In this document: piece after piece, positions 1 to 64,000 of the stretch | Layout: every line of letters starts with the position of its first letter | How positions within the stretch are numbered: the first letter of the stretch is position 1 | Assembly: GCA_949317995.1 (NCBI GenBank) | Contig: OX439040.1 | Location: 24,795,830-24,859,829 of the forward strand | Source of the DNA: Acholoe squamosa | Lineage: Eukaryota > Annelida > Polychaeta > Phyllodocida > Polynoidae | Reading direction: 5' to 3' | DNA length: 64,000 bases | Notes under the pieces: generated by a model | Database searches by the model: none | What the model was told of the DNA's origin: nothing | Seen by the model: only the letters and a program-made list of their open reading frames with translations | Made by a program: the position numbers and the translations under genes

Positions 1-1150
1 TACATAACTAATAATGAATTGAACCCCCATTGAGTTGTCAACATAAGACTGTGCATTGAATTCCTCTCTGTGTTTCCTTTGTTGAAATCTTCTTCATGCC
101 GTTTGTCCCTTTGTGTGATCTGATGCCACTGCATGCCAATGATGTTACTGGTCATGCACCCTATAGTTTTTTATGTTCTGTCAATACTCATAATGGTTCT
201 CATACATTTTGTAGACTTGGCTGTTCAATATTAGCACTAATGATATTGCTCATCAGACTTGGCTGTGACTAACTGGGTTCATTAACTGAAAACGACCTGC
301 ATACTTAGCCTACATTTTGTTATACCTGTGAAAAACACAATTGTTATTACATTTTTCCTAGTCCTTGAATGGTTGACATGGGGTTAATTAACCTTTGGCT
401 GTCTACTAACCTCAAGACGTCCACCCCAATTATGAATCTTATCCTTCCCATAGTATCCTGTATATCATATGTCCAGTATCTTAGGGTTTCTTATATGGTC
501 CTGGATCTTAAATGTCCTGTGCGAGGGGTTCAAACAAAATAGTTCAGGTCAGAAGACGGAGGCCTATCCATTAGGCCACAGGGGCATGTGAAAGATATGG
601 GCTGAGGGATGTCTATCTAACTAAATTGATGTCTCATTTCTTACTAAGTCTTATCCTGGTTCTGTTGTGTATCTTACTGAGATGGGTCCTGCATCTAACA
701 TGTGCTGTATATTATAAAATTGAATGCAGTCCTGTATCTGACTTATACTCAGGTGGTCCCATTTATTACATAAATTGTCCTATATCTTATGTGTCCTGTA
801 TCTTACAAAATCTCATGCGAATAGGGAGGCTTATTTGCACAACGATTAGATTATCCTGCCAATTTCGCTTGGCACTCCAAATTGACTGTTATTGCCAATA
901 CGTTCAATGACACCTATTGCATTTGAAAGCAACATGAATCAGTTGATGTTTTATTATTGGGATTTTAAACATAAGGGTACAGAGAAGTCTAGTGAAGTAA
1001 GGCAGAATACCTTGTTTTCCTCTTTTCTCTACCACTGATCCTATTCCCAAAACCCCCTCCCGATCTACCAGACAGCATAGGATTCAGTGACATTCTATCA
1101 GGGATGGGAATGGAAACTGCTGTTCAAATTAGTACTAGATCTTGAGGTTA
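1..1150 (+). repeat. Direct repeat, copy A
   Basis: This stretch recurs, diverged, at 2858-5420. Both begin with ACATAACTAATAATGAAT and run in the same order through a TTATGTTCTGTCAATA block, a GACGTCCACC block, a run of TCCTGTATCTTA-like words, a tRNA-like SINE head on the minus strand and a CTCTTTTCTCTACCACTGAT block. Copy A is uninterrupted, so it serves as the empty-site reference for copy B. Small open frames inside it (for example 626-910) lie in the TCCTGTATCTTA-rich repeat and look fortuitous. Confidence 0.75.
521..588 (-). repeat. tRNA-Arg-like SINE head
   Basis: Read on the minus strand, the segment carries an A box close to TGGCCTAATGGATAGG and a B box close to GGTTTGAACCCC, separated by about 40 bases. 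The anticodon position reads TCT, as in tRNA-Arg. Stems are imperfect, so this is a tRNA-derived SINE remnant or pseudogene rather than a working tRNA. A trimmed relative lies at 4330-4384 in the other copy of the host repeat. Confidence 0.5.
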
Positions 1151-2857
1151 ATTCAAACCTGACTAACATCAGGCCCCCCCACGATGGTAGAAAAAATCCA
1201 GCCCTATTGATTAATCTGACGGTAGTATGTGACTTGCAGGCATTTGACACAGCCAGCACTATTGATTTAAGGGGTGGTAGGCTGAACCCTGCACCGTGCC
1301 AGGCCTATTGCAAGAGACACAAAATAAATCAATAGCTGTGGAATGCTTCTTTACACAAAAGGGCATAAACAATCATTCCCCTTTATCCTATGAGCTATTC
1401 ATAGTGTATACCGACTCTCCCTCAGTAAGGGAGGATAGTGCATGTAATGCATGAGTGCCGTTTGAGTAGAAGAGTAGTAATAATGTACACATTGCTAGAC
1501 CTATGTTCAGTCCCTATCAATTCTTTTTCCTATCACCAGCACTGGAGGTTAATTTAAAACAGTGGTAATGGTAGCTGTGGGAAATCAATAGATGCAAATC
1601 AACAGGACTTGCTCTTTCTTTTCCAGCTACCCCCACCCTCGATGGTAGCTGTGGATTTTTGACTATGGCAAGTGCTGCAAAGCCACAGTGCTGCCCCCTG
1701 TCTGTGACTCTGGCTGACGACTTTGGGTATTCAACGTGACGGGTTCAAAGATCCTGAGGGTTTTCAGTATATGATAAGAAAGTCTCCTGAAGTGCAGTCA
1801 TTTTACATATATTTAGACATTGCTATATGTAGCTATAGGCTACAAAGGAGTGGACTACATATGATAAGCAACAACTTTATCCCTAAAAAGTTGATCATTC
1901 TGCTTTAATCTGCTTATAGCCTTGACCCTTGTAAGCCCCTTTTATGGGTGGCACAATTTGATTTTCTGGCAAATCTGTCAGGGGCTACACCATGGGAAAG
2001 ACACTTCAAGAATTTCCTGCTATAGGCTACATTATTACAGAGCTTACATGGACCACTAACTACATTCCCTCTCTAATATCAGGTGAGGGGCCTTGTATGC
2101 CCTATATTACACCAGTAATGAAGTGAGGGCAGATTTCACTACAGCCTTATCAAGTACCTTGTGCTGGATCGAAAATATCCTTCCCCCCAAACAAAACGGT
2201 TTAGCTAGGCAATCCTCACACTGTTTTAATTCTCTGATATATTTTGAGTAATTTAAGGAGTCAACCTATTTCCAGGGTTTATCTAACAGGATTGTAAAAA
2301 AAAGCATATGTGGGTCAGGACACTAGGAACAATTGGATTCGGAACTAGATAGGCAGAATACAAAAATGAGAATTATTCTATAAAACCTTATTAGATTTGT
2401 AAAGGGACAACTCCCCTAGTTATAAAACCTTCACCATTCAACCGTCACTTTGTTAACACACGCTTAGAGGCACTCTTGGATTAATCAAATTATCACCAAA
2501 CCTTAAATTGATACAGAAAATACATATCTTCTGTTTAAGCTATATAAAGTGATACAAGGATAAACTTTTCACCTGGCACTTTGAAAAAAAGGATAATTTT
2601 TGATTTCCTGAGATTCAAAATTACCACAGGATATCTGAGATTCAAAATTACCACAGGATATAACAAGCACAAGGTTTAAGCCAGACTCATTTTGGCTTTA
2701 AGCATGTGCCTTCTGTATGGTGACTAAAATCTGATATCTTATTTCTCCAGTCAGAATCCGGAGATGCATGATCATAAGAGTAAACCTAATGAAGAAGCTC
2801 TCTGTACTATTCTGTACTCACATGAAAGAGTAGATTTCCAACATTGATTTCTTATCT
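1151..2857. other. Spacer between repeat copies A and B, no gene seen
   Basis: AT-rich sequence with only short open frames (1723-1908 is the longest read) and no recognisable protein signature. The one distinct structure is the 27 bp tandem duplication at 2608-2661. Confidence 0.5.
2608..2661 (+). repeat. Perfect 27 bp tandem duplication
   Basis: The unit beginning CTGAGATTCAAAATTACC occurs twice back to back with no mismatch (2608-2634 and 2635-2661). The identity suggests a recent slippage or unequal exchange event. Confidence 0.9.
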
Positions 2858-3520
2858 ACATAACTAATAATGAATATTCTGCTGTCTGTACACTTGTAAT
2901 ATCTAACTCCAATTCCAATTCCAAAAAAGCATTTGTGTCTTGCTTAAATGTAGGCAGACAGAGCATTTTCAAAGCATTGGCTCTCCATTGCATTGTCAAC
3001 ATAAGACGTCCCATGTCAATGCATCAAATTCCTTTCTGTATTTCCTTTGTTGAAATCTTACTTATGCCTTTTCTCCCTTTGTGCCATCTGATGCCACTGC
3101 ATACCAATTATGTTACCGGTAACGCACACTGTAGTTATTTATGTTCTGTCAATAATCATAACGGTTCCCATACATCTTGTAGCCTTGGCTGGTGAATATT
3201 AGCACCAATCAAATTGCTCATCAGTCATCAGCCCTGATTTCATTAACAGAAAATGATCTGCCCTGCGTTCATTAACTGAAAATGATCTGCAATTTGCCTA
3301 CACATGGGTATATCTCTGAAAAACACAATTTTATTACATTTCTGCTAGCCATTGAAGGTCTACATGGGGTAAATTTACTTTGAGCGCCGTCCACTTACCT
3401 TGAGACGTCCACCACACTTATTGGCTATAGAAATCTTTCGACTCTGGTTGATCAGTATTGATTTGGCCAGTTTGCAATGTTGATACAGTTCCAAACGTCC
3501 AATCTTATTCACACAGGATC

Positions 3521-3552
3521 CTCATGCAAATAAAACCTGCTATTTGCATGAG
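3521..3552. promoter_or_regulatory. Inverted pair of octamer (POU) motifs
   Basis: Two 12 bp arms (CTCATGCAAATA at 3521-3532 and its reverse complement at 3541-3552) flank an 8-base loop. Each arm holds the octamer ATGCAAAT, known as a POU/Oct factor site. A related but degraded arrangement occurs near 800-840 and 4575-4610, so the motif belongs to the repeat family and may be structural rather than regulatory. Confidence 0.4.
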
Positions 3553-3578
3553 ATTCCATGATATACAGGACTTGCACC

Positions 3579-4076
3579 CCAGTGGGCACAGAACGTTGCA
3601 TCAACATTGACAGCCGGTTGATATTGTGTTGATGGTGTTGATCAACCTGTCTTCAACACTTTTTAAATAATTCTATCTTAATGTTGTCAACCAGCATCAT
3701 TTCAACATCCAATCAACAGTTGACACATCAACGTTGAAATATTGTCCTGAATTCAACTTTGATTCAACATTGATTTGTCAATGTTTAATCAACAATATCG
3801 ATTTCAATGTTGATTCAACATTGACATGTCAACAAAGAATCCCCTAACAAGTATCAACATTGTTTCAAAGTTGACACAATTTTGAACCAGTGTTGAATCA
3901 ACATAGAGATACAAATGTTGAATCAAAGCTGATGGTTAGATGCTGAATCACAGTTCATTTTGATTATGTTGTTTCAACTTTCAAATTCAACTTTATTTCA
4001 ACCCTGAATCAACCGTTGATATGCAAACATCGCAAACATTGTTTCAGCACTGAATCAACGTTGATGTGCCCAGCGG
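3579..4076. mobile_element. MITE-like element with GTTGATTCAAC-rich interior
   Basis: The ends are inverted: CCAGTGGGCACAGAACG on the left and, in reverse complement, CCGCTGGGCACATCAACG on the right. The interior is a degenerate array of TCAACATTGAT-type words in both orientations, roughly every 11-15 bases, with no open frame. This design is typical of non-autonomous DNA elements. It is inserted inside the left part of the palindromic element of copy B. No clear target duplication was found. Confidence 0.65.
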
Positions 4077-4084
4077 ACATGTAA

Positions 4085-4310
4085 GGTAAAGAAACCCAAG
4101 GAATAGTAAGCTGGTAAGATACAGGACGTATAAGATACAAGACCACACTAAGATATACTATACAGCACCATTCTGAGGAAGGATAAGATACAGGACCACC
4201 CAGAGGGATAAATCTTATCCTTCCTATCGTGTCCTGTGTATTATGTGTCCTGTATCTTATGCTTCCTTGTGTGGTCCTGTATCTTATATGTCCTATATCT
4301 TAGGATTTCT
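4085..4310. repeat. Palindromic TCCTGTATCTTA repeat block
   Basis: The word TAAGATACAGGA recurs up to about 4190 and its reverse complement TCCTGTATCTTA recurs from about 4205 onward, giving an inverted arrangement around 4200. Copy A carries only the right-hand orientation (about 430-830), so copy B probably holds the more complete fold-back. Confidence 0.6.
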
Positions 4311-4329
4311 GATTTGGTCCTGTATCTTA

Positions 4330-4384
4330 CAGGATAGCTCAGGTCAGAAGACAGTCACCCTATCCATTAGGCCACAGGGGCATC
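4330..4384 (-). repeat. Truncated tRNA-Arg-like SINE head
   Basis: Relative of the head at 521-588. The A box side (minus strand TGGCCTAATGGATAGG) is present, but the B box side has been lost next to the TCCTGTATCTTA repeats. Confidence 0.4.
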
Positions 4385-5420
4385 TGAAAAATATGGGCTG
4401 AGGGAGGTCTATCTAAATTGATGTCTCATTTCTTATTTACACTGGTCATGTCCTCTATATTACTTAGATGGGTCTTGTATCTTACATGTCCTGTATATTA
4501 TGATTAAATACAGTCCTGTATCTGACTTATACTCATGTGGTCCCATTTATTACATAAATTGCCCTGTATCTTACAAAATCTTGTGCGAATATGGGGGGGG
4601 GGGCTTATATTTGCATGAGGGTCTAATAAGAATACCACTTGCCGTTCCGGCCTGACTGTTATTGCCAAAAAGTTTAATGACGCCTATTGGATTTGACGGC
4701 AAGATGCAATAGAACTTTGACATTTTATTATTGGGATTTGAGACATAAGTTTATAGGGGGGTCTAGAGAAATCAGGCACAATACCTTGCTTTCCTCTTTT
4801 CTCTACCACTGATGCTATTCCCAAGACCGCCTCCAAATCTACCAGACATCAAGTGTAGTAGGCCCCAAACACCCCGGCCTTCCTCCCCCCACATCTTCAT
4901 CCAATCTGGTTGCCTCCATTAACTGATCTTAAACGTGGTCAGGACCAGTTGAACGGCCTTGCACAACCTCACGAGGCTTTGCAATCAATCCCTGAGATGG
5001 CTTTCGTGTTCCATTTTGGCAGTTTGAATTATTTGTTTACAAATGGGTGCTTTGATATTCAAGGCGTTTATTGCATGTACAGGTGACTCATGTCCGATTA
5101 CATTTCACCACCAGATTGATCACTATCACAAATTGTACAGGTGTATAGAATATAGCAACCTAGACTTGGTAAACTCAGATTTAATGTAATTGTCGTCTAC
5201 TAATAGTGACCTCTCTGACCCCTGAATACCTGCTTCTGGTATGAAACCAGATGGTGCTTCCTGGGGGACCCACTTCATAATGAAGGTGTCAGAAACAGTA
5301 TCAAATTATGATGTATTCCCAAGTGAACTCTAGCACTTAGGCTAGAAAGGGTTCAGTGATATATTACCAGGGATGGGAGCCTAAACCGCTCCTCAGATAC
5401 TAGATCTGGAGGGTTGCCAC

Positions 5421-8400
5421 CGATAGCTTTTAGCTCCTCTATTCACACCTCTTAATCTTAAGCATGGCATTTATATGCTTAAGGTGTCAGCTTTATTTGT
5501 TTTTAGGATCCATATACACAATATCAAATGATAATCTAACAGGGCCGGGTGCTGAATTTTATTTTTAGAATAAGAGGATGCAGAACAAAGCAATACAGCA
5601 TTATTTTATCAAGCAACAGTGATGTAACATCATGATCATGCGTCTTAGTGATAGTGCATTTTCAATAGCATAGGTGAAAGGGAATTCAATACCATACCAA
5701 ATAGATCTATAGAGGTTTATAACATGGTTATCGAGTTTTGGAACGATTTTCAGTGCCTAAACTGGATACAACAAGTTCTCATATATCGGGATAAAAGAAT
5801 CCAAAATGACAGTGGACCAAACATACCTTGACAGTGAGTTGACACCAACGTAAATTCTCTATTTGTGAAGCATATATACCAAATGAAACGATATACTTTG
5901 GACAGAACATCCTTGAAATCTTATTCTACCTCCCTTTCGACTAGATTCCTTGATATTATGGCTGTTTTTAATATGAAAAGATTGTAAACTTTTAAAGCGG
6001 GTGACTGGCCGTGCGTCTTTGCCATTACGTTTGTCAACATAACCTCTTGGGCCATCTGGCGTATAGCCTATCAACTAGCCACGGGCATTAACTTAATAGA
6101 AGTGGAACCATACCGAACCTGTAAAAAGCAATGCTACTACTACTACTAAGTTTACGCTCGTGGAAGTGGCGCAGCCTGGTGTATAGTAATTGAACTAACC
6201 GTCTGCTTGGATCAACATGAAACCAAGATGGTGGAGGGCTTTCTTGTCCGCTTGTAACAGAAAACAATGGATTCTATCAATTTTAAAGGTAAATACTTAG
6301 AATTATTGGTGGAAACTATGTTATAAACGCAATGTGTAATGATTAGACTTGGACTCGTTGGCTTCAGGGGGTGATAAAAGCATGAGCCGGAGTCTAATCA
6401 TTATATATTACATTCAAAGAGAATGAATAAAAAGACGCGTTTGACAAGGCTGGCCATTCACCTGTAATAGGTAATATGGCAGTAGTATGAGGAAAAACAT
6501 GCCATGCAGATGTAGCTGTGGTATATACTATACTAAACTATACAACAAATCCCCGGTGTGCAATCCTGATTTAAAGTAGGAAAAAAACGATATTTTTTCC
6601 ACTCATAGTTGGGATGCTCATGATTTATCGCCAGGGCTTGTATATCTTGATGACAAATGAGCAGAATACATGAAGATAATGGCTTTAAATCTACGTACCT
6701 TTCCTCTCAATGGGACTGACGTTTCCTGGTGAGACTGTCTGAAATATCCCAAGCCACTGCAGTCTTATCCCCCCATTAATAGGTAGAAAAGAGCATCCTG
6801 GGACCATGTCACAGTCACTGACATTTTGGCGTCTGGATCTGCTAAGTCAGCATAATCTTGTATTTAAAATGAGTACCGGGCCCAAAGTAACAGCAGGTCG
6901 ATTCATAAAACTGACGACCATTCTAGGTTAAAACGATGCATTTAGAAAACATCATTCTCGGAAGATATTTCAGGAATCCTGTACACACTATATAGACTGT
7001 CCAAACAAATTAATCCCTCAATAACCTTTGTTGAAACAATTATTCTAGTGATTGATTACAGTGTACATAATAATGCTTATTCTATTATTTTCAGCAATTA
7101 ACTTGTATTGACGAAAATCACAATTCTATGGTTGTCTTTCCCTTTAGACATCGTGAGTTTTTATTAATCGTCCTCCGAGTATAGTATTGGGAATTCAAAT
7201 ACACTAAAAGGCAAGTTTTGAATGAGTGCTGATCTTGTATCAGCTCTATGCATTGGGACTAGATCTGATTGAATCAATTAACGCACAGAGGTTTATAAAT
7301 CCCCATATAGCTTAGATTTCCATGTACTTATCTCCCAGTTTTCCGGGTGCCATTGGACGAGGAATTAAACCTCCTGTTTCATCTAAAACCGATTTCTTAT
7401 TTTGGATTAACGGCAGTTGGGATTGAAATCCAGTTTCCACTCCACTGAGATTTGGAACTCTTGCTGTCAGCCAATGCCCAAATGCCGTGCGAATTTAAAG
7501 TCTTTGTGAGAAAATCTCTTAACACTTTTCTCTTACAGACAATTGTGTGGGGAGTCCATATCCGGAAGCGAAAATTTATATTCAGTTTATATTACAATTC
7601 GACCCGTAGAACAATTAGTTCTAGATGACATGCAGTGAGCTGTGCCGATTAAAGTCTCCAAGACGATAGCTGCACTGAGTGGAATGTTGAAGACTCTTTG
7701 TATTTATAACAAAGTGTGTCAGAAACGTGTAGAATGCCCGGTGTCCTTGAGATGGAACAGATTCATATAATCATGGGCAAAGTTAATGAGATGGATGCTT
7801 TATTGTGTAATAACCGACATCTTTAAGCACCGTATTTGGTGCACTGGATGGCCTTTTAAAGCAGTGTACGACTTGAGCTGCCCAAATATTATCAGAACAC
7901 CATATATGCGACCAGTATATTACAGACCTCTAAGACCATTAATTTTATACAAAGCAGCATTGTTCTTTTCGCCAAAAGACACTTGTTCACAATCCTTGAA
8001 AGGATCTCGTGTCTATTTTCTTTTGAAATATAGCTGTTCTCAATGTTTTAAGGGTATATAGCTGCCTTTGTCAATTCATTATGTGCTGTATTGAAATAAA
8101 ATGCCATGGCTAGTAATTCTGCATAGCATAAGACCTTATAGCATCGTATCCATCATGTGTCATGGTAATGAAACAAAAGAAAAACGCAGTATCAGATATT
8201 CGAACGGAGTCAGATCGAGTATGACACAAACTGTCTATATTCTACATGTATACTGTATTTTCTTGCACACAGATTTGTTTGGCAAATAAACCAACCCAAA
8301 ACGTAGTACTTTATATTGATGCTCCCCTGACAAATATTCGTATAGTTCTGGAAATTGATTGCTTTATTGCTTTGAAGACAAAGAGGACGAACTGAAGGTC

Positions 8401-8550
8401 ATTAATGCAATATAGCATAAATATGTCATATTTATGCCATAATGCGATTATACCACATTTTCGTCCATTTTGTATTAATTTCTTACCTGATACAGGGACC
8501 TATCACTATCAGGTTAGTAGAGTTCCACCTTTGCTTTTTCTTCCTCACCA
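5421..8550. other. Mostly unique sequence, no confirmed gene
   Basis: No tandem or inverted structure stands out. A weak first-exon candidate begins at the ATG at 6217 (24 codons) and runs into a donor-like AAAG/GTAAAT at 6288/6289, but there is no family signature. Open frames at 5859-6074, 7786-8061 and 8101-8289 are short and without recognisable motifs. Confidence 0.45.
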
Positions 8551-8551
8551 T

Positions 8552-8720
8552 CCAGTGTGGCATAATGGCTAAGCCCCTCGCCTACCTCCACTGCGGTCGG
8601 GGTTCAATACTCCAACGAGTTGGGATGATTTTTCACATTGAAACAATGGCGAGACTGAATTTGTATGTCCAACTTGACCTCAAAAAAGAATATCCAAAAA
8701 CACCCAAAAAAGCACATGTG
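8552..8720 (+). repeat. tRNA-derived SINE
   Basis: The 8552-8620 part has an A box close to TGGCATAATGGCTAAG and a B box close to GGGTTCAATACTCC, spaced as in a tRNA gene, but the stems are degraded. The tail continues with GAATTTGTATGTCC and then A-rich sequence, as expected for a SINE body. The overlapping open frame 8442-8735 is explained by the SINE. Confidence 0.55.
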
Positions 8721-9367
8721 CATATGCTCTCATAAGGCACTGGTAGAAGAGGGCATAACAGTAAGGGAGGTGCAGGAATAGTGGTATAATGCTTAACATA
8801 CTACGTCTGCTCCCTACAAGTCATGTGAAAGGTGCCACAAGTACAGACTGGAATTTGCAGACGTATAGTGCTATTTGAAATCGTGGTACTCTAAGAAATT
8901 GCCCCCAGATGTGTAAGTTTCAAAGGTAGTTTTCAATAACAGGTGATGACAAATACTGTCCAGTAAAACCACTGCTATTCTGCAAATGCTATCTTAACCC
9001 CACTGTAGGTCAGGTCAGGGGCCCAGGTGAATCTCTAGTGAACACTTACTGTTGGTTCTTCACAAAGGTGTTTTGAATAGTATTGCCCTGCTCTCAATAT
9101 GTGGTATGGCATCCATTTGGACAATAATTCATAATGCTTAAAGGATACAAAGGCAATTACCTCATTTCAGTGATTTGGATGCAGTGTAATGGCTGATACC
9201 ACAAACTTCAGTGTTTTGTAACAGGAATTAATAGGTAAATAATAGACAGCCAGAGATGTGTAAAGATAATCTGCTGTCTGGCACTGCCCATTTTCACACA
9301 AGACACGCTGCTGATATTTGTAGGTGGGATCGATCCAACATGGTGGCCGAAATGGCATTCTCCTAGT
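8721..9367. other. Unique stretch, no gene seen
   Basis: No repeat family, tRNA-like sequence or credible coding exon was seen here. Confidence 0.4.
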
Positions 9368-9486
9368 TTAGGTCGCTAATTAGTCACCATAAAAAATCTG
9401 TTTAGGTCGCTTATAAAATTGTGAAGGCAAAAAAGGATAGCGACTAGTTTTTAGCGACCAGTTTTTAGCGACCAGTTTTAAGTGAC

Positions 9487-9527
9487 CAATGTCCCCTATA
9501 TCCTCTGGTAGAATATAGGGGACATTG
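9487..9527. repeat. Perfect 15 bp-armed hairpin
   Basis: CAATGTCCCCTATAT (9487-9501) is the exact reverse complement of 9513-9527, with an 11-base loop. It lies just inside the left end of the 2.7 kb element. Confidence 0.85.
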
Positions 9528-9609
9528 TAGGCTACATGTGAGTTTTTACAGAATGAAAATCAGAGTATTATTAAGGAAACTACAAAGCAAAACGTGATCC
9601 TACCCAGTT

Positions 9610-9738
9610 CTTTTTTTTTAAGCACAAGAATATGCCTTATTCCATAACAGATCCCCTTCCCTGTTAATAACTTCTTTATCAAAATGTGGAGGGGAGTCTG
9701 GTAATGAATAAGCCATATTCTTGTGTTCAAGAAAAAAG
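9610..9738. repeat. Small fold-back sequence
   Basis: The left arm around AAGCACAAGAATATG and the right arm around CATATTCTTGTGTTCAAG are inverted copies with a few mismatches, spanning 129 bases and beginning and ending in T/A runs. It is probably a small MITE nested in the larger element. Confidence 0.65.
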
Positions 9739-9945
9739 ATTATAAACAAATTCTTAACCCCCAAAAAAACCAAGCCCCAGTTTTTTTTTTATATTCTCCC
9801 GTTAAGGGAAACCCTTTCCCCCAGGATTTCTATTCCCTGTGCTTGAATGACTACTGGGAAAGGGTTCAGGAAAAAATATTATCTTTTATGAATAACCCCA
9901 GCAAATTGTCGTTATCTGTTGCCATGATTGGTCATCAATGGTGAC

Positions 9946-10650
9946 TCCTTTCTGAGTGATAACTCACTGCGTCATCTTTCGCCACTGTGTGTCAGTCTCA
10001 CATGGCATGGTGATTTATCACAACAGTCGCCAACATGATCTCACTCACTGTGGGAGTATGTGCCACCCCTTGTCATCCCTCACAAAGCATGGTGACTTAT
10101 CACCACCATAGCCAACATGGATCTAACTCACTGCGTGAGTATGTGCCACTGCCTGTCAACTCTCAGTCAGAATGGCGGCTTATCCCAACCATCACCAACA
10201 TGGATCTGACTCATTGTGTGATTATGTGCCACTCCCAGTCAATTCTCACTCAGAATGGTGACTTATCACCAACATAGCTAATATGGATCTCACTCCCTGG
10301 GTGATTATGCGCCACTCCCAGTCAACTCTCAGTCAGAATGGCAGCTTATCACCACCATCGCCAACATGGATCTCACTCACTCCGTCAATATGTGCCACTG
10401 TTTGTCAACTCTCATTCAGAATGGCAACTTTTCACCTGCATTGCCACATGGTTCTCACTCACTGCGTGAGCTTGTATCACTCCTAGTTAATCTTCTCTCA
10501 AAATGGCGACTTATCACCACCATTGCCAACATTGGTCTCACTCAATACGTGAATTTGTGTCACTCCAAGTCAATGCTCTCTGAGGATTGCATCATCTGTC
10601 ACTCACTCTCACTCACAGTGGCAACTTATCACCACCATTGCCAAAGTTGT
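9946..10650 (+). repeat. Tandem array, about 82 bp unit, about 8 copies
   Basis: Successive units are anchored by ATGGATCTCACTCACTGCG-like starts at about 10034, 10118, 10200, 10282, 10366, 10448 and 10530. Each unit carries TATGTGCCACT, CAGAATGGCGACTTATCACC and CATCGCCAAC blocks. Units are diverged by point changes but nearly constant in length. The open frames in this interval (10035-10277, 10283-10486, 10366-10653) are by-products of the array. Confidence 0.85.
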
Positions 10651-11015
10651 TGAGACAGCACCACTGTTCAACATGTAGCCTATCTAGGAAGTGTGGGCAT
10701 GAAGTATAAGTCCCATATGTATCAAATGTGCTTTGTTTCACACTGATTTCCATGTAATACTTCAGAGTTGAATCAAACAAGATTATATGGAGATAATATC
10801 AATTGAGTTTAGATAGAGGTATCTCTAAAATGAAAGCATCTATCCATAAACACCTTTTCTCTGGTTACAGGAAAAATACATAGGGAAATATCAACATGAA
10901 CACCTTGTCTGTGGTTAGAGGGAAGATACATATGGCAATACCTTCTCTGGCAAAACATACTTTGATCTGGCAGATGTGAGGCTGCATGATTACCAATGTC
11001 GATGATCATGAGCTT

Positions 11016-11690
11016 TTCATCTAACAAGGTGAGTGATCACCAGCATCGCCACCACTGGTGAGTCTGAGTGATCACCACTCTTGCCATCCATGGTGAACCT
11101 GCGCTATGACGTGGTGCGCGTTTCATCTAGCGAGGTGAGTGATCAACCGCCTTGCCATCCCTGGTGAGTGTGAGTCATCACGATCCTCGCCAACCGTGGT
11201 GAACATGTGCTTTGGCATGGTGTGCGTTTCATCTAGTGAGGTGAGTGATCACTCGTGTCGCCATCCCTGGTGAGTGTGGGTGATCAAGATCCTCACCATC
11301 TGTGGAGAACCTGTGCTATCACGAGGTACGCGTTTTATCTAGCGAGGTGACTGATCACAATCCTTGCCATCCATGGTGAATGTGCATTATGACGTGGTGT
11401 ACGTCTCATCTAGCGAAGTGAATGATCACTCATGTCGCCATCCCTGGTGAGGATGAGTGATCACGATCCTCGCCATTCCTGGTGAACATGTGCTATGACG
11501 AGGTGCGTGTTTCATCTAGCGAGGTGAGTGATCACCCGCGTCGCCATCCCTGGTGAGTCTGAGTGATCACAATCCTCGCCATCTGAGGTGAGGCCATGTG
11601 ATCACCACCATTGCTATTCCTGGTGATCTTGTGCTATAGCGATGTCATGTTCCATCTAGCGACATGTGTGAGCCACTTCACACAGGTTGA
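11016..11690 (+). repeat. Tandem array, about 106 bp unit, about 6 copies
   Basis: Units are anchored by TTTCATCTAGCGAGGTGAGT at about 11018, 11123, 11229, 11337, 11406, 11512 and 11651. Each includes GATCAC and TCGCCATCCCTGGTGA blocks. Spacings are 105-108 except for one shortened and one lengthened unit. The unit is distinct from the 82 bp array, though both share TCGCCA and ATCACCACC words. Confidence 0.8.
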
Positions 11691-12558
11691 CGAGGAGTCA
11701 CGACAATTTGCTGGGACCTATGGTATTTAAGCTTCTAAGGTTATTATAATTTTTTTTGGTCATTTTGTATGAATAACCTATGGTATTCAAAATTCTATTC
11801 TGATCCCTTTATATGAATAACCTATGGAATATATATAATCTTCGTTTAGGTCATTATAGAGTTTACAGAGGATAGTTTAGGTCGCTACTGAAGTGTCTGT
11901 GGCTATAAGGTTGCTACTGAAGTCTCTAGTGACCAGTTTTTAGTGACCAATGTTTAGCGACCAGTTTTCAGCGAGCAGTTTTTAGTGATCAGTTTCTAGC
12001 GACCAGTTTTCAGCGACCACTTATCTCTTGACTTAATTGTTTTAGCGACCTAATCGTGGGTATGGCCCTGGAAATGAGGAGTGGACGTGTCCTTGTATCA
12101 TATTCAAAAATGGGTAGGCAGTTTGAGACCCCATGGGTCTCTTTAGAACAGTTGTGAAAAAGGAGCACTGGATCAGGCCCGGGGCTCCCTGTATTATTAC
12201 GACTGTTTATCTGAATCAGGGACAACCATGAGGCATTTGATTGACAATGAAAACAGATCTAAAATATATGTAATTCAGCTTTGTGGTTTTCAGTGTCGCT
12301 AATTATTTAAGAAACTATGTAAATATCTGATTAGTCCCTTAATTTCTTGGTGTCGCTTGTAGAGACTGCTCATTCTTGGCAGGACATCAGAGGTCTGATC
12401 ATCTACTTATCGCCCTGATCACACACTGGCCCTCCTTCATGGCCTCCTTCCCATACACACGTCAAAGATCCAATACCCCTCTCTAGCACCCACCCTGTCA
12501 CTAGTCTCTGCCTGTCTACCATCGTCCCTGCCGTTTTCACCCTACCACCCTATATCTA

Positions 12559-12777
12559 GGGCCCCAGACAGGTAAAATCGACAAGGGGACAAGTCCATTT
12601 CGTAAAATCGACAAGGGACATAGGGGTGGGTGACAAGGGACAAGCGCCATTTCTTAGAATCGACAAGGGGACAAGGCCACTTTTTAAAATCGACAAGGTG
12701 CATAGGGGTGCATGACAAGAGACAAGCGCCATTTCTTAGAATTGACAAGGGACTTGAGATCCCCCTGTCTAGGGCCC
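12559..12777. mobile_element. 219 bp MITE with 8 bp target duplication
   Basis: The element starts GGGCCCCAGACAGG and ends CCTGTCTAGGGCCC, so the 14 bp inverted ends differ at one base. It is flanked by a perfect 8 bp direct duplication, TATATCTA, at 12551-12558 and 12778-12785. The interior is two tandem copies of an about 84 bp unit rich in ATCGACAAGG. An 8 bp duplication is known for hAT elements, among others, so a hAT-type non-autonomous origin is an inference. The open frames 12542-12748 and 12630-12815 are products of the internal repeat. Confidence 0.85.
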
Positions 12778-12785
12778 TATATCTA

Positions 12786-13317
12786 ACAAGCCAGCAGGGA
12801 CAGCCATCTCTGTAAAAAACAAAACAAAAAAAACAGCCTTCAATCTTGAAACTAGAAATTCATGGATGGAAAGAGGAATTGCTTCAAGAGTGCACCATTC
12901 AAAAACATCCAGAATTGTCTTGCAGTTGTACATCTAAATCTGTATCTACCCAGCTGCATACAGTATGTTTCATACTGGTGTGCATTTTTGACTGGGCCCT
13001 TTAGTAGTTTTTTGCAAGAATAGTATTCTTGGTTTTAATACTGTCAGCCGATATCTTTGGCTGCCTCCAAAGAAAAAGATGTGAAGCAATATTATATACC
13101 TAAGCTGAAATATAAAGGGAGGTGTCAAATTCTCTAGCAGAATGCCTATCCTAAGGCAGGATTTGAACATCGTTAGGCACCAGCTGTGTTTGTTTGATTG
13201 GCGTGCCATATCATACCAAACCACCAGCTACCACCATTCTCCATCTCCATCCCTCCACCCTCCACCCTCTGCCCCCCCCCCCTCCCTGACTATCCATCAC
13301 TTTCAAGCCCTCTCCAA
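12786..13317. other. No gene seen
   Basis: Unremarkable sequence ending in a C-rich tract at about 13215-13300. The C-rich tract produces the overlapping proline-rich frames at 13142-13476, which were not accepted. Confidence 0.4.
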
Positions 13318-13565
13318 ACGCGTTCCGCTCGTGTTCCGCTGCAATCGCCTGCCCCGCCCTCCCTCCAGCACAGCACATCTCGCTTAGGAGAGCGGGATAA
13401 CGCGAGACGTCTGAGCACTCTGTGCAGTTCTCGGCAGTTCTCCAGCGAAGCGGACGCCTCCTACCCACTGCAGTGAACGCTGGGAGGTATACGATTGTGG
13501 ACATGTGATCTTGCAAGCTACGTCATGGTGACGCCCTATGATGACGTCATGGATAACGTCATTGA
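13318..13565 (+). promoter_or_regulatory. CpG-rich segment with CRE-like sites
   Basis: CpG dinucleotides are dense here compared with the AT-rich surroundings. Towards its right end are a perfect CREB/ATF palindrome TGACGTCA (13542-13549) and further ACGTCA half sites at about 13520 and 13557. A TATA-like TTTATAAAG lies at about 13771. Taken together this resembles a promoter or enhancer, but no downstream coding exon was identified, so the function is inferred. A CpG-rich repeat would be an alternative. Confidence 0.3.
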
Positions 13566-13939
13566 TGCCAACTGTGACTGAGGTTACTTTTTGAGGCAGT
13601 GCCAAGCAAGATTGGTTACCAGGGTGACAAGTAAGACACCCTAAATACCAGGAGTATAGCTGGTGATCAGCTTTGCTTGGAGCCAGGAGGAAGTGCACTA
13701 GCTCTCTCACCCTTATTACAGAAAATGAGGGCCCTGGACAATACGTACTGCAATATGATAAGTGGATACTCTTTATAAAGCTCCCGCCTCACCTTCCAAT
13801 GTAACTGCAGGCGACAGACACCAGTAGTTTACTACCTCTCCAGCAAAGTGTACTACAGATGCTGCATGGCAGTGTACTCAGCTGCAATAGGAGCAGCAGC
13901 AGTAGAAGTTGCAACCCCTGAGGGGAACCTTTACTTTAA

Positions 13940-14740
13940 GAATTGTCGTCTGCTCCTCAGCAGCCTTTGATCAAAATGTCGTCTGCCTTTGTAGAAAAGT
14001 GCTGCAAAATGAATGGGGAGGAGAGTGCTGTTTACAGACGCTGGGTATTGGAGTGTCGTCTGCAGCTGTTGAGTTACTGACTCAGTCTGAGTGTCCACAG
14101 TCAGGAGCCCGCTGTGTCTCCTCCATCACTAGTCACTAAAAGCTATCAACGATAAAACTCACTTACGCCATCTACCATACTATACAAGGCCCTCAAGTAG
14201 CAATGGTATCAGTTGGTATCAGCATCTGTGCCGATATCAGGAACTCCACCTGTATGGTATACCGGCATAGAAGGCCTTGTGTTCAGCCTCTTTGATATGC
14301 ACTCTGCCACTAGAGATCTATTGATATCACAATGGGTGCAAGCTATTCCTGACCAGGCACCTTTATATATGTGCTTTGTGGATAGGATTAAAATTGGACT
14401 ACTACTACTGTGAGCACAGGGTGGCCGCGGACGTTTTGAAGTAGTCTCTGAAGACATTGGTGGGAGAGTGATGCCTCTGCTGAACTACTGAAACAGTCAG
14501 AGACTACACTTTGCTATACATTTTGCTCACCCAGTTTGAGGTTGTTCCTGTGCGGAATCTGTAGTGACTATTGGTGTGTAGGTCGGGACAAGGGAGTGTT
14601 TACAAACACGACTGGGATGTAAAGAGTCTAAATGTCGTCTGCCGACAAACACTACTAGACTGGGATTTAAGGAGGTTAAAAGTCGTCTGGTTCTGGAGGT
14701 ACTACCAGACCCTCTCATCCCATCCCAAAGTCGTCTGCTC
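13940..14740 (+). repeat. Cluster of six GTCGTCTG motifs
   Basis: GTCGTCTG occurs at about 13945, 13976, 14054, 14634, 14682 and 14728, mostly preceded by AA or AT and followed by C. In 14600-14692 it sits inside a diverged 45 bp tandem unit that also carries GACTGGGAT and TAAAGAG/TAAGGAG. It may be a degenerate tandem repeat or a clustered binding site. No coding exon was recognised. Confidence 0.45.
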
Positions 14741-17410
14741 TCACCGTGACGCTGTGAGGATTACCGCTGCCGTTGTTGTTGTTGCCAAGGAAAATGAGGA
14801 CCATGTTGCCAGGTAGATGAATGTGTACTTGATCACTTCTTACAGACATTCTCCTGTCCCTTAACAGGATTTGCGTAACCTCGTACATTGTGCTTATACT
14901 GAATCTACTTTCATTGCCATAAAATGTCGGTACAGCTCTATAACTCGCCCTGATAATTAACTTGATCATACTAAGCCTCTGGGATTGATACACTCCTAAA
15001 GGGCTAGTATAAATCAGCTGAGCAGGAGCACCAATCAATCTGCATCATAAAGGCCTAAGTATCTTAAATTACTGGCTAAATTGTGAAAATGGTGTAAACT
15101 GGATGGGGCTCTTGCTTCCTGTGCCTATTTTGTCAAGCAGGTTTCGAACTGGTTCATTTTAGGGTGATATAGATGTCATGATACATATAAAACAAGGCAT
15201 AGAGTGGATACACTCCCAAAACATTGGCATGATGCATCAATGCACTGTTTGTGCACAAGGTCACGAGTACAGGGGTATATTTTAAAAGGATTTTCGATTT
15301 GGCCCTTTTGATTGTAAGATTTGTACAATTATCATTGTAGCTTTCAATTGCACAACACAAAATCATACAGACTCCTGGACAACACCCGAGACTATTTACA
15401 ACTATAGAACAAGTAGTGCTGTTGTACATTGTGTAGGACTATTTGTACTATCACCCGGGACTATCACCTTGTACAGTTTCATTTGTACTAGATAGTTAGT
15501 GATTGTCTAGAGGGCTTACTTCTTACTAGAATCTGAATGTGGTGATTGTAGGGCCATTTGATGATTGTCAATCGTTCTGAAACATACCCCTAATCGCTGA
15601 ACACTACGTTACCACGTCTAGGTGACAAAAGACAGACAAACGAGCATCCTACTACGGGCTACTAACTGAAATTACATTTGGACCTGTGTACATACGAAGC
15701 ACCTTCAGCTGCCAGTTGTATTCCTCTTCACCCACCTTACTGATTCATGCAAAGTCAATATTGTTTTATTGGAGAATGGGTTAAAAGACGTTAAGTCACT
15801 GCAGATGGGCTGCTGAAAGAAGAATATCGCAAAGATAAAAGCTTTTTGTACGTAAAACACGGCCGTCAGAATGAATTAACGCACCGCTATGCCTTTACAT
15901 TTCTATTTCTGTGGTACACATAGGAAAGATGAAAAGATGGTAAAATCAGGTCCGGTATTTGGTTTATGGACATGGTCTTCTATTGAAACCTGCATTTGAA
16001 GCTTGGACTTTGAGTACGGTCTATCAAATCCCAAAGGAAGGACGTATGCTTCCATATTCAGAAACATTGCGCATCATAGTGCATCCTGTCCCCTATACCC
16101 GCCCTATATCTATTATCAATTATGAAGTACTATGCTCCAAACGTTTGAACACAAAACATACACAGGCCTATACCTTTATTGACACTAAACATACATAGTT
16201 TTAGGATAGGTCCGTCTTGTATGGCTTTATATGTGGTTAGGTTTGTTTGGACTGTGGCCCCTTGATGTTAGCACAGCCTTATACTTATGGGCTCTTCTAT
16301 GTTATGATCCTATTACACCCATTAGGAACTGTTATATATCGAATTACATATAGTATTGATGTATAGGAAAACTGATGTATCTCCTTATAGACATAATGAA
16401 GTTATAAAGAAGGGCCCTCCTCGTATTAAGTTAGGTACAATTTCCTTAGGATAAACCACTGGCAATATAATACGTAACATATAGGTGTTTATGGAACAAT
16501 TGGTCTATGAAAAAGATAGTGGGGCTTGGTCCTGATTCCTGCATTCTCAAAGCACCTATATCCATCTGCGTTTTCCCTTCCCAAAAATGCTCCCATTTGC
16601 ACAGATTTTCCTACAAAAGAAGCAAATCAAAAGCACAATCAGTGCTCTTATGGTAAATATTATATGTGCATTATGTGTGTATTTGTACAGACTGCTTGAC
16701 AGTAGGCTCAAAGCAGACATGGAACATTGCAGTCACAGTGCAAACCCTATGGGCTCAGAGCAGACATGGAACTACAGTGACTAACACTGTCTTAACCTTC
16801 TCTCCACAACCTCTGCATGGAGAATGACTCAAGTTGGTGCATGTGGTTTCAGGGGATATGCTGAAAAAGGATAAGTAGGGTAGATCAGTTTATTTTTGTA
16901 TCCTGACCCCACCCAGCCAAACAGGGCTGAAGTAGGCTAACCCGGGAGGCTAACGTATATTCCTAACCAGCTGCTTTGAGGGATCTAACCTTTGAGAGGC
17001 AGCGTGCTACCTAAGATCCCTTCATTGTGATGATCTATATTAGAAACACTGCCTTGATGCTTCACGATTTATGATGATTGAATGCAAGACCCATGGCAAT
17101 ACTTGATAGAGCTGCATTCCTGAACGTTGAGAAATGGGCATTTACTGGACAATTTAAGCAAGCTGCAGAACTTATAAATATGGATCTGTAAGCAGTTCTA
17201 TGCAAAGGTTTAAGTTGATTAATGACCCTCACCCATTGGCTTTATCATATCTAAGTAACATTACTCATGAATTTGCCTGTATACCGCAGACAATAGATGC
17301 AGCTGGGTCCTACTTACACAAAGAAAACGAAAAGCAGTAAGCTATGAAATTGAATAATAGCTTGAGGACTGTGCCTCTTGAGATCTATGGCTGTTTAAAG
17401 ATGTGTGTAC
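14741..17410. other. Mostly unique stretch, no gene seen
   Basis: No credible exon was recognised; the open frame at 15959-16198 has no known family motif. One short direct duplication around GGCTCARAGCAGACATGGAA occurs at about 16707 and 16749. Confidence 0.4.
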
Positions 17411-17412
17411 TA

Positions 17413-18311
17413 CACTGCAAAAATGGTGTTTAGATCCTAAACACAACTCTAAACATATTCTTGCAACGTTTTTGTAATCACATTAATTTCCTAAACATGT
17501 TTAGCCAAACAATGTGCTTAGCTCAAGTGTTTAGTAATGTAGGTGTTTAGGTTAAAACTTTGTGTTTAGATATATGAATTTTTGTGTTTATGTGTTTATG
17601 AATTTTTGTGTTTAGATGTTTAAACGATTTGATGGAGAGTTAAGGTTTGCAGACATGTATGCATTAAAAAACAGAGATATATTTTGTATGTTTTCTTATT
17701 TACTGGGGGGGGGGGGGACATCAGCAGGTATTTACTTGTCAAAGTCCCCAAAGATGTCAGCTATATATGTGTACATTTATTACACACTGCATCAGAATGA
17801 GAGACTTGAGAAAGTACAACAGCTTGGCAGGAAGGACATTGCCTTATGTATTCCAGAATAATATCAAATAGGTGTCAGTCATGGAGTTTATTGATTATTT
17901 TATGGTAATGATGGTGGCATGAGGTGAATCTAGTTAATTTTCTATTGCCCTTTCTATTCACATGACATTCTATGAACTGAAACCATGATAAACATGGGAT
18001 TTGGGGACATTTGTCACAACAATTGATTATAACTGTGTGCAGATAGTCCAGTCAAAGGTAGTGCTTCTACCTGGTGTGGATTCAACACCCAAGTATCTAA
18101 ACATATTGATATTTTAATCTAAACACCTATTATTCATCTGTCTCAACTCTAAACATCTAAACATGTTTAGCGTAAATGTTTATGTAGTTAGAATAAAAGT
18201 GTTCATTTCCTAAATGTGTAGTCGATGAGACACCTAACTGACCTATATGTTTAGGTTTTAAACATGTTTAGACCTAAATATGTTTAAAATCTAAACACCA
18301 TTCTTGCAGTG
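17413..18311 (+). mobile_element. 0.9 kb TAAACA-rich DNA element, copy 1
   Basis: The ends are inverted repeats: CACTGCAAAAATGGTGTTTA on the left and, reverse complemented, CACTGCAAGAATGGTGTTTA on the right. The flanks show TA on both sides (17411-17412 and 18312-18313), fitting a 2 bp target duplication. Both ends are packed with CTAAACAT / ATGTTTAG words, while the central 500 bases are different and include a poly-G run at 17705-17717. A near full-length inverted copy is at 58124-59016. No transposase frame is seen, so it is non-autonomous; the superfamily was not assigned. Confidence 0.85.
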
Positions 18312-18895
18312 TAGGGGTGGATTACAGCTGAGGCAGGGCACATGTACCAAAGGACACATCTCCAATGTAAGCAGCCTCGGCCAGCGGCTATTAATACTCA
18401 GTTTAACTCTGTCTGGCTGGAGGGGGCGAGCCTGCAATATAAGAGGCAAAGAAACATCACCACATCAGTGCCACTTGTATAGGCACCATACCTTTATGAT
18501 GCCTTAATCCACAGTGAGGCTACACAACACACAGTTTCACAACTGTTCTGTCTCAAAGGAGTGTTTCTTATCAACAGTGTAATTTTTATACCAACTTCAC
18601 TTTGTAAATGTCATAGGGTGTTAGATTAGCATGGGACAGAGAACAAAATACTGTAGGATGCACAGAAGAGGGCGGGTGTATGGGGAATCGACTTATTGGC
18701 AGGAAAAAGATATAACACCTGAGAGGGAAGGGTATGAAGTATTTCAAGGGGAAAGCAAGCAGGGGAACACAACAGAAAAGTAGAGATGGATGGAGATTAA
18801 AGGGAGGGAGGGAGAGAGAGAGAGAGAGAGTCATTATAACTGACATAGATAGTAATTAAGGGTACACAGAAGAAAGTAGAAGTGTTATTGATGGA

Positions 18896-19025
18896 TTGAC
18901 TCTCTTGTACAAAGGAGTCAAACCTTCAAGTTTAACTCCTCTGTGCAGAGGTGTTAAAACTAGTTGACACCTTTGGACAGAAGTATCAAAATAAAATTGA
19001 CACTTCTGCTGTCAAATGAATGTTA
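18896..19025. repeat. GTGTTAA/GTGTCAA-rich repeat, fragment 1
   Basis: Words of the form GGAGTCAAAC, GGTGTTAAA and TTGACACCT recur in both orientations. A related fragment lies at 19778-19990. This is likely the remains of a short non-autonomous element. Confidence 0.45.
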
Positions 19026-19449
19026 AAGATGAGGGCTGTGGGTAAATATTTTATTTTTTTGCATCTTGTTCTTCTTGGTGATTCATCATTTATTTCTTCA
19101 CATTTTAACCATTCCTTTTGCTCATTTTAGAATAGCAGGCCAGCCTGAAATAGAAAAACATTATGTACATGTAAGCAAATAAAGGAATTAGGGTCTTGCA
19201 AGAGTTATAAATCGGGGTATAGATGTACTGAAAATAACTGAAGTCTTAAGATTTAGCACTCTAAAAAGATTTCCTCATGCTGCACACTTACGTGATTCAT
19301 TGTATTATTAACAATAATTACCAAGTTACCAGTACATACATTACATGTTTATATTCCGATCACCTTTGGCATGTGTACATATGTATGTATATGTTTCATA
19401 CAAGAATCCACTTATTATGAGATGCATTCAATATGGATGGATCTCTCTC

Positions 19450-19454
<5 letters not shown>

Positions 19455-19509
<55 letters not shown>
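19455..19509. repeat. (CT)n microsatellite
   Basis: An uninterrupted CT run of about 55 bases, with imperfect continuation on both sides (19441-19521). The serine/leucine and arginine/glutamate repeat frames on the two strands are artefacts. Confidence 0.98.
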
Positions 19510-19511
<2 letters not shown>

Positions 19512-19777
19512 CTCTCTCTCCCCTTCTCACAAATCCAAGACTAGTATATGAGGAATATATTGGCCTACCTTGCCCTGCCTTCACTCCACTCTCTCCGGGG
19601 ATCTATTGCAGATCCACAGCTGCATGGGAGTTACCATCCAGGACAAGTGGCCGTTACACACTGATGCCTCTATCCCGCCAATATAAAAAAAGGGGAGTGC
19701 AGGATGTGGGGGGGGGGGGGGGTCCTGGCATGCTGGTAAGGGGTGTAGGTTGGTAGGGGAGGGGGCTTTGTAAACAC

Positions 19778-19990
19778 CAATGGGAGTTTGACTCTTTACA
19801 GGTGTCAAACTCCTTATGACGCTCCAAGTTGCAGAGTATTAATTTGACACTGACATGAAAGGGTGTCATTGGTGTTAAAAGTGTCAATTGGTGTTTCACT
19901 CCTACAATAACAGAATCAAAAGTGCCCATTGGGAGAGTCAAATATGATATAACTCTCTCAACAGTGTTATTATGATGCCTTCCCTTTTTT
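19778..19990. repeat. GTGTCAA-rich repeat, fragment 2
   Basis: Contains a short hairpin (GGAGTTTGAC against GTCAAACTCC at about 19790-19813) and repeated GGTGTCAA / GTGTTAAAA words. CCAATGGGAG occurs near the left end and its approximate inverse CCCATTGGGAG near the right, suggesting element boundaries. Confidence 0.45.
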
Positions 19991-21500
19991 CTGTGCACGC
20001 AGACGGACAGGAACCAAAGATGGAGATAAAGAGATAAGTGAAAAGAGAGACAGAGAGCATTTAACATGCAGAAATAGAGACAGACATACGGGCAGACTCG
20101 GAAACAAAGATTGATGCAGAGATCAAGAGAACGGGCCAGAATGAGGGGGAAAGAGGAGGTATGACAAGAGATATAGCTATGACTAGAGAGCTTTACCACG
20201 AGACAAATACTATATTCCTTATAACTACAGCTGTCTTCATGTTTTTAAAGACAACATTACCAAGAATAGGCCTACTTCTTTTCTGCCTGACCCGATCCTC
20301 CCAACATATACCATGCACCATATACCACAGCTACAAGGGGCATGGCACCCAATGTCTTTATAAAGTACACCCTGAGCTACTCCCCTCCTGCTCTGTGCCT
20401 GGGAGTATGTACAGACTGTGAGAGTTAGTTCTCTTTCACATCTACCAGAGGTCATGCCATGGCCTGAATATTTCTATAACAGCCTATCCAGGACCATTCC
20501 CTCATGCCCTATTACAAGAGCAACCTCTTGGTACCCATCTCCTTGCTCCTTCCTTCTTTCTATTGGCCGGCCACTGTCTCCATTTTGAACCCCTTTTGAG
20601 GAGCAAAGTGTTCTCTCGCCAGCCCTTGACCTTTGGGTGTTTCAAGGGAACACAGTAGCACTCCGTTGGCGTACACTGTTATGTTACTGTAAGGTTATTT
20701 GTCGTGATAGGCTACAGCTATACCATTGTGGCAAACAAAGACAAATAATGTCTTGTCTTATATGCCTTAACATTTGTGATAGGTCTAGTCCTCTGTTGAC
20801 ATTGGTTCCAATTCTAGTGACCATTGTTTCAGAAATCTAACCTACCATTCCGATCCAAAACGCTGCACTTGAAATATAGATACCTTGAAGAAAGTGTTTG
20901 TTTGACAAAGGCCAGCTGCTAATATAGATATAGACCATTGCCAGTTCCAGCTGGGGATAGAATGGGTGAGGACCTATTGCACACAATGTGCAGGCCTACG
21001 CCCACCAACTTCTTATTTCACACGCCTTTCTTCACCATCCCCCAACCCCTCCTATTACATAGTAAGGCCACTACCAAAAAAAAATCTTGTTTCTCATCAC
21101 CACCCTCGTCAGAAGAATCGTCCTTTGATTTTTTTTTTTTTTAAATTTTAAAAGATGAGGAAAAGTAGCCAAGTTTGGTATCAAATTAAAGCTTATGGTC
21201 CAGGGAATGTAGCTGACTATCTATAATAGACATTGTAAAAGTTTTGAAATATCAATGATAACTTTCGGATTATAATGCAGTTTTTCATACACGCGACATC
21301 TGGGCTGAGCCCACGATGCATAGATATTAGGCCCTAATGAGCTGCTTCGGCAAAAAAAAAAGAAAATTAAAAACCTCCCTCGTCACTTTTTCTATAGCTT
21401 GGTGATGAGAAAAAAGTATAGAAGTGGGAGATTCCTACCATGCTTGCTTGACATCTATATACTCTTCATATAATATATATAGAGCTATATTTTATATATC

Positions 21501-21610
21501 AGAGAGTTTAAGATCACGACTGGTACGGCAATGTGTACGTCTAGAATAATAGGAAATGGTAAGCTAGACGTTGTCGTACACGTTACAAGTGGGCAAATCT
21601 TAAACTCTCT
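21501..21610. mobile_element. 110 bp fold-back MITE
   Basis: Outer arms AGAGAGTTTAAGAT (21501-21514) and its exact reverse complement (21597-21610) enclose imperfect inner arms centred on ACGTCTAG / CTAGACGT. The whole unit can fold on itself and has no coding capacity. It lies about 160 bases upstream of the candidate exon at 21769. Confidence 0.7.
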
Positions 21611-21768
21611 ATTATTATAACTCGTCACCAGAAACGATTTTTAGCGTGATCCTAAAATCCAGCAAACAAGATGACTGTGCACAAATTTACATAGACATGC
21701 CGCGCTAAATAAAATAAACAGGTCCAGCATGAAAAACAATTCAAACAGCTGGTAGCTGTGACGGAGAA

Positions 21769-21874
21769 ATGGCGTTTGTAGAAGATGGGACGCTTCCGTG
21801 TGTCAACGGCGGGGTCGGCGGACAGTGTATTGATTTCATCCCAGGAGGAAATCATGCCTCAAACCTCCTGAAAG
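21769..21874 (+). CDS. Candidate first coding exon of an unknown protein
   Basis: An ATG in good context (A at -3, G at +4) opens a frame of 35 codons plus one base that ends at a donor-like AAAG/GTGTGG (GT at 21875-21876). The predicted peptide begins MAFVEDGTLPCVNGG and ends FIPGGNHASNLLK. It has two cysteines about nine residues apart and a glycine-rich middle. The composition is balanced and more gene-like than other short frames here, with higher GC than the flanks. Without splicing, the frame continues nine codons (GVGNLRTLF) to a stop at 21901-21903. I do not recognise the family, and no downstream exon was located, so this remains a tentative call. Confidence 0.33.
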
Positions 21875-21903
21875 GTGTGGGAAATCTGAGAACATTGTTT
21901 TAA

Positions 21904-22679
21904 TGTTTGCTTTGCTGGACACATAAAATTGTAATGGATTCATAATTGTTTACAAGAAGAGGACGATACCATGCAGCATGTCCTTTATCATTACAAGCGT
22001 AGCCTTCATTACAATAACGTTATCTTGATCTTCCTCCATCTCTCTTGTGAACCACCCTACCGGTACTTAACAGGGTAACGCACCTTAATTTATTCACCAT
22101 GCGTTACCTGCAGTAGGGCATTCACCACGCCTCTATCATCTTAATGGTTTTATATATTAATGCTTTGAGACATTGAAATACCCATGCCTCTATAGTCAGA
22201 GTCTCGCTCCGTTACGTCCATTAAGTGCACATTTGAGGGCACTCTCTACATTATGGGGACAAACATGGAACAAAATGTTACTTCGCCATCCATTAGATAT
22301 CATATAATTGGTGTGTTTTGGAACTTCTTAACAGGCAAAGCCTCATAATACATTCCTGCTGAGTCAGCGGATATTTTATCACATTTAAATTCATTTGCCA
22401 AAAATCTGCTTACCTGTAGGTTCCACTTATTCCTCCACCATCTCTACCTACCCTTCTTAGATGCAATGAACAGAACTATACATTCCCTGACTACTAAAAT
22501 ATTATGTTTTTGGTGACTAGGGCTCCAATGCTATGAGAGGTTACAATATAAGCGAACCCAGATATGAAATTGTTTAAAGAAGCTGAACTCAGTCATACAA
22601 ATCTCGAGTATGGTATTAATTCTATCTGCCTGCCTGGGGACAAGGTAGGGTTAAAGGGTTAATCTGAGTTTACCAAGGG
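21904..22679. other. No gene seen
   Basis: Would be intron or intergenic DNA if the exon at 21769-21874 is real. No acceptor-flanked exon with a convincing reading frame was found. Confidence 0.35.
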
Positions 22680-24322
22680 TGGATTACAGCTAGAACACTG
22701 CCATGTATCCTCTTACAATTGATAGATGTATGTAAATGCAGGACAAGGATGCATTACCTCATCGATACCACTTGTATGGGCATTGTCTAATGCTGTGCGC
22801 CTTCACCCCAACACCACATCAGAGCAAGAGAGGACGGGAGAGGGTTGGGAGGGGGGGGGGGCAAGGACAGTGATAGCAATTTAAGCTGCAGAGGTTGGAA
22901 GAATTACAGGGGTTTCCTACGTTCCTCTCATGTCTTAATATCACCACCAGGGCATTCTTTGCTACCCAGCTAAACCTCATTTCACAGACCATATACCACA
23001 ACTCTAGAAAATAGAATCATTGGAAAATGAAGAGGGCTCTTAACTAAGATATATTAAAGTGATCTTTGTGCCACATGGAAAAATATGGTTTTCGAATTTG
23101 GCCAGGAGGCCCCCTCCTACCTTCGTATTGCAGATTTGGGTAGCCCATGCAGGAAAGATCATTCAAGGTTTATGTAGCATTTAGGAGAATGACCTATAAC
23201 CAAACTGATACTGGGATTTAGGCTATGCGCATTTTGCATCACAGGGACAGCCAGTAAACAGGTATGGCTACAGCTCCTATAACCCTGTGGGATTGGCTGA
23301 GACTGTGGAGATGGTGATTCCTGAAGTGCTAGGGGAGGGCTGGGAGATGGTGGGTATGTTTGCATGCACACCATCACTGCAGGGTCACTTCGGGCAGCTG
23401 GCTACATCTTACTTCTTTTGGTAATGTTGTTTTTTGTACTTCCTATTCCCTAAACCATTGATTCCATAAGCTCTTGTTTTCTCACTAATCTTGCTGGTGT
23501 GCCTCATCTGCTTATTTCGTTTAATAACTAGGAAATGGTACTTATTGCTTTGCTTTTGTTCATTTGATTATTACTTTCTTTGTGTGGTTATCCATTTCTC
23601 TCTGGTCATTCCTTTTAGTTCATTCCTTTTCTAAAACTTGCAAGTATAGTAGGCTGCATACAGTATAATTATAGACTTGCTATACTTGTTATGCAGTGAT
23701 ATAAACGCCATTCTACCATTCATTTTTAAGCAAGTTTTAACCTTTTCACCTCAATTTGTAGTCAGAGTCTTGCTGATGCAGCAATTTTCTCATCCAGGTT
23801 GAAGACATTTTTCAGTAGTAACGATCCAGGTGCCTCCTTACTGAGAGATATATGATGAAACCACTAATTTCCTGTCAATGTACCCCAATGCCCAGGATGG
23901 CCACAAGTAGCCCCATCCCCTCGCTCCCTCACCCGATGAAGAGGACCCAACTAAGTGGCACAAGCAATATTAGCCACCATACTTTCTACTACTAACATTG
24001 ACACCCAATACAGATCAGAACACTTAAATCCAGGTCATGGCACCGTGACGTCTTGGAAAACATGCTCTTGGCATCACTTGGTCCCGGGCACTTGGTACAC
24101 CATACATCCATAATCCATATCGAATGGAGGATTGGAGTAAAGGATTTAGGAATAAACTAGCATCTTATGGTCCTCTTCACTGTATTGCCTTAAGTCTGTA
24201 CTACATGTATGTACATAAAGTATATTACAGCCCAGACATGTGTCGGCGTTATTAAGGCATGTGCCTCTGAGAACAGATAAATTAATTGATTATATACATC
24301 ATCACACCATCTAGATATGGCT

Positions 24323-24390
<68 letters not shown>

Positions 24391-25460
24391 AGGAACAGAG
24401 ATCAAGATCAAGTAGAAAACAAGTTTTTAAGGGATAGAGTTCCCTTTATGTTTTCAAAGACAGCACCACCAGTGCCGTTAGCTTCTCGCCCACTCTTTCT
24501 GCACACTACACCACAGCATAGGCCTATACCAGAGGTATAGGGGACAGTGTCCAATATCTATAATTACAGACTATAGAATACCCTGAGCTCCTCTCTTGTC
24601 GAGCAGCTCAGGGTATTCAGACTAACTGTTTTTTTAACCAACAGAGGACACATATAACTGACCTCTGATTCTGTGAAGGAATAATGCAGTATTTCCTGGA
24701 GTGCCAGAATTTATCACCGTACACCCATGCAGTTATGTTCTTGGAGGGGCACATCCTATATAAAGGCTGCCATGGAAGTAAGAAACTCTGAGCAAGAAAC
24801 TATGACTGCAGGAGGATGATGGTGGGGAGGGGGTGGTCAGATGAGTGATAGAGGAGGTTGGGTAGGCTGGAGTGTGTTTGCATGCACACTGTCACTGCAG
24901 GGCTGGGCTGCAGGGCCATTCTGGACAGCCGGCAACATCTTACTTTTTTCTTGGTGCTCTCTTTTCTGCATCCACCATTGATCTTGTGAGTTATACCTTG
25001 CCTGCATGCCTTGTTTTTTTTTCTCACCTGACTGAACATTTCGCAGATATTTCATTGATCAAATGTGTCCCTTTCTTACCCAGTTTCAGTTTCTCTGGGT
25101 AATATCTTAATATTATCGCACCTTTCTTGTTCAACAGTAGGAAAAGCCTGCAAAGACAGTTGCATTGTGATGTACTGAATGAGTGTGTATGATCACTTAC
25201 GACTAATTCTTATTTCTGGAGGGCCTTCACAATTTGTAGGAAAACCTAGTTGGCAGCATTCAAGCAATACACCTGGTCCATGCTCTTGAGAATATTTGGG
25301 TATAAGAACCACATGCCGCTAATCACTATGCATCTATAGGCGACCTACCAATATGGGGAAGTTTAGAGATCAACAATGATATCCGTCAGAGCCATATCTA
25401 TACTTACCACCTTGTCATTTCCCACGCCTTTCTTATCCCATAACACAATGGTGTATATAG
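22680..25460 (+). repeat. Composite repeat L-R-T, copy 2, rearranged
   Basis: L block at 22680-22800, R block at about 24445-24625 and T block at about 25355-25460. An additional block that contains GGGTAGTTTGCATGCACAC-like sequence occurs twice, at about 23280-23480 and 24800-25060, ending in ACATCTTACTTYTTTTGG. A short word, GTGTCGGCGTTATTAAGGC at 24241-24259, is inverted relative to copy 3 at 26305-26323, showing an internal rearrangement. Confidence 0.5.
24328..24387. repeat. (GA)n microsatellite
   Basis: A pure GA run of about 60 bases. The long serine/leucine frame on the minus strand (24190-24411) is a product of it. Confidence 0.98.
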
Positions 25461-25663
25461 TACAAGGTCACCTGGAGGGATCATTACTCAGGGAGGGTGT
25501 GGGTAACCTAGCTGTAAGGGGAAACTCAAGGCCAGATTCTCATATGAATTATCAAATAAATAAAAGTAAATAGAGAGCCATAATAATGTAGCTTTTGAGA
25601 ACTAACACTATACTCATAAAATGAAAAGAAACTCTTATTTAGCTCTTAATGGGATGGTCGTAT

Positions 25664-25665
<2 letters not shown>

Positions 25666-25736
<71 letters not shown>
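25666..25736. repeat. (TA)n microsatellite
   Basis: A pure TA run of about 70 bases; the tyrosine/isoleucine frame across it is not a gene. Confidence 0.98.
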
Positions 25737-25740
<4 letters not shown>

Positions 25741-26186
25741 CCTTAGATATAAAGGCCACTACACTCGTAAAACAGCAGAAGCCTGCTACATCATGTTCTC
25801 CTCATATAACAATGTGAAAACCTTTAGTCTGAATACCGGAGACTGCATAGGTAGCCCAAAGGTCATCACGTATTATGCTCACTAAAACTACTTGTGGACA
25901 TGTTTATTTGAAATTTGAAATGTTAAATGTTATTGACATTTACGAAGATCGTCATTCGAAATCAATAAAGATATCAAAACAAATGGCTATATCTATTTCA
26001 TGATTTCAATATAAATAACGTGGAAATCCGGAGGAGGGACAAGTGAATACAGAGAACCGATTCGTTCAGTCTCTACTACTGTATCGAACAAAATCATGCT
26101 GACAGGAAAGGAAACGTGAGGTTTTGTGTGAGAAAAAATCTGAGGGATTATGTTTCTAAGTCCCATTTAATCTTGTGTATTTAGAG

Positions 26187-27440
26187 TGGATTACAGCAAA
26201 GAGGAGGTGGCGTGCAGGCTCTCAGACAGGACACATCCCTGTAAATAGAGGCTAGGGACTCCTTAACACATCAGTACCACTTGTATAGACACTTATTCAT
26301 GCCTTAATAACGCCGACACACTCTTTTACACACTACCACCCACTGCACACATTCTGAACTGGTATATGACCAGTCTCAGTAGGGGAAAGTGGTGTAGGTG
26401 TAGGTGTGGATAGTGACTAGTCTGCAGAATAGCATTTTAAGCATTGCTTTTGTGCTTCTCTTGTTCTACTGCGAGATCTGGAGAACATTAACACCAGAGA
26501 ACATAGGGCAGATCAATAGAATGGAAGGCAGTGGGGTACTTAAGAAGCTGGGAGAGGGAGATACAAGGACGGGGGGCAGAATGACCCAGAGAGACGAGGA
26601 CAGGTAGAGAGAGTAGAAAAGAGAACATAGGGACGGAGAGAGTGGAAATTGAAATGATGAACTATAGCAGATGCTCCAGACTCAGTGAAGAAGAATCGAT
26701 TTGGTACCTTTTATGTTTTCAAAGGCAACATATAACCAGTTTCTTGTTACCCTACACCTTCCTGTATATGTAACCCACACCACAATACTGCAGCTGCTGA
26801 AGACATCACCCCATATCTATATATAGTATATTCAGAGCTGCTCTCTGCCTACTTTGTAAGTATGGGCAGACCTTTAGTTCTCTTTTACACCCAATCAATG
26901 GTGCACATTAGCCTCATAGGGGTCTGTAATGGTATACCGTGTGAAATCTTGAGTATTAGGTCATTACATATCCAAGCTAAAGCCTAAACTACCTAGATGG
27001 TAGATTCCACCATCGGGATGTTTTGAAATTCAAGTTTGAATTACGAGATTGGTATCGCACTACACATTTGTGTGATTGCAATCCTCTTCCACATATTATT
27101 ATTTCTGAATGACAGCTTTATCTGTCTTGATGAGGAGGAACCTTAATCAATGCAAACAGATGGCTGACCCAGCGACCTCCCCAGCTTGTAGGGAAAGTAT
27201 TTATAAATCAATTAATAATTTTAAATGAAACTTTGGTTGCAATCAGCAGTCTTTTCCTTTGCAGCAGACACTCAGAGCTGTGCACACAGATATCGACCAC
27301 ACACTCGCTATCAGACCGTGCCCATGGTGCAAGAAGGAAAGGGGGAAGTGGCAGGGATCAACAATAGGACCTCTCAAATCTATGTACACCCACCCAACTC
27401 TCATTTCTCATGCCTTTCGTATCAGTATGGAGGCCTAGTG
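26187..27440 (+). repeat. Composite repeat L-R-T, copy 3, most compact
   Basis: L block 26187-26330, R block about 26700-26900 and T block about 27260-27440, all within 1.25 kb. The GA-rich part between L and R (26540-26640) corresponds to the microsatellite-bearing part of the other copies. As the shortest copy it is the best template for defining the family. Confidence 0.55.
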
Positions 27441-27478
27441 GAGCCGCCATTTTAAATTTCGCTGGTTGAGGTAAAACC

Positions 27479-27561
27479 AACTGATAAGACATACCATGAT
27501 GGTTACCTTGTCCCTGGTTAACACCCACTTCCAGGGATATGCTGGTCCTGTCTTATCAGTT
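27479..27561. mobile_element. 83 bp MITE-like hairpin
   Basis: AACTGATAAGACA (27479-27491) is exactly inverted at 27549-27561. Inside, CCTGG / CCAGG words pair again around GTTAACACCCAC. A partial repeat of TCTTATCAGT follows immediately on the right. Confidence 0.6.
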
Positions 27562-28329
27562 CTTATCAGTGTGTGTCCCCGGAACCAGCTTCAGACCAGC
27601 TAGTGGCCAATAGAAAGCGCATAGACTGGAGGACTCCAGTATGAAAACCATTTCATTTGTGGATATTAAGATGGGTGGAGACTTTCCTTTGGATATAGAC
27701 TAAGATTTACACTGTCCTCTCTTGTCGGGTTTGCGACTTTCTCCCTGAGACGAGAGCTTTCATTAAAACCTATTTCACTTCTACCCGTATCACTATACAA
27801 TTGTTAATGACTGCAGTGATGCATTTCGTCCCTCAAAGGCTCAGTGACCTTGGTCAGTGCAATAATCATCACCGTCATAGGTTAATGTTTGAATGACCTA
27901 CACTTTTGCTGGAAAATGTGTTAAAATCGCATTAAATCCTTTACTAAAAAAAAGGTTTGTCAGGACACTGTCTTTCCTATATGTATAGTTAGATTACAAC
28001 ATCCTGCTGCCCACGCTCACATCAGGTTATACGTGGAGATAAGGCACCTGAGCTGTGTCAACACCTGTATGTAAGGTTATTATTACTGTGTAGACCTTTG
28101 TGAGACACCTGCCTCCTTATCCTTATAATCACAGGTATAGACAGGTACTCATACTGCTGGTATAAACTCTTTAAGGGCAATACAATTTATGCTTGGGAAA
28201 CTCATGGATATGTCTAAAGACAAACCATACGAATTCCCTCCACAAAACAAGATTTTATTGATGTGTGAATACAATTCTATCATCCCATTCATGTATCATA
28301 CAGACCTTCTGTTGATATATTTCCAAAGG
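27562..28329. other. No gene seen
   Basis: Sequence between the MITE at 27479-27561 and the duplicated block at 28330. No coding or repeat feature was recognised in it. Confidence 0.4.
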
Positions 28330-31025
28330 GGTTGGTTCTAATGCTCCACTGTCAGCAAGTCATTCAACAGTGCTGCATTGATGCATCAAAGGCGTAGGAA
28401 GCAAATCTTCATTGTAGGGTGGCAGTGGCTTAAGAATGTTAAGTGCACTAACATAGATCTGTATATGGACATAGAGGATTTATGTAAAGACTAATCCTTC
28501 ATAGCTTATTTTAACCCAAGCTTTCCTAAAGACATAACAATCAAATGTGAATGGTGAGTTGTGAGAATCTTGTGCATTTCATCATGAGGTCTTGACCTAA
28601 GAGAGACCAGACATTTTACCATCCCCCTCCCTTTTCCCACGCCCCTGCTGCATCATGACACCAAATGAACGTGAACATGTATCTTTGAGGCATCATACTA
28701 CCTTTAAGAGAGTTAAGTGATCAGGTATCCACTTGTTGGTACTACCACACCTAAGTAACATCATTCATACCTGTGAAGGGGGCTGGGTGGGGATCACATT
28801 GAACTCCCGCACAACTTGGGCCATGCATGGATCAATTAGAGGTGGATCAATGACTCTGAAAAGGAGGGGATGCACCCTTCATTTAGCCTCTATATTTGAA
28901 GCTTAGAATAAAAACTAACTGGCAGAAAGGTCTCCGTCTAAATCCACCACTGTGATCAAGATGAATCACTGTGTTGAAATTGTTGCTTGACTTTGAATTT
29001 CAGCAGTCTTATAAACTCAGCTCCTCATTGTTTTAATCCATTGCTTTACAGAATAAGTACCTAATCCAACAGGGTCGACATATTAAACAAATATATTAAA
29101 CAGATATAACTTCCACTTCCACTGCATGATCCCCATCATCTGTATGGTTAATTTGGACTCCATTACCCAAAGACTCCCTATCCCTTGATCTCCCTTGGCT
29201 CACACCATAAACTCATAATGTATGACCAGAGTGCACACGTCATTTGTTAGCCTTAATGAGATCAGGCTATGCCCAAATAAACATGTCTTAATGAAGCTGT
29301 TGCTAAATTGAGCATGATTAACGCTAACACTAAAGCAAGAAGTCTAGTATCATAATACTGTGCATATAAGTTGCTGCTTACACACCCAGCTAATACATGA
29401 GGATGGACCCCTGGTGCACTAAATAAAAGCATATAATATATCTAAAACCAATCAATTTATATACTGTTTCTGAACTCAGGATGTGTCTTATATGCAGGGT
29501 ATTTCTGTGGTGTAATCTAATATACGATCTGGTCTGATCAATGCTTTACAGACCCCTTGTTCTTTATTATCCATACAACTGAATATTTGAATAGGCCACC
29601 CAACAGTAAATAGACATTAACCATTAAATAACTACCCCGAGTGACAAGATAATGACATAAAGAAACACTGCTGAAGTATTTATTAAAATGAGAGTAGAGC
29701 TATTATCTAGGTCTCCCACATTATAAAGACATTTTGATGTTGACATACTAAAATAACGGAACAAGAAAGGATAGTGGAGCTAATAAACTAATAAAGTCTG
29801 GAAAACATAGGTACAAAGCAACATGAATAAAATCATATTTTTATTCATCAAATATGCCAACAATAGCTGACTTTGCTGCTGTTGGCTCTATTTTGAGGAA
29901 ATGCCCCCTTCTTAAAGGTTAATCACAAAGCCAACTGAAGGCCTAAGTAGGCTGCACTAAGCCTGACCTACACCAGCTCCTAGCCTACAGCACGTCCCTC
30001 CACTTGTATCTTTCCATAATTAATCTGTAGTTAATAAATTGTGAGCTCTGGCTACTTCTAATTTCCTTTGACAATATCTTGGTTCATTTCTTCATCATAT
30101 TTATTTCTTTTATTGCCTTTCCTGTTCAGAGTGTGAAGCAAAAGTATTTGCACTTTGTTTGGGTTAGTTTGATTATGGAGAAAAGAAGAGGTAATCATTT
30201 CTGCCTTGGGTTTAGTCTACCACTGAGGTAAGCATAATAAAGGCTGAATAATGAAAATACAACGGCACTACAAATCACAATAAGTTGCTCAGTTGTTGCT
30301 ATTTCTGGCAACATTTAGGATAAAGAGTCCAATTATGACATCTGTGCAATTAGGGACATAACTAGCCAGCACTGCTCCTGATTGTCTATTTCTACCATAA
30401 GTATCAGGCATCCTCCCATTTATGTCTGCCTAAATTATGTAAATTTAGGAAAAGGGGGGCCGGGGGCTGTTTATATCTGCAAAAGATTGGACAATTTGCA
30501 TGGCACCGACAGCCCATTGCCTTATACATCGTTTAATCAGGGTAATAGATTTGGTACCTCCATTTCTGAGAAGATTTAAGTTTATAAGTAAAGAGTGTAC
30601 ATCTAATCATCAATCCCTTTCTATTGACCAATCAGAAAATTCTCTTCGTTTAGTGCAGACTTTGTAGGGGGCATTATGTAACAACTGGTCCCCATCATGG
30701 TGGCTGTTATCAGTCCTTATCTCTCAAGGTATCAGATTCAGCAGGGGTCAGCCCACTAAGGATCCTGCTAATCAGGAATAGACAGAGGTGTGTAATAGAG
30801 CAATTCATTTACATCGACCTGCCTAAGTGAGGGATGCCTCTCACATGTTGGGATTGGGTATACAATTCATACACATTTTAAAGGGATGACTGTGATTATT
30901 ACCCCCCTCCACCCCTCCTCCATACTGTCAATGTTGCTACACTCCTTCTCAACATCCATTTTATAATTGCCAGCCATTAAATTTTATTTAAATCATTAAT
31001 TGATCCTCCTGTTGATCATGTTTCG
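28330..31025 (+). repeat. Diverged segmental duplication, copy 1
   Basis: The order of homologous blocks matches 33610-37285. Shared landmarks include a GGTCTTGACCTAAGAGAG block, CACAACTTGGGYCATGCATGG, CTCCCTATCCCTTGATC, TATTATCCATACAACTGAAT, GTCTGGAAAACATAGG, CATTGCCTTATACATCG and CTCCTGTTGATCA. Copy 1 has extra DNA relative to copy 2 at about 28930-29035 and 30173-30287. No gene was seen; the short frame 30382-30579 falls in a non-conserved part. Confidence 0.85.
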
Positions 31026-31032
31026 AAAAATG

Positions 31033-31217
31033 GAATTTCTGAAAGTTTGAGTTTGAAGTCACAATGTGTGTTTTTCTGCTACCCTGACCCTTTTCTTAAA
31101 TTTTGCATTTGATAAGTTGTGATGTGTTTTTGTGCTAACCTGACCATTTTCTAAAATTTTGAGTTAAAGTCACAAGATTTTTTTTTCTTCTAAGCTGACC
31201 CTTTTCTGAAATTTACC
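31033..31217 (+). repeat. Tandem repeat, about 57 bp unit, about 3 copies
   Basis: Three diverged units share TTCT(G/T/A)AAATTTTG, AAGTCACAA or AAGTTGTGATG, and GCTAACCTGACCCTT. They begin at about 31036, 31092 and 31150, directly after the end of duplication copy 1. Confidence 0.7.
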
Positions 31218-31269
31218 TGTAGACTAAGTGTAAGTAGTATTCTGATACATGTATGTAGGTGGTAAATTG

Positions 31270-32165
31270 AGAACTACTAAGGCACACTGCAGGTGGTGCT
31301 GTTAATGCTCATTTCTATACAAATAGACATTCCCACCACATTAAGGTGCTACAATGCACTAGTTAGTTAAGGCCTATTAGCTATAGCGGTGAGACCAGCC
31401 GCTGATTAGTATCCCAGCATTGATGACTCGGCATATAGATCCCATGCTAATCATGATCTAAAGTATTAAAAATGCAAACTTCATTAAATATATACATCTA
31501 TATACAAATATACTTATGATTAATGTGTGCTTGCCATCATGCTATTTGTATAGAGCTTCAGCCACAAAAAAATCAATAATCTATTACATCCATGAACATA
31601 GGCGGTGGTATCTCTACTCTCATCTTCTGGGACGTAATAGATCTGGGGACGTACTATCAAAAGGAGATAAAACGTACTAGAAGATGCCTAAACATAAAGT
31701 GTATAATTATATCCGTAGGTTATGATGGGGACGTGGACAATAAGAAAAAGGACCCCTCTTGACGTGGCCTTTTAGAAACTGATAGCAATTCTACTATCAA
31801 TTTATGAATGCGAAAATGCTCTGCAGGCACTTCCGTTTTTGCTGTCTCATCCTCTGCTGCTGAATATAGTCTAATTATTATAGATCTCCTGAGATGAAAT
31901 TACCTAACTCTACTTCAACTTTGTGAAGCTTTATTTGCATTTACAAGGTAAACACAATTATGGCAGCAGTCCTGTGCACAACTGGTATATTCTTGTATTA
32001 GTAAGGATCATGATAAGGATTAAGATGACAAGGTAGATTATTAAAACATTCCTAAGTATTTAACCCTTCTTCCGGTGTCTGTGATGTCTGTCTGTGTGTC
32101 TGTCTGCATGTAATCAGCTTACCACTTTCTACAATTGTGGCAGGAAGACCATAAAACATTCAAAT
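31270..32165 (+). repeat. 0.9 kb dispersed repeat, copy 1
   Basis: The left part (TCTATACAAATAGACATTCC) and right part (TGATGTCTGTCTGTG followed by AATCAGCTTACCA) both match 39965-40860, at the same total length of about 895 bases, while the middle is strongly diverged. The right part also occurs inverted at about 56395-56475. Confidence 0.5.
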
Positions 32166-32499
32166 CTCCCAGCAGATTCTGTATGCTCGCAGACTGCACT
32201 CTCACATCTTTCACATGGCATTTTGAGATAGGATTATGTACTGCTTCCAAGGAACTTCCATTTACAGTCTCATGATATAGATAAAGCTGCTTTAATTAAA
32301 AAGCGGTTAAATGCCTGGCATCAATCAACCTGAGCTAGTATCTGTACATGTATTTATCATATTCTTAATTACCTATTATGATAAGCTCTTTTGGTTTATG
32401 CTAACTTTTGAAACAGTCCAGCATGTGAATATGATTGCCAAGCCGATGATTATCACAGAAATATGCACAATAAAATTCATCTTCTCGCCAGTACGATGA

Positions 32500-32960
32500 A
32501 AATATGGCATTTCCGGCCCAAATCTAACAGCTTACAATGTTTCAAGTCTCTAGCACCAATGGTTTTAGTGTTTCTATTTTTTCACCATGTCCCTGATAGT
32601 TTTAATACGAAAATCAATGAAAATATCCCATTTCGAGACAAAAACTAACATCTGACAAAAAAGAAATAAAACTCCAAATAAAAGTTTTAGTCTTTGTCGT
32701 TTTCACCCTGTTGCCTCATGTCAAAAGACAAAATACAACTGTATGTTGAGTCATTTTAGACCGCATTCAAGCATCTAACAAAAAATTCAAGACTCCGGCA
32801 CCACCTGATTTAGAGTTGTCAATGTTCACCAAGTTGACATTGGTTTTTGGCCCAAAACAGATGAAAATAGCCAATCTCCAACTGTATGATGAAACATAGG
32901 TAGGTCATATTGCATATGTTACGACAAGCTTGAAGATGAAGTACTTTCTGCTTTTAGATT
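32500..32960. repeat. Degenerate repeated blocks
   Basis: Phrases of the type ATGAAAATA-GCC/CCC-ATTTC and CTCC/TAGCACCA...TTTTAGTGTT recur about every 120-250 bases. The signal is weak and may be an old tandem repeat. No credible coding frame was seen in 32311-32648. Confidence 0.3.
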
Positions 32961-32969
32961 AAAGTAAAA

Positions 32970-33609
32970 GACACCATCTGCAATATTGAGGCCATGGTAC
33001 TCTCGTAGACATAGGGCAGGTGTTCTATAATTCTCTGATACATAGTTGCTGATACATTTATATTAATCAATGACTACAAGGTCTGTACTGGGCAGGTTCT
33101 CTACAGGTGTGCTATAGTTCCCTTGTGCCTTGGGATATGTAATGAATAGCAACCACTCATGTGTTGGAGAGCTATTCAAAATATGTAAAGGTACCAGAAT
33201 GGATGAATGTCCACCAGTAACAGGACAATTCCATTGGTAATGGCCAGGCATCACCTGTCTTTTCATCAATATACCTGTCACGTAAATCTCAAGTGCCCCC
33301 CCCCCCTATTTACTAGGAATCAGGTTCATGAGAGGGGTTCTGACTAGCTGGATTGTTGTTTACACACACAAGTGCTCCCCCTTGGCTCAGGCAATTTGCT
33401 ACATATAGAATTCTACAGAACCCTTATTTCAATGGAACGCTACTGAATGTACCTCTACTAACGATGTTTGGTAAGCTGTTGTCAGATGGAGCTGACTTGT
33501 ATAAGGACCAAAATACTGAACAGTGGAAGGATGAGAGGGGAATAACATATAGCCTGGAAATAAGTCAAGGTCTCTGAAATTTGGCTTGGATAGGTTTCTT
33601 CAATGGTGT
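32970..33609. other. No gene seen
   Basis: Contains a poly-C stretch at 33296-33306 and short frames without recognisable motifs. Confidence 0.4.
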
Positions 33610-34094
33610 CAATAATAATTATAATGCATCACTGTTAGCAAGTTATTCAAGGGTGCTGCATCGCATCAGAGGCATAAGAAGCTAATCCTCATTGAAGGGG
33701 GGAAGGGGGGGGGCTAAAAACTTGAATCAGTGGTTTAAGACAATTAAGTGCGCTAACACAGATACATGGACATAGAGGATTAATCCCTGACGGCTTATGT
33801 TTAACCTGGGCTATCAAAAAGACATTAGTCCAATGTGAGTGGTGAGTTGTGGGAATCTTGTGCATTTTATCATAAGGTCTTGACCTAAGAGAGACCAGAC
33901 ATATTTGACTCCCCCCTCCTTTTTCCTATGCCCCTATGCATCATGACACCAAATGAACATGAATAATATTACATGTACCTTTGATGCATCATGTGACCTT
34001 TAAAGAGTTAAGTGATCAGGTATCCACTCGTTGATACTACCACACCTAAGTAACATTTCTCATACCTGTGAAGAGGGCTGGGTGGGGATCACAT

Positions 34095-34239
34095 CAGGGG
34101 CGTAGGAAAAGGGGGGACCAGGGGGGCCTGTGCCCCCCAATAATGAAGAGGTTCCCTATATAAGCTTATATAAAAATATAGAAGGCCCCCCCCGAGACCC
34201 CTGGGCCCCCCCAATAAAAATTTGCTCCCTACGCTCCTG
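34095..34239. mobile_element. 145 bp MITE with CAGGGGCGTAGG ends
   Basis: The element starts CAGGGGCGTAGGAA and ends TCCCTACGCTCCTG, which are inverted copies. It carries poly-G and poly-C tracts facing each other (GGGGGGCC and GGCCCCCC) and AT-rich middle sequence. CACAT is present on both flanks (34090-34094 and 34240-34244), and the other duplication copy lacks the insert at the matching site near 28800. It resembles the CAGGGG-ended hAT-type MITEs known from many animals, by general knowledge of such families. Confidence 0.85.
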
Positions 34240-34449
34240 CACATGCAATTCCCACACAACTTGGGTCATGCATGGATCAATCCGTGGTGGATCCAGGACT
34301 ATGAAAAGGAGGGGACACAACCTTCATTTAGCTTCTATATTTGGCTAGATTTGAAGCTTAAAATCGAAAATAAACTCTTAACTACAGAGAAAAGGGTCCT
34401 TGTTGCTTTATAGAATAAGTGCCTAATCAAACAGGGTGGACATATTAAA

Positions 34450-34772
34450 GGAATCCAGACTTTGTTACTCCCTAACACTGCAATTATGCTACCTTTTTTC
34501 GTACCCCAACTTAACCTTGGTCAGATATAAGGCCGCACAGAGTAACTCGACAAAGGTTCATTCCTGCATGTTTCTGCATAATATATGTACCGATGCAATG
34601 CTGATGAGATATCCTTATGTACTGCTTTGGTACATCATGGCATCAAAGGCATGCAGGCATCATTAGTAGCAGCAGAAATATTGTATGGGTTGACAAGGTG
34701 TGTTACCTTTGGTAATTTCTACTACAATACATGATGAAAGTTTGGAATATAGTATGGAGGGTGTATTCCCTA
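34450..34772. other. Insertion specific to duplication copy 2
   Basis: About 320 bases absent from copy 1 near 29090-29105. No terminal repeats or coding capacity were recognised, so the agent is unknown. Confidence 0.5.
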
Positions 34773-35241
34773 AACCCCAACAGTTCCACTGCCACTGCAT
34801 GGTCACCATCCGCTGTATGGTTAATTTGGATTCCATTACCCAAAGACTCCCTATCCCTTGATCCCTGTTGGCTCACACCATAAACTTATAATGTATGACC
34901 AGAGTGCACAAGTCATCTGTTAGCCTTAATGAGATACGGCTATGCCCAAATAAACATGTCTTTTTGAGGACATCTTCGAGCTGTTGCTAAATCGAGCATG
35001 ATTAATGCTAACACCAAGGCAAGAAGTCTAGTACCATAATACTGTGCATATAATGTGCTGCTTATACACCCAGCTTATACATGAGGATGGATCCCTGGTG
35101 TTCTTCATAGAAGCATATAAAATATCTAAAATCAAGTGCTTTATATACTGTTCCTAAACTCAGGATGTGTCTAATACGCAGGGTATTTCTATTGTGTAAT
35201 CTAATATACAATTTGGTCTGATCAATGCTTAACAGACCCCT

Positions 35242-35877
35242 TTGTCTTGTCATCAATAAGTAATAATTGTGGGAGACAGATATAAAGGAGTTACAATGTA
35301 TGTATTTATTGATATGAAATATGTATAGAGCATCGGGTGAGACATGAGTCCTGTAGAGGGTTTGTAGGAGTAGATGAGTAGTAGCTTTGGAATGCAGGAG
35401 TTGCTGGCGAGGTTGGGGTGAGTTTGGTTCAGGTGAGCCTGCGATAAAAGAGATATGTGTGAGCTGCCAATAGGCCAGCAGAAAGGTGTAATGGGTTAGT
35501 GTGGATGAAGCTGTCTTGGTAACTAGTATTACATCTAGCCAGTGTAAGGAGGGACTAAGCAGGACTTCTATAAGGATACCCATCTCTCTACAGAACTGGG
35601 GTTACTTGAAGAGTGCACTGCAAGCGGGGTTAAACTGGTATCACTTAGGCCACTGTAGGCATGGATTGAACATTGGACTGTAGCTGTAACTGTGGATTAT
35701 TACATGTACAATAAACAGTGACTTGTATAGGCGTCTTGGTGTTGGTTTAAGGATGGGCTAGCCAGCATCATATCACTAGAGTTAGTTTCCCAAAGCTTAA
35801 TATCTAATGGAGGACTACATAAATATAGACACATCACATTACATCATTATACACAAAATATAAATCCATACAGCCCA
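35242..35877. mobile_element. Insertion of about 635 bp in copy 2, possible solo LTR
   Basis: Copy 1 reads straight from CAGACCCC into TTGTTCTTTATT at 29545-29575, whereas copy 2 has about 635 additional bases there. The insert has a TATA-like TTCTATAAGG near 35569 and an AATAAA signal near 35709 followed by a GTCTTGGTGTTGG region, an arrangement seen in LTRs. Clean TG...CA ends with a target duplication could not be fixed, so the LTR reading is tentative. The minus-strand open frame 35062-35583 overlaps it and shows no known domain. Confidence 0.35.
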
Positions 35878-36107
35878 CCTTGTTCTTTATTATCCATACA
35901 ACTGAATATTTGAATAGGCCCCCAGCAGTAAACAGACATTAACCACTGAATAACTACCCCAAGAGACAAGACAATGATGCAACGAAACTCTCCTGAAGTA
36001 TATATTAATATGAGAGTAGAGCTTTTATCTAGGTCTCCCACATTAAAAAGACATTTTGATATTGACACACTATAACAAGGGAACAAAAAAGGTTGGTGGA
36101 GCTAATT

Positions 36108-36275
36108 CGGTTTGACAGTATTCAATATCAAGAGGCCGCTATATTTTCAAAGCTACGTAATTCAAGCATTTTACAACAACTCTTTGCCACTATACATTGG
36201 CAAGCGCAATTATGCTGGTGTAATACACAAAGTTCCTCACCCATTGTTTTCAGTAAATGTACATGTGCAAATACA
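36108..36275. other. Insertion of about 170 bp in copy 2
   Basis: Copy 1 reads GGAGCTAATAAACTAATAAA at the matching site near 29775; copy 2 has about 170 bases between GGAGCTAA and TGATAAGTCTGG. No inverted ends were recognised. Confidence 0.5.
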
Positions 36276-37737
36276 TGGTACTGATAAGTCTGGAAAACAT
36301 AGGTTCAAAGCAATATGAATGAAATCATATTTCCATTCATCAAATATGCCAACAATAGCTGACTTTGCTGCTATTAGCTCTATTTTGAGGAAATGCCTCT
36401 TTCCTAAAGGTTAATCGCAAAGACAACTAAAAGCCTAAGTAGGCTGAACTAAACCTGACCTACACCAGCTCCCAGCCTACAGCACGTCCCTCCACTTGTA
36501 TCTGTCTATAATTAATCTGTAGTTACTAAATAGTGAGCTCTGGCTACTGCTAACTTCCTTTGACAATATTTTGGTTCATTTCTTCATCATTTTTTTTTCT
36601 TTTATTGCCTTTCCTCTTCAGAGTGTGATGCAAAACCATTTACAATTTGTTTGGGTTAGATTGATTGCTCAGTTGTTGATATTTCTAGCAACATTTAAGA
36701 TAAAGAGTCGAATTATGACATCTGTGCGAAGAAGAAAGTACCTAGTCAGTTAAATTTAGGAAAAGGGGGGGCTGGGGGCTGTTTATATCTGCAAACCACC
36801 ATCCCTAAATTGCCTCTACAGTATGTGCCAATATTGAACACTTTGCGCAGCATCTACAGCCCATTGCCTTATACATCGTTTAATCAGGGTAATAGATTTG
36901 AGAAGATTCTTGAGAAGAAGTTGGGAGTCTACATTGAATGTTCAAATCCTTTTCTCTAGAACATTAAAGGGGATTTAGGCTGAATTGAGTATAATAAAGA
37001 GAGGTGTTTGGCAGAGCTATTCATTTACATGGATCTGCCGAAGGTGCCAGTCACATGTTGGGAGTGGGATGCAATTCATAAACATTTAAAAGAGAAGCCT
37101 GTGATTATTACCCCATATTCTGTCTATGTTGCTATGTTTTCAACGCTCATTACCAATATCCACTGGGAAATCTCAAAAAGTTTTCCATTTGATATTTCAA
37201 TATTGTTCTTTTTATGCAATGTTATAACTTCCAGCCTTTTATTTCAATCAACAATTATTATTGGTCCTCCTGTTGATCACGTTTGAATCATAGTTACATT
37301 GTTGTTCATTTCTTACTGTTTCCTATGTATTTTCATATCCATGTGAATTCCCAGTGACTACTTTACTTAATCACTTTTTCTTTACCATTTCCAGGTGAGT
37401 CGGTGTGCCCATCTATAGAGGATATGGCTTTGTATACATGTTCTAATCATGCATTGTCTTCATCTATACTATATCCTAGCACTATCACACACATGCATCT
37501 CTACCTCCAGACCCAGGTCAAGTCCTGGTCCTAATATACAAAGACAATTCTTTCTTACAGCGTGCATCTTACAAACACATATACGATATTATCTGAGAGA
37601 GAAAAATATTTCCTCCAGTAGATTAGCAGTTTAGACACTCGATACATAAATCTTATCTCCTAATTGATATTCTAATACACATATCTTAATTACTGTCTCT
37701 AATTTACTTACATTATCCATTGACTTAATCATTTTCT

Positions 37738-38455
37738 GAAGAATTCAGACAGTGACAGCTCACATGGTTAAAATCCATAGAAGTAGAGATATCAAAGATG
37801 ATGTTAATGGCCATGTTTAACCTCTATATTTTCAACATAAAATCCAATTTCCTAGCAGTCAATACAGCCCGGCATGCATGTATTCTTCGCCATAGTGCTC
37901 TGCAGAGCAGCGTCCTTTTGGGTCAACCTCTTTCTGATTTCTGGAGGGAGTAATGCATTGTTTTCAAAATAGATTTGTAGTCATTTGCCGCGCTCACTGT
38001 ACATATCTATTCTAAGTAAACAGGACATAACTAAGCTATGTAAAGGTTTAATATTGAAAGAATGACATATTAAAATTGATTTCTTATCAAATGTATGTAT
38101 AATTCTGTGTGCAAGGCGTAGGGAGTCATCGGGTTCAACTTGCACATTTGGAAAGCACATAAAAAATAATAACCGCTCCCTGTGCCCGGCATCACGCATA
38201 GGCTTTGTAGTCATTTGCCGCGCTCACTGTACATATCTATTCTAAGTAAACAGGACATACCTAAGCTATGTAAAGGTTTAATATAGGCATAGGCTTTGTA
38301 TACTGGGCTGTATTTACTGTTGGAAAATTTGATTTTACGATGAATCTAAGTAATGGAGAGGTTATTTATGGCCATTAACATCATCCATGGTATCTCTACT
38401 TCTAGGGATTTAACCATGTGAGCTGTTATTGTCTCAATTCTTCATAAATCGATAT
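37738..38455. mobile_element. Fold-back element with internal 81 bp duplication
   Basis: The left arm (about 37738-37876) and right arm (about 38290-38455) are inverted copies over roughly 150 bases, sharing AGCTCACATGGTTAAA and GATGTTAATGGCCAT. Inside, an 81 bp segment at 37974-38054 is repeated at 38204-38284 with one mismatch seen. The open frame 37981-38214 is a by-product. Confidence 0.8.
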
Positions 38456-38468
38456 TAGTCATCAACCT

Positions 38469-38712
38469 GCCAGCATGGTCTAGAGGTAAGACTCTCGCTT
38501 TTCAATATGGCGGTCCGGGTTCGATTCCCGGCTTTGGTAGAACAGTTCGAAATATATTCCTCCACATGTAAGGCATGCCTGATATCCATGGATAACAGCA
38601 CACTTTAGAGAAGTCATGATACATGCATCATGGCATGCAATATCGACAGGTATCAGAACAGGAATATCCAGAAAAAGGACCCAAAATCACAGAAGTCGTG
38701 TAATAAGTAGCT
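38469..38712 (+). repeat. tRNA-Glu-like SINE, plus strand
   Basis: The head (38469-38540) has an A box TGGTCTAGAGGTAAG, a TTC at the anticodon position and a perfect T arm (CCGGG/CCCGG around TTCGATT). The anticodon stem does not pair, which argues against a working tRNA. The body contains ATCCATGGATAACAG, GCATGCAATATCGACAGG and GGAATATCCAG and ends near GTCGTGTAATAAGTAG. The same body is found inverted at about 61235-61430, linked there to a different tRNA-like head. Confidence 0.75.
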
Positions 38713-39964
38713 GTACATTGTTACATACTACATACCCTGTGCAGGATGTTCAGTGGTTAGTTTGGACTGAATACCCAATCTAGAACTGTTTGTCTAGGGT
38801 GCTTTTATCAGATTTGTAAGTACTATTAGTAGCTCTCTCAGTATAATGACGAGATGGTGATGTATAGAATATGGCGGAAGATACTGACACAGATAGACCC
38901 ATTGGTCTACTGGCGTTTATAGATTGTACCATTGGGCATCCCGAATTAAAATTATTAAAAGCTGCAAACTTCAACATCAAACTAAGTAGCTAAACTTGTT
39001 GTCTGGGCTATTCAGTCTATGGGCAAATGTTTTCTCAAATGAAGTTGCAAGCACAAACATTTCTCACATGCTCTAAGTGCTCCAAATGGAAATGACTAGT
39101 TTTAGTATAATAGTTTGTCCCTATTTAAGGATCTAGCTACAGAACATCCTGACTACATGCCCTCCCCTCTATATACCAGCTATTATGACTAGCCGCAGGC
39201 ACTGTCAGCCACAGCATTTACTACCTGACACATGCACAACCTTTTGAACCTTCCTTTTCCATGCTTAATGCCTCACAATACCAGATATTTAATGCAGCTT
39301 CTTCACACCTCCCATACACTTCAGAGATCACTAGCACTCGCCACAGTTATCTCCAGTTTTTTCTTTTTAGATTGCAAAATGAATATATGACATTTAATGG
39401 CGATGTGGATGGGCAACTGTATTAAAGATAGTCAAATTTAGCATTATATGTGTTTGTTGGAATTGCTGTGTTCATAGGACTACCTCTCTAGCTGACCCCA
39501 GCCTCACCAAAACGTCCTGGTGGCTGTTGCTAGACCCTTGGAAGTCACTTTTGTCGGAGGTGTACTTCCAAAAACGGAAGGCACTCATCTTTGGTAGTCC
39601 CTTCTCTATTGCATTGCCAAATGGCACTTCCCAACAGAAGTGGTCCAAAAGTGGTTACTAACAACCCCTCAACTTGAAGTTGCTTCCTACACTATGTCGC
39701 ATAAGTATGTAGGTGTAGGCAGTCTGGGAAGCACTCAGGTGTGACCACTTTTCACAACACAGTTTGATTTGTGGGAAAGTGACTTCTTCTGGACTACAGT
39801 GTTGGAAGTGATACTGAGTGGTTAAGTAGAGGAGGGACGTGGGAAGTGAGGTACCTACTCTGGAAAGCAACAACTCAATCTTTTCGCAATAGCCTCCTGG
39901 TATGGTACTCACTGTGAGTAGCATTCTAACAGGTTCTAAATGGCTGAACTACAGAGATGTACTT
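38713..39964. other. No gene seen
   Basis: Unique sequence with short frames only (38780-38980 and 39658-39924, both minus strand) and no family motifs. Confidence 0.4.
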
Positions 39965-40860
39965 GTGGTACTGCTGCTAACGCTGTCTATACAAATAGGC
40001 ATTCCCACATTAAATCTTATGGTGCATGCATAATGTCTGGGCATGGCGTTAAACAGTTAGTCCGCCTTGAATAATACCTCTGTATATGCTAATGACAGCA
40101 CAATACATTCTTTAGATATACTTATCAATTTGCAATGCATAGTTTATTGGGCTAAGGGACAGCTGGGATAGCTGTGCAATATGGGAATAAAATAGGTCTC
40201 ATGTGATAAGGCCCTTTAGGATAATTGACCCGAGATAAGAAGCAATATAGACTGGTCCTCTAATGTACTTAGGCTACTCAATCACTATCATTCTCGACAG
40301 TTCAGCTTATATTTGAAAGATCCATGGACCTCACACACACCATGATTCCCCCCGTTGGCGATGTACTGAACATAAAACGCCTCTTGCTATAGCCCTGTTC
40401 CAAGCTATGAAATGTAGCTGCTATCCAAATGTCCACTAACACATAAGTATGCTGACCATTCTTCTAGTCTGTGGAGCACATTTGAATTCCTACAACACTC
40501 TAATTCCCATGTTCTATTTGCTTTTGTTTGTATTATGCATAAGTTTCACAGAAATATCATGCGAATTCCATGTCAATGTGGTGCCAATGACAAACCCAGT
40601 ATTGACCAGACCAAAGGATTTTCGAGTGTTTTATACAACCCAGACCCCTGTGTGATGTGAGGGAGGCTTTGGCTTTTGAAACTTTGAATTATGCACATAA
40701 TTCCTGATCAGGACAGAGCGATTCTGATTGAAGATTAGTCAAACATATCTGAGTATTTACCCTCCTCCTTGTGTCTTTGATGTCTGTCTCTCTGTCTGTG
40801 TGCAATCAACCTACCATGCTGTACAGTTAGGGCAGAAGACCATGTGACAGGAAGCGTCTG
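39965..40860 (+). repeat. 0.9 kb dispersed repeat, copy 2
   Basis: Ends match 31270-32165 (TCTATACAAATAGGCATTCC on the left; TTTGATGTCTGTCTCTCTG, CAGAAGACCAT on the right). The total length is the same but the interiors are not obviously alignable. The open frame 40449-40655 lies in the diverged interior and has no recognised motif. Confidence 0.45.
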
Positions 40861-42547
40861 TACACACAAATCAGATCAATATACATAACCGGTCGTCCCA
40901 AATAAAACATTTTAATATACATGTATGCACTTACAAGTGTATATATATATGCTCATCTTAATATTACCAGAGACTTGATTGTACACTTGGTGTTCAGAGT
41001 ATGCTAAACAAGCACCGACACAGGCTGCTAAATTCATTTCACTCCACTGGCCTAGGTTTTAGTACTCACTTCAGTTCAGATAGAAACCCCATTTGAGGGG
41101 GTCCTTATCAGAACCAGTATTGATCAAATCCCGCTCTACGTCCTTGTGGACCAGCAAGCCCCCTGTGTCTGGTACACACCCTCTTCACCGTGACATCATC
41201 AAAATAGCTTGACCCCCTCAATCGACTTTTATTTTCACTCAAAAACGATCGATTTCACGAATCCTAAATATCATCTACCTCGCGGTGTTCCAATGTTAAG
41301 AGGAAATACTCCCCTTCACGTTACTTCTCGGAACACTGGGTCAATATCTTTTGGATGTGACCCATTAGCAGGAACTCCACATGAGCAACACTGGTTGAAA
41401 TAAAGCACAGTTCTTTTATATCCTTTGGTGCATCATTTTCGTGAATATCTTGCAGGTACTTCACATTTCTTTTACATGCAAATTATATTTCACTTGGGCT
41501 TTCCTCATAGTACCACAAAAAAGAATATATGCAAAATGGAGCCCTGACCTATTAGTTAACGGAAGTAGTGCCATATGTGAATGCTGCCTTGGGAAGGAAC
41601 TTCAGGAAATTACAGCGTCAAGCATCTGACAGGGGGTTGACGCGTGTCACAGTCCATGTCTATGAGGTTAAATTGCTTTCTAGCTACCTCTTCTACCAAT
41701 ATTTCCTGGTATTCTCCCTGGGGCAGTTCTTCCAAAAAAGTATACTTTCCGCTTGGGGATCCAGGACCTTGAATCAATTTTGATCCAACCCTTGTCGATG
41801 TAAATTTAGAATTGAACTGACATTTGTTTCCTGTGGGTAGTATCACGATGCATCTAGGAGTATTGGTGTATCCTGGTAGTACACCCTAGATACTAGGGTA
41901 AATTGGGCAATGCATCCTCTATCAAATATAAGAAGACAGAGATTTATAAATTTGTAATGCGTCTCCTCTGTCCGCAAGAAGGGAAAATACCTTATAATAC
42001 ATGCTGCCCAGTGAACACATATGGAAATAATACATGAGACACACATTCAGGCAGTCCATCCCTAGACTTACCATATAATGCCGTGCTTATTTTACAGTGT
42101 CATGATGACTGGGGCCCTACCATCCTTACACTGGTACCCTGCAAGTATTGAGATCATGTACCACCAGACCCTCTCTGATAGCCTTTATGGAGGATTTTTC
42201 TAATAAGTGATAGGCTAACGTTACTTTGAAATAACCTCTAGAACAAGTTGTGGCCAGTGATTGAGCTAAATTTTTTTAGTTCTAAAAAGCACAGTTTTTA
42301 TCGGTATGGGAGAAGGGGGTTAACTGTTTGGAAATTAGGTTACGTCTGTGACTGTATATGAGGATGAAAAGGGAATGATTGACATAATTATTTTCGTAAA
42401 TCCTCCCTTTTAAGCAGGATTTATCAATACACACCACACATATCTTTCCAACACTACAATAAAATATACTCTATTGAAGATGTTTTGGTGGTTATCTAAT
42501 AGAAAAGGAATAATTAGAATGTATGATATGTAGCCCCTAAATGCATT
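40861..42547. other. No gene seen
   Basis: Short frames at 41209-41403, 41441-41629 and 41610-41846 lack recognisable domains. No repeat structure was found. Confidence 0.4.
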
Positions 42548-43365
42548 AGGCCGGGGGCTGATAGGGCCCACCATGCACCCCCCACATCCCAACGCACCAG
42601 GTATTTTTTTTTATCCTTAGGGTCCCCTGAACAAGATTCAAGATGTTAACATTGATTATCTTGGGATGCACTACCGGTTTTTTGCTCATTATCCATGTGT
42701 GGGTTCAGACCACTTTTGAGACAATTTTGCTACCATGTTATTCAAGGGGTATGCTCAATCCCTAAGCTCTAAGACTATTTGGAAAGAAGACATGATAAGC
42801 TTTTCATTAAGCCCTACTACATGTTTTTAAGTTCAGATTTGAGTGTACAGTCAGGAAGACGAAAGATTGAAATCACAAAGTTCCTTTTTTAACTGAAAAT
42901 TTTAAATGCACTCCAGATACAGTCATGTATAAAACTTGTTCTTATCTCCATCTAACCACAATATCTAACATGATTTATGTAGGCCAAACCTTTCTGAGTA
43001 AAATGAGACATTTTGCAGCATTCCCTGTTGACTATTACCCACGTTATTGCCTTGGAAGCAAAGACACTACCTTGAGCCAATACGATGCTGTTCCATTTCA
43101 ATAATCTCCCCCTTTATCTCTATAGATGTTTTTCCATGCTGAAATTCTCCTGACTCTTATGTAAAAAAGGGTGCTGATTAAGAATATACGTGTTGCTACT
43201 TCATAAAGTTTAATGGCGAGGCTGTATATAGCTGAAAATCGAAATGGCCAACAATAGATTCAAATGTCATTTTGAATTACATATATGTGCACTCTAGAAA
43301 GTATCTGGTGGGTCCTACCCCCTATAAATCAGCTTAGTAGAATACAGTGGTGCTTTTGTTTTGTT

Positions 43366-43890
43366 GATAGGTGGTATGGTTGCCTAGCAACAGTAGCTTT
43401 GCATAGCAACCAAGCCTGAAAATATGCTCAAATGTGCATATCTGCATGGTTTCCTTTCAGCAACATACTCCCCTGATGTAAACTTGCATATAACTCTTCT
43501 GTGACTTCCATCATAGACTAGGAATATAGGTGATAAAAGGTTGCTAGGTTGTGTGGTGGCCTAGCAATAGCAGTTTTGCATAGCAACAATGCCTAGATTC
43601 ATACCTTTAGGCATATACTATGTCTTGTGCATAGTCTCCCCTCAAGGACATAGTTCAATGATTTCAGATTGCATATAGCTCCCTTGTGCACATCAAACAG
43701 TATGAACATAGGTAGTAAATGGTGGCTATGTCATGTGGTTGCCTAGCAACTGCAGCTTTACATAGAACCCTATGTCCAAAGCTATGCAGATAGTCACAGA
43801 TAAGTGTATGGTCTTGCTATAAGAACTTGTATGTATAGCTCCCCTGTGCACATCTCGGCATATAACAGGTTGCAAGGTCATGTGCTTGAT
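43366..43890 (+). repeat. Tandem repeat, about 180 bp unit, 3 copies, with X-box-like motifs
   Basis: Units begin near 43366, 43545 and 43726. Each carries GTTGCCTAGCAA or GTGGCCTAGCAA, then GCTTTGCATAGCAAC-like sequence and later CTCCCCTGTGCACAT or a relative. Only the first unit and the start of the second fall within the inverted arm, so the arm boundary cuts through the array. GTTGCCTAGCAAC at 43379-43391 and 43738-43750 fits the RFX X-box consensus with a one-base spacer. Confidence 0.7.
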
Positions 43891-45604
43891 GTTAGTCTAC
43901 CTTTTAAAATCATCTTATTGACAGAGACCAAATAATGAGATAATGATCATATGAGAAAATATTTGCCACATCCACACCCTGTGTTATTTTGTATATACAT
44001 ATCCATGCATATGTATCTCAGATCATCCATGATTACACAGGATTGTAATTCCTAACAGCTCTCCCCTCCACCCCCCATATCAAATTCCTGTAACCACTGT
44101 CATACTGTCAAAATTTACCATTGCTGGTACTGATAACACACATTTAGAATACAGAAGATTTGCTCTCAGCTTCATAACGTACTGCATGCCTTATTGATTA
44201 TCCCAAAAGCTTGGGCAGCTTACTTGTCTTAAAATAAGTGCAAGGTGGTTTCATTCACATATTGAGAAAATGAAAAATAAGGCTTAGAATACAATTGTAC
44301 AATTCTCAGGATATTCTCTCATCTGTTACCTCTTCAGAGCATCAGGCCCGGTGTTATTCATCCTCACATATCTCTGAACATTACATTCTAGTTCAATTTC
44401 TCTCATAGCAGTGTGATACCAACAGCTGGGGATTATGCTGCTGGACACCTCTGAGAAGGCATGTTGATCTGTTATAGTTCATTATCCCAAACACCTGGTG
44501 TAGTGAATTACTAGTTGACCCTGATAATACTTCTGAAGTCCACTGGCACGCAGACCTTAAGTATTTTCTACCATTCCACATCACTCACAGTAGACTGGTA
44601 TGGCGTATAGAAGAGGGAAGTGTCATCCATATTGTACAAATTGCTCCTATCATATCTAGAAAGCACCTGAGTCTACTGTTGTGCTTCTGTCACCTTCACT
44701 TTAATCTGCAGTCTCTCTCTCCATGGATCCTATGACTGGAAATCATCTTCCTGCCCTTGACAATTGATAGCCATCTTTTAAAGTAACCCAGGGTTTTAAC
44801 ATTGAGCTGCTCACCACAGAGCCAAGTCATCTATTCAATCTTTTAAACAGCAATCACAGACTTGACCACTAGTTCAGTAATTTATTTTGCAGGAAGGTTT
44901 GATTAACATGGGAGAGAAAAAAAGCATAGCATGTTGAATGGCTGTGATGGATATATAACTGCAAATGGACAGAATACTTAATGGGGGTCTATTGGATGTG
45001 TGACCACTATCAATGACATCTGACAGATAGGGACAAAGTAACAAGTAGCTATTAAGATAAAGCTAGCCATTCTAGAATATTGGCAACCTGCCTGTTTGTT
45101 GGAGACATGATACAAGAAGTTACCAGTCAATTATCCCCTGTTTTTGCCCTCACTCACGAGGGGCACCCTATCACCCCAATGCTTTACCTGTCTCTCCTAT
45201 GCAGCTATTTTGAACATAAAGTGTGATCTCAAACTACCATCTAGTTGAGTTCAAGTGAACTATTCCCCAGGATCTAGGGAAAAATAACCTCCCTGCCCTA
45301 TCTCTAACTTGAGCTGGCATAAATAAATGAATTGCAACAACAACATTCCTTACATCAGCCAAACACACATTTACTACCTTGTGTTATTGTGACCAATAAT
45401 TTCACATAACTAGACTGATTTTCTGGGATGGATCTTCTCTTAACCCAGCCAGACTCTCACTGATCACTTCAGAATGATCTTAGCACTCATCATTCCCAGT
45501 AAGGGTAAGTAAGCCTGTAGTTCCTATCCAGATCTCTGTTCTATTTAAACAATGCTCTAGCATAATCATGACTATAGATGCCCTTTACCATCAAGATTCC
45601 TTTT
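43891..45604. other. Unique interior of the fold-back unit, no gene seen
   Basis: AT-rich sequence between the inverted arms with no frame longer than 63 codons (44393-44584, minus) and no protein motif. If the unit were a transposon, an autonomous member would be expected to encode its enzyme here; none is seen. Confidence 0.45.
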
Positions 45605-45693
45605 CCCAACCTACACTACTGTTGTAGGTTGGGATATCAGTTGGCCTAGCAATATCAGTGTTGCTATACAAAACTGATATTGCTAGGCCAGCA
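45605..45693. repeat. Two adjacent hairpins at the inner edge of the right arm
   Basis: TCCCAACCTACA (45605-45616) is exactly inverted at 45624-45635. Directly next, GGCCTAGCAATATCAGT is inverted as ACTGATATTGCTAGGCC by 45693. Confidence 0.8.
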
Positions 45694-46740
45694 CACAACC
45701 TAACAACCTTTTATAACCTATATTCCTAGTCTATGATGGAAGTCACAGAAGAGTTATATTCAAGTTTACATCAGGGGAGTATGTTGCTGAAAGGAAACCA
45801 TGCAGTTATGCACATTTGAGCATATTTTCAAGCTTGGTTGCTATGCAAATCTACTGTTGCTAGGCAACCACACCACTTAGCAACAAAACAAAAGCACCAC
45901 GGTATACTACTAAGCTGATTTATAGGGGGTAGGACCCACCAGATACTTTCTAGACTGCACATATATGTAATTCAAAATGACATTTGAATCTATTGTTGGC
46001 CATTTCGATTTTCAGCTATATACAGCCTCGTCAATGAACTTTATGAAGTAGAAACATGTATATTCTTGTTAAGAACCCTTTTTTACATAAGAGTCAGGAG
46101 AATTGATAAAGATTTAGTATGGAAAAACATCTATTTAGATAAAGAGGGAGATTATTGAAATGGAACAGCATCCTATTGGCACAAGGTAGTGTCTTCGCTT
46201 CCAAGGCAATAACGTGGGTCATAGTCAACAGGGAATGCTGCAAAATGTCTCATAGCTCAGAAAGGTTCGGCCTACATGAATCATATTAGATATTGTGGTT
46301 AAATGGGGATAAGAACAAGTTTTATACCTGTATCTTGAGTGCATTTAAAATTTTCAGTTAAAAAAGGAACTTTGTGATTTCAATCTTCCGTCTTCTCGAC
46401 CGTCTGGTACACTCAAATCTGAACATCAAAACATGTATTAGGGCTTAATAAAAAGCTTATCATGTCTTCTTTCCGACAAGACCAATAGCTTTAGGATCCA
46501 GACAAGGTAAGATAGTCTCAGAGCTTAGGGATTGAGCATACCCCTTGAATAACATGGTAGCAAAATTGTCTCAAAAATGGTCTAAACCCGCACATGGATA
46601 ATGAGCAAAAACCATAGTGCATCCCAAGATAATCAATGTTAACATCTTGAATCTAGTTCAGGGGACCCTAAGGATCGAAAAATACCTGGTGCGATGGGAT
46701 GTGAGGGGGGTGCATGGTGGGCCCTATCAGCCCCTGGCCT

Positions 46741-47404
46741 ACATGAATAGCATTGACTCACACTGTCCGCCAGCAGGAACAATATTTAGCCAGACAGGAC
46801 AAGATCTTATTAGGCCTTGGAGACGTTGGCTATCTGATATTTGATAAAGGCTATTTACATTGGGATATAGGATGTAGTTGCTGTCAGGATTAACTCTAAG
46901 CTAATCAATAGGTGTGTCAGCCTTTATAAGATTATACCTTGTATAGTGGACAATTATACCACATAAGGTCTATATCGGTCTAAGTCTGGGTGAATCCAGC
47001 AGTGTTCTTGACCTTATTAAGATTGAATCCCAATAGCTCTGTCTCTCTCTTCTGCAATTTCTTTCAATTCTTCTTCTTCTTTTTAAGGCCTATGTGCAGT
47101 CCCTCTGGGTATCTATGGGGGGTTTCATATTGTGCTGATTTTGCCTTTTTGACTTTCGCTGTTGTTTCTCATATGGCTTGTATGGCTGGTGTGTCAATAT
47201 TATGCAATCCTACTGCTTGTTCAAGCCGTTTATTTTGTTCTGATTTCCCTTATATCATATTTTCTACCCATTTGGTGAATATCTAGCTACCCTATTTCTG
47301 GGTGGTTGTCCACCTGGTGAAAAAACCAATCACCTGAATACATAGCCAGTAAAGGAACTGATCAAATACAAAGTACAGTGTACTGGGCATGCCGTATTTG
47401 TAAT
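46741..47404. other. No gene seen
   Basis: Contains a T-rich stretch at 47060-47090. The 98-codon frame at 46990-47286 is driven by the T-rich tract and has no recognised domain. Confidence 0.4.
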
Positions 47405-47502
47405 GGAAAACCTCCGCAGAGCTGGAGGTTTTGCCATAAAACCTCAGAGGTGAAGCCGAGGAGGTTTTATAGCAAAACCTACAGCTCTAAGAAGGTTTTC
47501 TG
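47405..47502. mobile_element. 98 bp palindromic MITE
   Basis: GGAAAACCTCCGCAGAGCTG on the left pairs with AGCTCTAAGAAGGTTTTC on the right, and the arms continue through AGGTTTTG/CAAAACCT and ATAAAACCTC/GAGGTTTTAT. The loop is about 12 bases. It has no coding capacity. Confidence 0.75.
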
Positions 47503-47661
47503 ACTTATACTCCATCCACTGAAGTTTATGTAACAGTAAAACCATAAATATAAGCATATTTTGACATAAACTGTAGAGGCCTAGAAGAAGATTTGAATCT
47601 TCTAAACTGGCTGTGATACATAACTATGATAAATATATGGTGTTCCAGTCTGCAATCACCA

Positions 47662-47736
47662 GCAGTCTCAATAGTATAATGGTTAGCATGTCTGACTTTG
47701 AATCACAGAATGCGGGTTCAAGACTGCATGGGGAAA
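47662..47736 (+). repeat. tRNA-Gln-like sequence (pseudogene or SINE head)
   Basis: The A box region reads TAGTATAATGGTTAGCATG, the anticodon loop is CTTTGAA (anticodon TTG, glutamine) in a partly paired stem, and the T arm is TGCGGGTTCAAGACTGCA. The acceptor stem pairs poorly, so a functional tRNA is unlikely. Confidence 0.5.
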
Positions 47737-47890
47737 GTGTTTTTAACTTACACATACAAGGTAAAAGGATTCTTCGTAAAAGCCCCCCCTGAAGCCACCC
47801 TTTATCATTTTGGCAATCATGTTCATTATTATACATTATTTTTAGAATTTGTTGCAAAAATGACAGTGGTCAACCGAGAATAAAACAAAA

Positions 47891-47965
47891 TACCACCAGG
47901 GGTTTGAACCTGTGTGGTGTAGATTTCTAGTCCCAGGCCTTAACCACTACACTAGATTGACCAGT
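47891..47965 (-). repeat. tRNA-like SINE head, minus strand
   Basis: On the minus strand an A box TAGTGTAGTGGTTAAGG and a B box GGTTCAAACCC are correctly spaced. The stems are imperfect. It lies between two plus-strand tRNA-like sequences. Confidence 0.5.
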
Positions 47966-48068
47966 CAAACTTTCAAAGTGAAATCACCCTGTTTATCTAT
48001 AATTGATTACTCAGTCATAGAAGTAGCATATTGCCCTTCAGTAGATGTTCTAACACCCACAGTATCAG

Positions 48069-48140
48069 CTGAGGACTCATGATGTAATGGTTAGCACATG
48101 AGACCCAGTATCCCAGCACTGACTGGTGTGTGGGTACGAA
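48069..48140 (+). repeat. Degenerate tRNA-like sequence
   Basis: A good A box (TGATGTAATGGTTAGCAC) is followed at tRNA spacing by a poor B box (GGGTACGAAAACC). Probably an old SINE head. Confidence 0.4.
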
Positions 48141-48715
48141 AACCTCCTCCCAGACCACAAAATTCACAAAATCTCCTCTTAGAACTGACCTGTTGGCCCC
48201 CAAACTGTAGAATATGGAAATAAACCTACAGTAGGAACAATGGGGTGCAGAGCCAGGTGCAGTATAAATTCAGGTGTCCTACCTTCAATACTACTGAACA
48301 TTCTACACCCAGCTCTTTGGAGTGTACTCACCCATCAATACTATCCGCTTCACACACCGTCAGCCTTTTCAGAGAAGAGTGTTGGGCTTGGTGGCACCAC
48401 ACAGCATCACTAAACTCAACTTAGCATTCATGTGTCAATGCTGTTCTCTTATAGTGAACACTGCTGAAATGTCATCTAATTCTTTAAGGTGGCATTGGCA
48501 AATCTTGCATGCCCCAAAGAGGCAAGTTTCCCTCTTACTCATGGGTCACCAAGTACTTTACCAGCCACGCGCCAAGGTTTTATGAGGATCACATTACATT
48601 GGTTATTTGCTATTAATGATATTGATAGTCCGCTACATACACGTTTCCCATGCAGATTTTAGTGACTCTTATTTACAATGTAGCTTTCACTAGATGGCAG
48701 TCTACAATTTCTTTC

Positions 48716-49690
48716 TGGAAGGCATTTCTCAAGATGGTACGACTGAACACAGCCACTATGATTTGAAACGCTTAAAATTAGAGCAGGTGGTTGTGGGTAA
48801 TGCCCTCTGAAAGGCATTTTTCAAGATGGTACGACTGAACACAGCCACTATATATGATTTGAACCTTGCAAGTTGGAGTTGGTGATCATAGGAAATGCAC
48901 TATGACTGCTCTGTACGATCAGCACTTAATGCAGTGATTATTTAGGTGCAATGATCATAGTGACTACTAGATGCAGGGCTAGTTATTTGTTGCGAGTTGA
49001 CCTAACCCGTCCTCTGCCATATTGGTTTCTCGGTGAGTGGTCCGGACTGCCTGGACACAAAGTGTTATGTTGATGTGTGTTCCAGGGGCATTTTCATAAT
49101 AGAACCGCTGCTAAGTAGTGAACACCGTGCTGAATGGCTTCAGACCATAGGCTAATGTAACAACTTGTTTCTCGCCTCTATAAACAAACTGTCCGCTACG
49201 CAGTCATCATGACGGCAAAAATATCCACCGATTTGATCTTTCTATCATCAATCTTGTCAAACATAGAAGTCAAATCATTGCAAATTAAAGGAAGGTGATA
49301 GAATATAATGTCTAGATTCATCCTCTATACACATTAACCTCCTATTGCTATAGTTTTTTTAATATCGAATTGAATACTTTGATGTCAACTTGCTGTCATG
49401 TCGTCTCAATCCAAGTGTCAACATGGGTTCATGCAGTGCATACTTTTCGAACTTCATTATCTGCTCCCGGCACCGTAAAATCGTTCAACAATGTGATAAC
49501 TATGCTATAATTGTCACTAATGATTGCACAGGTATGACTGCCCTACCAAACCCTACGTAATTACTGCACTAAGTGCTGATCGTAGAGAGTAGTCATAGTG
49601 TATTACCTACGATAACCCACTCTGATGTTGAGGGTTTTAATAGTGCCTGTGTTCAGTCATACCACCTTGAGAAATGCCTTCCAGGTGTGT
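48716..49690. mobile_element. Fold-back element with duplicated left arm
   Basis: A unit beginning CTGGAAGGCATTTCTCAAGA (48716) is repeated in tandem about 104 bases later. The second unit is inverted at about 49510-49690, with TGACTGAACACAG and ACGATCAGCACTTAAT/G shared. The right arm ends next to the (TA)n tract. The loop of about 550 bases has no coding frame. Confidence 0.7.
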
Positions 49691-49726
49691 AAGTCTGGTA
49701 GGTTCATATTTGTCCCCATACCAAGG

Positions 49727-49811
<85 letters not shown>

Positions 49812-49815
49812 ATAT
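49727..49815. repeat. (TA)n microsatellite
   Basis: A nearly pure TA run with two small interruptions, immediately right of the fold-back element. Confidence 0.97.
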
Positions 49816-52489
49816 GTGTGTGTTTTGAGAGTACTATGTTGTTAAAGGAGGAATTATGCTAGATGCTAAAAAATAGCCACAATGACAAATGTCTCGAATT
49901 CGAGAAGGTAATTTGACATCGGTATCAGTGTATGACTAGGTATCAATATATATTCTTCGTGAAATCAAATATGGGTGAAATGAGTACTATCTTTGTAGCC
50001 ATTGCCGGTATTCTTATCATGACCAACACTCGATATAAACAGGTTCAGGACTAACCTGTTTCTTAGTACGCCCTAAGATTCAATGATAGTCCGTGGATCA
50101 TGGGGTGTACTAAGAACTTAGTACACTGTTTTATCATCAAATTTCTCTAACTTCTTCATCAAAATACATAATTCTAAAGTCACCTAAAATACATGGGGAC
50201 TATATTTTACATATGCACTTTTTTTACAGAACTAAAATCAGAACATTCTCTGAGAAATGGCTATAAACTTCCCCTTAGTCCTGGTATAGTAAAATCTATT
50301 TGCTAATTTTTTGTTAAATTTGCTAATAAATATGAACCCACAAGATTAAAGAATAGATAAATGCCTACAAAATGACGTTTTCATTTTAGCCAAGTGTTGT
50401 TTGATAATGGAGTAAATGTATCATTTAATGTAAATATAAGTACTAAATGATGGAGTGTTTTCACCATCCCACCCAATAATGTATGCACAGGTAGGTGTCA
50501 TGGTCCAGTGACCAGGGCTCTGATTGGCCCATACACCTGTGGAGGTGAGTGTCATGGTCCAGTGCACACACAAGTGTACTAAGATCCCAGTACATCCTAA
50601 GACTGCATGGTATCAGAATCTTAGTACAGACTAAAATCAGACTCTTGTACTATGATCCTGGTGTGTCCTAACAAGATATTCCCGTCTCTAACCTGATAAA
50701 ACGCATTTTATATAGTGTCTCATGTTGATAGTTTGCTGGGGTTTACATTTTATGTCAAACTAGCAGCCAGCCATATATCTAAAAGGGCCCATTCCAATGC
50801 AGCCTATGGCCATAGGCTAAAGGATGGTTCACGGATATTGAGGTAATCTAGTCCGGGACATTTATAGAATGGGAGTGGGGTTTAGGAGGGCTCGGTGTAT
50901 AATACCAATCCTTAGTCCTGTTCCGTTATACGTTGAAGGGAATGTACAGTAAGCATGATCCCACTAGTTTTACATGGATCATCCGCCTGATGCTGTATTG
51001 TCTTTGTGAATAAATCGCTTTCTCTCAATTGCTAACTAACACACTGATGCATTCATCACTATATAGTGTACAAATGCATCTTCAGTGAAGAATTATCTGT
51101 TAGTGCTTCGAGGCCATTACAGAGTAAGGAGTACTTCAAATATAGCATAATTTGGATGAGGCTCATGGCTAAACTAGAAAGGCATTTCTGGATATGCCAG
51201 TAAAGGATCCCATCCCAAAAGGGGTTGACTCCAGGGATGTTGATCAATAAAGATGCGGTCACATTCAAGGGAGAAAGGGAAAATATTAGGAGCAGGTTAT
51301 TAGGTTGGTACCTTCCCTACCGTAACCATCAGATGATTATCTAGTGCTAAGACTTCATTCTTAAAATAAATCTTAGCGGGTCTATAGGTGTTTGAGGATA
51401 GCTCTGATTCTAAGTGAAACGAGTCGCGTGTTGCGCTGCTTTTGCAATAACAAGGTCGCGTCAAGCACCAGTATCATGGTCTCAAAGGAAAATTCCTCCA
51501 TAGTCACTGGTATCGTGATCGTTATAAAAATTGGCCCACCCAATCCCAAAGGCCTCCCCGATAGGGAAATGGGCAAGGTTGGTTGGGAATCCACAGAGAC
51601 CAGAGGCCTCTAAGCAAACAGCCTGTATGCAATGAAAAGAGTTTGGATCAGCTATTGATCAGGAAAGCCCTGATGGGATATGTCACTATACATCATCCCT
51701 TATCACAGAACCACCACACGCGTGCCTCAAATGCTGAGATACATCCCTCTCTTACCATAACTCTTACTTTGGCTCTACACGGTTCAGTCAGAAAGTACTT
51801 AATTAGACTATAATGTCTTAATCATTTCTGATAAACTAAATTGATGTACCCCCCCTATAATCATAATAAGGCTATAGTCCTGTTCATATTGGAAACGCAG
51901 ACACTTACCAGATCAGATGCTAAGCATTGATCCTGCCGTAGAATCGATTTCAATAACACCTACATGTGAAAGGGTAAGCGAAAATTAAGCAAATATGTGA
52001 GTAATATGGGATAGGCATTGCAGTGGTATGTTTTAGAAGAGTGGCATAACTCGTGCTTGAAAAAAGATCATCACTCAATCTCCAAAATATAGTTCCCAGA
52101 GCTCAGGGCGAGTAATCCTTAAGACTCTAAACTGAAGGTTCCTCTCATGATGACTCTTTTAAAATTGGGGGAGCTATGTTAACGGCAAGGTGTGGTTTAG
52201 GTGTAGGAATAGTGGATCCCCTGTGCGGCTGTCTGCAACCTTGGAAATGAGGGCCAACTTGGATAGGTGATGATGGCGCTATATGTTCTAGTGGAACGTG
52301 GCCGGATTGGATAGGTGAGGGTATGGTGTAACAAATCATAACTATTCAGTATAGATTCCTGTTACAGCAGATCTAGACCATTGTGAATTGTGACTGTTAA
52401 GTACTTGGCGTATGCATTGTCTAATATACCAGTAGTTCTATATTCCTCAGGGGAACGGTACATAGATAAATTGCCCTAATTAAATAGTG
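49816..52489. other. Mostly unique, no confirmed gene
   Basis: A 9 bp-armed hairpin, AAACAGGTT against its inverse, lies at 50037-50061, and words of the type TTAGTACA/TGTACTAA recur to about 50660. Overlapping frames on both strands at 51382-51613 are longer than most but carry no domain I can name. No promoter or exon was convincing. Confidence 0.4.
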
Positions 52490-53320
52490 AGCTGAGGCCC
52501 TGGACAATTAGACTTCATGGTTAAATTGGGTCCCTTTCTATAGTTTCCATGTGCGAACATGGCCCTTGACTTTGTACCCTAATCAAGGGTTAGAACATGA
52601 GATTTTGGTCTCTTTCTAAGGTGAATATTACAAATATACTCCCTATCCTCAGGAAGCTTTTAAAGTAGAGACTAGGGTAAAGTTACGACAGAAATACTAC
52701 ACTAACTGGCACTTGAGAATGTCTATGTATTGACCAAAAAGTACCTCTTTTCTTACAGGTTTGTTTTAAAAGCATTTCCCTAATCAAGGGCTCAAAATGT
52801 ACCCCTTTCCCTCAGAATCATAATTATTCGCACATGGTAGCCAAGTCTGGGGGAGTGTGAGAGATGTGCGCCGGAGGTCTGTAGAGCCCACTTACCACTG
52901 GAAATATGACAAAGCTGTGCAATCTCGTTGGGATAACACAAAGATTCATGACATTCTATCAATCTAATCAATTGGTGAAATTGTTCTTTCAGAATGACTG
53001 TTCCACACCAAGGCTAGACAAATAAAAATGACCTTCATACTGGTTCAGGACAGATCTTGAATTTTACCATTACAACTCAATGTACTCAATCTGACATGAG
53101 ATCTAACAAGGATGTTCGCTTACAAAGGGTACAAAAGACAGCTAACCTAAAATAAAATGTAATGGAATAGCACTTTGAGCTCTGCTCAGCTGAGGTATCT
53201 ATCTTTGCCTCATTCCATTAGTGCATGATCTCAAAGCAATGACTTTAGGGTTATTAATATCTGGAACCTGACATTAATAGTTCCCATTTAGAGCATCAGT
53301 TGATCGAGGGTAGCTTGAAA
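52490..53320 (+). repeat. Dispersed direct repeat, copy 1
   Basis: Matches 59825-60445 in order: TTAGACTKCATGGTTA, CTAATCAAGGG, AGTAGAGACTAGG, CACATGGTAGCCAA, CTGACATGAGATCTAA, TGGAATAGCACTTTGAG, AGCAATGACTTTAGGGT. About 225 bases at 52865-53090 have no counterpart in copy 2. No gene was recognised in it. Confidence 0.8.
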
Positions 53321-56300
53321 GAGGTGGTTACAGCTGATAGGTTCATATCTGCCATTTTTCTTCAAGTTCTGACTATGAAATGCTTACACAAAATTAATGT
53401 GCACTTTACTTTGTTAGAATAGACCTTCAGGTGCTCTTATTTCCATTGGATAAATAAAACAGTCACCACTTCCTAGTGGATGTCTGAATGATAACATTTT
53501 CAGATAAGAAACAGATAATTGTATGGAATCATATAGTTTAAAATCAACGATTGTATTTCTAAGGTAAACAGTAAGAGGGAAAATAAAAGGGTCTTTCAAT
53601 ATGCTTGGATAATTTCTAAATTGACCATGATTGCTTTCTGTGAAGAAAAATTTGCACAGTTTTCCCCAATACATCTATGAAGGGACAGTTATTGACTTCC
53701 TGCCAATATCCCTCAAAATGGTTCCAGATGTTTCTTTTAAGCGAAAAGCGATAGAAAATTATTCAGATTTTCTCAGTCAGATTCCCAAATTCTCACCATG
53801 GCATATCAATTACACTCTACATAAAAGAAGGAGTAATCTTATCTCATTGTTATCATTGCTGCCAGGCCTACTGCTTTCAGTTGTGATTTTTACTGGTTTA
53901 CATGATCCAACCCAGTGTCACAACTGTTTTACCTGCAAGGGCAATAGTTTGAATTGAATTAGGGTCGTGGTGCAAATGAATTCTTGTTTACACCTTCGAG
54001 TGTTGCAGGATGCCTAAAGAAATCAGGATTATTTTAAATGCCGAGTCAAAGCACCGATGCAGCACTGTCATTAGTCTCACTGTAAGGTGCTGCATCTGCG
54101 CAGTAAGGCCGTTCTCAGAAAGACTCATCTGAGATTCCTTGTAAACCTTCCTACAAAGTTATAGGTGAGCTCCACTTTAAGATAATCGCAACTATTCTCA
54201 CATAATGGGACACAGACACAGACACAGACTAAAGAGTGGTTATTGCTATCATTGCAAGGTAGAAACTGTATGTTGAGGGAGCTATTTGTTTATCTGGGGA
54301 TTTGATTGTGTGTGATCTCAGGCCTGCAAAAAGGTGTTTGTGTTTACTAAATCAAGCTGATGTTATGTAAATATTGCAGACTATCACATTGGGAAGTCTC
54401 TGCAATTCAAAGTCAGACAGGTTTGATTTAACAGGACTGGTTGTTAGACTGCTGTGTTGTTATTTACATCATTCTGTGTTTTTATTTTTAAATACAGCAG
54501 AACAGGGACACCAACCCCTACTTGATCAGTGTGATGTTATAGTCTTATAGTCATGTTTACACCTTTAAATCTCATGTTTACAGTTTAGGACTGTCAATGG
54601 CCTATACCTTAGACACTGTCTTGGTAACATTTCATGAGAATGTTTCTAAAAAATCATGTAGTGGAGCATTTTATGAAATACAAGGGATGAACCAAAGCAA
54701 AGGACATTGTTATCATAAGGCGATATATTGTGAGTCCCCAGTGTAAAGATTTCCTCGATATAGCCATAAAACGTGGTGACGTCCTTTATAAAATTCTATA
54801 GCCAACAAATGAATAATTTTAAAATAGAGTTCTTGGCTTGGGATTTAAACATCCTTTCTGAACAAAAGTGGCAATAGCTACAATATAGGAAGGTTATATA
54901 TCAAAAGAAGTCAATGGATTTGATGTGAAATGAAAACTTCCATAGCACTAGTAAACATCAGGAAATATATCTCCCGCTGTATGCCCATGGGCCGAATTTA
55001 TAACTTAATGCACGTTTTATTCAGTTTGATATCACCCAGTGTACCATTGCCTCATCTGCCCTTTGGCTTGGTAATTTAATACTACAGGTGTCCGACAGAA
55101 GTCAATGAATAACTTATAAGACTTGGCCTCCCATCAATTCACCACAGATGACGTGCAATACTTCCCAGGGGATGAAGTAGGGAGGCTGAATACAAAGAGA
55201 TAAATATATAGCTATCAAATTCAATTCGTCTAGAGGTATTACCAGTACATATAGATCTATATGCCTATCATGCAAAATAGAATTATTTTAATACCTTAAA
55301 CTCCAGGGTTAGAGTCATGTTTAAATTGGGAAAGGACTGCCTTGTCTAAAGCATATGTATGTAGAAAGGAGGCAGACAGTGTCATAAGATTACAAAGCTG
55401 CAGACAGCAAACATGAAGTAATCGTAGATCCCTTCCAGTCAGTGACTATATTCTTCTATGACAGGCTAAGGTTGAAATTAATCAAAAAAGTAATTTTACA
55501 TTGTGGTCCTTAAACTCTGAGTTTGGTCTCACAATACTGAAATATTAGTTTGAGAAACAAAAGTAATATGTAGATCGACCTAAAGATTTAAATACCTTTA
55601 AATTATATCTATATTATCATACACAGACCTAAGTCTGACCAGATGTTGTAGAAGGTCACAGTGATAACCATAGCCATCAACTATATTCAATGTCCAATTT
55701 AGACTAGGAAGACTGGCCTTGTCAGTTCCACAATTTTAAAATAGGGTTAAACTTACCACTTCTTCTAAACATGATCCAGGTTAGATCGATTCCTTCATAT
55801 ATTTCATTCTGTCTGACTGAAGTGTGTTCAGCTTTGCCGAGCCTGACTGTCAAACATTATACATGACAACATTACAAGCTTCTTATTTGACCTTAGAGGA
55901 AAACAGGATTAAAAAATCTCTCCAATTTCCTACTCACTACCACAGAATACCTTCAGCTTAAGACCTGTTATTTTGAATTGAGTTCCCTATGTTTATTTCA
56001 TATCAGTGGAATACACTTTAAGATATTAAGAATGACAGTCATACATCAAAAATAAGCACATTCTCAACCATGCTATCAATTAGCTATTTCTGTCTATCAC
56101 CAAGTCTAAGGAAGAATGTCATATAGGCACTTTGGATCAGAGTATTGATAAAGCCACTTCATCTTTCAGCACTTGTGTACCCTCTGTGCCGAATATAACT
56201 AAGCCTATGAGTTAGTGATGAGAGAAGGCCTTGTTAAATGAGCAGCAAATTCTGCTGAATATTCTTTGAATTCCATAGTAAATATCTCAATATACTATAC

Positions 56301-58123
56301 AGTCCTGTACAAACTCACAGAGTCTAGTTCTTGTTCAACCAGACTCTGCTCGTCACCTAACATGTTTTAAGGTCATCCTGTCACAATAAATATTGTAAAA
56401 CGTGGTAAGCTGATTACACACAGACAGACATCACAGACACGGGGAGCAGGGTAAATACTTAGACATGTTTGACTAATATGCCGCCTTACCTTGAGGGCTG
56501 GTTCCACTGCATTGGTCAGGTCCATTTCCTGCTAATCCGACAATATTATTCCATACATTTGCTATATAAAAAGTGGTTGAATTAGCAAAAGATTTACCCG
56601 ACCGATGCTGAGGAACAAGCCCTTAAATCCTCACAATCACCATTGCCTCTATAGGAGCACAAGAGGCTACATAGCTTTATACGTATGCAACCTTTCTTAC
56701 TGAAGCAATGAAAGGGAGATGGTTATGCTAAGAAGGGGATTTGAGTAATGTACACACATACAGTACAGCTAAAACAAGGACAGGAAAACATCATGGTCAA
56801 GCAGCACAGACCATTATGGTTAAGTCCAAGGCATGATATTAGCTCTATTTCTATATTTCAGCACTCTATAGGAAAAACATGTAGATTCCTGTGAACACAT
56901 TTTTGATATTATGACACCAATCTCTACCTGATCAGCTTACATCCTTTTTATATTGTTAACGTCCCTACATTCTTTTGTGCAACAGTGGCCAACCCAACTA
57001 CAATAACTCTTTGCAGTCCAAGTTATATGGATCACAGTAGTTTTGCTCTACTTATGGAAAATCTTATGTTAACCTTTTATTGTGGTTCATCAGGTTCTAA
57101 GCCACAAAGTCATAGACTCTATTAGCTTGTCCATATGCACTAGACTGCATTTAGAATGTCGGCCTTGCACTGCTAACAATACAAAGCAATAAATAATAGT
57201 ACTTTGTATGGTAAGATGGATAGAGACTGAATCATCAGCAGGTGACCCTTGGTACATTTGTATGGTACACCCATTATCACCCATCACACGTCTACTTCCG
57301 CTGTATTTATGGCTGTTGGTGACCAGACCAAAGTGGGGCTTACAACTCATTCTAAAGGGCATGCAGTAAACACACAGTGTATACAAATGACCCGTTTGTG
57401 GCAGATAACTACAGCATATATGTTCTTCTTTAAACTTTGAGTACAATATAGGTTGTGGATCAAACCTCTTGTGGGACAAAAAATACATATTAGCTGCTAC
57501 TAATTGCTTTTGACGTTGAATATCGCCTTTACCAAGGACACTAGATACAGACAAGGACAACTGAATTGGTCATGGCTATCCTGATTCACGACCAGCAATG
57601 AATGATACAAGAGGACAAGTTGATGTGCTTTTGCACATGGGTATCACTGGAACAAGTTGCATATCAGGAAATTCTTATTGACCAATTCTATAGATATATG
57701 AGCCCTACCTCTCCCCAGATTTGAAGTAGAATTTTAGTTATTCTGAAGGACCCTGTGTGGTTCAAGGGAATAGTTGATTAACAGCTTAATGCTTACATGC
57801 ATATTTAAAGCTCCTCACCTCAAGGATCTTACCCTCCCCCACCCCTTTACTTGTGAGCAAATTGCATCTAACAAAAAGATGCTGTCAGTTGCTGTTTGAA
57901 GACAACCCTGCCGGCCTTGATCTAACCATGTAAGGCCACTTTGACCTTGGCCCACATTCTCTCCCCCCGACAACATTGGCCCTATGCCCTTATCCTTGAC
58001 CCCGATTTTGGCCCCACTCACCCTGACCCTATGACCCCAGATGAAGTAGGCGCCTGTGTAGTCTGCCATAACCATAAATCAGTATTGAACAGCCTTTGGA
58101 GGCCCTTTCTCTGAACCTCCCAA
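53321..58123. other. Unique AT-rich stretch, no confirmed gene
   Basis: The longest frames are 53631-53957 (plus) and 57090-57560 (minus, 156 codons). Neither shows a signal peptide, a domain or typical codon bias that I can defend. A T- and C-rich part at about 57830-58060 contains several GACC/CCTTG words but no clear element. Confidence 0.4.
56395..56475 (-). repeat. Fragment of the 0.9 kb dispersed repeat
   Basis: On the minus strand it reads TGATGTCTGTCTGTGTGTAA followed by TCAGCTTACCACG, matching the right part of 31270-32165. The rest of the element was not found beside it. Confidence 0.6.
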
Positions 58124-59016
58124 CACTGCAAAAATGGTGTTGATATTTTAAACATGTTTAGGTCTAAACACGTTTAAAACCTAAACATATAGGTCAGTTA
58201 GGTGTCTCATCGACTACACATTTAGGAAATGAACACTTTTATTCTAACTATATAAACGTTTAGGCTTAACATGTTTAGATGTTTAGAGTTGAAACAGTTG
58301 AATAATAGGTGTTTAGATTTAAACATCAATATGTTTAGATACTTGGATGTTAAATCCACACCAGGTAGCAGCACTACCTTTGAATGGACTATCTGCACAT
58401 AGTTATAATCAATTGTTGTGACAAATGTCCCCAAATCCCATGTTTATCATGGTTTCATTTCATAGAATGTCATGTGAATAGAAAGGGCAATAGAAAATTG
58501 ACTAGATTCACCTTATGCCGCCATCATTAGCATAAAATAATCAATAAGCTCCATGCCTGAAACCTATTTGATGTTATTCTGGAATAGATAAGGCAATGCC
58601 CTTCCTGCCAAGCTGTTGTACTTTCTCAAGTCTCTCATTCTGATGCAGTTTGTAATACATGTACACATCTATAGCTGTAGCTGATATCTTTGGAGACTTT
58701 GACAAGTAAATACCTGCTGATGCCCCCCCAGTAAATGAGAAAACAAACAAAATATATCTCTTTTTTTAATGCATACATGTCAGCAAACTCTCCATCAAAT
58801 CATTTAAACATCTAATCACAAAAATTCATAAACACCTAAACACAAAAATTCATAGATATCTAAACACAAAGTTTTAACCTAAACACCTACATTTCTAAAC
58901 AATTGAGGTAAGCATATTGTTTGGCTAAACATGTTTAGGAAAATAATGTGATTACAAAAACGTTGCAAGAATATGTTTAGAATTGTGTTTAGGATCTAAA
59001 CACAATTTTTGCAGTG
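58124..59016 (-). mobile_element. 0.9 kb TAAACA-rich DNA element, copy 2
   Basis: Near full-length inverted copy of 17413-18311 (893 against 899 bases). The ends are CACTGCAAAAATGGTGTT and TTTTTGCAGTG. Here the flanking dinucleotide is AA on both sides (58122-58123 and 59017-59018), again consistent with a 2 bp target duplication. Indels include a shortened poly-G (poly-C here) tract. No transposase frame. Confidence 0.87.
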
Positions 59017-59243
59017 AACCTTCTATACTGTCTCTAACATCATCTCCATCCTACCATATAACTCTGGAGGCAGCTCAGTGAGGCCGCAACAGAGGTCCAA
59101 ATGGAACATTGGGCCTGGCCCCTTCCTTTTACCATGCATGGCCGAGAAACACAATGGATGGACGTGTATAAAAGAAAATTTATTTCTGTGGGAATAAGGG
59201 TGTTTAAGATTTCTTTTACCACAGTGTGTACTGAATTGTTTCA

Positions 59244-59345
59244 TTGTAGAAACTATATACACTAATTTAATGGAATGCAATTACGGTTGTTCATTGTTCA
59301 GTTTTACGAGGATCTCTGGTAGATTTGACAGTTATTTCTTTATCA
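59244..59345 (+). repeat. Short direct repeat, copy 1
   Basis: TGTAGAAACTA, GGTTGTTCATTGTTCAGTTT and TCTCTGGTAGATT recur at 60926-61020 with diverged sequence between them. Confidence 0.6.
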
Positions 59346-59711
59346 TAAGTTATAGTTATATGAACACTTGTTCATCATCCTCTCCAACTGAGTTTTCATC
59401 TGTGTGTCGCAATAAATCATCTAGCCCTTGCAAAGATCAGCACAGACATATAGAATATCAGGTGTGGCTACCTCATATGAGACTAACCTTTCTTCTTGTG
59501 GTTTGTTGTTGCCACACATTAGCCTTCCTCTGTTGGAGTTGAAATTGCATACTTAGCACAATGACTATAATCAATGTCATCATAAGAAAGATAAGATAAA
59601 AACAGAGACAATCAAGCTTCTTTTACATTCATGAACGTTCTCAACCGAGGCAAAGAAAGTGAATGAACTTCAGTGAACATGATGAACGTGGAAATAACAA
59701 AGAGAAAAAGA

Positions 59712-59783
59712 TGTGGATCAACACGGTAAAAGGTACGCCTACGAGGGGGTGCGTGGGCATACCTTTTACCGTGTTGATCCACA
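59712..59783. repeat. Hairpin with perfect 24 bp arms
   Basis: The first arm starts TGTGGATCAACACGG at 59712 and its exact reverse complement ends at 59783; all 24 outer bases match. The loop is about 24 bases and G-rich. The frames over it (59612-59797 minus and 59663-59917 plus) are not credible genes. Confidence 0.9.
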
Positions 59784-59824
59784 GATGTGCTTATCATGGG
59801 AGGTTAGCATTTAAACTCATTATT

Positions 59825-60445
59825 AGGACTTTGGCAATTAGACTGCATGGTTACATCAAGGCCAGGGGGGCAATCCCTATACTGCGAACATGCCCCCTGA
59901 ATCTGTATCCTCATTAAGGGTTAAAAGTCATAAAATTTCGGTCTCTTTTCTAGGGGTAAAGCCATAACTATACCCCTATCAACACTGATCAAGGCTGACT
60001 ATTACAAATATACCCCTACTCACAGGAAGCGTTCAAAAGTAGAGACTAGGATAAAGTAATGACAGAACTACTACGCTAAAAGGGACTTGAGAATGTCTAG
60101 GTTTAAAGGAGTACCCCTTTCCCTCCAAATTTGTCTAAAAACCATCCCTAATCAAGGGATCCAAACACAGCCGTTTCCCTCAGAATCATATTCGCACATG
60201 GTAGCCAAATCTGGGGGAGTGCATCCCCCTGACATGAGATCTAAAGATGGCAGTTCGCTTACAAAGGGTACAAAAGCCAGCTAACCTAATATAGAATGTA
60301 ATGGAATAGCACTTTGAGATTTTAACCTCATTCCATTAGTGCATGATCTGAAAGCAATGACTTTAGGGTCATTAAAATCTGGAACCTGATATTAGTAATT
60401 CCCCTTGAGTGCATCAGTTGTTCGAGGGTAGCTTTGGAAATGGTA
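59825..60445 (+). repeat. Dispersed direct repeat, copy 2
   Basis: Counterpart of 52490-53320 in the same orientation about 7.3 kb away, shorter by one internal block of about 225 bases. Confidence 0.8.
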
Positions 60446-60454
60446 AACACTTTA

Positions 60455-60685
60455 TTTGGTGTGGCTTCCGATGTGGGCCGCAATGGGCTAACTGATGGGC
60501 TGCTGACAGTTTCTGTCCTCAGTGTGTGTGGGCCACACTGGGCTAACCAATATGGGCACAGATCAGTCTCAGAGTGGGTTTGGGTTCAACATGGGTTTTT
60601 GGTGTGGCTGAAAGTGGGCTGCCCACTTTGATCACATGGCACCATCTGGTCAGAATTTATCATTTTGGGGTCAACATGGGTTTTT

Positions 60686-60690
<5 letters not shown>
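60455..60690 (+). repeat. GGGCTAAC / TGGGTTTTTGG repeat block
   Basis: Variants of GTGGGCC, GGGCTAACTGATGGGC and CAACATGGGTTTTTGGT recur, the last twice (about 60588 and 60673). Ends in a (CT)n tract. The frames 60434-60631 and 60574-60789 arise from it. Confidence 0.5.

Positions 60691-60742
<52 letters not shown>
60688..60742. repeat. (CT)n microsatellite
   Basis: A pure CT run of about 55 bases. Confidence 0.98.
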
Positions 60743-60744
<2 letters not shown>

Positions 60745-60925
60745 ATATGTTTATTCTTAATTTATTGCAATACACATTCAAAGGGGTGAAAACAACACAA
60801 CTGCACACTGCAGACAAATGTCAACAAAATAACGGCATAACCCTTGTCCCAAAGTTACAAGAGATCTGTGACTATTTTCATAGAGATTCCTTCCACCACC
60901 GCACTGCCATTTGGGGCTTCATTGT

Positions 60926-61020
60926 AGAAACTACACTGTTTCACTGCAAATGCAATACAATGATGGTGGTTCATTGTTTAGTTTTACAAGGATTTCTGGT
61001 AGATTCAGCACTTATTTTTT
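60926..61020 (+). repeat. Short direct repeat, copy 2
   Basis: Counterpart of 59244-59345, sharing GGTTCATTGTTTAGTTTTAC and TTTCTGGTAGATTC. Confidence 0.6.
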
Positions 61021-61234
61021 AGAGTCCAGGAATGAGCTAATATCCAGCCCACTGTTCGTCTTCGAAATGCTGACACTTTTTTAGAATTGTAAGTGGCTTC
61101 CAGTTAGATCATGTATTTTATTCAGCCAAAGTAACCCGTGATTTATTTTCCAACAGTAAGGCTACTATTGTAAATGTCAAATAGTCTTTAATAATTCAGC
61201 AGGGTTTCCCTTCTCCCCACTATTATCTTACATC

Positions 61235-61548
61235 GCAAGTAGATATCCACATTTATTACACGATTTCTGGGATTGTGAGTGCTTTTCCTGGATATTCTCA
61301 TGCACATACCTGTCGATATTGCATGGCATGATGCATGCATCATGACTTTTGTAAGGTGTACGGTTATCCAAGGATAACAGGCACCCAGTGCAGTTATCCA
61401 TGGATAATCTGCACACCTTACATGTCCTTACATGTCATATGTAACATGTTAAAACCCATGAAATTTTCATGGCCAGGGTAGGGCTCAAACCTGCAGTCTC
61501 AGATCCCTAGTCCAAGTCCCTATGCATTGCGCCACAGGGACTGACGGG
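61235..61548 (-). repeat. tRNA-derived SINE, minus strand
   Basis: On the minus strand a tRNA-like head (about 61548 down to 61470) has an A box GTGGCGCAATGCATAGG and a B box GGTTTGAGCCC. It is followed by a body containing ATCCATGGATAACTG, GCATGCAATATCGACAGG and GAATATCCAGG that matches the plus-strand SINE at 38469-38712. The body carries an extra internal copy of a GTTATCCTTGGATAAC-type palindrome. Confidence 0.75.
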
Positions 61549-61619
61549 AAAAGCTTGGTTAGAACCATGTCTCTATGATATAAAGCCACCCAGCAGTAGT
61601 GTAGTGTGAAAGCGTCCAG

Positions 61620-62100
61620 CACCTTGACCCATAACCAGGCCAGTCGCGAACAGTGTCAAAGCAACGGCTGCCGGGCCCGAGATGTGAGACCCGGTGGTCT
61701 AGTGGTTAGCGCATTGCGCTCAGCCGTTAGAGGTAGGGGGGACGAGTCCCGGTCTGGGCGCATCTTTTTTTCGCCGTGTGTCCGCTACCATAACTGCAGG
61801 ATGCATTCAAACAAAGCTAAGCCGAGACGGACGCCGAGGTTTGAGACGCGGTGTTTTTTTTTAACTGACCCATAGCTACATAGCATATTTCCCCGTTTAT
61901 ACGCCCAGGCTTGTATTAGTACTGTCCACTACCTAAACCTCCTTACTAAGTGGCAAATTGACCAGGCCTTAACACGAGGATATACGGTACTGCAAGACGC
62001 ATTCATACCAAACCAACAGCTGCCGGGCGCCGAGGTGTGTGTACACTATGGCAGTCTTCGAGTCCTGGGGAGGGGGAACAATTTTTGTTTTCAACTTGAA
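61620..62100 (+). repeat. tRNA-headed repeat with three related blocks
   Basis: The tRNA-like part (61688-61765) has an A box TGGTCTAGTGGTTAGCGC and a weak B box GGACGAGTCCC. Blocks of the form AACGGCTGCCGGGC-CGAG, AGCCGAGACGGACGCCGAGG and CAACAGCTGCCGGGCGCCG follow one another at about 61660, 61818 and 62010. The frame 61606-61875 reads through it and is not a gene. Confidence 0.5.
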
Positions 62101-62146
62101 TTTATTGATATTCTATTGATTATCTATTGATATCTTGTAATAAAAT

Positions 62147-62269
62147 AAGTAGTCAATGGATAATTCATGACTTGTGTGTGTTAGCAAAGGATAATTACAC
62201 GAGGGCATAGCCCGAGTGTAATTATCCTTTGCTAACACACATGCGTCATGAATTATCCATTGATTACTT
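62147..62269. mobile_element. 123 bp near-perfect hairpin MITE
   Basis: The arms start AAGTAGTCAATGGATAATTC on the left and end with its near inverse on the right (one mismatch there), continuing through GTGTGTTAGCAAAGGATAAT. The loop is a short GAGGGCATAGCCCGA. The left arm has only a few extra or changed bases near TGACTTGTG. No coding capacity. Confidence 0.85.
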
Positions 62270-64000
62270 GTTCAGTAATATACTTCCTGCTAGAGGCTGA
62301 GCTAGCATAATGTTCAGTCACATGGGCTATAGCTAGAGCAAATTGGGAGCAACAAAGTACAGCATTCTTTTAAATAACCTGCTCAGAGCATGAAATAGTG
62401 TACAACATTGCCTGTAAAAATCAATATAAAATGCAGTTCTTTCATCAATTATAATGTGTTAATTATGGAGTAATATCTGCAAAAAAAGATTCACCACAGC
62501 CAGGCAGGTTAATCTGAATCTCAAAGAACAGGATGGAGACAGACGATCAGGGTATTGAGTCTTCAATAACCATTAAGGGCGATCTATCCCTCAAAAGATT
62601 CTGCAATTCAAGAACTCTTGTACATTGTGAGCCCTGACCTCACTGCAAATTGCAAGGGATCTAATAAAGCAATGCACATTTTAAATCCCTCAGTTGCAAT
62701 TAGAATGGCCTCTCAGCCTTGCAATGTAGACATAGTTAGAAAATTAAGCTTTTTTGAAGGGATTTTCCACTATTCGTTAAATCCTAAACTACCAGCAGTT
62801 TCTCCAAATCACTTGGGATCATACTAGTTTTATAGTTGAAGCAATAAAAACCATGGTTCATTGTGCCAGTTTCAGATTTATTGACTTCTGAAGATGGGCA
62901 ATCCTTAACTATGGCCACTTATGGGAGAAACTCCAATTTTTCATCATTTTCTCAAATATTAAAAAATTAACCAGTAATATCCCTAATGAAAATTCTTATA
63001 TGTCTATGAGACATCATTTGTACCATGACCAAGCAATAAAAATAGGTAGTCATTTGACAAACAAAAGCGCAATGAACAATTTAAGCGAAAAAAGCAGAAA
63101 TGAATAGTGTTGGAATTTTTTACAATTCTCATTACTGGAAAAATACTGACAAGAATTTGTTTACCAGACTTTGCAGGGATTAAGATGCAATCATTATGAA
63201 CATTTTATGAGCAAAGAATTAAAAGGTTACTGGCAGAATCTAGAAGATACAGATTTATGAAAAGAAAATCTTTTTCCTTAATTACAGAATTCTATGAAGT
63301 TGGCCAAGAGTGAATCTTAATATTTTGTCAGAGAAAATGCAAAAGTCTGATATTCAACTGCTTAGGGCATATACAAAGAGATATAAGCATTATCATGAGT
63401 TTAGGTAAAATTAATAGCATATATCATGAGTTAAGGTTAAATTAAGGAGTTTCAATGGTGGAAAGTCCCTTTAAACCGCAATGACTTTCTCATTGATATT
63501 GAATTTGCAAGCTATTGTGGGCAAGCCGGGTGTAGAATAAGACTGAGATTGAACTCCATGTATGAGCTCAGAATGGATGAAATTGCAACATATGGTAAAA
63601 GATTAGAGCACAAAGTGGGACTTGGTTGCAAGTTAAATGAACACATAACATACCTTTTTGTCCAGGGATTTGTCCAATTTTCTGTGAATTGCAGGAGGAT
63701 CCTGAAAATTGCAGAAACTTTTGACTTAAGCAAGGGGAAATATATAATTATAAAGATCTTAACTTGTGTCTGTATCCCTTTCAGATAGACAGGGTGCTCT
63801 GTAGCCATTATATTATGTCTTGCAATATGAGGAATGAGCCCCATTTTGCAAAAGATTACTAAATTGCAGAAACCATTTAACCAAAATTGCATCGTGGGAT
63901 TCGACTTTGTCATTCCTGATTGCGAAATAAAAGCCTGGCGGCAATTTTAAGTTGGCTTAACATTGCAACATCTACAATGTTGTTGTCAGACTCAGTGTAC
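62270..64000. other. Unique AT-rich end of window, no confirmed gene
   Basis: A short duplicated phrase (ATATCATGAGTTTAGGT-type) occurs at about 63392 and 63421. The frames 63512-63913 (minus, 133 codons) and 63549-63788 (plus) overlap each other and neither shows a recognisable domain. A gene continuing beyond 64000 cannot be excluded. Confidence 0.4.

Follow-up and report, generated by a model that had tools for sequence, protein, structure and literature searches.

The locus described here lies in a 64-kb window, the whole stretch of DNA that was analysed, and combines tandem arrays, short inverted repeats, hairpins and clustered short motifs over positions 9368-12053. The window has a G+C content of 0.398, a CpG observed/expected ratio of 0.35 and only three open reading frames of at least 150 aa, and appears to be eukaryotic, largely non-coding DNA. 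Searches of the window found no structured RNA with Rfam at gathering scores and no tRNA. An earlier note had described the locus as one coherent 2.7 kb unit. The repeats on which that description was built are present, but an inner 16-nt inverted pair and an associated empty site put the arrays in a separate insertion. A nested reading thus fits the locus better, in which a non-coding DNA transposon of 1.8 kb, holding both arrays, lies inside an older repeat-rich stretch referred to here as the shell (Table 1). The observation is in this way partly confirmed and its first interpretation partly supported: a non-autonomous element housing satellite-like arrays is supported for 9897-11715, but not for the full 9368-12053. 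Ends lying inside the unit, which the earlier note had named beforehand as evidence against itself, took the form of the inner inverted pair with its empty site and not of other copies.

Table 1. Features of the nested locus, in window coordinates.
Feature	Position	Strand	Basis or remark
Left shell part, motif block and three hairpins	9368..9896	.	repeats, hairpins
Claimed left outer end, unproven	9368..9379	+	12-bp pair
Inner non-autonomous element, 1819 bp	9897..11715	.	exact 16-nt inverted ends and empty site
Left terminal inverted repeat (TIR), CCCAGCAAATTGTCGT	9897..9912	+	exact inverted pair
Array A, 83-bp unit, 6.9 copies	10007..10573	+	repeat finder, 78% matches
Non-array core, 345 bp, with 50-bp duplication at 10845-10940	10656..11000	.	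limits set by analyst
Array B, 106-bp unit of about 35-bp subunits	11009..11671	+	repeat finder and self-comparison
Right terminal inverted repeat	11700..11715	-	exact inverted pair
AC, second copy of likely target duplication	11716..11717	.	first copy 9895-9896; ACC also fits
Right shell part, TATGAATAACCTATGG repeats and motif block	11716..12053	.	repeats
Claimed right outer end, unproven	12042..12053	-	12-bp pair

The inner inverted pair is complementary at 16 of 16 nt and encloses both arrays. When the window was searched for CCCAGCAAATTGTCGT with up to three mismatches, the partner was the sole other match. When the whole window was simulated 40 times by a Markov model using the window's own dinucleotide steps, 16-mer inverted pairs at such a spacing arose in two of the runs. 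The left flank of the inner element ends in TATGAATAAC and the right flank begins with ACCTATGGTATT. Joined after removal of 1821 bp, that is, with a single AC retained, the flanks align gap-free with an intact neighbouring repeat and agree with it at 31 of 36 positions; the intact copy sits further right in the shell and is a paralogous repeat, not an allele. Among 9000 joins around both ends, for which the 99.9th percentile of scores is 25, all seven of the best (26 or 27 of 32) remove exactly 1821 bp, which is the inner element plus 2 bp. The empty site rebuilt by this removal places a 1819-bp element inside an 867-bp shell. The inner pair and the empty site are the anatomy of a transposon insertion, and the empty site rules out chance as the whole story. 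The target duplication, read from one copy, is short and ambiguous (AC or ACC, 2-3 bp).

The inner element runs from TIR through the 83-bp array, the 345-bp core and the 106-bp array to TIR, so that the arrays lie near both ends and flank the core. Both arrays had been reported earlier, the first with a unit of about 82 bp, for which the repeat finder gives a period of 83, and the second with a unit of 106 bp, and both are present. Sequence related to array A spans about 9960 to 10644. For array B the repeat finder gave one row at 11015-11384 (3.5 copies, 79%) and overlapping rows that extend to 11592, and the array also shows a longer periodicity of 283 bp. The CpG observed/expected ratio of the array B region (11001-11675) is 0.71, twice that of the window, and the core is without CpG. 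A separate 82-bp tandem repeat at 12576-12751 (2.1 copies, 89%) lies just beyond the locus, with a unit unlike that of array A by eye.

No transposase was seen in the locus, in agreement with the earlier note. The longest stop-to-stop frame overlapping 9368-12053 is 123 aa (10282-10650), and a Pfam scan that covered 99 of the 135 window frames with a length of 68 aa or more, including five that overlap the locus, gave no match better than E 0.013. The 16 Pfam families reached at E values up to 0.1, each in 1 of the 99 frames, were considered as coding relics and set aside as noise. No second copy of the inner element was found in the 64-kb window, a single copy being known, and no autonomous partner or transposase for it was seen there. 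The best explanation, to which we assign a probability of roughly 0.7, is a nested non-autonomous cut-and-paste transposon of 1819 bp that entered an older non-coding shell at a short repeat of the TATGAATAACCTATGG type and duplicated AC or ACC. Support for this reading comes from the nesting, from inverted ends that are exact over 16 nt, from the reconstructed empty site and from the lack of any recognised coding frame.

The class of the inner element can be narrowed by its ends. Inverted ends identical over 16 of 16 nt, a target duplication with an empty site and no transposase gene are what is found, as in a non-autonomous TIR transposon, and the end sequence CCCAGCAAATT fits none of the superfamilies compared. 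CACTA/EnSpm transposons end in CACTA and have subterminal repeats and a 3-bp target duplication; the inner element has subterminal arrays, and its duplication may be either AC or ACC, but assignment to that group by end sequence fails on CCCAGCAAATT. Helitrons and Helentrons have asymmetric ends, a 3' hairpin and no target duplication, and are ruled out by the symmetric 16-nt inverted ends and the short duplication. A foldback element was rejected because the inverted ends are just 16 nt and the two arrays match better directly (score 31) than inverted (25). The arrangement as a whole is of a kind already known.

Several described systems share parts of this arrangement. The Tetris foldback transposon of Drosophila virilis, as its report presents it (PMC4079207), likewise has no coding capacity, and its middle domain is flanked by tandem arrays that lie close to the two ends. 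It has inverted repeats of up to 1.7 kb, target duplications of 8-9 bp and units of about 220 bp, whereas the inner element has inverted ends of 16 bp, a duplication of 2-3 bp and two units that differ from each other. The Galileo F subfamily of Drosophila mojavensis also carries tandem repeats near its ends, which vary in number, but by the account in PMC3573991 its arrays lie inside long inverted repeats, its target duplications are 7 bp and its transposase is known (P superfamily). The Cg_HINE Helentrons of the Pacific oyster are described as non-autonomous elements with satellite-like arrays, sometimes two consecutive arrays of different units (PMC7492417); they differ in carrying a microsatellite, a 3' palindrome and inverted repeats of 11-12 bp that lie subterminally, whereas the inverted repeats of the inner element are strictly terminal and a target duplication is present. 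CACTA elements of Chenopodium, for which PMC8978399 gives subterminal repeats of several hundred nucleotides, a 3-bp target duplication and in some cases a satellite array, can be likened to the inner element, although the latter ends in CCCAG, not CACTA, and no transposase was seen. Finally, the Xenopus MITEs Xstir and miDNA4, as summarised in two reviews (PMC12628747, PMC9659126), are non-autonomous and have inverted ends around tandem repeats; they belong to other families (miDNA4 to Tc1/mariner) and are known from copies across the genome, whereas the inner element is known from one copy.

The shell, 867 bp with the insert set aside, is marked by hairpins and by the motif GGTCGC/GCGACC. 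Direct repeats of the GCGACC type had been noted on both sides and do occur there: a 14-bp motif unit forms one block of 3.6 copies at 9438-9488 and another of 6.6 copies at 11927-12019. The hairpins, earlier counted as two, are present but number three (about 9487-9527, 9609-9739 and about 9811-9866), and every one of them lies in the left shell part. Nine of the 13 occurrences of GGTCGC/GCGACC in the window fall in 9368-12053, all nine in the shell and none in 9897-11715, against a chance expectation of 1.44 per 20 kb. This clustering is beyond chance, and chance is thereby ruled out for the shell motifs.

The limits of the shell are another matter. The 12-bp inverted pair TTAGGTCGCTAA is present where it had been reported, at 9368-9379 and 12042-12053. 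In 40 Markov simulations of the same kind, non-low-complexity 12-mer inverted pairs spaced by 0.5-4 kb numbered 23.4 per 64 kb on average; because such pairs are common by chance, the outer ends alone carry little weight. Among the nine reverse motifs (G[CT]GACC), the outermost alone has TAA after it, as the left end does. On each side TA is also found immediately outside GGTCGC, giving outer ends of the form TA-GGTCGCTAA...TTAGCGACC-TA. The outermost TAA and the flanking TA favour real ends at 9368 and 12053 with a TA duplication, and the shell is possibly a MITE-like relic with putative ends. A competing reading accepts the inner transposon but sees no element in the shell, which would be either a minisatellite-like stretch rich in motifs or a row of several small, decayed elements, with the 12-bp ends accidental. 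The abundance of 12-bp pairs speaks for it, as does the orientation of the left and right motif blocks, which are direct copies (score 65) and not inverted ones (25). So does a stretch beyond the claimed right end, at about 12294-12342, that resembles the left shell end with a score of 24; only 6 of 1102 control windows reach this score, a figure that flatters since the stretch was picked after the motif had been seen there. Against this reading, which is a serious competitor but a doubtful one, the outermost motifs converge on an identical 12-bp sequence and have TA directly outside GGTCGC at either end.

The two arrays had been called unrelated. They hold in common a box of about 33 bp in which 27 of 33 aligned bases are identical with one gap, and are probably related by descent, to judge from the comparisons that follow. 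When the columns of array A were permuted, 1 of 500 permutations reached the forward score between the arrays; the reverse comparison is weaker but not absent, its score being reached by 23 of 500. Four of the eight boxes in array A score 28-30 against array B, where the best of 2869 35-mers taken from elsewhere scores 27. Among 400 stretches of the window, none reaches the score between the arrays when compared with B, and four reach it when compared with A. The dyad GGYGA-N4-TCRCC, a motif picked after the box had been seen, occurs five times in the window, three times in array A and twice in array B.

These figures bear on a further alternative, which keeps the inner transposon but regards its arrays as passengers that play no part in transposition. 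They would be either a pair of minisatellites or satellite monomers that were captured, and alike only by chance or base composition. Shuffles of the two consensus units reach the forward score in 8 of 300 cases and the reverse score in 19 of 300, and an unrelated stretch at 45101-45220 matches the end of array A with a score of 36, the highest outside the element and above the 31 of array B; this stretch may be either a stray relative of the box or a chance match. Capture of pre-existing repeats by MITEs is also described in review (PMC12628747). The column permutations, the four array A boxes that exceed every control 35-mer and the subterminal position of both arrays weigh against passenger arrays, which are a real possibility but one we regard with some doubt.

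The nested transposon reading suggests a mechanism. The inner element would have been moved by a transposase encoded elsewhere, and one ancestral box with the dyad GGYGA-N4-TCRCC may have been amplified into two long subterminal arrays by unequal exchange or slippage, the additional boxes then serving as secondary transposase-binding sites. This proposal follows those made in the Galileo (PMC3573991) and Tetris (PMC4079207) papers, which put forward such secondary sites in repeats near transposon ends and hold that these repeats can expand. The Tetris repeats are also reported to have a 37 bp stretch at about 80% in common with another Tetris domain (PMC4079207), which can be likened to the shared box here. 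By analogy with these systems, the role of the extra boxes as putative binding sites is tentatively put forward, at odds somewhat short of even. A more specific version, in which both arrays came from one ancestral dyad box and diverged to 83-bp and 106-bp units on opposite sides, each side being selected for many transposase-binding boxes with their spacing free, is unlikely as it stands; if true, two different satellite-like monomers would have arisen from a single binding box, and the element would be a record of this. Should the shared box hold, the locus would offer a test case for one motif near transposon ends yielding two tandem-repeat units; should it fail, what is left is an ordinary nested non-autonomous element.

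One observation counts against the nested reading, which leaves it as coincidence: the hexamer TAGCGA is common to the shell and array B, with eight of its 16 occurrences in the window in the shell, six in array B and only two elsewhere. This distribution, together with the motif clusters at both sides and the TAA after only the outermost reverse motif, is what speaks for one coherent non-autonomous element with ends at 9368 and 12053 and both arrays as cargo, a reading made very improbable by the inner inverted pair with its empty site, by the commonness of 12-bp pairs and by a direct comparison of shell and arrays, in which nothing rose above background. Kinship of the shell ends with the arrays found no support either: a 12-bp match links the left end to array A, but over 40 bp the score is 19, short of the 21 that marks the 95th percentile of 3108 windows. 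For genome surveys the unit is accordingly corrected, the inner ends CCCAGCAAATTGTCGT being needed as well as TTAGGTCGCTAA.

The idea that arrays within transposons seed satellites is already in print (PMC4079207, PMC7492417, PMC12628747, PMC9659126). Within the rest of the 64-kb window, arrays A and B found no further match by self-BLAST at E 1e-3. A full-text literature search with five end and motif strings did not find the end sequences of the inner element in print, and the three papers that matched were judged unrelated by their titles and the starts of their abstracts. In viral-contig collections, which have little bearing on animal or plant repeats, patterns from the two arrays returned 0 and 0 loci. 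The pattern TTTTTAGCGACCAGTTTT returned two loci (L001 and L002) there, matching over only 16-28 bp, and the inner end returned four, matching over only 15-20 bp; both sets are attributed to chance.

Other repeats occur elsewhere in the window. A stretch of about 4.2 kb at 42544-46745 has inverted arms of roughly 1 kb at about 92% identity and is of the large-inverted-repeat or foldback-like kind. A 0.9 kb repeat is present twice in inverted orientation, at 17413-18316 and 58119-59016, with 92% identity between the copies, and a multi-block direct duplication of about 80-94% identity links 28489-30905 and 33778-37114. The translation of 61600-61872 (GGLVVSALRS...ESRSG) resembles what we take to be read-through of a tRNA-derived SINE. 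An exact 23-nt inverted pair, with its members about 2 kb apart at 24239-24261 and 26298-26320, possibly represents the ends of another transposon.
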